Below, piece after piece: positions 1 through 37,591 of a stretch of 37,591 bases of DNA. Location: positions 1-37,591 of IMG/VR virus record IMGVR_UViG_3300010401_000059. The stretch is one strand, 5' to 3'. A model generated the notes under the pieces. It saw nothing but the letters and a program-made list of their open reading frames with translations, was not told where the DNA came from and made no database searches. The translations under genes were made by a program, and so were the position numbers. Positions within the stretch are counted from its first letter, which is position 1. Every line of letters begins with the position of its first letter. This DNA comes from a virus.

Positions 1-1210
1 AGTTGAAGCGACAGGTTATCTCGCAACTCAAACAGATATCATTGCAGAAATTAACGCTGGAACCTGGACATGGCTTCCAAGTGATATGATTCTTTGCTCT
101 GCATCCGATGGTCTACAATTATTTACACTTAATACTGCTCTGGATGATTTTGTTGTTTACTCAACCGCTGGAAATGGTGCTGTCACTCTTCCTGTTGTAT
201 CGGGTAATTTTACAACATTCGATGGTACGTTAGGCGCGTTAGGTGATTTAGGTTATCTACCTTCCGATGCTTCAAAAACACGTGTTGTTATGGCTGGTTC
301 AGCTGTTGTAGCTAATCATATTGCCAAATTCGTTGATACCACAGGCACTATAGATGATACAGCGGGTACAGCAATTAACTCAGGAAGTATTCAAGCTGGT
401 TTAAGTGGCACCGCAGGTACATTAATATCCTTCCCCGCTACGGGCTCAAAAGGATCATTAATTCTTGCAGCTGTTGCAAATACCGGCGATACAACCGTCA
501 CTATTAGCAATGCACTTCATGGACAGGCATCTGTTTACTCAATTCCTGATTCTGGTGCAACCACAGCAAACTTTATTATCTCTAAACTCACAGGCACCCA
601 ACATATTACAGTGGGTAGCTTGCAGGTTGATGGTGGTAATATTACCGCAGGTATTTCTGGAACAGCCGGTTATGTAGCTTCATTCCCTGCTGGTGCATTA
701 TCTGGATCATTAAGGTTAGTGGGTGTTTCAAGCGCCGGTGACTTTGTAGTAAGCATTTCTAATGCTTCCCACGGTCAGGCATCTGTTGTCTCAATTCCAG
801 ATGGCGGTCAAGCAACCTCTAACTTCATCATTTCCAATAGTGCAACAACCCAAACAATTGCAACAGGCAACTTGGCATTAACAGCGGGCTATATGCAAGC
901 ATCCGCAGCTAATGCACTCACTGCTCATGCGGGCGGTGGACAAGGATCAGCACTTGCATTAACGAAACAATTTAACCGTGTGACCACAGTAACAACAGGC
1001 GGGGATAGCGTTGTACTTCCTGCGGCTGTTGCGGGTCGATCGGTTACTGTCATTAATGCTGCCGCTGCCAATGCAATGGATTGCTTCCCTGCATCCGGTG
1101 AAATTATTAATGCACTACCTGCTAACACCGCATTATCCATTGTGGCTAACACAACGGTTATATTCTTTTGCGCTGTGGCTGGTACTTGGAATTCAGTGGT
1201 TACTGCATAA
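1..1210 (+). CDS. Virion structural / tail-fibre-like protein (3' part; begins at 37503)
   Basis: This is the downstream part of a gene that begins at 37503 and crosses the circular junction. The frame is open from base 2, and joining the window ends keeps it open, giving about 430 residues. The protein is rich in G, A, S and T. It holds two copies of a module of about 80 residues (roughly 370-610 and 610-840): each has an AG-SGTAG-SFP start, a GSL strand, a TISNA/SISNA-HGQASV centre and an IPD-ATxNFIIS end. The C-terminal third is another predicted beta domain. Such modules occur in phage structural and fibre proteins, and a virion role is inferred. The N-terminal part (PNIVRM...ATGYL...WLPSDM) also resembles phage structural proteins. 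Attachment to host or capsid is not shown. Confidence 0.75.
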   Translation, partial: VEATGYLATQTDIIAEINAGTWTWLPSDMILCSASDGLQLFTLNTALDDFVVYSTAGNGAVTLPVVSGNFTTFDGTLGALGDLGYLPSDASKTRVVMAGSAVVANHIAKFVDTTGTIDDTAGTAINSGSIQAGLSGTAGTLISFPATGSKGSLILAAVANTGDTTVTISNALHGQASVYSIPDSGATTANFIISKLTGTQHITVGSLQVDGGNITAGISGTAGYVASFPAGALSGSLRLVGVSSAGDFVVSISNASHGQASVVSIPDGGQATSNFIISNSATTQTIATGNLALTAGYMQASAANALTAHAGGGQGSALALTKQFNRVTTVTTGGDSVVLPAAVAGRSVTVINAAAANAMDCFPASGEIINALPANTALSIVANTTVIFFCAVAGTWNSVVTA

Positions 1211-1228
1211 CTTTAAAGGAGAAAGACT

Positions 1229-1447
1229 ATGGCTGGTTATAATGATGCGGATGGTGTAAGTGGTGCTGTTGAAAATGAACAATACTGCATGCCTTCTTGG
1301 AATAAACGTAACGTGGATGAAATGACGGATAAAATGGGTTATCACGATATGAGTGATTTGGCTAACACTGGCAAACCTCCTGTTGCTATGAAAGCTCAAA
1401 AGAGTAATCCTCAATTAGCCCCCGTTATGCCAAAAAAAGGTTATTAA
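1229..1447 (+). CDS. Small hypothetical phage protein (72 aa)
   Basis: A polar 72-residue protein with a strong AAAGGAG site about 7 bases before ATG. It starts 18 bases after the structural gene and ends just before a strong terminator, so it is probably the last gene of the transcript that starts near 37445. The C-terminus is basic and proline-rich (VMPKKGY). There is no signal peptide, membrane segment or recognised domain. Its position suggests an accessory virion or assembly protein, but this is inference only. Confidence 0.6.
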   Translation: MAGYNDADGVSGAVENEQYCMPSWNKRNVDEMTDKMGYHDMSDLANTGKPPVAMKAQKSNPQLAPVMPKKGY

Positions 1448-1455
1448 TAAATATC

Positions 1456-1479
1456 GCCCCCTTGATTGGGGGCTTTTTT
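1456..1479 (+). terminator. Rho-independent terminator
   Basis: A perfect 6-bp GC stem (GCCCCC at 1456-1461 pairing GGGGGC at 1468-1473), loop TTGATT, followed by six T. It lies 9 bases after the stop of the 72-aa gene and closes the structural transcript. Confidence 0.9.
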
Positions 1480-1494
1480 AAGGCTTCATGTTTC

Positions 1495-1683
1495 ATGATA
1501 AATCAAATCTATTACCAGAAAGTAAAAAAACATTTTAATGGCGATGATAAAAAAGCATGGGAATGGTTTACAACCCTTCACCCACGTTTAGGAATGTTAA
1601 CACCCTTAAATGCAATCAAACTTGGCCGTGAAAAATATGTTGTTCAGTTTATTGAAAAGGAAATGGGGGAACTATGCCGTTAG
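1495..1683 (+). CDS. Small DUF2384-like (MbcA/ParS/Xre C-terminal type) protein
   Basis: A 62-residue protein whose core (AWEWF, HPRLG, TPL, then a helix ending FIEKEM) matches the toxin-binding C-terminal domain found in Xre/MbcA/ParS antitoxins: Trp motif, P-x-LG turn, TP(L/M) helix cap. The helix-turn-helix part of full antitoxins is missing and no RES-type toxin gene is adjacent, so it is a stand-alone domain, as seen in other phages. The ATG at 1495 is preferred over an upstream in-frame TTG because the TTG lies inside the terminator stem. The end overlaps the next gene by 10 bases, so translation is probably coupled. Function in the phage is unknown. Confidence 0.6.
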
Positions 1684-1835
1684 TCAAAGGTGCCAAGGCT
1701 AAAACTAAAGAAGGTATTTCTGAAAATATCCGAAGAGAACGCAACGCGGGGAAACCAGAGAAACAAAGTATTGCGATAGCAATGAGTGAAGCAGGCAAAT
1801 CTAAATCAACCAAATCAAAAGGAAAGAAAAAATGA
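1674..1835 (+). CDS. DUF6496-type small basic protein (53 aa)
   Basis: This short ORF encodes [12 protein letters not shown], then [26 protein letters not shown] and a Lys/Ser tail. It fits a widespread family of small phage proteins (MPLVKG start, I..NI..E...GKP, Q..AIA...AG). Very basic C-terminus. It overlaps both neighbours: 10 bases with the DUF2384-like gene and ATGA with the next gene, the mark of a real coupled gene. The family has no established function; nucleic-acid binding is plausible from charge alone. Confidence 0.7.
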
Positions 1836-2152
1836 CGGACGAAAATAAAGCATTAGCACCATCTTTAGCAGATGAACAAATTCAGCTATTAAGAAATTCA
1901 TTAATTAACGCTGCCTTTGGCAAATATCGAGAGTTAATTGATGTATTGAAAAAACTTCCCATCAATCAAGGTATACCAGGGATCATCCAAGCATACCTTT
2001 TTATTGATAGTGGAATGCTTTGGTTCAAAGAAATATTAAACACAACGGCTCTAGTTTTCGCTCAACCTGAACAGCCCGCGCCAGTCGCTCCCGATGCGCC
2101 AGTGCAGCCGGTTGAGGAAGCTGCGCCAGAAGTCATGCCAGACAATGCTTAA
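1832..2152 (+). CDS. Hypothetical protein with Pro/Ala-rich acidic tail (106 aa)
   Basis: The first 70 residues look alpha-helical and include a hydrophobic stretch around residues 43-75. The last 30 residues are Pro, Ala and Glu rich. The ATG overlaps the previous stop (ATGA). A terminator follows, so this closes a three-gene unit (DUF2384-like, DUF6496-like, this one). Family not recognised. Confidence 0.6.
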
Positions 2153-2173
2153 TAAAGAAAATGGATGATAAAG

Positions 2174-2205
2174 ATCGGCTAATAAAAGTTGGCCGATTTT
2201 TTTTT
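2174..2205 (+). terminator. Rho-independent terminator
   Basis: Stem ATCGGC (2174-2179) with GCCGAT (2192-2197), 12-base loop, then a run of nine T (2197-2205). It follows the 106-aa gene. Confidence 0.85.
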
Positions 2206-2217
2206 ATTCACTATAAT
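2189..2217 (+). promoter_or_regulatory. Sigma70-type promoter embedded in the terminator
   Basis: -35 TTGGCC (2189-2194), 17-base spacer, perfect -10 TATAAT (2212-2217). The -35 box is made of terminator stem bases and the spacer contains its T-run. It would transcribe the two small genes at 2251-2639. Confidence 0.55.
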
Positions 2218-2250
2218 TAAACTTATTTATCTCTTGCTCAAGGCTATTAT

Positions 2251-2532
2251 ATGAAAGATAATGCGGTCACTTTGCTTCCTGGCGATTATTATATGGAAGG
2301 CGATACTAGCGATGGAATCACAAACGTAATGCCTCTTCAATTACAAGGCTCTGGTTTATATCCTGGTGACTATGATTTTTTAATAAATAGATTAATTGGT
2401 AATGGTTCTTATATTCATAGCGAACCAAATATTGTCATAAGAGTTTCATTGAATAGGAAAGAAACTTGGGAAAATATTTTAAAACTTATTCCTAAAGGCA
2501 GTTTAATAAAAAATTGGAGAAGGGTGAGATAA
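2251..2532 (+). CDS. Hypothetical protein (93 aa)
   Basis: A 93-residue protein with Gly/Tyr-rich turns (LLPGDYYMEGD, GLYPGDYDF), a beta-like centre and a basic end (NWRRVR). It follows a predicted promoter. The stop overlaps the next start (TAATG-type overlap at 2530-2534). Family not recognised; no Shine-Dalgarno better than AAGG about 15 bases upstream, so the start is moderately certain. Confidence 0.55.
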   Translation: MKDNAVTLLPGDYYMEGDTSDGITNVMPLQLQGSGLYPGDYDFLINRLIGNGSYIHSEPNIVIRVSLNRKETWENILKLIPKGSLIKNWRRVR

Positions 2533-2639
2533 TGACAATCACAGTAATAGTAGTCTCTTTTATTTTAAGTGGACTACTCATATTAGGTTACAAATTTTTT
2601 AGAACAGTTTACTGGATTTGGAAAATGGGTAAATATTAA
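2532..2639 (+). CDS. Tiny single-pass membrane protein (35 aa)
   Basis: A 35-residue protein with a hydrophobic helix over residues 3-22 (VIVVSFILSGLLILGY) and a short basic/aromatic tail. Its start shares one base with the upstream stop. Its end overlaps the end of the convergent tail-fibre gene by 4 bases. A role in lysis or the envelope is possible but not shown. Confidence 0.55.
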   Translation: MTITVIVVSFILSGLLILGYKFFRTVYWIWKMGKY

Positions 2640-5170
2640 CGAGCACGTCTCAAATAAATTCCACCATACATCGTTGTTGTTCCCGCAGTGTAATCAGCTC
2701 TAGCCACTAAATAAATGGTTGTTGTTGTAGAAAGACTTAATCTTTTATAAGGTGCTTGAATACCAATAGATGACATTCCAGAAGCGGCACTAATAAACAT
2801 TGAATTATATAAGGATGCGTCTGGCAATGTACCGGCTGTTGCTGTGCTTATATAAGCAATCACTAATGTAAATCCAACGGAATTTTGACTAAACCCAATG
2901 TTAGCCCAACAATCCCAGTCACCCGCCGGAACACTAATACTGGTCAAATTTTGTGTCGTTCCAGAAGTTGTAAAAGTAACAGGTGATGCAGCGGTAACAA
3001 CACTTGAAAGAACCTGTCCACAATTACCCGATGCGGCATCGTCATTTGTAGCCGTACCTGCGATATTACCTAACTGACCACCTGAAACTGCGGTGCCAGT
3101 CGTTGCATAATAAGCAAGCTGTCCAGCCGTGCCCGAATTTACTGTGCCTGTTCCCGTGACATTTTGCCAAGTAGGAAGTGTTGCCGCGCCATTAGAAGTT
3201 AAAACTTGGCCTGAAGCACCGACACCTGAAACATTCTGGAAAGCACCGGTTGCAGTCGTACCTGCGCATATCACTGAGTAAGCTGTGAAGGTAGTATTCC
3301 CTGTTCCTCCATTAGCGACGGCAATTGTTGTGCCATTCCAAATGCCACTTGTAATTGTGCCAAGCGTTGTAATATTTCCCTGTACGGCTGCTGGTAGTGT
3401 AGAACTAATGGAAGGTACACCACCTGCGCTTGTAATGAGTACGCCATTATTACCCGTCGTAATTTCACCAACTACATTCGTTGCTGATGAGAATAAAATT
3501 TGATTTGCAGTCGTCGTTGCAGGCCAGGTTGCAGTTGACCAAGCAGGCGCTCCACTTGCACCCGATTGAAGCATTTGGCGTGCAGTTGCCGTACCTGCAA
3601 GGATCGCACCAGCCGTTGCGGTGCTATAGAAAATGCCACCATTACTCGCCGTCAAATTTGCATTAGTGCCGCCACGCCCTAAACTTAACTCACCAGTCCA
3701 ACCCAAAGTAAGCGATGCTGCATTCACAAGTGCAGTTGTAGGTGAGCCACCTAGTGTTAACGTGACATTCGTATCATCCGTTTTAGTTAAAGCGGCACCC
3801 GTTGGTATTTGTGCTGTTGTTGCCAATGTACCTGACGTTGGGAAAGTTACTGACGTGATACCTGTAAAAGTAAACGTCGCATCAAATGCGCCTACTGTTG
3901 TAAGTGCGCCCGCAGTTGTTAAAGCACCACCCAAACTAAGAGCAAATGCTCCCCACGAAGGAGCTGACGAGGCGCCTGATAATAATGGAAGATTAGCGGT
4001 TGCGGTTCCTGCTAAAATTGCACCTGCGGTCGCTGTACTGTAAAAAATACCGCCATTGCTAGCTGTTAAATTCGCATTGGTTCCACCTCGCGCTAGGCTT
4101 AATTGCCCTGCCCATCCAAGAGTCAATGATGTTGCGCGCAATAATGCTGTTGTAGGGCTTCCACCTAATGTCAATGTGACATTGGTATCATCAGTTTTAG
4201 TTAATGCAGCGCCAGTAATATCACCACCGTCAATAGTTGCCCAAGCGGGGGCAGCCGAAACAGCGCCCGTGCCAGTTTGGGAAAGATATTGCTTCACAGC
4301 CGTAGTATTGCCAGCCAATTTAGATAGAGTATTGGCAGCCGATGAATAAAGAATATCACCAAGCGTATACGTAGTTTGATTTGTACCACCTAAAATTTCA
4401 GTGACCGGTACCGTTAATGCAACTGATCCCGTAGTCGTAATGGGGTTTGGCGTCAATGTGATTCCAGTACCCGCACTGATCGATGTGACTGTGCCGCCCG
4501 TACCCGTTGCAGAAATAGTGATACTTCCCGCCGCACTAACAATGCTCACGCCGCTTCCTGCGGTGAGAGTAGCTAAAGCCGGTGCCGAGCCAGTTGCTCC
4601 AATAATTAACTGACCATCCGTTAATGCGCCTAAAGTGCCGTATGTATCAGGTGCGGTGGTGATTAAAAATTGGTTAGCAATCGTCGTGAGTCCATCGATT
4701 GAAGTAAGAGGCGCACTAATAGACAATACGCCAGTTACCGTAGTATTTTTGACAATCCCTGTCGTCAAACTCCCTAAATATTGGGCATTTTGCAACGATC
4801 CATTGCTTGTTTGAGCAATGAAGGTTGCATTTGCCAAATCCTGTACAAATTTGCTTGTTACATTCGATTGATCTTGAAGGCCAACTAACGATGCACCTTC
4901 ACCGGCTGCATGTGATGCTAAAAGGGTAAGTACATTGGTATCGGCTAATTGCACCCATGCACTAGCCATGGAATCCCACCACTCCCATTGTTGTAAGCTT
5001 GTATTAAGCCCAAGCAAACCATTGAAAGGGGATGCGGGTCGCGTACCCGTAGTCCATATAAAAATACGTTGCTCGCGAGTATTTACGCCACTCGATAATC
5101 CAACCGTTTCCGTGGTTGAATCATTAATGTTAGCGACATCAAATTCACTAAATTTTACTGTATTAACCAT
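2636..5170 (-). CDS. Tail fibre / receptor-binding protein (844 aa)
   Basis: A very long protein rich in T, G, A, S and N, typical of trimeric phage fibres. An N-terminal segment (residues 1-75, including RPASPFNGLLGLNT and a Trp-rich WEWWDS turn) resembles fibre anchor regions. The shaft contains two almost identical modules of about 73 residues and many GGTN/LTLGG repeats. The last ~100 residues (SVPAGDWDCWANIGF to GGIYLRRAR) look like a C-terminal beta-sandwich receptor-binding head. The start ATG at 5170 is itself part of an RNA hairpin. Last gene of the long leftward late operon. Confidence 0.85.
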   Translation of the reverse strand: MVNTVKFSEFDVANINDSTTETVGLSSGVNTREQRIFIWTTGTRPASPFNGLLGLNTSLQQWEWWDSMASAWVQLADTNVLTLLASHAAGEGASLVGLQDQSNVTSKFVQDLANATFIAQTSNGSLQNAQYLGSLTTGIVKNTTVTGVLSISAPLTSIDGLTTIANQFLITTAPDTYGTLGALTDGQLIIGATGSAPALATLTAGSGVSIVSAAGSITISATGTGGTVTSISAGTGITLTPNPITTTGSVALTVPVTEILGGTNQTTYTLGDILYSSAANTLSKLAGNTTAVKQYLSQTGTGAVSAAPAWATIDGGDITGAALTKTDDTNVTLTLGGSPTTALLRATSLTLGWAGQLSLARGGTNANLTASNGGIFYSTATAGAILAGTATANLPLLSGASSAPSWGAFALSLGGALTTAGALTTVGAFDATFTFTGITSVTFPTSGTLATTAQIPTGAALTKTDDTNVTLTLGGSPTTALVNAASLTLGWTGELSLGRGGTNANLTASNGGIFYSTATAGAILAGTATARQMLQSGASGAPAWSTATWPATTTANQILFSSATNVVGEITTGNNGVLITSAGGVPSISSTLPAAVQGNITTLGTITSGIWNGTTIAVANGGTGNTTFTAYSVICAGTTATGAFQNVSGVGASGQVLTSNGAATLPTWQNVTGTGTVNSGTAGQLAYYATTGTAVSGGQLGNIAGTATNDDAASGNCGQVLSSVVTAASPVTFTTSGTTQNLTSISVPAGDWDCWANIGFSQNSVGFTLVIAYISTATAGTLPDASLYNSMFISAASGMSSIGIQAPYKRLSLSTTTTIYLVARADYTAGTTTMYGGIYLRRAR
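3581..3800 (-). repeat. Fibre shaft repeat, copy 2
   Basis: About 220 bp encoding TKTDDTNVTLTLGG through NLTASNGGIF to AGTATA. It pairs with 3995-4214, 414 bp away. Long blocks are identical in protein, but the DNA differs by many synonymous changes. Confidence 0.8.
3995..4214 (-). repeat. Fibre shaft repeat, copy 1
   Basis: First copy (in translation order) of the shaft module repeated at 3581-3800. Differences in protein cluster around the ALLRATSLTLGWAGQLSLA segment. Confidence 0.8.
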
Positions 5171-5187
5171 GTACTAATCCGTGTACA
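5170..5187 (-). promoter_or_regulatory. CsrA/RsmA-like hairpin over the fibre gene start
   Basis: On the minus strand TGTAC and GTACA form a perfect 5-bp stem around loop ACGGATTA. The GGA in the loop sits 7 bases before ATG, where the Shine-Dalgarno site should be, and the A of ATG closes the stem. The same loop recurs at 26537-26553 and 37461-37478 with different paired stems. Confidence 0.6.
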
Positions 5188-5207
5188 GTGTGATCCTAAA
5201 ATCTATC

Positions 5208-5546
5208 TTAGCCTGGAATTGCGAGCAAAGATATCCCTACGTAACCACCTAACGCATCCCCTGTAATCGCGTGAATAACATCACCACCTTTTACATATTT
5301 TGGCTCATCTGGTCTAAATTCTAAATTAGCGGTGCTTGTATTTAAACCTGCGCCTGGTGTTGTTGCAGTGACATTCAATCCAATAAAAACATTCGATGTC
5401 GAATTAAATGAAAACTTAGCCCTATATTTTTGAGTGCTCGTGCCTGGCACCGTATAAGTCTGCTCAACATTCGCTGCTAAATTCATTTGATGAGCGGTAT
5501 CACTAAATGGTTTTGTTCTATCAAAATTATCTGCATACATTGTCAT
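5208..5546 (-). CDS. Small virion-type beta protein (112 aa)
   Basis: A 112-residue protein that reads as beta strands with Asn/Thr-rich loops, and no membrane segment. The pattern (EQTYTVP, KYRAKFSF, EFRPDEPKYVKGGDVIHAIT) is that of small tail or decoration proteins encoded beside fibres. Good GGAG site 7 bases before ATG. It sits between the fibre gene and the 699-aa structural gene in the late operon. Structural role inferred from context. Confidence 0.65.
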   Translation of the reverse strand: MTMYADNFDRTKPFSDTAHQMNLAANVEQTYTVPGTSTQKYRAKFSFNSTSNVFIGLNVTATTPGAGLNTSTANLEFRPDEPKYVKGGDVIHAITGDALGGYVGISLLAIPG

Positions 5547-5556
5547 TGTCTTTCTC

Positions 5557-7656
5557 CTATAAACCTAATCGAGCATCGGCTGTGTAATGAAAACTTAAAA
5601 AACCTTCTGGTAGTGCAGCTACGGCTAACACCGCCGTTAAAGGTGAAATGGTATTTGCAATATAGGCAACTGATTTAGAATCAAGCCAACTTTCTGTCCA
5701 AAGTGCCGTGACAGTTCCATCAGCCGGTGGATTGCCCCCCCCATTATTTGCAATGATGCCACTTACTGTATCAGCGCTACCTATTAATGAATATAAACGA
5801 ACAGTCGGTGCGGCACGCTTTATTGTCGAAAATGCAAAACCAAAACCTCTGGCAATTAAATTAATTGGATTACTACCGTCAGCTAATTGCTCTGCAAAAC
5901 GAGCGCCTACTGAAGTGGCTGCGCCAGCTAAGGTGTCAATTTCATAACTTTTCTCAAAATAATATTGACATTGACGCAACACTTCATCGAATGTCTGAGA
6001 TTGCGTAGCAATAGCAAAGTCATTTCTAACTAAAGAGATATCCCTAAAAAATAAAATATCCGCAGTACCAGTAGAATCCATATTTGCAACCGTATAAACC
6101 ATGATACCAAGGGTCATATTAGCATTTGATGAACCAGGAAGGGTTATACCATTAAATGAAAACTGTCCTCCCGCGCCAGGTTGAATAACTAAAACTGGAT
6201 CGTTAGGAGGAATTATTGCAGTGTATCCTGCTGCAAAAACGGGATCGCCTAATTCTGTCCAAGAGGCGATCGGATCAGTTTGACTAACTGTGCCTGGTAA
6301 ACCTGCTTTATAAAAAAGACGCATTTTTACTTTAAATGTAGTGTTGTGTTGTGTATTAGTAAACATATCTACTAAAGCAGATACCACTTCACCCCAATAC
6401 GGCCTAACTGTTGCAGGGTCAATGTATTGAACAATTCCGAATTGATTATGCACCGTCTGTGGCACAACTTGAAAAGCATAATTGTCACCATTGAATGTCG
6501 CTCTTCCAACAGACACATTATTTCCTGTTGCACTTGCCACATAAGCTTGTTGAATAACAATAGTTTGATCGGCGGTATATTGATTAGCCGCAACATTTGT
6601 GTTTGAAGTTGTTCTAAATTGCCAAGGATTTAAACCAAAATTCCAGCCCACTAAAAAACTATTTTTAGATTCTCTAATGAGTGAGTTCGCATAAATATGA
6701 AAAAGATGATCTGTTTCACGTTCATTACTTTGTTGTTGATATAAAGGAATGTCTGTCGCCGGATCAAAATCGCTTGGCAACGGATCGCCTTGACCAATAA
6801 CTTGAACATTGGAAAGGTCAACAATGCCAGTAGGAGGCAACGTAATCAACATGTCTGTATATGCAGTATCATTAAATGTTGTATTAGTCGAAGCCAAAAC
6901 ATCGACCGCGCCCTTTAATATTTGATAGTCACCCGTTGTTAAAGTTCCTGATGCAACGACTTGAGATGTTCCAGGGGTAGAAGGTGAATATACCATTGTG
7001 ATCGCTTGAGGGCTTGTTTGTGCGCGCCCTGTTAATTGCATCGTAATAGCACCATTTGCCCATATAGAACCATTTTCAGCAAATCGTTGACGCAATGTTG
7101 CCGTTGTCCAACCATTATTATTAACTCTCAATGAAAATGGAGGACTATTCACAATATTTTGACTACCTGATAAAATATTTTGTGAAAGAGTTGTTGTACC
7201 ACTTCCTGTTAAAATCAAATCCCAACCTGGAGCAATATTATACGTACCAGATGCCGTAATAGTTAAAGGCGATATAAAATTAATAAAAGTAAATTGAGGA
7301 TTAGTTATCTGATTATCATTAGCTAGAATCGATAATTCATTATTGGTGCTACTTCCTTCGCCTGGCACGAAATTATTAATTTCCCAAATAAGTGCATCCG
7401 TTTGCGAGTTGCCATGACGTATTTCAATTCGATAGACGAGTGCAGGATCAAAATAGAGATTATCTGGTAATGTTCCGGCAGGACTAAATTGAACAATATC
7501 ACCAGTCCAAACTGTCATACCTTGCGGATCACGATAAACATTTTGTGGCAAATAAGGTAATGTGTTCGTCAAAAAGAACGCATAATATTCATCATTTAAT
7601 GGTTCACCAACATGATCCACCATAAACCAAATCGGATTCGCTGCACGTACAAACAT
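5557..7656 (-). CDS. Large virion structural protein (699 aa)
   Basis: A 699-residue protein with a clear N-terminal segment (NPIWFMVDHVGEPLNDEYY, then LPYLPQNVYRDPQG and YRIEIRHGNSQTDALIWEINNF) found in structural proteins of several podovirus-like phages. The middle is beta-rich with carbohydrate-binding-module-like stretches (GWDLILTGSGTTTLSQN). The C-terminal part reads QTFDEVLRQCQYYFEKSYEID, followed by a terminal beta region. Likely part of the tail or fibre network. GGA site before ATG. Exact role unknown. Confidence 0.7.
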   Translation of the reverse strand: MFVRAANPIWFMVDHVGEPLNDEYYAFFLTNTLPYLPQNVYRDPQGMTVWTGDIVQFSPAGTLPDNLYFDPALVYRIEIRHGNSQTDALIWEINNFVPGEGSSTNNELSILANDNQITNPQFTFINFISPLTITASGTYNIAPGWDLILTGSGTTTLSQNILSGSQNIVNSPPFSLRVNNNGWTTATLRQRFAENGSIWANGAITMQLTGRAQTSPQAITMVYSPSTPGTSQVVASGTLTTGDYQILKGAVDVLASTNTTFNDTAYTDMLITLPPTGIVDLSNVQVIGQGDPLPSDFDPATDIPLYQQQSNERETDHLFHIYANSLIRESKNSFLVGWNFGLNPWQFRTTSNTNVAANQYTADQTIVIQQAYVASATGNNVSVGRATFNGDNYAFQVVPQTVHNQFGIVQYIDPATVRPYWGEVVSALVDMFTNTQHNTTFKVKMRLFYKAGLPGTVSQTDPIASWTELGDPVFAAGYTAIIPPNDPVLVIQPGAGGQFSFNGITLPGSSNANMTLGIMVYTVANMDSTGTADILFFRDISLVRNDFAIATQSQTFDEVLRQCQYYFEKSYEIDTLAGAATSVGARFAEQLADGSNPINLIARGFGFAFSTIKRAAPTVRLYSLIGSADTVSGIIANNGGGNPPADGTVTALWTESWLDSKSVAYIANTISPLTAVLAVAALPEGFLSFHYTADARLGL

Positions 7657-7666
7657 AATTCACTTC

Positions 7667-9787
7667 CTATTGTAGTAAACTTGAAATTCCTTTATATCCT
7701 GCATAACCCACAAGTGCCGTACCTGCAATCGCAAGTTTTCTCTGTAAACGACTCCTGGCTTCTTTTGCTTCTTTTAAATTACCTTCTATTTTTAATTTTT
7801 CCTTCAAAGATATGCCTTTTCTATTTGATATCTCTTTTAAATTATCAATATGCTTATTAGCCTTATCAACCTCTTTTTGAAGAGATTCACGCTCAGTCAT
7901 CATATTCTTTTGTTTTTCTGTTTCTTTTTCAACCTGTACTTGTTTTGTTTTAGCTTCCTTATGGGCAAGTTTGCTTTGTTCCAAATTAGTTTTAGCTTCA
8001 TTAGCTTTATTAACTGCACCTTCTCGTACATTCAATAAATTTTGTAATTGAGGTGATTCATTTAAATATTCTTGCATAAGCTCATCAGGATAATGAAGCT
8101 CACCAGGTTTGGCGGCATAGCGTTGTCCTACTACATTTTTAAGTAACTCAGGATCTTGTTTAACAATCTCACGAACTAATGGCATTCCATCTTCATTAGT
8201 ACGCAGTGCTCGAACCATGTTACTAGGTAGCGCACCTTCTTTAGCAGCTTTCACAAATGAATTATTTCTTAATGGATAAACCTGTTCAGAATATCCCTTG
8301 TTAATACGATCAAATTCAGGCTTGTATTCACCAAGGCCTTCGCTTAAGGTTTTATCAATTTGCATCATCATCTGATCGCCCTGCTTGGCAGCCTTACGCG
8401 CAGCATCTTCTTCTAAGACACTAAACTTATCATTATAAATTTTCTGTTTTAAATTGTAGAGTGCATCTCTAAATGCACGTCTCTTCAATAAAAAATCACC
8501 AGCACTCGTATCTTCAGTCGTAGGTGCAACATCTAGTAATTTTTTATAATAAGGATTTTGTGGCTCTTCTTTGTCCTGCATCTTTTTAACAAAGTCTTCC
8601 ATCTTACCTTTCTTAATAGCATCAAAGGCATCAGCACCATACGTTTGAATTAATTTAGAGGGATCGACATTGGCATAATCCAAATTCTCCATTGCTGACT
8701 TTGGCATTTCAAAATGCGCATCTCTCACTTGTTGCTCAAAATCTTTATACGCATCTGACCAATAATCTTCGACAGACTGAACACGTTTATCAACGCTTGC
8801 TGCCGCACGAACATCATGAGCTGCACCTTCATTAAGGTGCTTACCAATATCTTGATCAATATTAGAAACAAGCTGCTTTGCCTCATTATGCGTATTTTCA
8901 GCTTGATTAAGATGTGTCTCAGCCTCATCAAGATTAACAGGCTCTATCTTAGGCGCATTTTGTAATTGCGTATCTAAGTCATTTAATTTTTCTGTATGCT
9001 GGTTTACTTTACGTTGTAACGTATCAAGGTTTGATGAACCTGATTCAATATTCGCAGCCGATTGTGCTTGCTGCTGTTCATTCTCTATATTAGATAAATT
9101 TTCATTAGCACCTTTTTGGGCTTCTTCAATTCCTGATAAATTTTTCCATTTTTGTACATCAGAGATAGCTTTTCCAACCCCTTTAATGGGAGCCATAGCA
9201 GCCACTTTTGCACCCGCACCAGCCAAACGCGCAATAGGAAAAGTAATAGGAGCATTAGCAACCATTCCTCTCAGAAGTCTATCCGCAGCCGTTTTATTTC
9301 CACCCACAAATTCATCTAGCTTACCTTCAATGTCTGGTACTGATGGAATCATAGATGCTGTCTTTTCTGCACCTTGTGGCGAAACCATATTAAGATGCGC
9401 CATTAACGTAGGGATATCATGAGGTATATTTAATATACTACGACCTAATTCAGCACCACCTGCTAATAAATTTTTACCAGCACGTTTAGGATTAGTTGCA
9501 ATTTGATACGCCGCACCTGGCGCACCTTCTATAGCTGTCTGAGCACCTGATCTTACTAATTGATTAACATCTTGAACCGCAGGAACCATACCACCTGAAA
9601 TCATTTGTCCTATTGATCGATTAACATGATGCTCAGGGTCAAATAAATTTCCACTTAACATTGCTGCAATAAGAGGCAACGCTTGATTATTTTTATTTTG
9701 AGATGTTGGAGTAATATCTTCCCAATCAGATTGCGGCGCAGCCTGATTAGATTTTTCATTGTCTCCTACGACTTCCCAATCGCTCAT
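7667..9787 (-). CDS. Internal virion / DNA-ejection-type protein (706 aa)
   Basis: Starts MSDWEVVGDN and repeats the SDWE motif at about residue 21. A Gly/Ala/Pro region with possible amphipathic helices covers residues 80-215. Very long Gln/Glu/Lys-rich coiled coils span about 220-330 and 560-680. A hydrophobic C-terminal helix (AIAGTALVGYAGYKG) ends the protein. This composition and its place after the gp7-like gene match P22-type ejection proteins, which leave the capsid before the DNA. ATG at 9787 is chosen over an in-frame TTG at 9790; it overlaps the upstream stop (TGATG). Confidence 0.65.
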   Translation of the reverse strand: MSDWEVVGDNEKSNQAAPQSDWEDITPTSQNKNNQALPLIAAMLSGNLFDPEHHVNRSIGQMISGGMVPAVQDVNQLVRSGAQTAIEGAPGAAYQIATNPKRAGKNLLAGGAELGRSILNIPHDIPTLMAHLNMVSPQGAEKTASMIPSVPDIEGKLDEFVGGNKTAADRLLRGMVANAPITFPIARLAGAGAKVAAMAPIKGVGKAISDVQKWKNLSGIEEAQKGANENLSNIENEQQQAQSAANIESGSSNLDTLQRKVNQHTEKLNDLDTQLQNAPKIEPVNLDEAETHLNQAENTHNEAKQLVSNIDQDIGKHLNEGAAHDVRAAASVDKRVQSVEDYWSDAYKDFEQQVRDAHFEMPKSAMENLDYANVDPSKLIQTYGADAFDAIKKGKMEDFVKKMQDKEEPQNPYYKKLLDVAPTTEDTSAGDFLLKRRAFRDALYNLKQKIYNDKFSVLEEDAARKAAKQGDQMMMQIDKTLSEGLGEYKPEFDRINKGYSEQVYPLRNNSFVKAAKEGALPSNMVRALRTNEDGMPLVREIVKQDPELLKNVVGQRYAAKPGELHYPDELMQEYLNESPQLQNLLNVREGAVNKANEAKTNLEQSKLAHKEAKTKQVQVEKETEKQKNMMTERESLQKEVDKANKHIDNLKEISNRKGISLKEKLKIEGNLKEAKEARSRLQRKLAIAGTALVGYAGYKGISSLLQ

Positions 9788-11196
9788 CAAAGCATCCCTT
9801 TCTTTTTAGCATCACCACGGCTGATAGTTTGAACCTCACCCGTTTTTTTGTTTCTAAAAGTCATCATTTTTTTATCGCTAGGATTCAAGTCAGGCATTTT
9901 AATAGGTAAATCTTGGCCTGTTGAATCTTTGTATTCTTGATTTAATCGCTCATATTCATCTCTTAAATGTTGTTTAGTCGCATCAATCATCCCCTGGTTA
10001 ACTTCGGGTTGCTTAAACAATCCAGGTTTAATAGTGCTTGCCCATTTTAATGCTTGAACACCACCACGCTGACTTGCATAACGTCCAATTTCAGCCTGTA
10101 AATTACCAGCGGTCGTTGTAAATTCACCGATTTTTGGATTAGTTGAAAGGTTTAATTTACTCGCTGTACCTTGTCCTATACCGGTCAAATCAGGATTTTC
10201 AGCTAATAAATCATCTAATTGATTAGCTAATGCCGCAGTCGTTGCTAATGAGCGAGCCGCTTTTTTCATTGTGGTTGCATCTTTTGCACCTTCAACACCT
10301 TGAGCTGCTGCAACCTTGGTTTCAACTTCTCTTTTTTGTCTTTCTTCTGGTGTTTCCTGAGCAACCGTTTTCATGCCAGGGACAGCGGATTGTTGCATGG
10401 TCACTTTTCCGCTTGGGTATTGTGTATAAATTTGTCCATTTGCGCCAAAATGCGTAACAGGCTTAGGAATTCCAGGCACAAAACCTGCAACGGCATCTAA
10501 TTTTGATAACGCCGGATTGCCTTGCCTTAATACAATTTCCTGACCAGGCGCGCCCATTTGAGGAGGCGCAGGCTGTTGTGGCGCACCACTCTGTGCTGCA
10601 TTCGGCATTGGGGCTTGCGGATTAGGCGCAGGAGGAGTTGCGCCGCCTGGCATAATAGGCAACGGTGGAGGCGCAGGCATTCCAGGGGAAGCATTGGGAG
10701 GAGCCATCCCATTTTGGGGCTGTTGCATCATGTCATTTAATTGACCCAATCCTGGCACCGCTGGAAAAGACGCATTTTTACTCAACTCACTGGCTTGATT
10801 ATCTTCCTGTGTTGGTTGCTGAGGCGGTTGCGCCATGGCATCAGGACTACCGCCAGGCATAGCACCAGGAACCGGTGAAGGTGTTGGCGTACCACCAAAA
10901 GATGGCATACCGTTCGGATTTGCAGCTGCATCTTTCAAAGCCTGTCTAATTAGGCCATGATACATTTGCTGAATTTCAAAATCGCTTGCTTCTTTATTAT
11001 GCGTATCTTTGTATTGCTGAATTTGATAAGGCAATAATTGTTGCGCGCGCGATTCAGCTTGCTTACTTAAAGCTAATTGTTGACCAAATTGTGCTTGCTG
11101 TGATTTCCGTTTTTGTAAGGTTTCAAAGTAATCCATGACGTCTTTGAAAACCTGATTACCGGAATCCGGTAACGGAATAGGTGCAAACATTGTCAT
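9787..11196 (-). CDS. Pro/Gln/Met-rich internal virion (ejection-type) protein (469 aa)
   Basis: Residues 1-90 are helical and Gln-rich. Residues 95-225 are low-complexity, built from Pro, Gly, Ala, Met and Gln. A helical domain follows (about 285-440: AAAQGVEGAKDATTMKKAAR, then LDDLLAENPDLTG, IGRYASQRGGVQALKW). The C-terminus is short and basic (RNKKTGEVQTISRGDAKKKG). Slot and composition fit a second ejection protein (P22 gp20/gp16 region). GGAG site 9 bases before ATG. Stop overlaps the next start. Exact P22 counterpart cannot be assigned by eye. Confidence 0.65.
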   Translation of the reverse strand: MTMFAPIPLPDSGNQVFKDVMDYFETLQKRKSQQAQFGQQLALSKQAESRAQQLLPYQIQQYKDTHNKEASDFEIQQMYHGLIRQALKDAAANPNGMPSFGGTPTPSPVPGAMPGGSPDAMAQPPQQPTQEDNQASELSKNASFPAVPGLGQLNDMMQQPQNGMAPPNASPGMPAPPPLPIMPGGATPPAPNPQAPMPNAAQSGAPQQPAPPQMGAPGQEIVLRQGNPALSKLDAVAGFVPGIPKPVTHFGANGQIYTQYPSGKVTMQQSAVPGMKTVAQETPEERQKREVETKVAAAQGVEGAKDATTMKKAARSLATTAALANQLDDLLAENPDLTGIGQGTASKLNLSTNPKIGEFTTTAGNLQAEIGRYASQRGGVQALKWASTIKPGLFKQPEVNQGMIDATKQHLRDEYERLNQEYKDSTGQDLPIKMPDLNPSDKKMMTFRNKKTGEVQTISRGDAKKKGML

Positions 11197-11210
11197 AACA
11201 TAAACTCCTT

Positions 11211-11894
11211 TTATGCTGCGGCAGTCGCGGGGTTCTGACCTTGCATATACATTTTAGCTAACATCGCCCCTATATTCATTATCCTATCCCCTGGCGCATT
11301 ATGCACACCATAAGCTGCCTGACCGAGATTTTCACCTACTCCAAGCGCCTCTTTCCCTAGGTTGCCCATGGTGCTAGTCACATTATTACCCATATTGCCT
11401 GCGGTTTGACCGCCAATACCGTATATATTCTGACCAATACCGATACCTGTCATATATTTTTGCATTAAATCGTTCAAAAATTGTTGTCTATCTGAATTCA
11501 TAATGTCCGCAGATGATTGTTGTATATTTTTTAACGCGGAAGAACTTCCCATTAATCCCATGCTAGATGCAGCATCCAATCCCGCATTCTTAGCATTAGA
11601 CATAGATGTTTGAGCAAAGGGTGACATCGAATAACTCTGCATCCATTTAGACAATAAATCAGACGGATTTAAAAGCTGATTCTCAGCATTATTTAAAATC
11701 GGAAGTTGCGAAGTGCCAGCCGTTTGAAATGGTTGCTGAATACCTAATGATTGATTCAATCCGTTCTGTTGAAATTGTTGCGCTTGCTGCCACGCTTTTT
11801 GCATTTCATCGCCAGCCGCTTTATAACCCGCTTCAGGATGCAAAAAGCTATCAATAGCGTTGCCAACCACCGGAATTCCACTAATAAATGACAT
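11211..11894 (-). CDS. P22 gp7-like DNA transfer / ejection protein (227 aa)
   Basis: Starts MSFISGIPVVGNAIDSFLHP and continues with Gln/Asn-rich helices, a Ser/Met/Gly-rich centre (NAKNAGLDAASSMGLMGSSS) and a Gly/Asn-rich end. These features are typical of gp7-type podovirus DNA transfer proteins. The start at 11894 is supported by a GGAGG site about 8 bases upstream; an upstream in-frame ATG would place that site inside the gene. It is the first of three ejection-type genes, as in P22 (7, 20, 16). Confidence 0.65.
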   Translation of the reverse strand: MSFISGIPVVGNAIDSFLHPEAGYKAAGDEMQKAWQQAQQFQQNGLNQSLGIQQPFQTAGTSQLPILNNAENQLLNPSDLLSKWMQSYSMSPFAQTSMSNAKNAGLDAASSMGLMGSSSALKNIQQSSADIMNSDRQQFLNDLMQKYMTGIGIGQNIYGIGGQTAGNMGNNVTSTMGNLGKEALGVGENLGQAAYGVHNAPGDRIMNIGAMLAKMYMQGQNPATAAA

Positions 11895-11898
11895 ACTT

Positions 11899-12165
11899 TT
11901 ACCCTCCAATGGCCTTTAATCGACTATCCAATGTCTTAAATTCAGCCTCAATTTTATCAAATCCATCATTCACATTATTCACTAATTCATTCAACGAATC
12001 TCGTAAATATTGAAATGGTGCGGTATCTAAGTTCGTCAATTGCATGCTGAGTGCAACGACCGCTGTTTCAATGTTTGCAAGGTTCGTATTCATGGTATCA
12101 ACAAGGTTTGAAAACCATTGATCCATATATTGCAATTGTACCTCTTTTAACTTAGGAAGCTCCAC
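11899..12165 (-). CDS. Short coiled-coil protein in the tail-needle slot (88 aa)
   Basis: An 88-residue, almost wholly helical protein with heptad-like spacing of Leu/Ile/Val/Phe (VDTMNTNLANIETAVVAL, then FDKIEAEFKTLDSRLKAI). It starts at GTG 12165, because AAGGAGGG lies just upstream, and overlaps the gp10-like gene by 14 bases. In P22 this slot holds gp26, the trimeric coiled-coil needle that plugs the tail. gp26 is over 200 residues, so this would be a very short counterpart. Function is inferred from position and coiled coil only. Confidence 0.55.
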   Translation of the reverse strand: MELPKLKEVQLQYMDQWFSNLVDTMNTNLANIETAVVALSMQLTNLDTAPFQYLRDSLNELVNNVNDGFDKIEAEFKTLDSRLKAIGG

Positions 12166-13969
12166 CGCTGACCCTCCTTGTGACCATGATTCCACCCAAT
12201 ACCACAATGGGAGAATCACTTACGCAAATAAGTTTATAGCATCGATTACGCGAGGCACCCAATTGATACCAACGCATACGCCATTCATAAACACCTAGCT
12301 GACTAAATTCTAAATTGTCTGCTGGAAAGAAGCTAACGCCACCATCATCCGACCAGTAAAGCTCGATGTGGGGTTTGAAAATTTGGTTGTAAGTAGTTTC
12401 ATTAATTTGAGGCGTATTACCTTCCTCAGATAGTATATAAACTGGATTACCGTTGATCCCTTCATCCGTAATTAAATACTGAGGCTCGCCATCTGTGCCT
12501 GCCTCTTCATCAATAATAAACTGCGCATTTTGAAAAGGTGATTCGGAGAATATTGCTAAATTCTCACCCCATACAAAATCAATTTCTACCCAATCCGTAA
12601 TAAATTCACCATAATCATCCTGAGCAATGATAGGGGTGACACGCTCATAGCGGAATGGTTCACGAATATAAGCATCAATTGATTGCGGATTTTCTCTATC
12701 AGGATTTGTTATTTCGTTATTATAAAACTGACCTGACATTTCATAGATAGTCGTATCACCTTTAACTGAAACAAAGTGAACATTGTTAAAGAAAATATGT
12801 TTTTGAATACGATTGCGCTCACCATTTTTTTCAATGACGCGCTCCCATGTTTCAGTATCAAAATTATATTCAATGCTATTCGCTTTTGTCTCAATATCTA
12901 AAATACCATAATTTTTAAAGTCGCCCGCAGAGAGTCGATAGAAAATAGTATTTTCCCACTGATAGAGAAAACCATCTGAGTTACCATTTAAAAATGGACT
13001 AATGTCACCAATGATTCCCTGACGCACATTTTTTTGAAATAAAATATCAATGGCCTTTGTGCTAATAGGTTTTGGCTGTTGTCCACTACTCATCATGACC
13101 TGGACTAAGCCCTCACTATTTTGAGCCATCCAAATCATCATACTAAAACCAATACTCAACGTATTGGGATCAGCCATACCAAAATCCCAATCGTAGGTTG
13201 TGTTCTTTTTCCAGGGGAATGAGGTTTGCGTACCACCGGCTGATATTAATATTGAGGGGATATTTGACCAAATACCTGTCGTATAATCTGTAAAAATATA
13301 AAGAGTATTATGCAGCACAGCAAACTGACGGATAATTCCTACTTCCTGAGCAAAAAGAGCTAACGCTGTCACTGTGAAGCAAGTTGCAGGATTGAAAGCC
13401 GTTCCGTCTAAATTGATTTCAGACAAGGTGAATTGGGAGCTATTTTCCTGTGATACAACAATTCGATTACCAAAGGTTGCAATATAAAGTGGTTTTGTCG
13501 GTGCATTGGTATCTGTCACAACATCAAACGTACCAATATCTTCACGATAGATATAGATCTTTTGTCCATCAGTGAAGCATGCGAATGTCACGTCGGGTGT
13601 CACTAAAAATGTAAAGAAAACCTTACCCGATAATGTAACAATCTTGCCCTGGCTGATTTCAACTTCGTTATATAATTTATCAACCCGAATAATGGTATTT
13701 TCAACAAAGTAATAAGAGTAATTGATACTCTTAAACATGCCACGCGGTTCATTAGCTAAAATTAACCGATTGATCCCTAGAAAAGAGATATGTCTCCTTC
13801 CCATAACGGGATACATGGCTATTTTTTTTTTACCTAAATCATTTTCAACTAAATACCAGTTAGCGCAATCTGATGGATTGAATTGCTTAAAACGTTGCTG
13901 ATCATAATAACCCACAATAGAAAAATCGATAGGTACAATCTGTTCTATGGGTTGATTCGCTTCAGGCAT
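12152..13969 (-). CDS. P22 gp10-like tail accessory (packaged-DNA stabilisation) protein (605 aa)
   Basis: About 605 residues, beta-rich, with the N-terminal pattern VPIDFSIVGYYDQQRFKQ, CANWYLV and repeated aromatic strands. The C-terminal pattern (PHIELYWSDDGG, YEWRMRWYQLGASRNR, FKL-type CYKLICVSDSPIV) is that of P22 gp10-family proteins, which form the hub below the gp4 ring and keep DNA in the head. Preferred start ATG 13969 overlaps the gp4-like stop (TAATG). It lies between gp4-like and needle-slot genes, exactly as in P22. Confidence 0.85.
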   Translation of the reverse strand: MPEANQPIEQIVPIDFSIVGYYDQQRFKQFNPSDCANWYLVENDLGKKKIAMYPVMGRRHISFLGINRLILANEPRGMFKSINYSYYFVENTIIRVDKLYNEVEISQGKIVTLSGKVFFTFLVTPDVTFACFTDGQKIYIYREDIGTFDVVTDTNAPTKPLYIATFGNRIVVSQENSSQFTLSEINLDGTAFNPATCFTVTALALFAQEVGIIRQFAVLHNTLYIFTDYTTGIWSNIPSILISAGGTQTSFPWKKNTTYDWDFGMADPNTLSIGFSMMIWMAQNSEGLVQVMMSSGQQPKPISTKAIDILFQKNVRQGIIGDISPFLNGNSDGFLYQWENTIFYRLSAGDFKNYGILDIETKANSIEYNFDTETWERVIEKNGERNRIQKHIFFNNVHFVSVKGDTTIYEMSGQFYNNEITNPDRENPQSIDAYIREPFRYERVTPIIAQDDYGEFITDWVEIDFVWGENLAIFSESPFQNAQFIIDEEAGTDGEPQYLITDEGINGNPVYILSEEGNTPQINETTYNQIFKPHIELYWSDDGGVSFFPADNLEFSQLGVYEWRMRWYQLGASRNRCYKLICVSDSPIVVLGGIMVTRRVSGGAS

Positions 13970-14688
13970 TAGACACCTGCCCTGACGCGCCACGCACCAT
14001 TCAGATAAGATTCTTGCTCAGTTTCAATATCAAGATTAACACTTGAAGCTGCCTCGATTTCTTTCTTAGCATCCATATACTCAGCTTCTAATCGCTGCGT
14101 CCATGCTTCCATGCGGCCTGTATAAAATGCTAAATCCTTAGCAACAGCAAATCGAAAGAACCGAATATAGTATTGGGGCAAAATTCCCATGTTGTCATTT
14201 TCACCCAAAAGTGGAAGCTGGAATTTTCCGTAGACATTCACCGTATAAACTTGCGATGCAGCCGGATAAAATCGCATGCGAGTAATATCAACTTCATTGG
14301 TGATAATAATAAATCGTGGCAATCCAACTTGAGGGTCATACTTGTAACTTGCAAAAAATACATTGCGCGATTCATCAATCAATGGATAGGTCACACCATC
14401 CAATTCAAGCCACGCATTTTGCAAATTGGATAAGCGCCCTATTGTCACATCCGGCGTTGGAATAACATCCGCTGCGCCAAATGTAATTTCTTGCTGCGCT
14501 ATCGGTAACGAAAAAGTAATATGACGTGCGATAGGGGTTAATAATCCCGTCGCGCTATAATATTGAAGCAATTCATTTAAAAGCTGGATACCTTTACTAA
14601 TATATCCATTTTTAATTGGCGTGGTTGGGCTGCTTGCACTGACAAGTTGATAGGAATCTGATACAAATGCCTTAACCGTCTGTGCCAT
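13969..14688 (-). CDS. P22 gp4-like head-to-tail adaptor (239 aa)
   Basis: The N-terminal helices (GYISKGIQLLNELLQYYSATG), central beta region (FYPAASQVYTVNVYGKFQLP) and helical end (YIRFFRFAVAKDLAFYTGRM) fit the tail accessory factor gp4 family. That protein binds under the portal and starts tail assembly. About 70 residues longer than P22 gp4, but similar to podovirus homologues. It overlaps both neighbours: 17 bases with the 78-aa gene, and TAATG with the gp10-like gene. Confidence 0.8.
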   Translation of the reverse strand: MAQTVKAFVSDSYQLVSASSPTTPIKNGYISKGIQLLNELLQYYSATGLLTPIARHITFSLPIAQQEITFGAADVIPTPDVTIGRLSNLQNAWLELDGVTYPLIDESRNVFFASYKYDPQVGLPRFIIITNEVDITRMRFYPAASQVYTVNVYGKFQLPLLGENDNMGILPQYYIRFFRFAVAKDLAFYTGRMEAWTQRLEAEYMDAKKEIEAASSVNLDIETEQESYLNGAWRVRAGV

Positions 14689-14908
14689 GCTTAGGCTTCC
14701 TGCCTGGTTTTAGTGGTTCCTCTTTCGGTTTTACTTCCTCAAGTGAGGAAAACCAATGACCACTATCAATTAATTTGAGATATTCGTCATAAGTATTAGC
14801 GAGTTTTTGAGCGCCTTCCTTATAAACAAACACGCGAAAATGTTCTTTACTAACCCATTTGTCTTTATAAAAAACCTGTTCAGGAATTTTTTTCTTTTGC
14901 TGATCCAT
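14672..14908 (-). CDS. Small hypothetical protein between coat and adaptor (78 aa)
   Basis: Basic 78-residue protein with an aromatic N-terminal half (VFYKDKWVSKEHFRVFVY) and a Pro/Lys tail (EEPLKPGRKPKHGTDG). The ATG at 14908 has an AAGGAG site at ideal distance; an in-frame GTG one codon upstream is too close to it. It lies between coat and gp4-like genes and overlaps the latter. Family not recognised; a small virion or DNA-binding accessory is possible. Confidence 0.65.
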   Translation of the reverse strand: MDQQKKKIPEQVFYKDKWVSKEHFRVFVYKEGAQKLANTYDEYLKLIDSGHWFSSLEEVKPKEEPLKPGRKPKHGTDG

Positions 14909-14959
14909 CACGAACTCCTTATAAAAAGGGGAATAGGTTCTCTATCCCCCTCTTCACCT

Positions 14960-16207
14960 TTACGAGATAACAATAACCGCAAACTCTGGGTTAATTGCGA
15001 CCCCTCCTATGACGTCCAGTCGGTCTAACTGAATGTAGTTACGGATATCAGCACCTAACGAATAAGTCATTGCTAACTTATAGAGGTCACTGTATGTCGT
15101 TACTGCATCCACACCACCCTTCAGTTCCTTGATAGGCGGTGCTGCAAACACAATCGCTTGATTGTGAAATGCAATACTTACGTTATGGTCATCAACTAAC
15201 AGGATTTGTGCGCCATCTGGAATTGCAGCAGAGATATTTTGTCTAGCGCCACTGATTACAATGGTTGGGCTGACAGGAATCGTTGCTGTATTACCACCGG
15301 CTGAAATCACATCCGCTGTTACAACGAATTGCGCCGTTGTAGACAGTGCTTCATAGGTCAATGGGTTGACCATGAATACGCCTGAAGCAGAATCGATTGT
15401 GATTAAATCGCCTTTGTTAAACACCTGTGTTCCTGGTGCTTGGCCTAAGCCAGTCACAGAAATGGTGTTACCACCCGTAATTGCGCCGCCGGTAACTGTT
15501 CCACCCAATTTGAATCCACTTGGAGGAGAGCCACCTGCTTGACCGGCACCTGCAATTTGACGTCTCAAGAAATTTGTCTTGAAGAAATCAAATCCTGACA
15601 AGTGACCAATGAAGCCGTCGAGCAATGCACCACGGTTAACCGTCATGTTGAACACGTTATGAAGGTCATTAGATAAGCCCGCTGAAACTCGTGGAGAGTT
15701 TGCAAAATAGCGGTTTCCGTCCTCTGGAATACCTAACTCTGTCATATACGCATCAGCTAAAAGCACAGCGTTAAAATCGATTGGTACGCCGGCTGTTCCA
15801 GTAAATTGATAAACCTGTAACTGGAAGTTTTCGGAGGCAATGAATTTTTCAACGTCGTTAGCTAATGTCTTAGCACGCGGATTTAACATCATATCCAGGT
15901 ACGGTTGATCGCGCGCTCTATCGAAAGTTAACTCCATGCCATTAAATTCAACCATAGTATGGAATTGTGTATCAATTGTGAGCGGTCGGATGACCTGTAC
16001 ACGGGCTTCGGATGTTGCGGTTGCGCCGCGTCCACCAAGATAGCGTTCTTCTAAACGGTAGTTGATAGTTTGACCAGTTGCGTATTTTAAGCCTTTGAAG
16101 TCACCTTCAAGGTTACGGTTAGCAACTTTTGCGAAATTTAAATAGTTTACGAAACGAACAAAGACTTCATCTAATACATATTGTGTAGTTTGAAATACAT
16201 TCGGCAT
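14960..16207 (-). CDS. Major capsid (coat) protein, P22 gp5-like (415 aa)
   Basis: 415 residues, close to the 430 of P22 coat, starting MPNVFQTTQYVLDEVFVRF. It follows the gp5 pattern: INYRLEERYLGGRG early (N-arm/E-loop region), VEFNGMELTFDRARDQ, a long spine-helix region (RAKTLANDVEKFI), NRYFANSPRVSAGL, then a beta insertion and VAFHNQAIVFA-type P-domain strands near the C-terminus. HK97 fold by family. The start at 16207 is chosen because GAGGGA precedes it; a longer ORF start adds 19 unlikely residues. Unusually, scaffold and portal are 7 kb away. Confidence 0.88.
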   Translation of the reverse strand: MPNVFQTTQYVLDEVFVRFVNYLNFAKVANRNLEGDFKGLKYATGQTINYRLEERYLGGRGATATSEARVQVIRPLTIDTQFHTMVEFNGMELTFDRARDQPYLDMMLNPRAKTLANDVEKFIASENFQLQVYQFTGTAGVPIDFNAVLLADAYMTELGIPEDGNRYFANSPRVSAGLSNDLHNVFNMTVNRGALLDGFIGHLSGFDFFKTNFLRRQIAGAGQAGGSPPSGFKLGGTVTGGAITGGNTISVTGLGQAPGTQVFNKGDLITIDSASGVFMVNPLTYEALSTTAQFVVTADVISAGGNTATIPVSPTIVISGARQNISAAIPDGAQILLVDDHNVSIAFHNQAIVFAAPPIKELKGGVDAVTTYSDLYKLAMTYSLGADIRNYIQLDRLDVIGGVAINPEFAVIVIS

Positions 16208-16380
16208 GACGGTTCCCTCGCCAATGATTAATAAAAGCCCATCGTGGGCAATCCATTTTTTCATTGTCGAGCGGACGACAGTTTTACGCGCTGTATTTGG
16301 GCTTGACGGAAACCCTAAAACTACACATCAATTGCAAACATTATGATCTTTTTTTAATAATAGATCAATAGTTTAAATTT

Positions 16381-16983
16381 TTAGCATCTATTAAACCGAG
16401 ATTCGACGTCCTCGATCTTCTCAAAACATTGCGCCAACAATAAACAATCTGTGAGGGCTCTATGAGGATTATCATAGGCAACCTTCATGGCATTACAAAT
16501 ATCCTCTAATCGAAAACGATTGAGGGGAACAGGCCAGGTGAAATGTGCTTTTGTGCAAATCCACCGCTTATTGAGAAAAGCGTTTCCATAGGCTAATGTT
16601 TTGATGAATTTCTTATCAAATTCTGCATTGTGTGCGACACATACATCGGCTGAATTTAACATTTCGATCATAATAGTATCAACTAAAACCACTTCTTGAT
16701 AAATAAGGCTTGAGGATTCCTGCGGATTCCTCCATACGTCTTCAAGTAACTCTTCTTTATAAGGGTTTCGCACAAAGGGGTATTTGCATTGCGTCGCTTC
16801 AGCTTTGATATGGTTGATTCGCTCAACGGGATTATTATCACATGGGTAAAGGGTAGCAAATGATTGTAAGACTGTTCGATGCTTTAAATTGAATAAGACA
16901 GCGGCTATTTCGATAACTTTATCGCCCTTGTCAGGCATTAAACCAGTTGTTTCAGTGTCCACTATTAAAATATTTTCAATCAT
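16381..16983 (-). CDS. DEDDh 3'-5' exonuclease (DnaQ/RNase T family, 200 aa)
   Basis: All DEDDh motifs are visible: ExoI D-x-E at residues 9-11 (VDTETTG), ExoII with Asp near 125 (AHNAEFDKKF), and ExoIII His/Asp near 174-179 (PHRALTDCLLLAQ). The length fits a stand-alone nuclease domain. No polymerase gene is present, so it is not a proofreading partner of a phage polymerase. It could trim DNA or RNA, degrade host nucleic acid, or interfere with host repair. It is the last gene of the accessory cassette, followed by a 173-base gap before the coat gene. Confidence 0.88.
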   Translation of the reverse strand: MIENILIVDTETTGLMPDKGDKVIEIAAVLFNLKHRTVLQSFATLYPCDNNPVERINHIKAEATQCKYPFVRNPYKEELLEDVWRNPQESSSLIYQEVVLVDTIMIEMLNSADVCVAHNAEFDKKFIKTLAYGNAFLNKRWICTKAHFTWPVPLNRFRLEDICNAMKVAYDNPHRALTDCLLLAQCFEKIEDVESRFNRC

Positions 16984-17047
16984 AAAACTTCCTTATCTTA
17001 GTTTATATAGACATCATGTCCGAATTGATTCCATTGGGAATCAACTA

Positions 17048-17221
17048 TTACAATGGCTCACCTAAAAATCCAATCTCACGTTTAATTAATTCGTCGCCAA
17101 CAATTTCATAAAGTAAAATATCTATACCAGAACATCCGGCAATATATTTACCATTATTTAAAAATTGCCATTCATAACCGTCTGGCAATTGCATAATAAA
17201 TTTGGCTTCTCGTTTATTCAT
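17048..17221 (-). CDS. Small hypothetical protein (57 aa)
   Basis: This short ORF reads MNKREAKFIMQLPDGYEW, FLNNGKYIAGCSGIDI and ends GFLGEPL. Its ATG overlaps the stop of the upstream 154-aa gene (ATGA), supporting coupled translation. Mixed alpha/beta composition, one Cys, no membrane segment. No family recognised. Confidence 0.6.
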   Translation of the reverse strand: MNKREAKFIMQLPDGYEWQFLNNGKYIAGCSGIDILLYEIVGDELIKREIGFLGEPL

Positions 17222-17682
17222 TTCATTAATCCATTTTCTAAAAGATAGATTAACATTTTAGCCATTGCATCTGCCAAATTCGGATCAAAAATATTTTTAG
17301 TTAATTTTTTACACATCCAGGCATCTATACCTATAGCTGCCGTACTATCACAGGAATAATTTAAAATATAATTATTAGTTAAACTTCTATCTTCATTAAC
17401 ATTATAAAATTTATTAATCGTTATTACAAAATTGTCAAATGGCTCAGCATCAGGAACGGTGACACGATTAGGAAGCAGCTCACCAAGCTCAGCAATAGAA
17501 AAAGCACTTGCCAATCGTTGAACTGATAGATAATGATCTAAATCAAATGATGTATTTGATTCCTCTATTGTTAACCCATATCTTTCAGTATCAAACCAAG
17601 AAAATAAACTCTCTTGTATTACTCCAAGCTCCTTTAGCCGTTTTGCATGTTCAGGGGAGCAGACTTGTTTTATTATTTCCAT
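17218..17682 (-). CDS. Conserved phage hypothetical protein (154 aa)
   Basis: Starts MEIIKQVCSPEHAKRLKELG, then SLFSWF, SIAELGELLP and ends NLADAMAKMLIYLLENGLM. The pattern CSPEhAKrLKELGV...ESLFxW...ELGELLP...A.AKMLIYLLENG is common in phage and prophage hypothetical proteins. It starts at 17682, just after the DUF3310 gene stop (TGATAATG), rather than ten codons earlier inside that gene. Central acidic region. Function unknown. Confidence 0.7.
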   Translation of the reverse strand: MEIIKQVCSPEHAKRLKELGVIQESLFSWFDTERYGLTIEESNTSFDLDHYLSVQRLASAFSIAELGELLPNRVTVPDAEPFDNFVITINKFYNVNEDRSLTNNYILNYSCDSTAAIGIDAWMCKKLTKNIFDPNLADAMAKMLIYLLENGLMK

Positions 17683-17684
17683 TA

Positions 17685-17963
17685 TCAGCCCTCTATATCT
17701 TTTCTTAAACAAATATTACCCGAAACGCTTGGCGTTTTTTCTTCTATTTTTTCTACTAACTTAACAGCGTCATTAAGATACCATTGTGCTTTCTTTAAAT
17801 CTTCTAAACCATTTTTCATTGAAGCTCGCCATAGATATTTGACGACATTGCCAATATTAAAATTCATGTGACGCGTGATATCAATGCACTCGATACGTTT
17901 CCCGCATTCACAGTGCGCTGGCGAGTTGTTATAATGCTTTGGATGATTAATATTATCTGTCAT
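17685..17963 (-). CDS. DUF3310 protein (T7 gp1.7-related type, 92 aa)
   Basis: Carries the diagnostic DUF3310 pattern: NHPKHY near the start, GKRIECIDITRHMNFNIGN, VVKYLWRASMKN and LEDLKKAQWYL. Family members are common in phages; some link to nucleotide metabolism (T7 gp1.7 is a nucleotide kinase), but most are untested. The C-terminus (TPSVSGNICLRKDIEG) is not typical. It overlaps the upstream CxxC gene by 11 bases. Confidence 0.85.
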   Translation of the reverse strand: MTDNINHPKHYNNSPAHCECGKRIECIDITRHMNFNIGNVVKYLWRASMKNGLEDLKKAQWYLNDAVKLVEKIEEKTPSVSGNICLRKDIEG

Positions 17964-18180
17964 ATTTGAAAAACTCCTTCCTTGATGCTTTTAAGTAACA
18001 AATCAAATTATCGTAACAATAGTTAAAATTATGATAGCCATAAATTATAGTAGAGTTTTTCTCTACAAGTGGATGCTTAAATGTATTGATCTCAGTCCAT
18101 AGCCTTTTTTCACCACAGGATTTACATTTAAAATATTTTAATGATTCGGGTAAAGTATCAATATTTTGGCCATGGGGCAT
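17953..18180 (-). CDS. Small CxxC protein, possible zinc ribbon half (75 aa)
   Basis: 75 residues with FKCKSCGEKRLW (CxxC) in the first third and further Cys residues in YNYCYDNLICY-type sequence. One CxxC plus the later Cys could bind a metal, but a classic second CxxC is missing. The ATG is inside the preceding membrane gene (23-base overlap), and its stop overlaps DUF3310. Family not recognised. Confidence 0.6.
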   Translation of the reverse strand: MPHGQNIDTLPESLKYFKCKSCGEKRLWTEINTFKHPLVEKNSTIIYGYHNFNYCYDNLICYLKASRKEFFKYDR

Positions 18181-18514
18181 TTTTCATGTCCTTATCGTAT
18201 ATTCTAAGTCTTAAAAGATTATTTAAACTATCTATCTCATCTTCATCTTTCATTAAAATTCTATGCAACATTTCTGTGTAAAATTTTAAATCAGCATATT
18301 CTAACCGCATATTCACCCATATATAACAAAACGATATAAGCAATCCGCCAACAGCCATATTATTGAACCATGCAGAATGATCTTGTATAACCATAACTAT
18401 ATTTATAAACAAAACGATAAGAGTTACCATTAACTGATTAAAATAACTATTATAAGCTCGTTTATAAATTATAATTTTCAACTTTATTCTTTCTATTTCT
18501 TCTTTATTATACAT
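18158..18514 (-). CDS. Two-TM membrane protein (118 aa)
   Basis: N-terminal charged helix (MYNKEEIERIKLKIIIYKRA), two hydrophobic segments (about residues 28-45 and 53-70), then a cytoplasmic helical tail with acidic residues (MKDEDEIDSLNNLL). Both ends are predicted in the cytoplasm. First of three adjacent membrane genes, each separated by a base or a few bases. Holin-like or superinfection-exclusion roles are possible, but another gene fits holin much better. Confidence 0.6.
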   Translation of the reverse strand: MYNKEEIERIKLKIIIYKRAYNSYFNQLMVTLIVLFINIVMVIQDHSAWFNNMAVGGLLISFCYIWVNMRLEYADLKFYTEMLHRILMKDEDEIDSLNNLLRLRIYDKDMKNAPWPKY

Positions 18515-18515
18515 A

Positions 18516-18662
18516 TTATAGTTTCTCTCTAATTTCTAAATATATTGCATAGACAAACGCAGTAATTACATATTCAAATTCAGTAAACCAATGACCCTGT
18601 GTATATCTACCAATAATACTCATGACAGCCGCAATAATAAAAGCTAGAATTAAATTTATCAC
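18516..18662 (-). CDS. Tiny membrane protein (48 aa)
   Basis: GTG start with AAAGG seven bases upstream. A hydrophobic helix covers residues 2-18 (LILAFIIAAVMSIIG), with a second weakly hydrophobic segment (EYVITAFVYAIYLEI). The stop lies one base before the ATG of the next gene. Operon position supports it; function unknown. Confidence 0.5.
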   Translation of the reverse strand: MINLILAFIIAAVMSIIGRYTQGHWFTEFEYVITAFVYAIYLEIREKL

Positions 18663-18676
18663 TTTATTTCCTTTTA

Positions 18677-18775
18677 TTAAGGTGCAGGATTAATAAATGC
18701 TAAGCAAAGAAAAAATCCTATAACAAAACTGAATAAAATTAATTTATACAGTTTATCCTTAATTCTTTTATTCAT
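18677..18775 (-). CDS. Tiny single-pass membrane protein (32 aa)
   Basis: Basic start (MNKRIKDKLYK), then one hydrophobic helix (LILFSFVIGFFLCLAFI) and NPAP end. AAGGAAA lies upstream at a usable distance. Spacing fits the operon. It could be a small membrane toxin-like or regulatory peptide; no evidence decides. Confidence 0.45.
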   Translation of the reverse strand: MNKRIKDKLYKLILFSFVIGFFLCLAFINPAP

Positions 18776-18790
18776 TGTTAATTTCCTTAT

Positions 18791-19168
18791 TTACCTATTT
18801 CTTAATGATAAATTAATCTTACTAAGAGCTTGCTTTATATCTTCTATACTTTTTCTTCCAAGATTAGGTATTTTCAATAAATCTCGCTCAGAGTGAGTGA
18901 TAAGTTGCCCTACTGTTTCAATACTTTCAGCACGTAAACAATTAACCGCTCGAGCAGGATAATTTAAATCTAATTCTTCTACTGGAAGAAAATCCACACT
19001 ATCTTCCTCTTCAGTATTCCATAAATGCGCGGGGTCAGAAATAAAAACCATAGATTCCACAGTATAATGTGAATTACAATCATCCGTATCTTTTGATCGT
19101 AAAACCCAACCACCTATAACCCTTGCTCTTTTCGTTGTATCATCCAATGTTTCCCATTCAAATTTCAT
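18791..19168 (-). CDS. RNA polymerase alpha-CTD mimic fused to a small N-terminal domain (125 aa)
   Basis: Residues 60-121 are a close match to the C-terminal domain of bacterial RNA polymerase alpha (RpoA), which binds UP elements, activators and sigma. Aligned to E. coli alpha from memory, the DNA-contact residues are kept: R73 (R265), N76 (N268), C77 (C269), N102 (N294), G104 (G296), K106 (K298), S107 (S299). The acidic sigma-contact patch survives as E64, E65, D67. Two residues are added before R73, and the usual tail after helix 4 is gone. Residues 1-50 (RARVIGGWVLRS, SMVFISDPAHLW) look like a small beta domain seen in phage hypotheticals. There is no alpha N-terminal domain. Start 19168 has GGAG upstream and overlaps a DUF551 stop. 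A transcription decoy or adaptor is inferred. Confidence 0.85.
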   Translation of the reverse strand: MKFEWETLDDTTKRARVIGGWVLRSKDTDDCNSHYTVESMVFISDPAHLWNTEEEDSVDFLPVEELDLNYPARAVNCLRAESIETVGQLITHSERDLLKIPNLGRKSIEDIKQALSKINLSLRNR

Positions 19169-19347
19169 TTTGGTAGCTCCGGCAATGACATCCAGTGTGT
19201 AATCCATCCTAAATCCTGATGCGATTTCCAATGTGTATATCTATTATTTATTTCACGATAACCAAATCCAATTTTTCGCCCGTCAGTAAGCAAAACATTT
19301 ATATGACATTCAGGGTATTCAATTCCTACATTTATCCATTCACTCAT
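19165..19347 (-). CDS. DUF551 protein, copy 1 (60 aa)
   Basis: Typical DUF551 plan: MSEWINVGIEYPE at the start, NVLLTDGR, and the ending ITHWMSLPELPK (consensus W-I-v...P......V...DG...THWMPLPEPP). Unknown function; common in phage accessory regions. It overlaps both neighbours by ATGA. A second, diverged copy lies two genes upstream at 19556-19723. Confidence 0.8.
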   Translation of the reverse strand: MSEWINVGIEYPECHINVLLTDGRKIGFGYREINNRYTHWKSHQDLGWITHWMSLPELPK

Positions 19348-19559
19348 GTTTTATTCCAGACAAAATTATTATTAATCGTAAGCTCTGACACCCTTAAACA
19401 AATATTAACTTTTGTATGACCATGATATTCCAAAATTAAATCTTCAGGATTACAATCAAATTTATTAATTGCTTCTTTCATTGCATCTTCAATAATCTTT
19501 GCATGTTGCAATGCTAATTCTTTAGTTTTTTGATCAATCAATTTTTGTAATTCATTCAT
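19344..19559 (-). CDS. Hypothetical protein between two DUF551 genes (71 aa)
   Basis: The N-terminal half is a charged amphipathic helix (MNELQKLIDQKTKELALQHA), the C-terminal half beta-like (ILEYHGHTKVNICLRVSEL). Both ends overlap DUF551 genes by ATGA. Family not recognised. Confidence 0.6.
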   Translation of the reverse strand: MNELQKLIDQKTKELALQHAKIIEDAMKEAINKFDCNPEDLILEYHGHTKVNICLRVSELTINNNFVWNKT

Positions 19560-19723
19560 TTTGGCGGCTCCGGCAATGGCATCCAGTGAGAGACTTTACT
19601 GTCATCCCACTTACCTTTTCTTAAGGCGGATACACCAACCCATTTTGACCAATAATCTGTACATACTAAATAACGACCATCTTTTTCTGGTACTCGATTA
19701 TTAATACTAATCCATTCACTCAT
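19556..19723 (-). CDS. DUF551 protein, copy 2 (55 aa)
   Basis: This short ORF reads MSEWISINNRVPEKDGRYLV, then KWVGVSALRKG and SHWMPLPEPPK. It is a closer fit to the DUF551 consensus than copy 1. It overlaps the upstream stop by one base (TAATG) and the next start by ATGA. The 3' ends of both DUF551 genes share a CACTGGATG-x-CATTGCCGGAG block, suggesting duplication or recombination between copies. Confidence 0.8.
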   Translation of the reverse strand: MSEWISINNRVPEKDGRYLVCTDYWSKWVGVSALRKGKWDDSKVSHWMPLPEPPK

Positions 19724-19971
19724 TAGTCATGCTCTTTTAAAGCTAAACGGTGCGCATCATTTAGCATCTGTTCAACAAATTCTAAAATATCACCAGTTTT
19801 TTGATCATCCCATGCTTCTTTAGATATAAAGCCATAGCGATGACCATCAAATGAAATTTCATAATAGCCAATTCCTTCCTGTTTTTTACCATGATAAATG
19901 GATGACCATGGCAATTCTTTGTATGTTATTTCCCACTTTTTTTTACTCTCTACTGAATCATCACAATTCAT
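19723..19971 (-). CDS. Hypothetical protein (82 aa)
   Basis: 82 residues, aromatic and beta-like in the centre (WEITYKELPWSSIYHG, GYYEISFDGHRYGFI), helical acidic end. ATGA overlap with the gene above, TAATG with the DUF551 gene below. The GxxYYEISFDGHRYGF segment suggests a compact beta-hairpin domain. No family recognised. Confidence 0.6.
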   Translation of the reverse strand: MNCDDSVESKKKWEITYKELPWSSIYHGKKQEGIGYYEISFDGHRYGFISKEAWDDQKTGDILEFVEQMLNDAHRLALKEHD

Positions 19972-20381
19972 TGCTCATCCTCTTGTTCAAATTCAGCAGT
20001 TTCACTATATTTGGCTAACTCCTCTGCTAGTTCTTTTATTCCCTCTATAACTACACTATCACATGGCTTATCAACTTCACCTTTGATAAATTCAACATCA
20101 ATGACGTCATAATTATTAATTTCATCAAAATGCTTTTCAATGTATTCGTGCGCGATAGGGAAAGTTCGACCTGTGTTTTGCCAATCACCTGAGTAACGTG
20201 CTGAAAAATTAGGGGCTTGCATTGAAATTAATAAAATACATGGCTTGGCTTGGCTTCTATAGCCAATTTCTTTAAATAGAAACAACTCATGCTCTGTTTC
20301 GGGTCTCATGCGTATTGCAAAGGCAGCAATTAATGTGGCTCTATCTCGAATTTCAACGATTTTAATGTTTTCTGGCTTCAT
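19968..20381 (-). CDS. Conserved phage hypothetical protein (137 aa)
   Basis: Pattern KIVEIRDRATLIAAFAIRM, then FLFKEIGY, GRTFPIAHEYIEKHFDEI and DVIDVEFIKGEVDKPCDS. This arrangement (IRDR.T.I.AFAIRM ... GRT.PVAH.YI..H.DEI..GDVVDVE.ILGE..KP) recurs in many phage hypothetical proteins. Acidic C-terminal tail (EFEQEDEQ). Alpha/beta, no membrane segment. Function unknown. Confidence 0.75.
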   Translation of the reverse strand: MKPENIKIVEIRDRATLIAAFAIRMRPETEHELFLFKEIGYRSQAKPCILLISMQAPNFSARYSGDWQNTGRTFPIAHEYIEKHFDEINNYDVIDVEFIKGEVDKPCDSVVIEGIKELAEELAKYSETAEFEQEDEQ

Positions 20382-20391
20382 TTTCTTCTTC

Positions 20392-20649
20392 TTAATGTGA
20401 TGGTTTACGTTTTAGTTCTTTTTCATTGATAATATCAGTTAAAAAATCACGGATTGCAAAAATTTGTTCGTCAGTAAGCTCGCCACCGATGCCAAAATTC
20501 GGACGCTCTTTCTTTTCAAATAAAAATCCTAGCACTTCATGGCGATCACTTATGTTCAAACCATATTTATCAGTCTGCAAATCATGAAAAATACAAATAA
20601 ATACTTTATCTAGTCCTTTTTCAAGATCTTCCATTGTGTACGTAGTCAT
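20392..20649 (-). CDS. Hypothetical protein (85 aa)
   Basis: 85 residues: helical start (TMEDLEKGLDKVFICIFHDL), a central loop (GFLFEKKERPNFGIGG) and a helical end (LTDEQIFAIRDFLTDIINEK). Overlaps the upstream gene by ATGA. The DRHEVLGFL/ELTDEQIFAI layout may form a small helical bundle. Not recognised. Confidence 0.6.
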   Translation of the reverse strand: MTTYTMEDLEKGLDKVFICIFHDLQTDKYGLNISDRHEVLGFLFEKKERPNFGIGGELTDEQIFAIRDFLTDIINEKELKRKPSH

Positions 20650-20930
20650 ACCATGCTCCGTTTGATAGCATTATTTACTTCATCTTTAATTTGTCCGAAT
20701 AAATCTTTCATTAATTGTTTACGACTACTTTGTAAATTAAATGATTGAATCGAACCTATTAAAACTTCTCGGTTAAACATAATTAAAATTGAAAAAGTTA
20801 AATTGACCATAGATTGTGTATCAAATAATTTCCCGCTCTTAATTAAATTTGAAGAAAAACTTTCAAGCAATTCATTTATCATCTTTTGCTTAACTTCTTT
20901 TTGTTTTTCATTTATTGAATCTATCCCCAT
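20646..20930 (-). CDS. Hypothetical helical protein (94 aa)
   Basis: Mostly helical with a hydrophobic middle (NLTFSILIMFNREVLIGSI) flanked by charged helices. A single membrane-associated helix is possible but weak. Start supported by AAGGGG upstream, inside the 3' end of the zinc/coiled-coil gene (10-base overlap). No family recognised. Confidence 0.55.
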   Translation of the reverse strand: MGIDSINEKQKEVKQKMINELLESFSSNLIKSGKLFDTQSMVNLTFSILIMFNREVLIGSIQSFNLQSSRKQLMKDLFGQIKDEVNNAIKRSMV

Positions 20931-21871
20931 ACAATCCCCTTAGTTTCACAAGGCTTACAATCCTGTTCCCAATAACCACCAGCGGGTAACGTAAAATGAA
21001 TCTTGCCTTTACCTTCGCAAACAGGGCATCTATGCGGTTTTTTAGATGTAGCTTTATATTCGAGATGTGTTATCTCTTGATATCTTTCAATTTCTTTCAT
21101 GCGTTGGTTATCTTGAATGTTTTTTTCAATGGCTGCTTCTTTCCATAGTTCTAATTTTTCTATTCGCTCTTTTTGCTGACTTAAAGCTAAAATAACTTCT
21201 TTGGTTGATTCAAAATCAGATTGATACGCACCTTCTAATTTTTCTAAACGCTTAAGTATATTTTCTTGCCACATCTGTGCTTGCAAAGGTTTGTCGTATA
21301 TTTTTAATACTCTAAATTTATCTTCTAATTCTTCAATACGCTCACTTAATCGATTAAAACCTTTTTGAGTTTCAATGTTAAATCCTTTTAAAATATCTAA
21401 TTCTATATCAATAAAATCTTGAAGAGCTATCAAAGCATCATTTGCATCTTTATGTTCTTTCTCTATACGTTCAAAACATTTTTCGATACCTTCTTGTGTA
21501 TGCTCAACAGAAGACTCTAAACTTCCAACTTCACGTCTGTAATCATTTTGTATCTCATGCAACGCTTTATCAAGGTCTTGACGATTATCTTTATTGAAAC
21601 AAACATGATTTTCAAGGGTATCAATTCGTTTAATAGCTAAACTTAAATCTTGATCCAGCTCATTGCTAACTTTTCTAATCATATCCTCTGCGCCATGTTG
21701 ATGCGCATTAATAGTGTCAGCTAATAATTCAAGTTTATCGACACGTTTAAATAACATATCAGTGGGATGAGGGTAAGCCATATATTTATTTTTTTCTTTT
21801 ATTACCTCTTCGTGGAAACAGCATGCGCCACATAATGCAGCACCAAGTTTATGACAATTGCACTCACACAT
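20921..21871 (-). CDS. Zinc-binding coiled-coil protein with two terminal Cys motifs (316 aa)
   Basis: Three-part layout. The N-terminus has a dense Cys/His cluster (CECNCHKLGAALCGACCFH, residues 2-20). Residues 40-265 are long coiled coil. The C-terminus (about 280-314) has CPVCEGKGKI and CKPCETKGI, a DnaJ-type CxxCxGxG pair able to bind zinc. This central-region finger in DnaJ/Hsp40 binds unfolded protein, but no J domain is present. Several pairs of cysteines suggest two metal sites joined by a rod. It could be a scaffold or adaptor for a phage complex. Largest gene of the accessory cassette. Function unknown. Confidence 0.7.
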   Translation of the reverse strand: MCECNCHKLGAALCGACCFHEEVIKEKNKYMAYPHPTDMLFKRVDKLELLADTINAHQHGAEDMIRKVSNELDQDLSLAIKRIDTLENHVCFNKDNRQDLDKALHEIQNDYRREVGSLESSVEHTQEGIEKCFERIEKEHKDANDALIALQDFIDIELDILKGFNIETQKGFNRLSERIEELEDKFRVLKIYDKPLQAQMWQENILKRLEKLEGAYQSDFESTKEVILALSQQKERIEKLELWKEAAIEKNIQDNQRMKEIERYQEITHLEYKATSKKPHRCPVCEGKGKIHFTLPAGGYWEQDCKPCETKGIVWG

Positions 21872-21887
21872 TTTGTGTCCTTATTGT

Positions 21888-22058
21888 TTATCGATATTCC
21901 CAATAGCGTGGATCAGAGGCTATATAGTTCGGAGCATCACTAATTACGTTACTATGGCCTTTGATTGGAGAATCGGCAGTTACATCATCATAATTGGGTT
22001 CGCCACCTTGCGTTTGACCAGGATCAGACATTTCAGCTTGTGAAGGTGGCTTTTTCAT
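21888..22058 (-). CDS. Small Pro/Asp/Gly-rich protein (56 aa)
   Basis: This short ORF reads MKKPPSQAEMSDPGQTQGGE, NYDDVTADSPIKGH, and ends ASDPRYWEYR. Low-complexity and probably disordered. The stop of the preceding 61-aa gene lies 2 bases before its ATG. The aromatic end (RYWEYR) recalls short peptides that dock to other proteins. Not recognised. Confidence 0.55.
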   Translation of the reverse strand: MKKPPSQAEMSDPGQTQGGEPNYDDVTADSPIKGHSNVISDAPNYIASDPRYWEYR

Positions 22059-22060
22059 GA

Positions 22061-22246
22061 TTAACCTCGATGAAATCCCTTTAATGTCTCAGCAAGCCTT
22101 GCGCGTTGACCAAGTTTGCCTCCTGCTTTGGCAGCTTTTGCAAGCTTTTTAGCGGGGATTTTCTCACCCTTTGGCACGCCTAATTCTTTGTGTAAAGCAC
22201 CAGGGTGCTTGATTGCACCCTTAATCCACTGCTTTTTCTCAGCCAT
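22061..22246 (-). CDS. Small basic phage protein (61 aa)
   Basis: Reads MAEKKQWIKGAIKHPGALHK, GVPKGEKIPAKKLAKAAK, GQRARLAETLKGFHRG. The pattern W-I..AI..PGALH..LGVP.GEKIPA.KL..A...... is common in small basic phage proteins. ATG 22246 is chosen over an in-frame TTG because GAGG lies 8 bases from it. Strongly basic, likely helical; nucleic-acid binding is possible. Confidence 0.7.
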   Translation of the reverse strand: MAEKKQWIKGAIKHPGALHKELGVPKGEKIPAKKLAKAAKAGGKLGQRARLAETLKGFHRG

Positions 22247-22248
22247 AA

Positions 22249-22446
22249 TCAATACCTCGGGCGTTGCAACATATTATCTATGATGTCAATACAGCTAGGA
22301 TGTAATTCATCCAGTTTCCTTTTAAATTCATAAAGCGCATCGATCGCTGTCTTAAGATCATCTCTTTCATTGCGACTATATCGTGACTCATGGATTGATT
22401 TAGGCGCTTCGCATTGCATAGGGGTATTGCCAAATCGATTCAACAT
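22249..22446 (-). CDS. Small helical protein (65 aa)
   Basis: Reads MLNRFGNTPMQCEAPKSIHE, then YSRNERDDLKTAIDALYEFK and DELHPSCIDIIDNMLQRPRY. ATG 22446 follows GAAGGGGAAG and overlaps the upstream stop (TAATG). A longer open frame runs upstream to 22797, but its extra part lies over two other genes with better starts. Two conserved-looking Cys; possibly a helical hairpin. Not recognised. Confidence 0.65.
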   Translation of the reverse strand: MLNRFGNTPMQCEAPKSIHESRYSRNERDDLKTAIDALYEFKRKLDELHPSCIDIIDNMLQRPRY

Positions 22447-22559
22447 TACTTCTTCCCCTTCTTCATGTTTTTGTCCATCATTTTTTTGTCTGACTTCATA
22501 TCTTTTTTGGCATCCTTCTTCACTTCTTTTTTCACTTCTTTCTTCATTTCCTTTTTCAT
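22446..22559 (-). CDS. Lys/Met-rich peptide (37 aa)
   Basis: Built of repeated KKE/KKD/MKK units (MKKEMKKEVKKEVKKDAK, then DMKSDKKMMDKNMKKGKK), with more than 45% lysine. It has the strongest Shine-Dalgarno site of the cassette, AAGGAG, seven bases before ATG 22559, so it is probably made. Similar Lys/Met-rich small proteins are known in phage genomes but have no function. The DNA repeats may allow polymerase slippage and length change. Confidence 0.6.
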   Translation of the reverse strand: MKKEMKKEVKKEVKKDAKKDMKSDKKMMDKNMKKGKK

Positions 22560-22660
22560 TTCGATCTCCTTGGGTAGTAATGTTAAATTCCTTAAAACCT
22601 TTATTAACCCACATCGGGCTGCCTGAGTGCATGAACGCAATAAATGCTTTATCTTCTTCA

Positions 22661-22819
22661 TTAGCGATACTCGTTAAATCTTGGCTCAGGCTTTCGTGTC
22701 TCATAAGTTCTATCGCGCTCCTCAACAGTGGAATCATATTTTTCTTTCTTTGAAGGGCGTTCAAGGTTTTTAGCCTGAATATTAATAATCTGACCATTCG
22801 GAATGATTTTAGCTGCCAT
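22661..22819 (-). CDS. Small hypothetical protein (52 aa)
   Basis: This ORF in the third frame reads MAAKIIPNGQIINIQAKNLE, then RPSKKEKYDSTVEERDRTYE and ends PEPRFNEYR. ATG overlaps the previous stop (TAATG). Its end is TAATG too, opening a frame (22661 down to 22446) in line with the Lys-rich peptide. About 100 bases (22560-22660) between it and the Lys-rich start are open in two frames and remain unassigned. Confidence 0.6.
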   Translation of the reverse strand: MAAKIIPNGQIINIQAKNLERPSKKEKYDSTVEERDRTYETRKPEPRFNEYR

Positions 22820-23010
22820 TAGCGATACTCCCCATGACGGTGCTGTGAAACCATTTGAGGCTTGGTTGAAGATTGCATTGGGTTCTCGCGTGAAACATTT
22901 GGTTTAGATGTTCCACGAGGAGCTTGGCCTTTGGCTTTGCCCATCGTCTTTGCAGGCGATAAAGCTTTCGTCAACACATTGCCACTTTTCATTTCATTGA
23001 TGACTGTCAT
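22819..23010 (-). CDS. Small basic disordered protein (63 aa)
   Basis: Reads MTVINEMKSGNVLTKALSPA, then KGQAPRGTSKPNVSRENPMQ and QHRHGEYR. Low complexity, Ser/Pro/Lys/Gln rich, net positive. Coupled by ATGA to the gene above and TAATG to that below. The ending (HGEYR) resembles the RFNEYR ending of the next protein, which may reflect a common docking motif. Not recognised. Confidence 0.6.
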   Translation of the reverse strand: MTVINEMKSGNVLTKALSPAKTMGKAKGQAPRGTSKPNVSRENPMQSSTKPQMVSQHRHGEYR

Positions 23011-23162
23011 TTTTCAAACCCTGAGTGGTTTAAACCATTACTGCCTGGTCGACTTTTTTCAAAATCATTTTCCATAGGTGGATTGTCAAATGGCACTTCA
23101 GATTCTTCATAAACCTTAGAACCTTGCGACATTTCTTCATACGAGATATCTTTCTTTTCCAT
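23007..23162 (-). CDS. Small acidic protein (51 aa)
   Basis: Starts at 23162 (MEKKDISYEEMSQGSKVYEE) with GAGG upstream. A longer in-frame start is not used because it would cover the tiny membrane gene. Acidic first half, then Pro/Asn-rich (VPFDNPPMENDF) and a basic, Gly/Ser end (NGLNHSGFEK). Not recognised. Confidence 0.55.
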   Translation of the reverse strand: MEKKDISYEEMSQGSKVYEESEVPFDNPPMENDFEKSRPGSNGLNHSGFEK

Positions 23163-23173
23163 AAAATTATTCC

Positions 23174-23278
23174 TCACATTTTCATCGCTATATCTATCAT
23201 GCAAAGCGCAATAATTAGAAATGATACGGATATCATACCTAACGATGCACAAACTACGCATAGAAAGCTTTCACTCAT
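23174..23278 (-). CDS. Tiny membrane protein (34 aa)
   Basis: This short ORF reads MSESFLCVVCASLGMISVSF then LIIALCMIDIAMKM, nearly all hydrophobic, with three Cys. GGGGAAG precedes the ATG, which overlaps the previous stop (ATATGA). Single-pass membrane peptide; function unknown. Confidence 0.45.
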   Translation of the reverse strand: MSESFLCVVCASLGMISVSFLIIALCMIDIAMKM

Positions 23279-23430
23279 ATCTTCCCCATGCACGTTTCTT
23301 CCTTTGGCGCAGGCGGGTTCATGGTCAGCTCTTTTCTAACATTAGCGCCCGTTTCAGCAACATGTTTGATTCTTTCGTTCTGCGCATCCCGTTCTTCTTT
23401 GGGATGGCCGTTATCGCCTGGTATTGGCAT
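23275..23430 (-). CDS. Small hydrophilic protein (51 aa)
   Basis: This short ORF reads MPIPGDNGHPKEERDAQNER, then IKHVAETGANVRKELTMNPP and KEETCMGKI. GAGGG lies upstream of ATG 23430. First gene of the accessory cassette after the scaffold gene (70-base gap). Its ERDAQNERIKHVAETGANVRKELT segment probably forms an amphipathic helix. Not recognised. Confidence 0.55.
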   Translation of the reverse strand: MPIPGDNGHPKEERDAQNERIKHVAETGANVRKELTMNPPAPKEETCMGKI

Positions 23431-23499
23431 AAAAATTCCCTCTCTCAATTATTCCTAATTTAACCCATTTTATTACAATATTCACCTTTTACTTTGACA

Positions 23500-24420
23500 T
23501 TACCGGTACACATTTTTAGTTTTAGCATGAGAGTTTATTAATTGATCAATATTCCGCTCAGGCATCTTGTCACTCGCATCACCGCTTATTTTACGCGATG
23601 GCTTCGGCGTTGTGGTAACTAATTTCGCTTTCTTCATCCGCTCCTCAAGTCTACCAATGGATGCAACCTGCGCGTAATGATCCGGTAACTGTGCGATGCG
23701 CTCCAATTCCTTGGGGTGCTGCTTGCACGCTGCATAAAGGAATGCTGCTGGATCATCCATGCTACGCGTTGCCATCATCATGGCATTTGATATAGGTTTG
23801 CCCTTTACCACCGTATCAAAATCCTTGTAACGGTTCATGCCAGATGCAAACTTCTCTTCAAACTTGGCTTGGGTTTCAATTTCTTTTTCTTGCCATTCTT
23901 TGTTTTTTTGCTTCTCAGCAACCTTGCTGATAGTGCTCTCAACAAACTTTTCAAGCTGTACTTCCCATGTTTCCTCACTATTGGGATCAGCTTTAAAGTC
24001 TTTAGCTGCATCATTGAGCTGTTGTTGCTGTTGAGGCGTTTGCTCTGTATGGCGATCACGGAGCCTTTTGCGAATCATGTCCTGCACTTCTTGCTCAGTA
24101 TAGAGTTTCGCTTTAGGAATTTTATTGCCATAATCATCCACTTCACCGCTATCATCATCTGAGGAGTCATCACTTGCATTATCTTCAAGCTCTGTTTCTG
24201 GCTCTTCTGTCGACGCTGCCTCTTGCTCTTCTTTGTCTGTGGGAGCTTCGGCTACCTCATCGGGTTGTATTTCTTCTTCAGGTTGCGGTGGTACTTCTTT
24301 TTTTTCTTTGGTTTGTGGTTTAGGTGTTTCAGGTACGGGCTTACCTAATTTTTGGGCTTCATCTTTAATAATAAGATCATCGGCGCTTCTGATTACGCTT
24401 TCTTTTTTGCTCTCGGTCAT
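23500..24420 (-). CDS. Scaffold-type protein (306 aa)
   Basis: Highly charged, helical and partly disordered. The N-terminal half is acidic (EEEIQPDEVAEAPTDKEEQE and NASDDSSDDDSGEVDD), the middle is Gln/Lys helical, and the C-terminus is basic (KAKLVTTTPKPSRKISG, ending HAKTKNVYR). This fits P22 gp8, whose basic C-terminal helices bind coat and guide procapsid assembly. It follows the portal gene directly (ATGA overlap), the gp1-gp8 order of P22. Similar in length to P22 gp8 (303 residues). The coat gene is not next, because 25 small genes intervene. Confidence 0.8.
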   Translation of the reverse strand: MTESKKESVIRSADDLIIKDEAQKLGKPVPETPKPQTKEKKEVPPQPEEEIQPDEVAEAPTDKEEQEAASTEEPETELEDNASDDSSDDDSGEVDDYGNKIPKAKLYTEQEVQDMIRKRLRDRHTEQTPQQQQQLNDAAKDFKADPNSEETWEVQLEKFVESTISKVAEKQKNKEWQEKEIETQAKFEEKFASGMNRYKDFDTVVKGKPISNAMMMATRSMDDPAAFLYAACKQHPKELERIAQLPDHYAQVASIGRLEERMKKAKLVTTTPKPSRKISGDASDKMPERNIDQLINSHAKTKNVYR

Positions 24421-26534
24421 ACATTGCTTTCCTTGCGTTGGGTTGAGTGGGTTAGTAAATGGGTAATGTTTTGCGCATGATTAATTTGCGCATCCATGTT
24501 CGTTCGGTGAATCTCAGCTTGAAAACGCATTTCCTGATCACGCATTTGTGCCATGATTTGTAAACGCTGATGTTCTAGCTTTTGCATCTCAAGGCTCATA
24601 TCCTGGCCTGTTTGAATGCCTTTCAATTGCACTTCTTTTTCTTTCGATGCAATTTCCTGCATCTTCAATTGACCATCTTGTTGCATTTGCTGTTGCTTCA
24701 GTTGCAATTCTTGCAGCTTGATCATAATCATGGGGTCTGGTTGGTCTGGTTTTGGTGGTAACGGTTTGCCTGTCTTTCCAGCTTCAATAATTTCAGGCGG
24801 TACCAGTGTACGCAAGCGATTCTTAAACTCGATGTTATTCGCCATCGGCAGATTATCGACGTACAAATCAGCCACCATACGAAATATAGTAGGGTCAGCT
24901 TGGAGCACCGCTTGAATCGATTCCAAGTTTTCCTGCTTTTGCCCTTCAAAGCTTGCACCCGCGAGCAATCGAATGACATACTTTCCATCCTTCATATTGT
25001 TTTTAATGTTTGAGCCATACATATCAATTTGTTTATTGAGCGTCACTTTCGTCATCCCTGTATCTGGCATGTTAAGTTGTATATCACGCTCCGAGTCATA
25101 CACTTGCGGGATCATCTCATTAATGATTGTTCCACCACATGCAATTGAACGATTGAGAGAATCAAAGGGCACATAAGTATTATAATTGCCACGCTTAGTG
25201 CGAGCATCAATTGCAACACCTGACGTTTCATTGCCTTGTTCCCCCACTTGAGTTCCATACATGCCGGTGCACGATTCAATGTCGGCTAAGGCACGCTGGT
25301 ATTGAGTGATAAGAGATTGTGATAATTCAGGCGGTCGCAATTGCTCTGGTTTGTTGCCGTTGGGTGATTCATCATAAACTAAACCACCTTGAGCGGTAGC
25401 AGGATCACGCCATATGTTTTGGGTGTCGGGTGACTTCACATTGGCTTTGCTTACCAAAAATTGATCGTAACGTGACACACGCATAAGGTATGCACTTTGG
25501 GTCGCAAGATAATTTATGTAACGCTGCGCGTCTCTCGCATCTTTAATAAATGGCCTACAAATTTGTTTGCCTGATTTATCATAATAGGAATTCTGGTCAA
25601 CGAAAACGATTGGGGTTTGCTGTGAGGGGAAATCATCTTCATCTAGTATAAAATCACCGGCGCACGCTCTATGTTTAATCGTGTAGCGTGGTACGTCACG
25701 CTCATTAGCAATCGTCACATAGTCAAGCATTGCGCCAGAGTTATCGATTAGCATTTCCTTGTCATCGACCTTCACTTTATCAAGCGACTTCATTTCCTTG
25801 GCGTCAATGATGCGACCATTTGAGAGTTGATAAATCTTTTCTGTTTTGTACTCGCGTTTATAATCTTCAATGACGGTGATTTCTTTGTCTGTTGAAAATA
25901 TCCAGCCTGTTGCCGATCCTTCATCATAGTTGGCCTCAGCACCAATTTGCTTTTCAATCTCGTCACCATAGATCGATGCAAACATCTTGCGTGACATGCG
26001 AGTGCGGATGCCGGAGCGCATACCATCCGTTTTGCAAGGCGATTGCGCGGACACATCCCAATAGCAGTATGTGGGGTCTTTGGTTTCTTTGTAGACAATT
26101 ATTTGATTAAAGGAATCTTCATTCTCATATTCCGTGTCAATGCGGTAAGCGCCAAAGCCACCGATCGATGCTTGCTGGAAAGCAGTTTGATAGACGCGCT
26201 TTGCATCGGAATTAAGTGATATATCTTTGATCAAAGCCTCGCGTGTTGCTGCCGTTTCGACCGATACATCATCACTTGGCACCACTTGAAGGTTTGGAGT
26301 ATTCTGTCGCTGCTCACCAAGTAAATGGTTAATGAGAGGCGCAAGCTTGTTCATTGATAGCGGGATTTTCTTATAATCGATAAATAGCTTTGATTCGTCT
26401 TCTGTCCACTGGCTTCCCATGACAAAAGAAACAAATTCGTGATACTGGTCTTTATTGAACCGCCAGTCATCATCCCACTTTTTAATATAATCGCGTAATT
26501 CTTTTGTGAACTCTAAGTCCTTTTTTGGTGCCAT
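24417..26534 (-). CDS. Portal protein, P22 gp1-like (705 aa)
   Basis: About 705 residues, near the 725 of P22 gp1. N-terminal helices (DLEFTKELRDYIKKWDDDWR) and WTEDESK, then NKLAPLINHLLGEQRQNTP, the P22-type portal core (YCYWDVSAQSPCKTDGMRSG, RCHA-type SNRDVPRYTIKHRACAG-like region), QNSYYDKSGKQICRPFIKDA and GNETSGVAIDARTKRG. A very long Gln/Met-rich helix at residues 590-690 matches the C-terminal barrel that lines the DNA channel. ATG 26534 is used; a TTG nine bases upstream also opens the frame. A CsrA-like hairpin covers the presumed Shine-Dalgarno site. Confidence 0.9.
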   Translation of the reverse strand: MAPKKDLEFTKELRDYIKKWDDDWRFNKDQYHEFVSFVMGSQWTEDESKLFIDYKKIPLSMNKLAPLINHLLGEQRQNTPNLQVVPSDDVSVETAATREALIKDISLNSDAKRVYQTAFQQASIGGFGAYRIDTEYENEDSFNQIIVYKETKDPTYCYWDVSAQSPCKTDGMRSGIRTRMSRKMFASIYGDEIEKQIGAEANYDEGSATGWIFSTDKEITVIEDYKREYKTEKIYQLSNGRIIDAKEMKSLDKVKVDDKEMLIDNSGAMLDYVTIANERDVPRYTIKHRACAGDFILDEDDFPSQQTPIVFVDQNSYYDKSGKQICRPFIKDARDAQRYINYLATQSAYLMRVSRYDQFLVSKANVKSPDTQNIWRDPATAQGGLVYDESPNGNKPEQLRPPELSQSLITQYQRALADIESCTGMYGTQVGEQGNETSGVAIDARTKRGNYNTYVPFDSLNRSIACGGTIINEMIPQVYDSERDIQLNMPDTGMTKVTLNKQIDMYGSNIKNNMKDGKYVIRLLAGASFEGQKQENLESIQAVLQADPTIFRMVADLYVDNLPMANNIEFKNRLRTLVPPEIIEAGKTGKPLPPKPDQPDPMIMIKLQELQLKQQQMQQDGQLKMQEIASKEKEVQLKGIQTGQDMSLEMQKLEHQRLQIMAQMRDQEMRFQAEIHRTNMDAQINHAQNITHLLTHSTQRKESNV

Positions 26535-26536
26535 GG

Positions 26537-26553
26537 CATACAATCCGTGTATG
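26537..26553 (-). promoter_or_regulatory. CsrA/RsmA-like hairpin before the portal start
   Basis: On the minus strand CATAC and GTATG form a perfect stem around loop ACGGATT. The loop GGA lies 9 bases before ATG 26534 and is the only ribosome-site-like sequence. Resembles the CsrA consensus RUACARGGAUGU (SELEX). Confidence 0.6.
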
Positions 26554-26610
26554 TTAAGAATATTATTGTTAGTGTAACATTCAAACCCATATTACAATAG
26601 ACGCGATTTA

Positions 26611-26664
26611 TGGCCAATTAAAGTTGAGACGTCCAGCTATTAGCTAATAACTGAAAATTGGCCA
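26611..26664. promoter_or_regulatory. Inverted repeat around a palindrome in a divergent intergenic region
   Basis: Perfect 9-bp arms TGGCCAATT (26611-26619) and AATTGGCCA (26656-26664). Between them is a perfect 12-bp palindrome TATTAGCTAATA (26638-26649). It lies between the portal gene (leftward) and a small-gene/RNA operon (rightward), so it may be an operator or a leader hairpin of the latter. Confidence 0.5.
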
Positions 26665-26695
26665 CCATTTTGTTAAGCTCAACAATAAGGTTTGC

Positions 26696-26857
26696 ATGGC
26701 TAAAACTAGACAGATTAAAGATAGTGCTTTCGACTCAATGGAAACTATTGTAAAAATTTTAACAGATTCTCGATTAGATGAGCATTCACAATTATTTGTA
26801 ATCAAGCAGGTCGTATATAATTGGAGTTTGCTTTTAAAGAAAATAGTGAATGAATAA
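26696..26857 (+). CDS. Small helical protein (53 aa)
   Basis: Reads MAKTRQIKDSAFDSMETIVK, then ILTDSRLDEHSQLFVIKQVV and NWSLLLKKIVNE. Wholly helical. AAGG lies 6 bases before ATG. First gene of the short rightward unit that ends with two tRNA-like elements and the 67-aa gene. Not recognised. Confidence 0.55.
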   Translation: MAKTRQIKDSAFDSMETIVKILTDSRLDEHSQLFVIKQVVYNWSLLLKKIVNE

Positions 26858-26866
26858 GGATTTAAA

Positions 26867-27058
26867 ATGACCAGTGCAGAATTTCAAATGAAATACCATG
26901 ACTACGCAACTTCTGATTCAATGCAAGCTTTAAGTGACTCAATCAAAATCAATGAAAAATTAACAGACGGTAAATGCGTGCCTGTTAAAATTGGCAATCA
27001 ATATTGTTTAATGCTCGATACGGCAGCAGCATTTTTAAAAGAGAATGATATTATATAA
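26867..27058 (+). CDS. Hypothetical protein (63 aa)
   Basis: Reads MTSAEFQMKYHDYATSDSMQ, then SIKINEKLTDGKCVPVKIGN and MLDTAAAFLKENDII. AAGG site 7 bases upstream. A helix followed by a short beta element. Stop at 27058 is only 6 bases before the first tRNA-like element, so both are likely on one transcript. Confidence 0.55.
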   Translation: MTSAEFQMKYHDYATSDSMQALSDSIKINEKLTDGKCVPVKIGNQYCLMLDTAAAFLKENDII

Positions 27059-27064
27059 TCGCAT

Positions 27065-27151
27065 GGCAATCGCTGCGTAGTGAGACGCATGGGAAAACGC
27101 ACTGGATACTTTGGAAACCTCCGTGTGCCAGTTCGATTCTGGCCGATTGCC
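27065..27151 (+). ncRNA. tRNA-like element 1 (87 nt)
   Basis: The ends form a perfect 8-bp acceptor-like helix (GGCAATCG 27065-27072 with CGATTGCC 27144-27151). The T arm is canonical: stem GCCAG/CTGGC with 7-base loop TTCGATT (27127-27143). The D-like arm is TGCGT/ACGCA (27074-27089) but lacks the GG pair. No 5-bp, 7-base-loop anticodon arm can be drawn. Instead GCAC-t-GGA pairs TCC-GTGT over a 13-base loop. It therefore looks like a tRNA mimic or decayed tRNA, not a decoding tRNA. No encoded CCA. Confidence 0.6.
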
Positions 27152-27200
27152 TCTTGGTATCTATAAATACATCTTTTATGTTGGTATCTTTACATACTAT

Positions 27201-27327
27201 GACAATAGCGGTGTGGATAGTGACACACGAGTCGTCCGACCTTTGACTGTCGAATTCCTTGGAGTGTCGGCCACTTACTAGTGGTGAGGCCTTGAATTCA
27301 TAGCCGGTGCAATTCCGGCCTATTGTC
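27201..27327 (+). ncRNA. tRNA-like element 2 (127 nt)
   Basis: Same plan as element 1. Perfect 8-bp end helix GACAATAG (27201-27208) with CTATTGTC (27320-27327). D-like arm GTGTG/CACAC with a loop containing TAGTGA as in element 1. T-like arm GCCGG-TGCAATT-CCGGC (27303-27319). In between, about 70 bases form other hairpins, including CCACT-TACT-AGTGG and paired GAATTC sites (27252, 27294), rather than a normal anticodon arm. The 67-aa gene starts 20 bases downstream. Confidence 0.55.
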
Positions 27328-27346
27328 TCTTTAATAAGGAAATAAC

Positions 27347-27550
27347 ATGATTGTAGAAGTTTTCGCTTCATGTGATGAAAATGAATATTATTCACGCAAT
27401 GGGATCAATGTAAAAGTCAATAGATGCCTTGGGCAACCTGAAGTGGAAATAATATTTGTAGATGATTCAGAAAAACAATTGTTTAGCGCTTCTATGGAAT
27501 GGAAACAATTAAAAAAAATAATTGAAAGATTAGATGATATTTTTAAATAA
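27347..27550 (+). CDS. Hypothetical protein (67 aa)
   Basis: Reads MIVEVFASCDENEYYSRNGI, a beta-hairpin centre (VKVNRCLGQPEVEIIFVDD) and a helical end (EWKQLKKIIERLDDIF). AAGGA lies 7-8 bases before ATG. Its end overlaps the convergent terminase gene by 8 bases. Not recognised. Confidence 0.6.
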   Translation: MIVEVFASCDENEYYSRNGINVKVNRCLGQPEVEIIFVDDSEKQLFSASMEWKQLKKIIERLDDIFK

Positions 27551-29063
27551 ACATGCCTGGCCGTGGTGTCGGAATAGTTGTCACGGGTGTTAATCCAGTT
27601 GGTTCATAGAAACCACTATAGAATGTGAGCGCCAAAGCATCTGCCGTGTCCGGTGATGGCATGCCACGTGCTTTTAAATCATCCTTTGACTCAATGAGAA
27701 GTCTACCGGCTGAATCATACTTGTAGCCTAGATTGCAAAGATCGCCATGCAAATCATCACGGTCTGGAAGTTGCACCGCCATTTCTTGTGTCAACCAATC
27801 TCGCATATCTGACCAGAGCTCAGCTCGCAGATTTCTAAACTTGTCTTTATTGTTTGCTGATCGAGCGACGTTGATTCCTTCCACAAAATGAAAATTATGC
27901 TCGCGAAGACGATCCACAACGCCAGCACCAACACCAATACAATCGATATAAACGCGATCTGGATTTTCTCTCTCAATAACATGTTTTACCATCCCTGCTA
28001 TTTCCATCGTGTTCATGTTGCGGAATGTCTCGAGGTTATACGCAACACGACCCTTCCGCCTTATTATTGCGGTTCTATCATTATCACCCAATGCAACGTC
28101 AACGCCAATCACTAAACGTGCATCTGATTCAATTTTGTTTTTGCGAGCGCGCGCCACATGCTTGGCATTAATGAAGACGTTAGCAATAGGATTTAAGAAT
28201 GCTTCAGTTGCGGAGAATGGGAATTCTTGTTTGAATGATTCTAATCCCGCATCAAAATCGTTTGAAAGCTCGGCTATCTTTAATCGACGCCATGCAAGGT
28301 GACGATTTGATAAACCATCCTCGCCATAGATATGAATTAAAAACTCTTCCTCTTCTGTTGGTCTAAATCCATCTGAAGTAATTGCATACTCATTCTGCCA
28401 ATACCATGGAACGAATATCGGAATGTAATCACTTGCGCCACTCTCAGCTGCTTTCCACATATTATGAAAGTAATTACCAATACCGTTTGCGGTTGATTCA
28501 AGTATTATTTCTGTGCCCGCTTCATTGCTCACTGCTTGCAATACGCCCTTTGCATGGTCTTCAGCGTTAGGCCAGAATGCGACTTCTGAACCATGAAAGA
28601 GTTGGATTGTTTGCGAACGCCCCGCGCCTTTATTGCCAGCGGTTCCTACTGCATAACCTGAATCATACTTTTTAAAATAGAGCTCTTTGCTAGATGACTT
28701 ATCAGCGGTACACGCCAAGCCTTGAGGGAGTTTGTCATAAAATCGTTGCGTCATCTCAAATAAGTTTTTAGTAGCTTCCGCCTCATGCGTCAATATATAT
28801 GCTTTGGTGCCTAAGCGTGTGATGACCTTATGAAAGTATCGACCTTGAATCTTGGTGCTCATGCCTTGCTGTCGGCCTTTTAATATCAACGCACGCACTT
28901 TGCCCGTATCAATTAATTGCTGTTCAAGTTTGGAGTGTGCATAGAGTTGAGCGCGATTCAAAGCAAACGGTCGCAGCTGTCCAGACTTACCACGGATAAT
29001 AAGAAACCTTTCTGCAAAGCGGGGAAAGTCATTAATGATGGCTTGGAATTCCGCTTTATTCAT
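27543..29063 (-). CDS. Terminase large subunit (506 aa)
   Basis: N-terminal ATPase: Walker A-like GRQQGMST near residues 63-70 (LKGRQQGMST), and the ILESTANG motif (Walker B plus catalytic Glu) near 190. C-terminal RNase H-like nuclease: VGVDVALGDNDRTA (first Asp), VYIDCIGVGAGVVD (second acid) and a final SPDTADALALTF (third Asp). This is the motor and nuclease for DNA packaging. It overlaps the small-subunit gene by 8 bases. Resembles terminases of P22-like headful phages, consistent with the circular map. Confidence 0.93.
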   Translation of the reverse strand: MNKAEFQAIINDFPRFAERFLIIRGKSGQLRPFALNRAQLYAHSKLEQQLIDTGKVRALILKGRQQGMSTKIQGRYFHKVITRLGTKAYILTHEAEATKNLFEMTQRFYDKLPQGLACTADKSSSKELYFKKYDSGYAVGTAGNKGAGRSQTIQLFHGSEVAFWPNAEDHAKGVLQAVSNEAGTEIILESTANGIGNYFHNMWKAAESGASDYIPIFVPWYWQNEYAITSDGFRPTEEEEFLIHIYGEDGLSNRHLAWRRLKIAELSNDFDAGLESFKQEFPFSATEAFLNPIANVFINAKHVARARKNKIESDARLVIGVDVALGDNDRTAIIRRKGRVAYNLETFRNMNTMEIAGMVKHVIERENPDRVYIDCIGVGAGVVDRLREHNFHFVEGINVARSANNKDKFRNLRAELWSDMRDWLTQEMAVQLPDRDDLHGDLCNLGYKYDSAGRLLIESKDDLKARGMPSPDTADALALTFYSGFYEPTGLTPVTTIPTPRPGMFI

Positions 29064-29481
29064 TCTTTACCCTAAATTGACTTATGGCATCATCCTCGTT
29101 ACCCTTTTCAACCTTCGCATCACCGTAAATTTTAGGTGCAAGTTTAGATGCAATCCATTTTCGCGTATCAATGCGTAAACGTGCACGATTGATATGATCA
29201 TGGTTTGCAACGATTGTGCCGTTTTCGTTTTCCATCCAATCGTTAGAAGCATCGTCTGCTATGTCAATCACATCATCAATAAATGACTCAATTTGACTCT
29301 GTTTTGCGCGCATGTATTGTTCTCTAAAGAGAGCGTTATTGTGTAGCCATCTAAAAATATGCGCCACCGATGGCCAATGCGGATTTTTCTTTGCAAGCTT
29401 TCTAATCCCAAAACTAGACGTAGCAATACAATCACAAATTTCTTGCGCTATTTCCTCATTATAAGGATATTGTTTCGGCAT
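29056..29481 (-). CDS. Terminase small subunit (141 aa)
   Basis: Starts MPKQYPYNEEIAQEICDCIA, followed by a helix-turn-helix (GIRKLAKKNPHWPSVAHIFRWLHNN-type, HTH around residues 20-48), then the recurring small-terminase pattern FREQYMRAKQSQ, DDVIDIADD and RLRIDTRKWIASKL-PKIYGD. This protein recognises pac DNA and activates the large subunit. GAGG lies before the ATG. It is next to the large subunit, as usual. Confidence 0.9.
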   Translation of the reverse strand: MPKQYPYNEEIAQEICDCIATSSFGIRKLAKKNPHWPSVAHIFRWLHNNALFREQYMRAKQSQIESFIDDVIDIADDASNDWMENENGTIVANHDHINRARLRIDTRKWIASKLAPKIYGDAKVEKGNEDDAISQFRVKNE

Positions 29482-29579
29482 TTTATTAGTCCTCGATCCA
29501 TGAAAACTATCCTAACACACTAATTTTATACAAAAACGCCACCAATTAAAATTTATTTATTCATCTCTCAAACAATACG

Positions 29580-29608
29580 TTGACATTATAATTCTTAAAG
29601 AATAATAT
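29580..29608 (+). promoter_or_regulatory. Strong sigma70 promoter with operator-like repeat
   Basis: -35 TTGACA (29580-29585), 17-base spacer, -10 TAATAT (29603-29608). The spacer holds a perfect inverted repeat ATTCTT-A-AAGAAT (29591-29603), ideal for a repressor. It faces the six-gene small operon starting at 29640. Confidence 0.8.
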
Positions 29609-29639
29609 TGTCATGTAAACTAACTGATGAGGCCACAAA

Positions 29640-29789
29640 ATGAACAAAGATAATTACCACTGCTCAAATTGTCAAATAGAGATTCAAGGCAACCCAAAAC
29701 ACGCCTTAATCCGCAATGATTTCCCTGTCTTCTGCTCTGAAGAGTGCCTAGAACAATTCGTCAAAAAAGAAAAGGAACCCAAACAATGA
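29640..29789 (+). CDS. Small zinc-finger protein (49 aa)
   Basis: This short ORF reads MNKDNYHCSNCQIEIQGNPK, then FCSEECLEQFVKKEKEPKQ. Cys pairs CSNC (8-11) and CSEEC (about 32-36) make a four-Cys site like TRASH/MYM-type zinc fingers (FCSxxCxxxF). First gene after the strong promoter. Its stop overlaps the next ATG (ATGA). A small adaptor or nucleic-acid-binding role is likely but unproven. Confidence 0.65.
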   Translation: MNKDNYHCSNCQIEIQGNPKHALIRNDFPVFCSEECLEQFVKKEKEPKQ

Positions 29790-29941
29790 ATGCAGTTATT
29801 AAAATTAAAAAAGACGGTTTTCAAAATAGTTTTGACGAATATATTTTATGGTGCGATTCACAGGAAAAAAAAGAATTACCAACAGTGAGTTGGGGTTTAT
29901 GGTGGGAGATGATTAAAAATAATGAAGAGGAAAAAAAATAA
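29786..29941 (+). CDS. Small hypothetical protein (51 aa)
   Basis: Reads MNAVIKIKKDGFQNSFDEYI, then WCDSQEKKELPTVSWGLWWE and IKNNEEEKK. AAGGAA precedes ATG 29786. Four Trp residues in 51 are unusual, suggesting a small hydrophobic face. It overlaps both neighbours. Not recognised. Confidence 0.6.
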   Translation: MNAVIKIKKDGFQNSFDEYILWCDSQEKKELPTVSWGLWWEMIKNNEEEKK

Positions 29942-30276
29942 TGAATATCAGAGAATACAGTTACGAAGACATCGACCAAATGCAACAAATTAGCAAAACC
30001 ATTCGCAAACAAATTGGTGTCGCAAACTTAATGGCATGTGGCGCTCGAGAATTTAAATTGCTAGGCTTCGATTCTCCCAAAAAAGGCGTTCAATTCCGCG
30101 TGAATCACAGCGCAAGGCGTCAATATGTAAAAGTTGTTTTAGAGCCCAATGATACCTATACCGTCATTACTTACCGCTTAAAAAGAGTAACAAACGAGCA
30201 CATTGACATTAATGACGTCTATGATATCTATTGCGAACAATTAGGTGAAACCGTTTATAGGATGGTAAACAAATGA
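29941..30276 (+). CDS. Conserved-looking phage hypothetical protein (111 aa)
   Basis: Reads MNIREYSYEDIDQMQQISKT, with the middle VANLMACGAREF, FDSPKKGVQFRVNHSARRQY, then VKVVLEPNDTYTV and a helical end. The GAR-F...LGF, GV.FRVN..ARR..VKV.LEPNDTY.V pattern recurs in phage hypotheticals. Alpha/beta fold expected. TAATG overlap with the gene above, ATGA with that below. Confidence 0.65.
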   Translation: MNIREYSYEDIDQMQQISKTIRKQIGVANLMACGAREFKLLGFDSPKKGVQFRVNHSARRQYVKVVLEPNDTYTVITYRLKRVTNEHIDINDVYDIYCEQLGETVYRMVNK

Positions 30277-30584
30277 TTAAATTAACAGCGCCGAAATTAA
30301 ATAAACTTTTAAAGGGGATGGGCTGCACTACGCGCCTATCCTCAAATGAATGGAATTTTAATAGCCTAGCTGGAAATTTGTATATTAAATTTGTAGATAA
30401 TGATTTTGTTCACATGAAATTTAAAGATGTAGCTAAAGCAAATGAAGTTATTAGACACAAAGCGCGATTAAATCCTTTCAGTGGTAAATTCAATTTCCAT
30501 TGGGCTAAGGACGAATCGTATGATTATAAAATTGCTGAACTATGTAGTTATTTAACTAATTTAATATATGCGGGGTATAAATGA
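30273..30584 (+). CDS. Hypothetical protein (103 aa)
   Basis: Basic and aromatic: MIKLTAPKLNKLLKGMGCTT, then NEWNFNSLAGNLYIKFVDND, HMKFKDVAKANEVIRHKARL and a FNFHWAKDESYDYKI-like segment. Possibly a small nucleic-acid-interacting alpha/beta protein, as N-terminal Lys-rich helices suggest. It resembles the preceding 111-aa protein in size and location but not clearly in sequence. Not recognised. Confidence 0.6.
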   Translation: MIKLTAPKLNKLLKGMGCTTRLSSNEWNFNSLAGNLYIKFVDNDFVHMKFKDVAKANEVIRHKARLNPFSGKFNFHWAKDESYDYKIAELCSYLTNLIYAGYK

Positions 30585-30694
30585 AATTTCAATACTTCAG
30601 TAAACTATACAATAAATGGGTTGATCTCAAGATAACAGATTGTAAGCGTAGTCTGTTAAAATGTGGCTACAAAATACGGAGAGTAAAAAAATGA
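30581..30694 (+). CDS. Small basic peptide (37 aa)
   Basis: This short ORF reads MKFQYFSKLYNKWVDLKITD then CKRSLLKCGYKIRRVKK. Very basic. ATGA overlaps at both ends, so it fits the operon. Two Cys. Not recognised. Confidence 0.5.
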   Translation: MKFQYFSKLYNKWVDLKITDCKRSLLKCGYKIRRVKK

Positions 30695-30759
30695 TTGTAT
30701 TTTTACTTATAATTATTGCATCTATTTTATGGGGCATCCTTTTTAAAACTGACGAATGA
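30691..30759 (+). CDS. Tiny membrane peptide (22 aa)
   Basis: Reads MIVFLLIIIASILWGILFKT then DE. One hydrophobic helix with a charged end. Coupled by ATGA to the gene above. Its last 33 bases overlap the 3' end of the convergent holin gene. Small size keeps confidence low. Confidence 0.4.
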   Translation: MIVFLLIIIASILWGILFKTDE

Positions 30760-31260
30760 ATTTTTATGTTGTGAAGATGAACCGTAAAAAAAATCTATAA
30801 TCGTTTGCCACTTAGATGCGAGCATGCCAACGAGCACCAATATCAAATCATGTTCGTTCGCATCAAGTGGAAACGGTAAAAACAAAAGTATCAAAGTGCC
30901 TAAAAATCCAAACGTCACCAAATAAGCCATATGTCGCATAAAATCTTTATATTGCACGCCATATTGTCGCGCATCTTTTCGATCATCTACTTCCGTTGCG
31001 TAGAATTGCTGAGCAATTTTCTCCAATGTTTCAGCATGATTAAATTCAAGCTCTTTGAGTTTAGCAACCGCTTCTGGATCACGAGTAAGCGCGTCAACGA
31101 TCCCATTAACGCTAGGTGAAGCCAACCCCAAAGCTTGAGAAATAAGAGACACACCCACGCCAGCGAGAGGACTACCCAAAACACTCCCCAGCACAGGAGC
31201 AATTTTAGAAACAAGCCCAATGATTCCACTAGATTCGATAGCATCGTTTAAGCCAGCCAT
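30727..31260 (-). CDS. Holin of the 3-TM family (177 aa)
   Basis: Membrane-related segments: an N-terminal hydrophobic Gly/Ser/Ala region (about residues 11-45), then two clear TM helices at about 112-132 (YLVTFGFLGTLILLFLPF) and 138-158. The middle is helical and carries an EVDDRKDARQYGVQYKDFMR segment. This is the layout of the Holin_3TMs family found in phages and gene transfer agents. It permits endolysin to cross the inner membrane. It starts inside the endolysin gene end (32-base overlap) and has an AAGGAA site. Located just downstream of the endolysin gene. Confidence 0.8.
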   Translation of the reverse strand: MAGLNDAIESSGIIGLVSKIAPVLGSVLGSPLAGVGVSLISQALGLASPSVNGIVDALTRDPEAVAKLKELEFNHAETLEKIAQQFYATEVDDRKDARQYGVQYKDFMRHMAYLVTFGFLGTLILLFLPFPLDANEHDLILVLVGMLASKWQTIIDFFYGSSSQHKNSFVSFKKDAP

Positions 31261-31777
31261 TTAGATTTTCCTTATCTTTAGGTCGAATTTCCACCAACAA
31301 TCGATAAAATGATGCCCTACTTGCAACCAAAACAGGCAAGATTTCATCATGTTCAAAAAAATTCAATCGTATTAAAGTTTGCTCACCTAATACACCATCA
31401 TCTTTAACAATCCCTTGATTAAAAAAGACAGCCCACAATGACCTTTGCACAATCTTGACACCATCCGCAATCCCCATATTGATTGCCATATCAAAAATAT
31501 AATTACACACACGCTGATTTTTAATTTTCTCAAACGGCGCGTGATCCCAAAATTCACCCCGATAAATAAATTTTGCCTGATCCAACGTCAAATCTCGGAT
31601 AGTGGTATCTGTAACTGGATCAAAAATCCCGTACCGCCTTAAATTTTCAGGTATCACCTCTCTCAAAAATCGAAGAGACACCCCAAAATTTGTAATCCCT
31701 CCCGCGTCATTTGGGTTTTCAGACAGCCCACCCTCATTTTCCAAAACAAAATCCACCGCTGCATTAAAGTCACTCAC
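31229..31777 (-). CDS. Endolysin, GH108-type N-acetylmuramidase (182 aa)
   Basis: N-terminal GH108 signature: VLENEGGLSENPNDAGGITNFG (Glu in ENEGG is the catalytic acid in the family), followed by the helical lysozyme domain with YRGEFWDHAPFEKI, and a peptidoglycan-binding-like end (DGVLGEQTLIRLN, ASRASFYRLLVE, LNGWLKRC). It cleaves glycan strands at lysis. No signal peptide, so it depends on holin. GTG start at 31777 with an AAGGAA site 6-7 bases upstream. Confidence 0.9.
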   Translation of the reverse strand: MSDFNAAVDFVLENEGGLSENPNDAGGITNFGVSLRFLREVIPENLRRYGIFDPVTDTTIRDLTLDQAKFIYRGEFWDHAPFEKIKNQRVCNYIFDMAINMGIADGVKIVQRSLWAVFFNQGIVKDDGVLGEQTLIRLNFFEHDEILPVLVASRASFYRLLVEIRPKDKENLNGWLKRCYRI

Positions 31778-32276
31778 GTGCTTTTCCTTCTTCCGTTAAG
31801 TTAAGATAATCGCAAACAATTTTTATACAATCCTTGGCTCCCTTTGCTTCAAACCAAGCGTACCCACCTTTCATCAAAAAATCACGCCACCATTTCTGAT
31901 ACTCACTTAATTTTCCTCCTTTAACCCTTTTTAGTTCAATAAATAACCCATGATACCCTTGGCGCGCATAAGGAAAAATAAAATCAGGGAAGCCAGGCGA
32001 CACCCCTAATCGTTTAAATTTTAACCCTTCTTGCGCATTCCGATAACCCCCATTGGGTGAATGGTGGTGAATGATATTTCTCTGCATCAACCACCAATGA
32101 ACTGTAAACTGCTCCTCTTCCTCAGTCTTACACACCTTGTTAACGCAAATACTAGCCTCATGGCGCTCTTTTTCAGGCTCACCTATCCCTTGGCTAACCC
32201 CTAACTCCCCTTGCTCGCCATAAAGCCCTTTATACGCGTTCCAATATTTCCTCGTTGGTCGCCACTTTCGCTGCAT
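31770..32276 (-). CDS. VRR-NUC domain nuclease (168 aa)
   Basis: The second half contains the VRR-NUC core: GFPDFIFPYA (Asp), LFIELKRVKGGKLSEYQ (Glu-x-Lys), and the terminal helix of the fold (KWWRDFLMKGGYAWF, KIVCDYL). This is PD-(D/E)xK-type. The preceding 80 residues include QFTVHWWLMQRNIIHHHSPN, typical of the domain start in phage proteins. Phage VRR-NUC proteins may cut Holliday junctions or branched DNA. It overlaps the endolysin start by 8 bases and follows the replication genes. Confidence 0.88.
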   Translation of the reverse strand: MQRKWRPTRKYWNAYKGLYGEQGELGVSQGIGEPEKERHEASICVNKVCKTEEEEQFTVHWWLMQRNIIHHHSPNGGYRNAQEGLKFKRLGVSPGFPDFIFPYARQGYHGLFIELKRVKGGKLSEYQKWWRDFLMKGGYAWFEAKGAKDCIKIVCDYLNLTEEGKARE

Positions 32277-32403
32277 GATTCCAGCCCCCGTCCGTGAGAA
32301 TATTAATCAGCTCTTCCATGAGCTGCATTTGTCGTTTCTCACAATCCATAAACATTGAGAGAATACTTGCCACTTTAACCCATTTTTGATCATTCATTTC
32401 CAT
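32230..32403 (-). CDS. Hypothetical helical protein (57 aa)
   Basis: Starts MEMNDQKWVKVASILSMFMD at ATG 32403, with GGAG six bases upstream. The body is helical (MQLMEELINILTDGGWNHAA) and ends EEILERV. It overlaps both the upstream gene and the VRR-NUC gene. Not recognised. Confidence 0.55.
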   Translation of the reverse strand: MEMNDQKWVKVASILSMFMDCEKRQMQLMEELINILTDGGWNHAAKVATNEEILERV

Positions 32404-32710
32404 ATATGACTCCAATTTTTTTAGGTTGGTCTAAATTGTCGCACAATTTATCCTCCACGATAAATTTAGCTCCATCTTGATCATTTAAAAATATATCATC
32501 CATATCCTGTTTAGAAAATTTACTTAATTCGTTCATGACACCCGCAGCATCCAAGCCAGGGAAAAAAGGTGTCGCAGCCCGCGTCAATTTTGTAAGCATC
32601 GCCGTTGTTTTTCTTGAAAGCGTTGGCGACCAGGGCACCTCTTTAAAATAAAACTCTTTAAAACTTCTAACTACCTTTTCCGCGTCCATTATGATTGGAT
32701 AAATTGCCAT
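32390..32710 (-). CDS. Hypothetical protein (106 aa)
   Basis: Reads MAIYPIIMDAEKVVRSFKEF then WSPTLSRKTTAMLTKLTR, FPGLDAAGVMNELSKFSKQD and a basic end with VIYGNE. GGAG lies 9 bases before the start. It overlaps the end of the initiator gene by 44 bases, in another frame. Phage replication loci often carry a helper after the initiator gene, but this protein has no recognised motif. Helical overall. Confidence 0.55.
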   Translation of the reverse strand: MAIYPIIMDAEKVVRSFKEFYFKEVPWSPTLSRKTTAMLTKLTRAATPFFPGLDAAGVMNELSKFSKQDMDDIFLNDQDGAKFIVEDKLCDNLDQPKKIGVIYGNE

Positions 32711-33587
32711 CGTTTAACTCTCCATGTTGTAAACGTAATTCATGCCGTCGTTTAATCTCTCGGAAAGAAAGATGCTCTGACGGCTCCTGCACAACCGGTT
32801 CTTCCTTGGGTTGATTAGTTTTCATCTCTCGAATTAATTTAAAAGTTTCATAATTGGGGTGAGTGGGATCATCGAAAAATTTTTCAGTCGCTTTAGTTTG
32901 TCCATTCCCGTTCCCGTTCCCATTTTGTTTTGTTACAAAACCCATTGGCCTTTCATTGATCAAAAAATTCTCAAACTCTGCATTCCAATCCGCGCTGGTT
33001 CCCTGTTTAGATTTCTGTAGGTTTTTAAATTTCGATAAAAGTTCCTCTTTGCTTTTTCCAGATTTAGAGGCCGTCTCAATCCAAAGGTTGTTTATTTTTT
33101 CACTAGGTAAAAAAGAATCAGTGAGTGCGGCGCGTTTTTTGCGCGCCCTCTCTCTATTATTTCTTTTTAATTCTTCTTCTGTATTGATTGGGTGATCTAC
33201 AGATGCTCGGTGGGGTGATCTACAGATGCTCGGTGGGGTGATCTGTAGTTCACCGGTGAACTGTGGATCACCGGTGATCTGTAGATGCTCGGTTGGTTGT
33301 AAAAAATCCAAATAATAACGACTTGATCTACCGTTATCTCGATCAATAGCAATTAACTTAAGAGATTCCAAATGAAGCAAACTGGTCTTTACGTAACGTG
33401 AACTAACTTTTAATTCTTTGGCTAAAGTAGCGATAGAAGGATAAATACCCTTGATGCCTTTGTGACGAGCGAGAGCGATAAGTAATAAACGATGAAATGG
33501 CAAAAGAGTGTAATCATCGGATTGCCAACCGAATATGAAGTTTAGAACCTGAAAAACTATGTGAATGTCTTTGTTGCTCTCAGCCAT
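32667..33587 (-). CDS. Replication initiator, lambda O / DnaT-like (306 aa)
   Basis: N-terminal winged helix-turn-helix (residues 25-95: LLPFHRLLLIALARHKGIKG, SIATLAKELKVSSRYVKTSL, LIAIDRDNGRSSRYYLDF) like the origin-binding domain of O-type initiators. The linker (100-135) is encoded by the repeats at 33191-33296. The second half contains FLPSEKINNLWIE... and TSADWNAEFENFLINERP, resembling the DnaT/primosome-like segment of phage initiators. Low-complexity GNGNGNG near residue 222. It probably loads the host DnaB helicase; the window has no helicase or polymerase. AGGA site before ATG. Confidence 0.75.
   Translation of the reverse strand: MAESNKDIHIVFQVLNFIFGWQSDDYTLLPFHRLLLIALARHKGIKGIYPSIATLAKELKVSSRYVKTSLLHLESLKLIAIDRDNGRSSRYYLDFLQPTEHLQITGDPQFTGELQITPPSICRSPHRASVDHPINTEEELKRNNRERARKKRAALTDSFLPSEKINNLWIETASKSGKSKEELLSKFKNLQKSKQGTSADWNAEFENFLINERPMGFVTKQNGNGNGNGQTKATEKFFDDPTHPNYETFKLIREMKTNQPKEEPVVQEPSEHLSFREIKRRHELRLQHGELNDGNLSNHNGRGKGS
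33191..33296. repeat. Iteron cluster and palindromes: probable replication origin
   Basis: Inside the initiator gene. Two identical 23-bp direct repeats (33191-33213 and 33214-33236) carry GATCTACAGATGCTCGGT. A third, altered unit sits at 33237-33259 and a fourth at 33273-33296 has GATCTGTAGATGCTCGGT. Two perfect 14-bp palindromes with a shared CACCGGTG core (33248-33261 and 33266-33279) lie between them. An AT-rich stretch (33140-33190) adjoins. This mirrors the lambda ori inside gene O. Confidence 0.75.
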
Positions 33588-33599
33588 GAGATGTCCTAT

Positions 33600-33734
33600 G
33601 GGTAATTTTACTGTTGCAATTAAGCACCAATCCTTTAAAATTACCCTGTTGAGTTGGTAATAAATTAAATGGATTTTCCACCGAGGGGAGTTTGTCGCTC
33701 CCCTTTGATTGTCACAATGCTAACCCATTTAATT
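33600..33734. promoter_or_regulatory. Three perfect inverted repeats in the initiator gene leader
   Basis: Arms: GGGTAATTTT (33600-33609) with AAAATTACCC (33637-33646); AATTAAATGG (33663-33672) with CCATTTAATT (33725-33734); and nested AGGGGAG (33684-33690) with CTCCCCT (33698-33704). They fill the 205-bp gap before the initiator gene (starts at 33587) and after the membrane coiled-coil gene (ends at 33793). May be leader hairpins, operators or single-strand initiation sites. Confidence 0.6.
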
Positions 33735-33792
33735 CACTTCTTCCATGAAACATTTTCTAAAATCTCTATAGACTCATTAGTTTAAAACTCTA

Positions 33793-34128
33793 TTAAATTT
33801 TCACAGAATGAAAATAATTGATCAAACTAATAACAAGTGGCGACCCTAAAATAGCCACCCCAAAAGCCATTAGCCAACGAAAATGAATCTTCGATTCTTT
33901 ATGTAAATCGTGAAACCTGTCCTCTATTTTTTCAAATTTTAGATCTATTTTGTTAAATCTTTCATCTATTTTATTAAATCTAACTTCGAGAGTTTGTTCG
34001 AGTGAATCAAACCTTTTATCCATTCGATCTAAAACATACTGAATATGCTCAATAACTGTTTCAATTCGTACAATTCTGGATTCATCTTTCATGTCATAGT
34101 CGCCTTCTCGTTTAAATGCTTTCATCAT
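33793..34128 (-). CDS. Coiled-coil membrane protein, XhlA-like layout (111 aa)
   Basis: Residues 15-85 form a coiled coil with a repeated RFNKIDERFNKIDLKFEKIE unit. A C-terminal TM helix (about 88-108: LMAFGVAILGSPLVISLI) anchors it. Similar layouts occur in XhlA-type and DUF1640-like phage membrane proteins. AAGG plus GGG precede the ATG ATG start. It follows the repressor gene by 9 bases, so it is likely expressed with it; a role in superinfection exclusion is possible. Confidence 0.6.
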   Translation of the reverse strand: MMKAFKREGDYDMKDESRIVRIETVIEHIQYVLDRMDKRFDSLEQTLEVRFNKIDERFNKIDLKFEKIEDRFHDLHKESKIHFRWLMAFGVAILGSPLVISLINYFHSVKI

Positions 34129-34137
34129 CCCTACCTT

Positions 34138-34347
34138 TTACATTGGAAAAAAATCCTGCATAGTCAATTTCAGCTTATGGTCTTTTGCTATATCTACCAT
34201 TTTTTTTAATTTTGGTATACGTGGAACGCGCCGACCTGTTTCCCAATTACTCACAGTGCCACCGGCCACATTAAATAATTTCGCAAACTCTACTTGTTCC
34301 ATCCCTAAAGATAGCCTTAAATTCTTAACCGATTCCGCAATAGCCAT
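34138..34347 (-). CDS. Xre-family HTH repressor (69 aa)
   Basis: A single helix-turn-helix domain: SVKNLRLSLGMEQVEFAKLF then NVAGGTVSNWETGRRVPRIP. It has the Q-x-E-F-A and S-N-W-E-G-x-x-x-P hallmarks of Cro/C1-type DNA binding. No C-terminal dimerisation or cleavage domain, so it may act like Cro. A divergent promoter region follows. It probably controls the recombination operon promoter at 34438 and itself. Its Shine-Dalgarno site is AGGAG, 8 bases before ATG. Confidence 0.85.
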   Translation of the reverse strand: MAIAESVKNLRLSLGMEQVEFAKLFNVAGGTVSNWETGRRVPRIPKLKKMVDIAKDHKLKLTMQDFFPM

Positions 34348-34377
34348 TTTTTTATCACTCCTATCATTAAGCTTGCA

Positions 34378-34407
34378 TTTATAACTCTTTGATTATCTTA
34401 CAGTCAA
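34378..34407 (-). promoter_or_regulatory. Leftward promoter of the repressor
   Basis: On the minus strand, -35 TTGACT (34402-34407), 18-base spacer, -10 TATAAA (34378-34383). It faces the repressor gene. Confidence 0.6.
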
Positions 34408-34437
34408 TCACTATTTAAAACAAATTCATCTTTATTG

Positions 34438-34466
34438 TTGCTCTACTCTTCTTTAAGATATACAAT
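34438..34466 (+). promoter_or_regulatory. Rightward promoter of the recombination operon with operator-like site
   Basis: -35 TTGCTC (34438-34443), 17-base spacer, -10 TACAAT (34461-34466). The spacer has TTCTTTAAGAT (34449-34459), matching TTCTTAAAGAA at the 29580 promoter in 9 of 11 positions and at the same relative place. Confidence 0.6.
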
Positions 34467-34472
34467 GATCGA

Positions 34473-34506
34473 GTAAACAATAAACTTAGTGATGAGGTAA
34501 ACAATA
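34473..34506. repeat. Direct repeat GTAAACAATA
   Basis: Two copies of GTAAACAATA at 34473-34482 and 34497-34506, 24 bp apart, just before and at the first start codon. The second copy ends in the A of ATG. Possible repressor sites or a leader element. Confidence 0.45.
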
Positions 34507-34859
34507 TGAAGTACAATAAAATCCATACCATGAAGGTAAGCAAAATAAAAAGGAATTTTAAAATGAGCTTAGATCGATATATTGATGTCTGTCTAATTGA
34601 ACCCTACGCCGAAAAAAATATTGAGAGGGGCTTTTCTCTCGATATTGATTCACTCCCCGAACACGAGCGCGACAACTTCCTTGATATGCTAATGAAGGAA
34701 GATACCACCGTGCGCGACCTTGTTCTATTCCACATGCAACAACTAATCAACAAACGTCTACCCGAATGTGAATCAAATGATCGTGAAGCCAAAGGCTTAA
34801 AAACGATTCATTTATCCAATGGTGACACTTACCTAACCCGAAAAGGAGCATACGCATGA
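34506..34859 (+). CDS. Hypothetical protein, first gene of the recombination operon (117 aa)
   Basis: The body reads MSLDRYIDVCLIEPYAEKNI, then SLDIDSLPEHERDNFLDMLM, a helix (VRDLVLFHMQQLINKRLPEC) and SNGDTYLTRKGAYA. Two starts are plausible: 34506 (GAGG upstream, 117 aa) and 34563 (AAGGAA, 98 aa), the second beginning at MSLDRY. A small acidic helical protein. Host-takeover or exonuclease-partner role is possible. Not recognised. Its end overlaps the next start (ATGA). Confidence 0.6.
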   Translation: MKYNKIHTMKVSKIKRNFKMSLDRYIDVCLIEPYAEKNIERGFSLDIDSLPEHERDNFLDMLMKEDTTVRDLVLFHMQQLINKRLPECESNDREAKGLKTIHLSNGDTYLTRKGAYA

Positions 34860-34984
34860 AAAAGGATTTTATATCAGCGACCGAACGTACACAGATCACA
34901 TCTAAATCTGATTATGTATCAGCGATAGAGCGTACCCATTTCACATTCAAACAAAAGTTAAAATATTTTTTTAGGGGAAAATAA
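34856..34984 (+). CDS. 42-aa peptide with internal duplication
   Basis: This short ORF contains DFISATERTQITSKSD and then YVSAIERTHFTFKQK. The two halves align as (F/Y)-(I/V)-S-A-x-E-R-T-x-x-T, and the DNA is also similar (ATATCAGCGAC-GAACGTAC versus GTATCAGCGATAGAGCGTAC). Basic C-terminus. ATGA overlap with the upstream gene and a 1-base gap to the exonuclease gene. Not recognised. Confidence 0.5.
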   Translation: MKKDFISATERTQITSKSDYVSAIERTHFTFKQKLKYFFRGK

Positions 34985-34985
34985 A

Positions 34986-35828
34986 ATGTTGACCGTTGAA
35001 CAAAAAGAAGCAAGAAAATTAGGACTAGGAGCAACGGATTGCGCAGTGGTATTAGGATTGAGCCCATACAAAACACCTTACGAGCTATGGTTAGAAAAGA
35101 CAGGCCGAGCTGAGGAAGAGCCCATTTTAAGTGATGATAGGCTACACCTTCGCCATGCGCATGAGGAAACAATTGCCCGTGAATATGCACGACGTAAGAA
35201 TGTAAAACTACGCCGCGTCAATCAAACGGTTGTCCATAGACGCTTACCTTTCATGTTTTGTAATCTGGATCGTGTCGTCATTGGGCAAAAGAGAATTGTT
35301 GAGTGTAAATCATCCTCTGGATTTATGCGTTTTACGTGGGGTGAAACTGGCACTGACAATGCGCCTATTTATTATATTCTCCAAGTGCAGCACCAGATTG
35401 CATGCGCTGAATATGATGACGGAGAAATTGCAGCATTGATTGATATCGATGATTACCGCACTTATCCATTGCCACGGAATGAAAAGATCATAGCCAAAAT
35501 TGAAGATGCTAATGAGCGATTCTGGAATGAGCATGTGTTAGCTGATGTGCCACCACCTCCCTCAACACGGGGCGATCTGAAGTTAATGTATCCCATTAAC
35601 AACGGCAATTTTATTGAAGCAACACCCGAGATGCTTTCCTTTATTACTCAAAGGTCTGTTATCAAATCTTCAATTAAAACATCAGAAACAGAAGTGGAAG
35701 GATTGGAGAAAGAAATTATTCAATTCATCGCTGACAATGACGGCATCAAAGAAGGTGAAAAAGTCATTGCCACATTCCAGGCCAACAAAAACGGCACCCG
35801 TTCACTCAGAATTAAAGAGGGGAAATAA
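34986..35828 (+). CDS. YqaJ/lambda-exonuclease-type recombinase nuclease (280 aa)
   Basis: YqaJ-family pattern: GLGATDCAVVLGLSPYKTP then ELWLEKTGRAEEE (start of domain), HAHEETIAREYA (Glu), FCNLDRVV (Asp), VECKSSSG (Glu-x-Lys) and YYILQVQHQIACAE. The catalytic PD-(D/E)xK residues are all present (E of HAHEE, D of LDRV, E and K of ECK). It digests one strand at DNA ends, and in phages it pairs with a RecT-type annealing protein, here the next gene. Length is typical of phage YqaJ nucleases, with an extra helical end (SIKTSETEVEGLEKEI). Confidence 0.88.
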   Translation: MLTVEQKEARKLGLGATDCAVVLGLSPYKTPYELWLEKTGRAEEEPILSDDRLHLRHAHEETIAREYARRKNVKLRRVNQTVVHRRLPFMFCNLDRVVIGQKRIVECKSSSGFMRFTWGETGTDNAPIYYILQVQHQIACAEYDDGEIAALIDIDDYRTYPLPRNEKIIAKIEDANERFWNEHVLADVPPPPSTRGDLKLMYPINNGNFIEATPEMLSFITQRSVIKSSIKTSETEVEGLEKEIIQFIADNDGIKEGEKVIATFQANKNGTRSLRIKEGK

Positions 35829-35829
35829 T

Positions 35830-36678
35830 ATGAGTACACACAGAACCGAATTAACTACCAAAGCATTCAATTTCGTACCTACAACTCTTAAGGAAGCGCA
35901 GGAGTATGCAACCATCTTTGCAAGTAGCGGTCTATGCCCTGAAGCTTATCGAGGAAGGCCAAATGATATTTTAATTGTTTGGCAATTAGGCAAGGAATTA
36001 GGCCTTGAAAAAATGCAGGCGCTCCGCACGTTAGGCTGTATTAATGGAATGCCCTTTGCTTACGGAGACGGCCAGCTTGCCTTAATTAGACGCCATCCCG
36101 ATTTTGAAAGTATCAAGGAATGGTTTGAGGGCAGCATTAAAGATGGCACCTTGACAGCATTTTGCATGATGAAGCGAAAAGGTGAAGAGGCTGTTGTACG
36201 TGACTTTTCTATGGAAGATGCAAAACTTGCTGCGCTTTGGGATAAAAAAGGCGTCTGGCAGTTTTACAAGAAACGTATGCTTCAACATAGAGCGAGAGGG
36301 CTTTGCTCTAAAGATACTTTCCCCGATGCGCTCTATGGCCTAATGTCTGAGGAAGAGGCGCATAGCGTTGCTGATGCACAGACAGTTGTTAAAGTGATTC
36401 AGCCCAAAAATAAAGGCATGGCTGGCGTTGAAGAAAGCTTAGGAATCATAGAAGAAGCACCTATAGTTGAAGTGGAATGTGAAGTTGAAGAAGCCCAACC
36501 TCAAGTATCACTTGAAGAAGTGCCACTAACTGAACAACTATTAATTTTAGTGCTTGAAAAAAATATACCATCGAAAAGCGTAGAAAAATGGTGTGCCCAA
36601 TTCGACGTGAGTGTTTTAGCGGACATTCCCGACGAAGGTAAAGTGAAAATTATTAATCATATTAAGGAGAAAAAGTAA
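35830..36678 (+). CDS. RecT-like single-strand annealing protein (282 aa)
   Basis: Starts MSTHRTELTTKAFNFVPTTL at ATG 35830 (overlapping-type gap after the exonuclease stop), not at the longer in-frame start at 35614, which lies inside the nuclease gene. Core: EAYRGRPNDILIVWQLGKEL, LEKMQALRTLGCINGMPFAY, MKRKGEEAVVRDFSMEDAKL, KRMLQHRARGLCSKDTFPDA. This pattern (P..Y.GKP.D...A.Q.G.ELGL..MQAL..I..INGRP..YGD, ..AR.FALRD.FPD.L.G) is seen in phage RecT-like recombinases. Acidic middle (EVECEVEEAQPQVSLEE), then a small C-terminal domain. Works with the upstream nuclease and the downstream SSB-like protein. Confidence 0.8.
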   Translation: MSTHRTELTTKAFNFVPTTLKEAQEYATIFASSGLCPEAYRGRPNDILIVWQLGKELGLEKMQALRTLGCINGMPFAYGDGQLALIRRHPDFESIKEWFEGSIKDGTLTAFCMMKRKGEEAVVRDFSMEDAKLAALWDKKGVWQFYKKRMLQHRARGLCSKDTFPDALYGLMSEEEAHSVADAQTVVKVIQPKNKGMAGVEESLGIIEEAPIVEVECEVEEAQPQVSLEEVPLTEQLLILVLEKNIPSKSVEKWCAQFDVSVLADIPDEGKVKIINHIKEKK

Positions 36679-37112
36679 TGGATTTTAACGCAGGTCAAAT
36701 GAGATCGGATGCACTTATCAAAGAAGGTCGTTATAAATTTCGCGTACAGGATGCGCGCGAAAAACGATCGGCTGCTGGCAACGATATGCTCAACTTAAAG
36801 CTTTACCTTAACATTAACGGAAGGGATGTTTTATATTGGGATAGCCTTATTTTGATGCCAAAAATGTTTTGGAAGGTGGAGCATTTCTGTGAAGCAACTG
36901 GCCTCACTGACAAAATTGAGCAAGGTAGACTACTAGCTCAAGATTGCTTTGACCGCACAGGCTATATTGATATTATACAAAAACAGGACTCCCAAACGGG
37001 TGAGATGACTAACCAAACGAAAGACTATGTGAAACCGGAAGATTTAGGAGGCGAAATTAGCCAACCTGAAGCGGATGACCTCTTTAATGATGACATTCCA
37101 AGTTTCACGTAG
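36678..37112 (+). CDS. SSB-like / DUF669-type DNA-binding protein (144 aa)
   Basis: The N-terminal 110 residues form a beta-rich domain (YKFRVQDAREKRSAAGNDML, KLYLNINGRDVLYWDSLIL, MPKMFWKVEHFCEATGL) of the type annotated DUF669 or phage SSB-like, probably an OB fold. The last residues are acidic and end NDDIPSFT, close to the DDDIPF tip by which bacterial SSB recruits partners. It starts at TAATG with the RecT-like gene. Together the three genes form an exonuclease-annealase-SSB module. Confidence 0.65.
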   Translation: MDFNAGQMRSDALIKEGRYKFRVQDAREKRSAAGNDMLNLKLYLNINGRDVLYWDSLILMPKMFWKVEHFCEATGLTDKIEQGRLLAQDCFDRTGYIDIIQKQDSQTGEMTNQTKDYVKPEDLGGEISQPEADDLFNDDIPSFT

Positions 37113-37416
37113 AACATTTTTAGCGGTTCTTTCTCTGGCTAATCCCTTAAAAAAGGATGCAGAACGGCAAGCCTTATGCCAGTAAGGGCTTGATGGAAGC
37201 GGTACCTAAATACAGGTAGTAGAACGCCGGAACTCATGCAACCGTAAACTTGGCTTTGCCAGAGGCGTGACAGATTGGAGAGACAGTCAATTAATTACAT
37301 GCTTAGTGACCTCATCCTTCCCTTTATGGCATGTAATTATGCAGTCCGACCGTGAATGACTGCATACTAACTCTCGGTGACAGGGGTGATAGAATCCCGC
37401 TTTCTTATTATCTCAG
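37113..37416. other. Structured non-coding stretch between operons
   Basis: About 300 bases with no gene found. It holds, in order: AGAAC/GTTCT (37111-37130); a 9-bp hairpin with one bulge, CAAGCC-TTA and TAA-g-GGCTTG (37168-37192); GCG-gTACCT with AGGTA-CGC (37199-37227); TGGC-TTT-GCCA (37251-37261); an 11-bp perfect stem TAATTACATGC/GCATGTAATTA (37292-37339); an 8-bp perfect stem TATGCAGT/ACTGCATA (37338-37366); and GGGG/TCCC (37383-37398). It may be a structured RNA, 5' leader or recombination site. Confidence 0.55.
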
Positions 37417-37444
37417 TTGTTACCCTCTACAAATATGATACAAT
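37417..37444 (+). promoter_or_regulatory. Promoter of the fibre-like structural gene
   Basis: -35 TTGTTA (37417-37422), 16-base spacer, -10 TACAAT (37439-37444). It lies about 60 bases before the ATG at 37503. Confidence 0.6.
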
Positions 37445-37460
37445 CTTGTCTATATACACT

Positions 37461-37478
37461 TTTACACGGATTTGTAAA
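37461..37478 (+). promoter_or_regulatory. CsrA/RsmA-like hairpin in the fibre-like gene leader
   Basis: TTTAC and GTAAA pair perfectly around loop ACGGATTT. A second GGA is in the Shine-Dalgarno site AAGGAG (37489-37494), giving a two-site arrangement as in known CsrA targets. Confidence 0.55.
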
Positions 37479-37502
37479 TTTACTTCTCAAGGAGAGAGAT
37501 CA

Positions 37503-37591
37503 ATGGCTATTACTTCGCTTAAAAGGGATTTTGTCGATTCCCCTAATATCGTCAGAATGGAAACAACCAACACCTTAGCTGAAGTTGAAGC
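37503..37591 (+). CDS. Virion structural / tail-fibre-like protein (5' part; continues at 1)
   Basis: ATG 37503 has AAGGAG 8 bases upstream and a promoter about 60 bases upstream. Reads MAITSLKRDFVDSPNIVRME then TTNTLAEVE and runs off the window end. Joining to base 1 continues ATGYLATQTDIIAE in frame. See the first entry for the rest of the protein. Confidence 0.8.
   Translation, partial: MAITSLKRDFVDSPNIVRMETTNTLAEVE

Follow-up and report, generated by a model that had tools for sequence, protein, structure and literature searches.

Genome and gene content

The DNA analysed here, referred to as the window, comprises positions 1-37,591 of the IMG/VR record IMGVR_UViG_3300010401_000059 (37,591 bases, 39.3% G+C). 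As judged from its predicted genes, it is the genome of a P22-like podovirus, with virion and lysis genes annotated as portal, major head protein, head closure, scaffold, ejection protein and endolysin, further genes for terminase and RecE/RecT and, as in its relatives, many genes without known function. At the DNA level, no relatives of the first 25 kb were present in the phage collection. The tail-fibre gene (2636-5170, minus strand; PHROG 11393, tail fibre protein) encodes 844 aa with the conserved N-terminus MVNTVKFSEF, and its start at 5170 is backed by the N-termini of homologues (MVNTxKFS). Within this gene, two 221-nt direct repeats (3582-4216; 73% identical, 414 nt apart) constitute an internal duplication. 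Also on the minus strand are the portal protein gene (24417-26534; Pfam P22_portal, 340.8 bits) and the major capsid protein gene (14960-16207; PHROG 283, major head protein). A gene starting with MAITSLKRDF lies at 37503-37591 on the plus strand and runs on across the record ends into 2-1210; since its homologues can be aligned to the two parts alike, the record probably represents a complete genome in circularly permuted form. At 33190-33294, within a gene (32667-33587) resembling O-like replication initiators, GGGTGATCTACAGATGCTCGGTG and variants of it form tandem repeats of 22-23 nt, which are probably iterons of a replication origin like those in lambda O.

Hairpins at gene starts in the window

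Three hairpins with a common loop core have been found in the window. At the tail-fibre start, TGTAC-ACGGATTA-GTACA (5187-5170, minus strand) is supported by sequence, folding and comparison of homologous leaders, and carries in its loop a GGA (5180-5178) that serves as Shine-Dalgarno (SD) sequence. As an earlier note on this DNA had described, 7 nt separate this GGA from the ATG, the A of which (5170) is the last stem base; TGG follows directly 3' of the hairpin. In the portal leader, CATAC-ACGGATT-GTATG (26553-26537, minus strand) ends 2 nt upstream of the ATG at 26534, while TTTAC-ACGGATTT-GTAAA (37461-37478, plus strand) lies in the leader of the 37503 gene, 24 bases before its ATG. The same note had proposed a constant ACGGATT loop on differing, perfectly paired stems: all three paired hairpins are indeed present, but loop lengths are 7 or 8 nt and only the outer two stem pairs differ, the inner three (TAC/GTA) being the same throughout. 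The pattern TACACGGATT(N)GTA occurs three times in the window against 0.01 expected and in none of 100 shuffles; ACGGATT by itself is common enough, with 8 occurrences against 4.75 expected. Single-sequence folding energies are unremarkable against shuffles (z of -1.3 at the tail-fibre site and about 0 to +1 at the other two), and the evidence for the hairpins is therefore the comparison between sequences.

Further hairpins are located at other starts. The 37503 leader has a second one on its SD, TTCTC-[AAGGA]-GAGAG (37484-37498, plus strand), so that each of its hairpins carries one of two GGA motifs 23 nt apart, similar to the dual sites of glgC, one upstream and one at the SD, with their two-site bridging arrangement. 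Its orthologues also have SD hairpins, such as TTTGTC-AGGGA-GACAAG and CTCAT-GGA-GTGAG. Sequence and folding place another, AGCATAAA-[AGGAG]-TTTATGTT (11197-11217, minus strand), at the start of a 469-aa gene (9787-11196). A probable weaker hairpin with one G-U pair, TGGCG-[AGGGAAC]-CGTCA (16207-16223, minus strand), is indicated at the major-capsid start by homologues, which show TTGTTC-AGGGA-GAACAA, GTCGA-AGGAA-TCGAC and others; the window's own fold favours a different pairing there. Hairpins thus overlap the SD or start codon of the tail-fibre, portal, 469-aa and 37503 genes, in the last case through the second hairpin. Two possible hairpins were left out, one at 30253-30270 (loop TAGGATGG) before the gene at 30273 for having no A at position -2, and the other, upstream of the gene at 29481 (29509-29487), for having its GGA about 15 nt from the start.

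An Rfam scan of the window gave no match at gathering score. Between a gene ending at 37112 and the 37503 leader, about 350 nt (37113-37460) have no evident gene and no Rfam match, and their predicted folding is slightly better than that of shuffled sequences (z -1.65), making this a possible non-coding RNA. About 40 nt upstream of the portal hairpin, a promoter-like sequence is conserved (window about 26560-26620; relatives L010, L014, L015 and L023), with an extended -10 of the type TGnTAnAnT and, in several, a shared TTATTAACnTTTTTTG(TGGATAA) block, which suggests that the portal gene begins its own transcript.

Variation of stems in homologous leaders

Leaders of homologous genes were compared with a null obtained by permuting the arms separately within each gene's set of leaders, those of the tail-fibre gene being aligned through the conserved MVNTxKFS N-terminus. 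Pairing around the GGA was retained in 19 of 22 non-redundant tail-fibre leaders (null 6.2; 14 different inner arms), 31 of 46 portal leaders (null 10.4; 21 different inner arms) and 42 of 74 major capsid leaders (null 14.5; 24 different inner arms). As 15 of the 46 portal and 32 of the 74 capsid leaders fell under the score threshold, the hairpin is absent from some homologues. Tail-fibre arm pairs among the relatives include TTGTACA/TGTGCAA, TGTACA/TGTGCA, TTGTTCA/TGAACGA, GTAC/GTAC, GCAC/GTGC, TGCAC/GTGCA, ATCAC/GTGAT, CTAAC/GTTAG, CCTAAA/TTTAGG, TTAGTTAA/TTAACTAA and GTTAAC/GTTAAC, along with others. In the closest relatives, the portal leader sequences are CATACACGGATGTATG, CATACATGGATGTATG, CATACATGGAATGTATG, AATACATGGAATGTATT, AATACAGGATGTATT and TTCATACGGATGTGAA.

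These comparisons bear out the earlier suggestion of a selected RNA structure, which relatives lacking the pairing would have spoken against; the stems vary freely in sequence, G-U pairs included, around a GGA held in the loop. What does not hold is ACGGATT as the constant loop, since only A-N-GGA is constant among relatives; its first position is A in 81 of the 92 leaders of the portal, capsid and tail-fibre genes that pair. The conserved element, as read from these alignments, is A-N-GGA, with GGA acting as SD.

Enrichment and pairing register across the family

The family set, made up of soil phages, consisted of 95 records (1.37 Mb) with 1,213 non-redundant leaders having a GGA SD; gene calls were crude (longest ORFs, with starts weighted by SD) and hairpins played no part in the choice of starts. 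In these leaders, stems of at least five pairs around the SD GGA numbered 147, against 45.7 expected (sd 6.6) by arm permutation. The excess resides in five tight geometries with 3-6-nt loops around the GGA (120 against 12.4), the remaining ones being at chance (63 against 59.5). The window alone offers a weak test, with 2 hairpins in the tight geometries against 0.4 expected. Among triplets only GGA is enriched, with 119 hairpins centred on it against 16.2 expected and a median ratio of 0.71 for the others.

A reading of the sites as DNA elements, either operators or promoter parts, draws on the fact that they are short inverted repeats close to gene starts. It leaves unaccounted for the fixed strand, with GGA as SD, the fixed distance to the start codon, the arbitrary arm sequence and the enrichment limited to GGA loops, and the G-U pairs in the stems (e.g., TGTACA/TGTGCA) are to be expected of an RNA and not of an operator in DNA. 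This reading was rejected on the combined grounds of strand, register, loop specificity and G-U pairing, and is considered extremely improbable.

A model-free matrix of Watson-Crick pairing has shown an excess at -3:+2 (Z 5.5), -4:+3 (6.8), -5:+4 (3.9) and -6:+5 (3.6), absent at -2:+1 (0.7), as well as a further register in which the loop is longer by one base (-2:+2, 3.7; -3:+3, 4.7; -4:+4, 4.4). The register is that of an A-N-G-G-A-N hexaloop, or of a heptaloop like the window's portal site. The ANGGAN hexaloop closed at -3:+2 is thus present at the family level, the window's three fixed-loop sites having 7-8 nt, and in many hairpins of the family additional pairing could shrink the loop to 3-5 nt. 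Position -2 is A in all 25 hairpins of the (2,1) and (3,2) geometries where it is unpaired, compared with 52% in leaders without a hairpin, while the base following GGA in hairpin leaders is variable (T 0.42, G 0.32, A 0.21). Hairpins occur on 14-19% of uncoupled genes versus 2.5% of translationally coupled ones.

Resemblance to CsrA/Rsm sites

The geometry of these hairpins is, in sequence terms, the recognition geometry of CsrA and RsmE, and CsrA sites at start codons are of a known kind. The earlier reading of a selected structure at the tail-fibre start was right yet incomplete, as the predicted elements extend to the portal, the capsid and many other genes and share this geometry. The tail-fibre leader of one relative (G007) contains UUCACGGAUGAA, which we take to be the hcnA core. 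In the RsmE/RsmA site at the Pseudomonas hcnA SD (PDB 2JPP), as in the phage sites, a short hairpin immediately upstream of the start codon holds the SD GGA in its loop, with an A two bases before GGA and the stem closing at -3:+2; hcnA is a host metabolic gene, whereas the phage sites belong to virion genes, have loops of 7-8 nt in the window and are candidate binding sites known by sequence.

The SELEX consensus of CsrA is RUACARGGAUGU, with GGA within a hairpin loop, preferably of six bases, and an upstream AC pairing with a downstream GU, while the RsmE structure is an ANGGAN hexaloop (PMC7652899). Portal leaders read AUACA(C/U)GGAUGUAU, and two of them, AUACACGGAUGUAU and AUACAUGGAUGUAU, match the SELEX rules nearly letter by letter. 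The likeness to the E. coli ligands thus comprises GGA in the loop, the AC/GU pairing and these near-consensus portal leaders; the phage portal and tail-fibre sites differ in having mostly C or U rather than R before GGA, and in stems of 5-8 bp where the ligands are mostly shorter-stemmed. In L. pneumophila, CsrA recognises A(N)GGA loops that overlap the ribosome-binding site of fleQ (PMC5338858), and weak RsmN/RsmA binding has been reported for a 4-nt loop (PMC3791407).

Sites of the T4 RegB endoribonuclease, GGA(G/U), likewise lie in phage translation starts. RegB cleavage depends on GGAG/U with an A-rich 3' side, and structure inhibits it (PMC3014915); a cleavage site of this type was rejected for the hairpins here, where GGA is followed by different bases and selection maintains structure.

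Host evidence and control sets

Scans of bacterial genomes revealed no relative by portal and two relatives by capsid. One of these, whose major capsid protein is 74% identical, is found as a contig in BBSC-SA01, a single-cell genome which comes from farm soil, has been classed in Legionellales and has a G+C content of 39.4% (PMC7453286), close to that of the window. This genome, which holds a related phage and not the window phage, has a gene for a canonical CsrA, in which L4 and R44 are present. An alphaproteobacterial MAG with another relative had no CsrA above the cut-off. As judged from this one single-cell genome holding a relative, the phage lineage probably infects Legionellales.

In the unrelated phages Lambda, P22, VvAW1 and BA3, none of 133 leaders had a hairpin in the enriched geometries (0.7 expected), and the probable host's own genes, with 3 of 152 leaders (1.8 expected), were not enriched. 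Among the sets compared, the hairpins are confined to the phage family, and since the four phages and the host genes lack the enrichment, it is explained neither by SD hairpins in general nor by a host-wide habit.

These controls bear on a role that needs no protein, where the stem would present the SD in an open loop and block misfolding with neighbouring sequence, making translation robust. An SD in a loop would be accessible, the stems are short and variable, and the preference for genes free of translational coupling would fit; the fixed loop register, the invariant A at -2 where unpaired and the lack of such hairpins both in unrelated phages and in host genes with a comparable G+C content are left unexplained, so that this role is improbable.

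The main alternative to a host protein is a phage-encoded one, having converged with CsrA on ANGGA-loop specificity and acting as an early/late translational switch. T4 and related phages supply translational regulators of their own (PMC3014915), the many phage genes of no known function leave room for one here, and the lack of enrichment in host genes would agree with it. Set against this, the window and its relatives contain no csrA gene by a search that recovered the one of VvAW1 as a positive control, and no dedicated candidate gene was identified; such a binder is regarded as unlikely. Vibrio phage VvAW1 (L050), a distant relative by portal, encodes its CsrA-like protein at 28277-28489 (E 2e-18) and has no such SD hairpins.

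Proposed regulation by host CsrA

As the phages have no recognisable csrA, the putative binder is most likely the host's own. The reading that we favour, and consider probable, is that a host CsrA-type protein binds the SD-loop hairpins and holds down translation of late virion genes. Counting against it are the 7-8-nt loops of the window's three fixed-loop sites, which depart from the optimal hexaloop, the smaller loops to which many family hairpins could close, the homologues without the hairpin, a host link through one single-cell genome with a relative, and the weak signal in the window taken by itself. The tail-fibre hairpin would then be a CsrA/RsmA-type RNA element carrying the SD in its loop, and a CsrA-family protein bound to the A-N-GGA loop would keep the 30S subunit off the mRNA. 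Virion genes with such elements, among them portal, major capsid and tail fibre and, in relatives, the gene whose 700-aa product corresponds to 5557-7656, would be held down until free CsrA drops, either because host sRNAs act as sponges or because transcripts of the phage itself titrate it. The predicted effect, and with it the timing of late gene expression, depends on the sign of regulation, as CsrA may instead activate translation or stabilise the mRNA.

Titration could also be the main purpose, with late phage mRNAs sponging host CsrA to switch host physiology and gene control being secondary. Each genome has several sites, on late mRNAs that are presumably abundant, and CsrB-type RNAs sponge CsrA through GGA loops (PMC7652899). 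The phage sites are located at starts, usually one per leader, rather than clustered in a non-coding RNA, which makes this very unlikely.

Regarding CsrA control of the phage genes themselves, a broader proposal on which we are evenly divided is that a P22-like lineage, probably on Legionellales, has put its virion programme under host CsrA through hairpins at the capsid, portal and tail-fibre starts, with assembly gated by the host's growth-phase switch and no regulator of the phage's own. Genes for csrA on phages were already known (PMC7366521), and the phages and plasmids carrying them (VvAW1 gp26, Pseudomonas RsmM, RsmQ) engage the Csr/Rsm system too (PMC7366521, PMC9928087); the family described here differs in having putative targets only and no csrA gene. 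In the open literature searched, no phage lineage was found described as having CsrA-type sites on its virion genes in a systematic way. If the proposal is true, a global regulator of the host times phage assembly, and phage production is tied to the replicative/transmissive switch of Legionella-like bacteria. The family also constitutes a natural collection of more than 100 stem variants on one recognition loop, with which CsrA specificity could be tested.

Follow-up and report, generated by a model that had tools for sequence, protein, structure and literature searches.

Phage relatives of the RNA polymerase alpha C-terminal domain

Phages are known to take over host RNA polymerase by means of anti-sigma factors, inhibitors, modifying enzymes and whole polymerases, and attack on the alpha subunit is one of the established strategies, as the Alt and ModA proteins of T4 modify host alpha. 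In phiKMV-like phages, Rac leads to cleavage of alpha (PMC7552054). With respect to phage proteins that themselves resemble the C-terminal domain of alpha (alpha-CTD), BFVD holds entries from uncultured Caudovirales, Rhodococcus phage Finch and Mycobacterium phage Mithril that bear the automatic name 'RNA polymerase, alpha subunit, C-terminal'. Like the protein described here they have an alpha-CTD-like fold, but most of them align to its model over about 60-80 columns only, i.e., over the alpha-CTD. Goe8, Mecenats66, Mazun and Ruegeria V16 are further phages encoding alpha-CTD proteins. Bacillus phage Goe8 QDP42789 and Morganella phage Mecenats66 ORF34 are small proteins with a C-terminal alpha-CTD, as in the present case, but their N-terminal domains are different ones, ORF34 consisting of NinX and a degenerate alpha-CTD that has lost most of the DNA-contact residues. 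No paper on the function of a phage alpha-CTD protein was found in the literature searched, which included few subscription journals or preprints. This kind of protein is thus already known in annotation, and its function, its breadth and the architecture with a beta domain appear to be undescribed in that literature.

A fusion gene between the head genes and its alpha-CTD

The window, i.e., the whole stretch of 37,591 nucleotides of viral DNA analysed here, was without a megablast match that would point to a host, and the portal and RecE relatives are distant. The features on which the following analysis is based are:

18791..19168, minus strand: gene for a 125-aa fusion protein (beta domain plus alpha-CTD); open reading frame whose homologues in two other viral contigs (L082 and L174) start at MKFEWE
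19013..19168, minus strand: N-terminal beta domain, aa 1-52, of the F-x-W-E ... RxxVxGGW ... MVFxxDPxHxW family; from the family alignment and AlphaFold2 strands
18821..19009, minus strand: RNA polymerase alpha C-terminal domain, aa 54-116 (Pfam stretch); PF03118 E = 6.3e-20, Foldseek to 1lb2_E
18956..18961, minus strand: two-residue insertion Y70-P71 before helix 1, compared with bacterial alpha-CTD; from the alignment
18950..18952, minus strand: R73, equivalent to E. coli alpha R265; from the alignment; all 69 phage alpha-CTD proteins scored among the matches listed have R here
19177..19180, minus strand: Shine-Dalgarno sequence GGAG, 8 nt upstream of the ATG; seen in the sequence itself
19165..19347, minus strand: upstream 60-aa open reading frame with a 4-nt overlap (ATGA) with the fusion gene; weak DUF551 match
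19556..19723, minus strand: DUF551 protein encoded in the same run of genes, farther upstream; PF04448 E = 9.9e-13

The reading frame proposed in the first-pass annotation was borne out, with an ATG start at 19168, 125 codons and a stop at 18791-18793; a longer version from a TTG at 19231 is not needed, as the homologues begin at MKFEWE. The overlapping 60-aa frame, whose match to PF04448 (DUF551; E = 9.5e-4) lies just under the cut-off, is probably co-translated with the fusion gene. Matches to PF04448 are confined to these neighbours, the fusion protein itself having none in Pfam. From 16381 to 23261 on the minus strand, the scaffold/portal genes and the gene for the major head protein are separated by a run of small genes, among which are two for proteins of DUF551 type, one with a short PHROG match of the nucleotide kinase family and an exonuclease-like gene. 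Lying among these small genes, with scaffold genes on one side and the capsid gene on the other, the fusion gene is not surrounded by any obvious regulatory block. As promoter-like sites in the AT-rich region of this gene block are no more frequent than in shuffled sequences, no target site can be named.

The C-terminal part of the protein had been taken for a nearly full alpha-CTD, and this assignment is confirmed by sequence as well as by structure comparisons. The score against PF03118 (RNA_pol_A_CTD) is 71.1 bits at a curated cut-off of 23.8, and all PDB sequence relatives with E < 0.05 are RpoA chains, the best being Francisella alpha1 (E = 4e-13). The AlphaFold2 model, computed from a 32-row alignment of the window protein and the proteins of the related loci, has a pLDDT of 89.8 and a pTM of 0.63, with helices at residues 71-80, 86-89, 94-98 and 105-117. 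In Foldseek comparisons against the PDB it matches the DNA- and CAP-bound E. coli alpha-CTD (1lb2_E) with a TMt of 0.91 and an rmsd of 1.3, and the alpha-CTD 8y5t with a TMt of 0.92 and an rmsd of 1.0.

A likeness due to chance, to a generic helix-hairpin-helix or to contamination by host DNA might still be considered, given that the HHH_5 model weakly matches the protein, too. However, this match (E = 7.5e-4; 20.4 bits, under the cut-off of 27) falls far behind the E = 6e-20 for RNA_pol_A_CTD, the modelled fold fits that of alpha-CTD, the gene lies in a phage genome with head genes on either side, and two further viral contigs carry the same fusion. Such a reading, whose probability we regard as negligible, is refuted by profile, fold and genome context, and the C-terminal part of the protein is a genuine RpoA-type alpha-CTD and a member of PF03118.

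In comparison with the alpha-CTD of RpoA (PF03118; E. coli residues 249-329, Francisella alpha1) the sequence identity is 44-52%, and the fold, the DNA-contact residues and the acidic patch contacting sigma are common to both. In line with the first-pass annotation, R73, N76, N102, G104, K106 and S107 align with R265, N268, N294, G296, K298 and S299 of E. coli, and E64/E65/D67 with D258/D259/E261 of the acidic patch. To these correspondences two features can be added that it had missed, namely the replacement of E. coli E302 by D110 and the Y70-P71 insertion. The latter follows the segment equivalent to 258-263, ahead of helix 1, and may alter how the acidic patch is placed with respect to the DNA-contact helix. 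In contrast to RpoA, the protein has a beta domain in place of the alpha N-terminal domain, lacks the C-terminal tail, and has a different surface around position 287, the equivalent residue being R. Nor is it a full alpha subunit, whose N-terminal domain serves dimerisation and RNA polymerase assembly, as the N-terminal 52 residues are unrelated to the alpha NTD and the NCBIfam rpoA models score far below their cut-offs.

The N-terminal beta domain and the recurrence of the fusion

In agreement with the proposed replacement of the alpha N-terminal domain by a beta domain, residues 1-52 show no match to the RpoA NTD and form four strands in the AlphaFold2 model (5-7, 12-17, 20-28 and 36-44); modelled alone, the domain reaches a pLDDT of 89.6. 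Its stretch of the window protein is not matched by Pfam, NCBIfam or PHROG, and it has no Pfam or NCBIfam name in any of the proteins tested, PHROG 14288 being a possible distant relative of some family members. Because a search of viral_contigs for close relatives of the full protein or of its N-terminal half was empty, motif patterns were used instead. With a DNA pattern for MVFxxDPxHxW, 33 viral contigs were obtained, all of which encode the same family, as opposed to only four matches among 257 Gb of genomes from bacteria and archaea; a second search with another alignment yielded 55 loci on contigs partly shared with these 33. The members are mostly stand-alone proteins of 50-80 aa, and G20, W21, F42, D45, H48 and W50 are invariant in the family alignment, which includes the window sequence. 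Going by these sequence comparisons, the beta domain is an unnamed phage-specific family. Tandem duplicates of it are found at L043:3127-3585 and L044:4862-5242, and in L012 and L037 it follows an apparent signal peptide.

A small, mobile and accessory domain occurring almost exclusively in phage contigs might be a sponge-type binding module, so that the fusion protein would act in anti-defence, its alpha-CTD copy being a decoy that titrates a host factor or enzyme targeting alpha. The top Foldseek matches of the beta domain, which are Lockin chains bound to 3'cADPR, would fit with this idea, but their E-value of 0.69 is at chance level and there is no significant match in the PDB. Since no significant structural or sequence link connects the beta domain to any defence or anti-defence family, we consider this explanation very unlikely.

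The same order of domains, a beta domain directly followed by an alpha-CTD, is encoded on two further viral contigs. The protein of L082 (35.6 kb) is 36% identical to the window protein in a full-length BLAST alignment (E = 2e-22), and that of L174 (16.6 kb) is 43% identical (E = 3e-29). L174 was found via its N-terminal domain and hence independently of the alpha-CTD pattern introduced below; its protein keeps R265, N294, G296, K298 and S299 and has Y at 268. The fusion is a real and recurrent architecture. In L174 the gene lies just before genes which we take, reading the sequence by eye, to be recE/recT-like, with DUF551-like neighbours as well, and its neighbour in L082 is, by the same reading, presumably a helicase-like gene. 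A further contig, L117, was considered as a carrier of DUF551 and rejected for want of Pfam support. With neighbours differing between the window, L082 and L174, the fusion gene behaves as a mobile accessory gene. Trees of the beta domain and of the alpha-CTD are compatible with a single origin as well as with separate origins of the fusions in the window and L082.

Alpha-CTD proteins across uncultured phages and their possible role

The distribution of alpha-CTDs in IMG/VR was assessed with a DNA pattern in which N268, C269, L270, N294, L295, G296, K298, S299 and E/D302 were fixed, with leeway for codon degeneracy, and from which R265 was left out. At least 120 matches were obtained; after removal of one unrelated family of large proteins, at least 107 alpha-CTD proteins, at least about 72 of them distinct, were counted in contigs whose viral status is IMG/VR's own classification. 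Many matches in INPHARED, being bacterial rpoA contamination, were left out of this count. The rarity of such proteins that the first-pass annotation had implied is therefore not supported: uncultured phages commonly encode alpha-CTD fusions, and the window protein exemplifies a module that recurs in phages. Among the matches listed, all 68 proteins scanned, the window protein included, have a PF03118 match, but only one of the 68 also matches the N-terminal RpoA domain (RNA_pol_L). The partner is sigma-70 region 4 (Sigma70_r4) in 17 of these 68, and various HTH domains and small phage domains are among the other partners.

Although not part of the pattern, R occupies position 265 in every one of the 69 proteins scored among the matches listed; in the same set R, E, S, A and N all occur at 287 and none has a majority, and about half to two thirds have acidic residues at 258/259/261. 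R265 is also kept in seven of eight proteins found by other routes (the window protein counted), the degenerate domain of Mecenats66 being the eighth. That 265 is always R while 287 varies freely argues that DNA minor-groove binding is the conserved property, and selection appears to keep DNA binding in phage alpha-CTDs. As R265 is near-invariant in bacterial RpoA, too, this conservation is to be read as retention and not as new selection. In addition, binding of UP elements is not universal, given the Y268 of L174 and the loss of some contact residues in Mecenats66 and Mazun.

Several phage alpha-CTD proteins are of a different build. In the viral contigs L085 (5427-6290), L131, L147, L150 and L164 an HTH, a sigma-70 region 4 and an alpha-CTD are found in one protein, and in L062 and L120 the same arrangement occurs with HTH_17. 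The domains of L085 and L062 were checked individually by Pfam and those of L131, L147, L150, L164 and L120 were read from the sequence. Such a chain combines a reader of the -35 element (sigma region 4) with a reader of UP elements (alpha-CTD), frequently behind an HTH at the N-terminus. As in the window protein R265 is kept, e.g., in L085 and L062, but the partner is a -35 reader and the N-terminus an HTH. No description of a joint promoter role of the two domains was found in the literature searched, and these proteins may be of greater interest than the window protein. At L049:8257-8715 the alpha-CTD is inserted inside a small phage protein, with PHROG 2201 before and PHROG 20565 after it, and L086:700-1503 encodes a tandem pair of alpha-CTD-like domains in one viral protein. 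In Ruegeria phage vB_RpoS-V16 (L167:1423-2289) the alpha-CTD is N-terminal, and the C-terminal part is MazG-like by eye; one record annotates the product as pyrophosphatase.

The best explanation, put forward with moderate confidence, is that the window encodes a two-module phage accessory protein which brings its beta domain to promoters via the alpha-CTD and tunes initiation. The alpha-CTD would have been derived from bacterial RpoA with its minor-groove DNA-binding face retained, would bind AT-rich, UP-element-like DNA beside the -35 region and might touch sigma region 4. The beta domain would thereby be brought to promoters that serve host RNA polymerase in the infected cell, and initiation there would be tuned in favour of the phage. 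As a lone alpha-CTD binds DNA weakly, the beta domain probably provides a second contact, by self-association or with RNA polymerase or a phage factor, its precise role being a guess in view of the Foldseek result. Of the roles that the first-pass annotation had considered, namely competition for UP elements, recruitment of activators and carriage of the N-terminal domain to promoters, the last is favoured, because the partner domains are many and unrelated, and a function at promoters because they are rich in promoter readers among the matches listed (sigma-70 region 4 and several HTH families).

If, instead, activator surfaces and UP elements were taken up by free alpha-CTD copies, transcription of host rRNA and of genes dependent on activators would be lowered and the beta domain would merely stabilise or dimerise the protein. 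The full set of DNA contacts and the acidic sigma patch of the window protein fit with such competition, as do the attacks on alpha by T4 and phiKMV-like phages. However, a competitor needs no partner domain, and nearly all phage alpha-CTDs among the matches listed have one, of many unrelated kinds; moreover, the window protein has not retained the 287 surface that class I activators use, and this position varies among these matches, so that competition is rather unlikely.

Alternatively, the alpha-CTD might serve as a generic tether, used for its affinity to the AT-rich minor groove of phage or host DNA alone and without a role at RNA polymerase or promoters. Partners unrelated to transcription do exist, such as that in Ruegeria phage V16, the acidic patch is incomplete in a sizeable share of the matches listed, and the homologues in L082 and L174 adjoin helicase or recombination genes. 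Yet the frequent sigma region 4 and HTH partners among the matches listed point to promoters, and the acidic patch is kept in the window protein, which makes a mere tether unlikely.

Returning to delivery to promoters, a wider version of it, which we put forward tentatively as a possibility, is that the alpha-CTD is a general-purpose targeting tag of phages, which would have been fused repeatedly to enzymes, small accessory domains, HTH domains and sigma region 4 so as to anchor these at the promoter complexes of host RNA polymerase, the beta domain being one such cargo. If true, there would be a large class of phage proteins that reuse the DNA-gripping tail of the polymerase itself, with its key arginine kept throughout, and this would represent a different route of take-over.

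Follow-up and report, generated by a model that had tools for sequence, protein, structure and literature searches.

A phage family of putative noncoding RNAs combining a tRNA-like scaffold with a hypervariable insert in the place of the anticodon arm

Phages carry a family of elements in which a paired scaffold with fixed loops encloses variable, modular inserts with helices of their own, and some of which lie in tRNA arrays, always oriented like the tRNA genes around them. Judged from their sequences, both the family and its design would be categorically new, with a predicted fold that is clearly tRNA-like. The reading that we favor, with a probability of about 0.55, is that the scaffold serves to display a variable RNA that would act in trans. 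The element from which the family was traced, element 2, is located between two small plus-strand ORFs of the window (the whole stretch of DNA analyzed, a 37.6-kb IMG/VR virus record that encodes a terminase, a P22-like portal and a YqaJ-type exonuclease). Two covariance models were used: R1, which includes element 2, and R2, which was derived from 41 elements, none of them from the window. The features of this region are the following.

26867-27058, plus strand: upstream ORF of 63 aa in the same small plus-strand cluster; no family match
27065-27151, plus strand: element 1, divergent member with the end helix GGCAATCG/CGATTGCC and a short insert; 39.1 bits with R1 and 40.1 bits with R2
27195-27200, plus strand: AU-rich leader TACTAT, immediately 5' of element 2 (family leader [AG]TTTA[TC])
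27201-27327, plus strand: element 2, whole; putative noncoding tRNA-like RNA
27201-27208, plus strand: 5' strand of the end helix, GACAATAG, 8 bp with 27320-27327 in the MFE fold; the acceptor pairs covary family-wide
27209-27210, plus strand: linker CG, equivalent to tRNA positions 8/9; CG in 83/96 elements of the family
27211-27228, plus strand: D-like arm GTGTG-GATAGTGA-CACAC, which includes TAGTGA (family loop GACAG[TC]GA)
27229-27300, plus strand: hypervariable insert of 72 nt that replaces the anticodon and variable arms (MFE fold)
27301-27302, plus strand: linker TA; NA in 95/96 elements of the family
27303-27319, plus strand: T arm GCCGG-TGCAATT-CCGGC, from the fold and family conservation
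27320-27327, plus strand: 3' strand of the end helix, CTATTGTC; CCA is not encoded and TCTT follows
27347-27550, plus strand: downstream ORF of 67 aa, preceded by AAGGAAA; no family match

The 8-bp helix, the D-like arm with TAGTGA and the T arm described for element 2 in the original prediction were all located at these positions, and the MFE fold agreed with them. Without any constraint, this fold was exactly the proposed structure, with the end helix, the D-like arm, two insert hairpins and the T arm. Its energy was -46.1 kcal/mol (z -3.05), and only 3 of 200 shuffled sequences folded as well. The insert had been described as about 70 bases with hairpins. Its length of 72 nt and its two hairpins (an AGTC/GACT-type hairpin and a long one with closing GAATTC/GAATTC in the MFE fold; z of about -1.9 for the insert alone) bear this out, but the description understated a hypervariable, element-specific domain that spans 29-252 nt across the family.

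A search with a 25-position pattern taken from the 3' end of element 2 (T arm and end helix) detected at least 49 matching stretches in IMG/VR, against an estimate of fewer than about one by chance, and nearly all of them had a fitting 5' half 60-190 nt upstream. At least 55 matches were obtained with a pattern for the 5' half, and at least 120 when only the T arm was specified and the end helix was left free. The structure scan of the matched DNA yielded at least about 98 distinct elements on about 90 contigs, a sample that the search patterns skew toward TGCAATT and GACAG[TC]GA loops. About 20 more were added by the covariance model at loci missed by the strict scan, for a total of over 110. 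Building such a model and searching phage genomes was the check proposed originally, and it returned homologues and covariation in abundance. The selected tRNA-like RNA family that had been suspected, as opposed to a chance resemblance, is thus supported by these elements and their covariation, and tandem copies recur in other phages.

Within the window, R2 reported element 2 (27201-27327; 78.7 bits, E 5e-21), element 1 (27065-27151; 40.1 bits, E 9e-10) and no further site; the E-values are rough owing to a short calibration. Hence both window elements were recovered as members of the family as we define it, that is, by the 18 scaffold pairs, the D loop GACAG[TC]GA, the T loop TGCAATT and the CG and NA linkers. 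Of the two, described originally as having the same design, element 1 has diverged: its arms are GCGT-AGTGAG-ACGC (D) and GCCAG-TTCGATT-CTGGC (T), so that the D loop is shorter and the T loop is the canonical TTCGATT. The spacer between both elements (27154-27189) is AT-rich and holds the direct repeat TTGGTATCT, at 27154 and 27181. An inverted repeat, GGCCAATT..AATTGGCC, was observed at 26609-26668, 5' of the small plus-strand genes, followed by CACCATTTTG, which resembles an upstream motif seen in other phages.

With R1, one to five copies per record were detected in 35 of 37 phage records. L006, a close relative of the window phage by its terminase, carried a very similar element and a variant, and R1 found no element in two other relatives, L003 and L007. 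The GC content of the carriers ranged from 29 to 64%. In species genomes the elements were rare: the D-arm pattern matched four MAG contigs, and R2 detected one element in a Legionellales chromosome (G171:C1:1741112-1741305), at a locus identical across 3 kb to the IMG/VR prophage L125. No element was found by R1 in 12 GenBank phage records, 11 of them P22-portal relatives, and a search of plasmids yielded none. Blastn of GenBank phages with the window and the consensus halves gave only chance-like matches, within the limits of short-query BLAST.

The pairing of the scaffold was analyzed in 42 aligned elements. In this set, 98.9% of the cells were paired, 16 of the 18 pairs had two-sided changes and the covariation was 0.568, compared with 0.172 after shuffling. 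In the 41 elements without the window, the paired cells were again 98.9%, the two-sided changes reached 17 of 18 pairs and the covariation was 0.604 against 0.176. The original statement that pairing is kept while bases change therefore extends well beyond the window. Since the scans and the scanner favored paired elements, the end helix was also tested in a less biased way, by anchoring on the D and T hairpins alone and comparing the 8-mers that flank them. Among the unusual end helices, taken as all those that depart from the common G[AG]CAAT type, 43 of 50 paired at 7 or 8 of the 8 positions, whereas the cross-control, in which the ends of different elements were paired, reached 11.7%. The sequence of the end helix is nearly free across the family, yet it is paired.

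The loops and linkers, by contrast with the free end helix, were nearly invariant. The D loop was GACAGTGA in 79 of 96 elements and the T loop TGCAATT in 93 of 96, figures in which the loops are partly fixed by the search patterns. The discriminator base varied, and ACCA was encoded in only 5 of 96 elements; because the end-helix sequence and this base vary and CCA is rarely encoded, aminoacylation seems unlikely. One variant (L237:101-202) combines the standard T loop TTCGACT with the D loop CACGGTGA, which has the GG of standard tRNAs. The few T/D loop variants fit a contact between both loops in which position 18 would change with position 55. Docking of the D loop on the T loop would probably produce a tRNA elbow, a reading drawn from loop conservation and these few co-varying variants.

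The inserts followed a different pattern. No motif beyond those of shuffled sequences was common to 87 non-redundant inserts, subfamilies apart, and copies within the same genome had no 10-mer in common in any of the seven cases compared (7/7), their inserts being unrelated. Within subfamilies, two-sided changes were detected. In the six elements of the F1 subfamily they affected 10 of 21 pairs, including 4 of the 5 pairs of an H-type pseudoknot helix. The six-pair helix adjoining the T arm reads AGCTAG/CTAGCT in one member of the pair L059 and L174 and AGTCCA/TGGACT in its partner, and similar compensatory helix changes were found between L022 and L077 and among L030, L055 and L084. Judged by these changes, the small insert subfamilies show selection on the predicted RNA folding. 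The MFE of the inserts was on average no stronger than that of random stretches from the same contigs, so many inserts may fold only loosely, and pseudoknots or weak folds may dominate. The inserts showed no appreciable excess of sequence antisense to their own flanks (longest match 9.6 vs 9.1 nt).

Additionally, inserts or their parts were found in other arrangements. The F1 core was also present in an unrelated high-GC phage, where it lies between two genes and has no scaffold around it (L256:3855-3917). This lone domain contains CCCC..GGGG, the pseudoknot and CCACAAGCGCTCTCGAACGATACGAG, adjoins a terminator-like hairpin with a T run, and had no match in Rfam. The insert of L056:3056-3249 (L244:201-394) contains a 119-nt tRNA-like sequence (L244:249-367; 36 bits with the Rfam tRNA model), which has an internal insertion of its own. 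From the lone F1 domain and this tRNA-like insert, the insert appears to be a module that can be exchanged. Hairpins resembling a T arm, with TTCRA loops, were seen in the inserts of L016, L057, L139 and L146. Two high-GC carriers, L095 and L191, have related and much longer inserts of about 240-250 nt, the end-helix/T-arm register of L191 being provisional.

An element may stand alone, be paired with another in tandem or be placed among tRNA genes, separated from them by 3-12 nt, as in the arrays Thr-Asn-element-Gln (L244), Tyr-element-element-Lys (L253) and Pro-element-Met (L054). A tRNA gene was located within 300 nt for 14 of 98 elements, on the same strand in all 14. No gene family travelling with the elements and no constant partner gene was found, and a search for relatives of the 67-aa protein downstream of element 2 yielded none. 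In low-GC carriers, [AG]TTTA[TC] usually precedes the element, even directly after a tRNA or another element. The leader GGGAAAATAGGCCACCAGTTTAT was considered as a promoter of a single-subunit RNA polymerase; PF00940 matched 0 of 35 records, and a control search was equally silent. A further upstream repeat, (G)GGAAAATAGGCCACCAGTTTAT, was observed at L047:4352, L084:3240, L077:73, L073:8462, L024:6726 and L074:1143. It precedes several elements and other non-coding spots of the same phages, and could be a promoter or a processing signal.

Known RNA classes were also compared. ARAGORN called no element a tRNA, and no tRNA or tmRNA was reported at element 2. None of the 4227 Rfam families matched the window at the gathering score. 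At a permissive threshold, the only matches were tRNA-Sec (RF01852) at element 1, with 20.5 bits for a cut-off of 47, and a chance-level snoRNA match; on 20 loci, Rfam matched only true tRNAs and one insert. A tRNA is recognized by a 7-bp acceptor, a D arm, an anticodon arm with a 7-nt loop and a T arm. The elements resemble the canonical bacterial tRNA (RF00005) in the end helix stacked on a 5-bp T arm with a 7-nt loop, the D arm, the two-nt linkers and the place in tRNA arrays. They differ from it in the 8-bp end helix of free sequence, the hypervariable insert with no anticodon arm, the D loop GACAG[TC]GA, the T loop TGCAATT, the rarely encoded CCA and the absence of an ARAGORN or Rfam match. 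With tRNA-Sec, which is recognized by its 8+5 acceptor domain and UCA anticodon and was the best Rfam match of element 1, they share an 8-bp acceptor and a 5-bp T stem, but they lack an anticodon arm and the Sec-type long variable arm, and element 2 does not match. Bacterial Y RNA (YrlA) carries its tRNA-like module internally, and its ends pair into the Ro-binding stem. The elements are like YrlA and other tRNA-mimicking noncoding RNAs in their putative noncoding nature and tRNA-like module, and unlike YrlA in that the ends themselves are tRNA-like; no Rfam match was obtained. In the engineered "tRNA scaffold," a foreign RNA occupies the place of the anticodon arm and the tRNA shell protects it. 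Both carry an RNA passenger at that place inside a tRNA shell, but the engineered form is man-made from a real tRNA, whereas the phage elements are natural and have their own loops and a free end helix. Such a scaffold has been used in E. coli co-expression work (PMC3753655). No description of the family was found in the literature covered, that is, open-licence papers.

These comparisons bear on several other explanations. The elements might be degenerate or intron-bearing phage tRNAs, in which the anticodon arm of an ordinary gene was lost or interrupted; the tRNA-like ends, the same-strand place in tRNA arrays and the insert at L244:249-367 that scores as a tRNA in Rfam would agree with this. 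The explanation is nevertheless very improbable: ARAGORN calls none of the elements, they have an 8-bp end helix and no anticodon arm, their non-tRNA D and T loops are conserved over more than 100 elements, and compensatory changes indicate live selection and not decay. The shared non-tRNA consensus contradicts it, and we consider it largely refuted on these grounds. A tmRNA-like function, in which a tRNA-like domain with an mRNA-like insert would serve in ribosome rescue or its inhibition, has the same plan of tRNA-like ends and a large insert replacing the anticodon arm. However, ARAGORN detected no tmRNA and the Rfam tmRNA models were unmatched, the elements have a real D stem, no tag frame and no conserved acceptor identity (with the end-helix sequence free, any alanine identity is free too), and their inserts of 29-252 nt lack a common structure and are as short as 29 nt. 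Moreover, no reading frame is kept, the stop density being 6.8% for the ATG frame and 5.3% and 7.3% for the remaining two, and this function is regarded as extremely doubtful. A conserved short peptide, M-A-I-A-A-W-T-V, read from ATG-GCA-ATC-GCG-GCG-TGG-ACA-GTG in the 5' half, was also considered. ATG stands at that place in 58 of 98 elements, but it is absent in 40 of 98, in-frame stops are not depleted and changes in the D stem alter residues while keeping the pairing; the peptide was refuted on sequence grounds and has practically no chance of being real.

An element acting in cis, as a leader or intercistronic control of the translation or stability of the next small phage gene, would explain why most elements lie just 5' of a Shine-Dalgarno-like sequence and a start codon, and why two small ORFs flank element 2 in the window. 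The downstream gene is not constant, though, the median distance to the next ORF of at least 80 aa is about 270 nt, and elements are also found between tRNA genes and in tandem, so that control in cis is unlikely. The inverted repeats might also matter as DNA, as a folded single-strand site for recombination, packaging or replication; the combination of conserved ends and swappable contents is reminiscent of cassette recombination sites, and one insert domain (F1) occurs in two contexts. Against such a site stand the common G-U pairs (about 48 cells) and the rarity of the A-C mismatches (about 6 cells) that folding of the opposite strand would produce, although the scanner favors G-U, the shared strand of the neighboring tRNA genes (14/14) and the loops and linkers of tRNA type, which make it quite unlikely.

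In the display-scaffold reading that we prefer, element 2 would encode a noncoding RNA belonging to a family specific to phages. The ends of the RNA are predicted to fold as the outer half of a tRNA, with a 13-bp coaxial stack of end helix and T arm plus the D arm, and a self-folding, rapidly diversifying RNA domain would occupy the place of the anticodon arm. The RNA would most likely be transcribed together with the neighboring small genes or tRNA genes. From what is known of tRNA biology, we infer that it may be excised by the tRNA-maturation enzymes, RNase P and the 3' tRNA nucleases, and that the tRNA-like shell would stabilize it and protect its ends. The shell would then be a general-purpose scaffold offering the insert to a target of the host or of a rival phage. 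The variability of the insert suggests that it may be the working part, under pressure to change as if facing host or rival factors; it would act in trans, and a part in the conflict between phage and host, perhaps as a decoy or an antagonist, is a guess. The fuller proposal, that a tRNA-shaped shell displays fast-evolving RNA effectors against host or rival-phage factors and that these conflict RNAs mature via the tRNA pathway, is put forward tentatively.

A structured RNA family of more than 100 members, with several copies per phage, is described here that is absent from Rfam and was not detected in the GenBank phages sampled; it would have been overlooked because the inserts keep tRNA and RNA finders from recognizing it. 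As far as searched, no natural precedent was found for a fixed tRNA-like shell with free ends and a hypervariable passenger. The pseudoknotted F1 domain, present in and out of the scaffold, may represent a second new RNA motif. The Legionellales prophage would be a concrete test bed for the role of a phage RNA, and not a protein, in conflict with the host, and for what the tRNA-processing enzymes accept.
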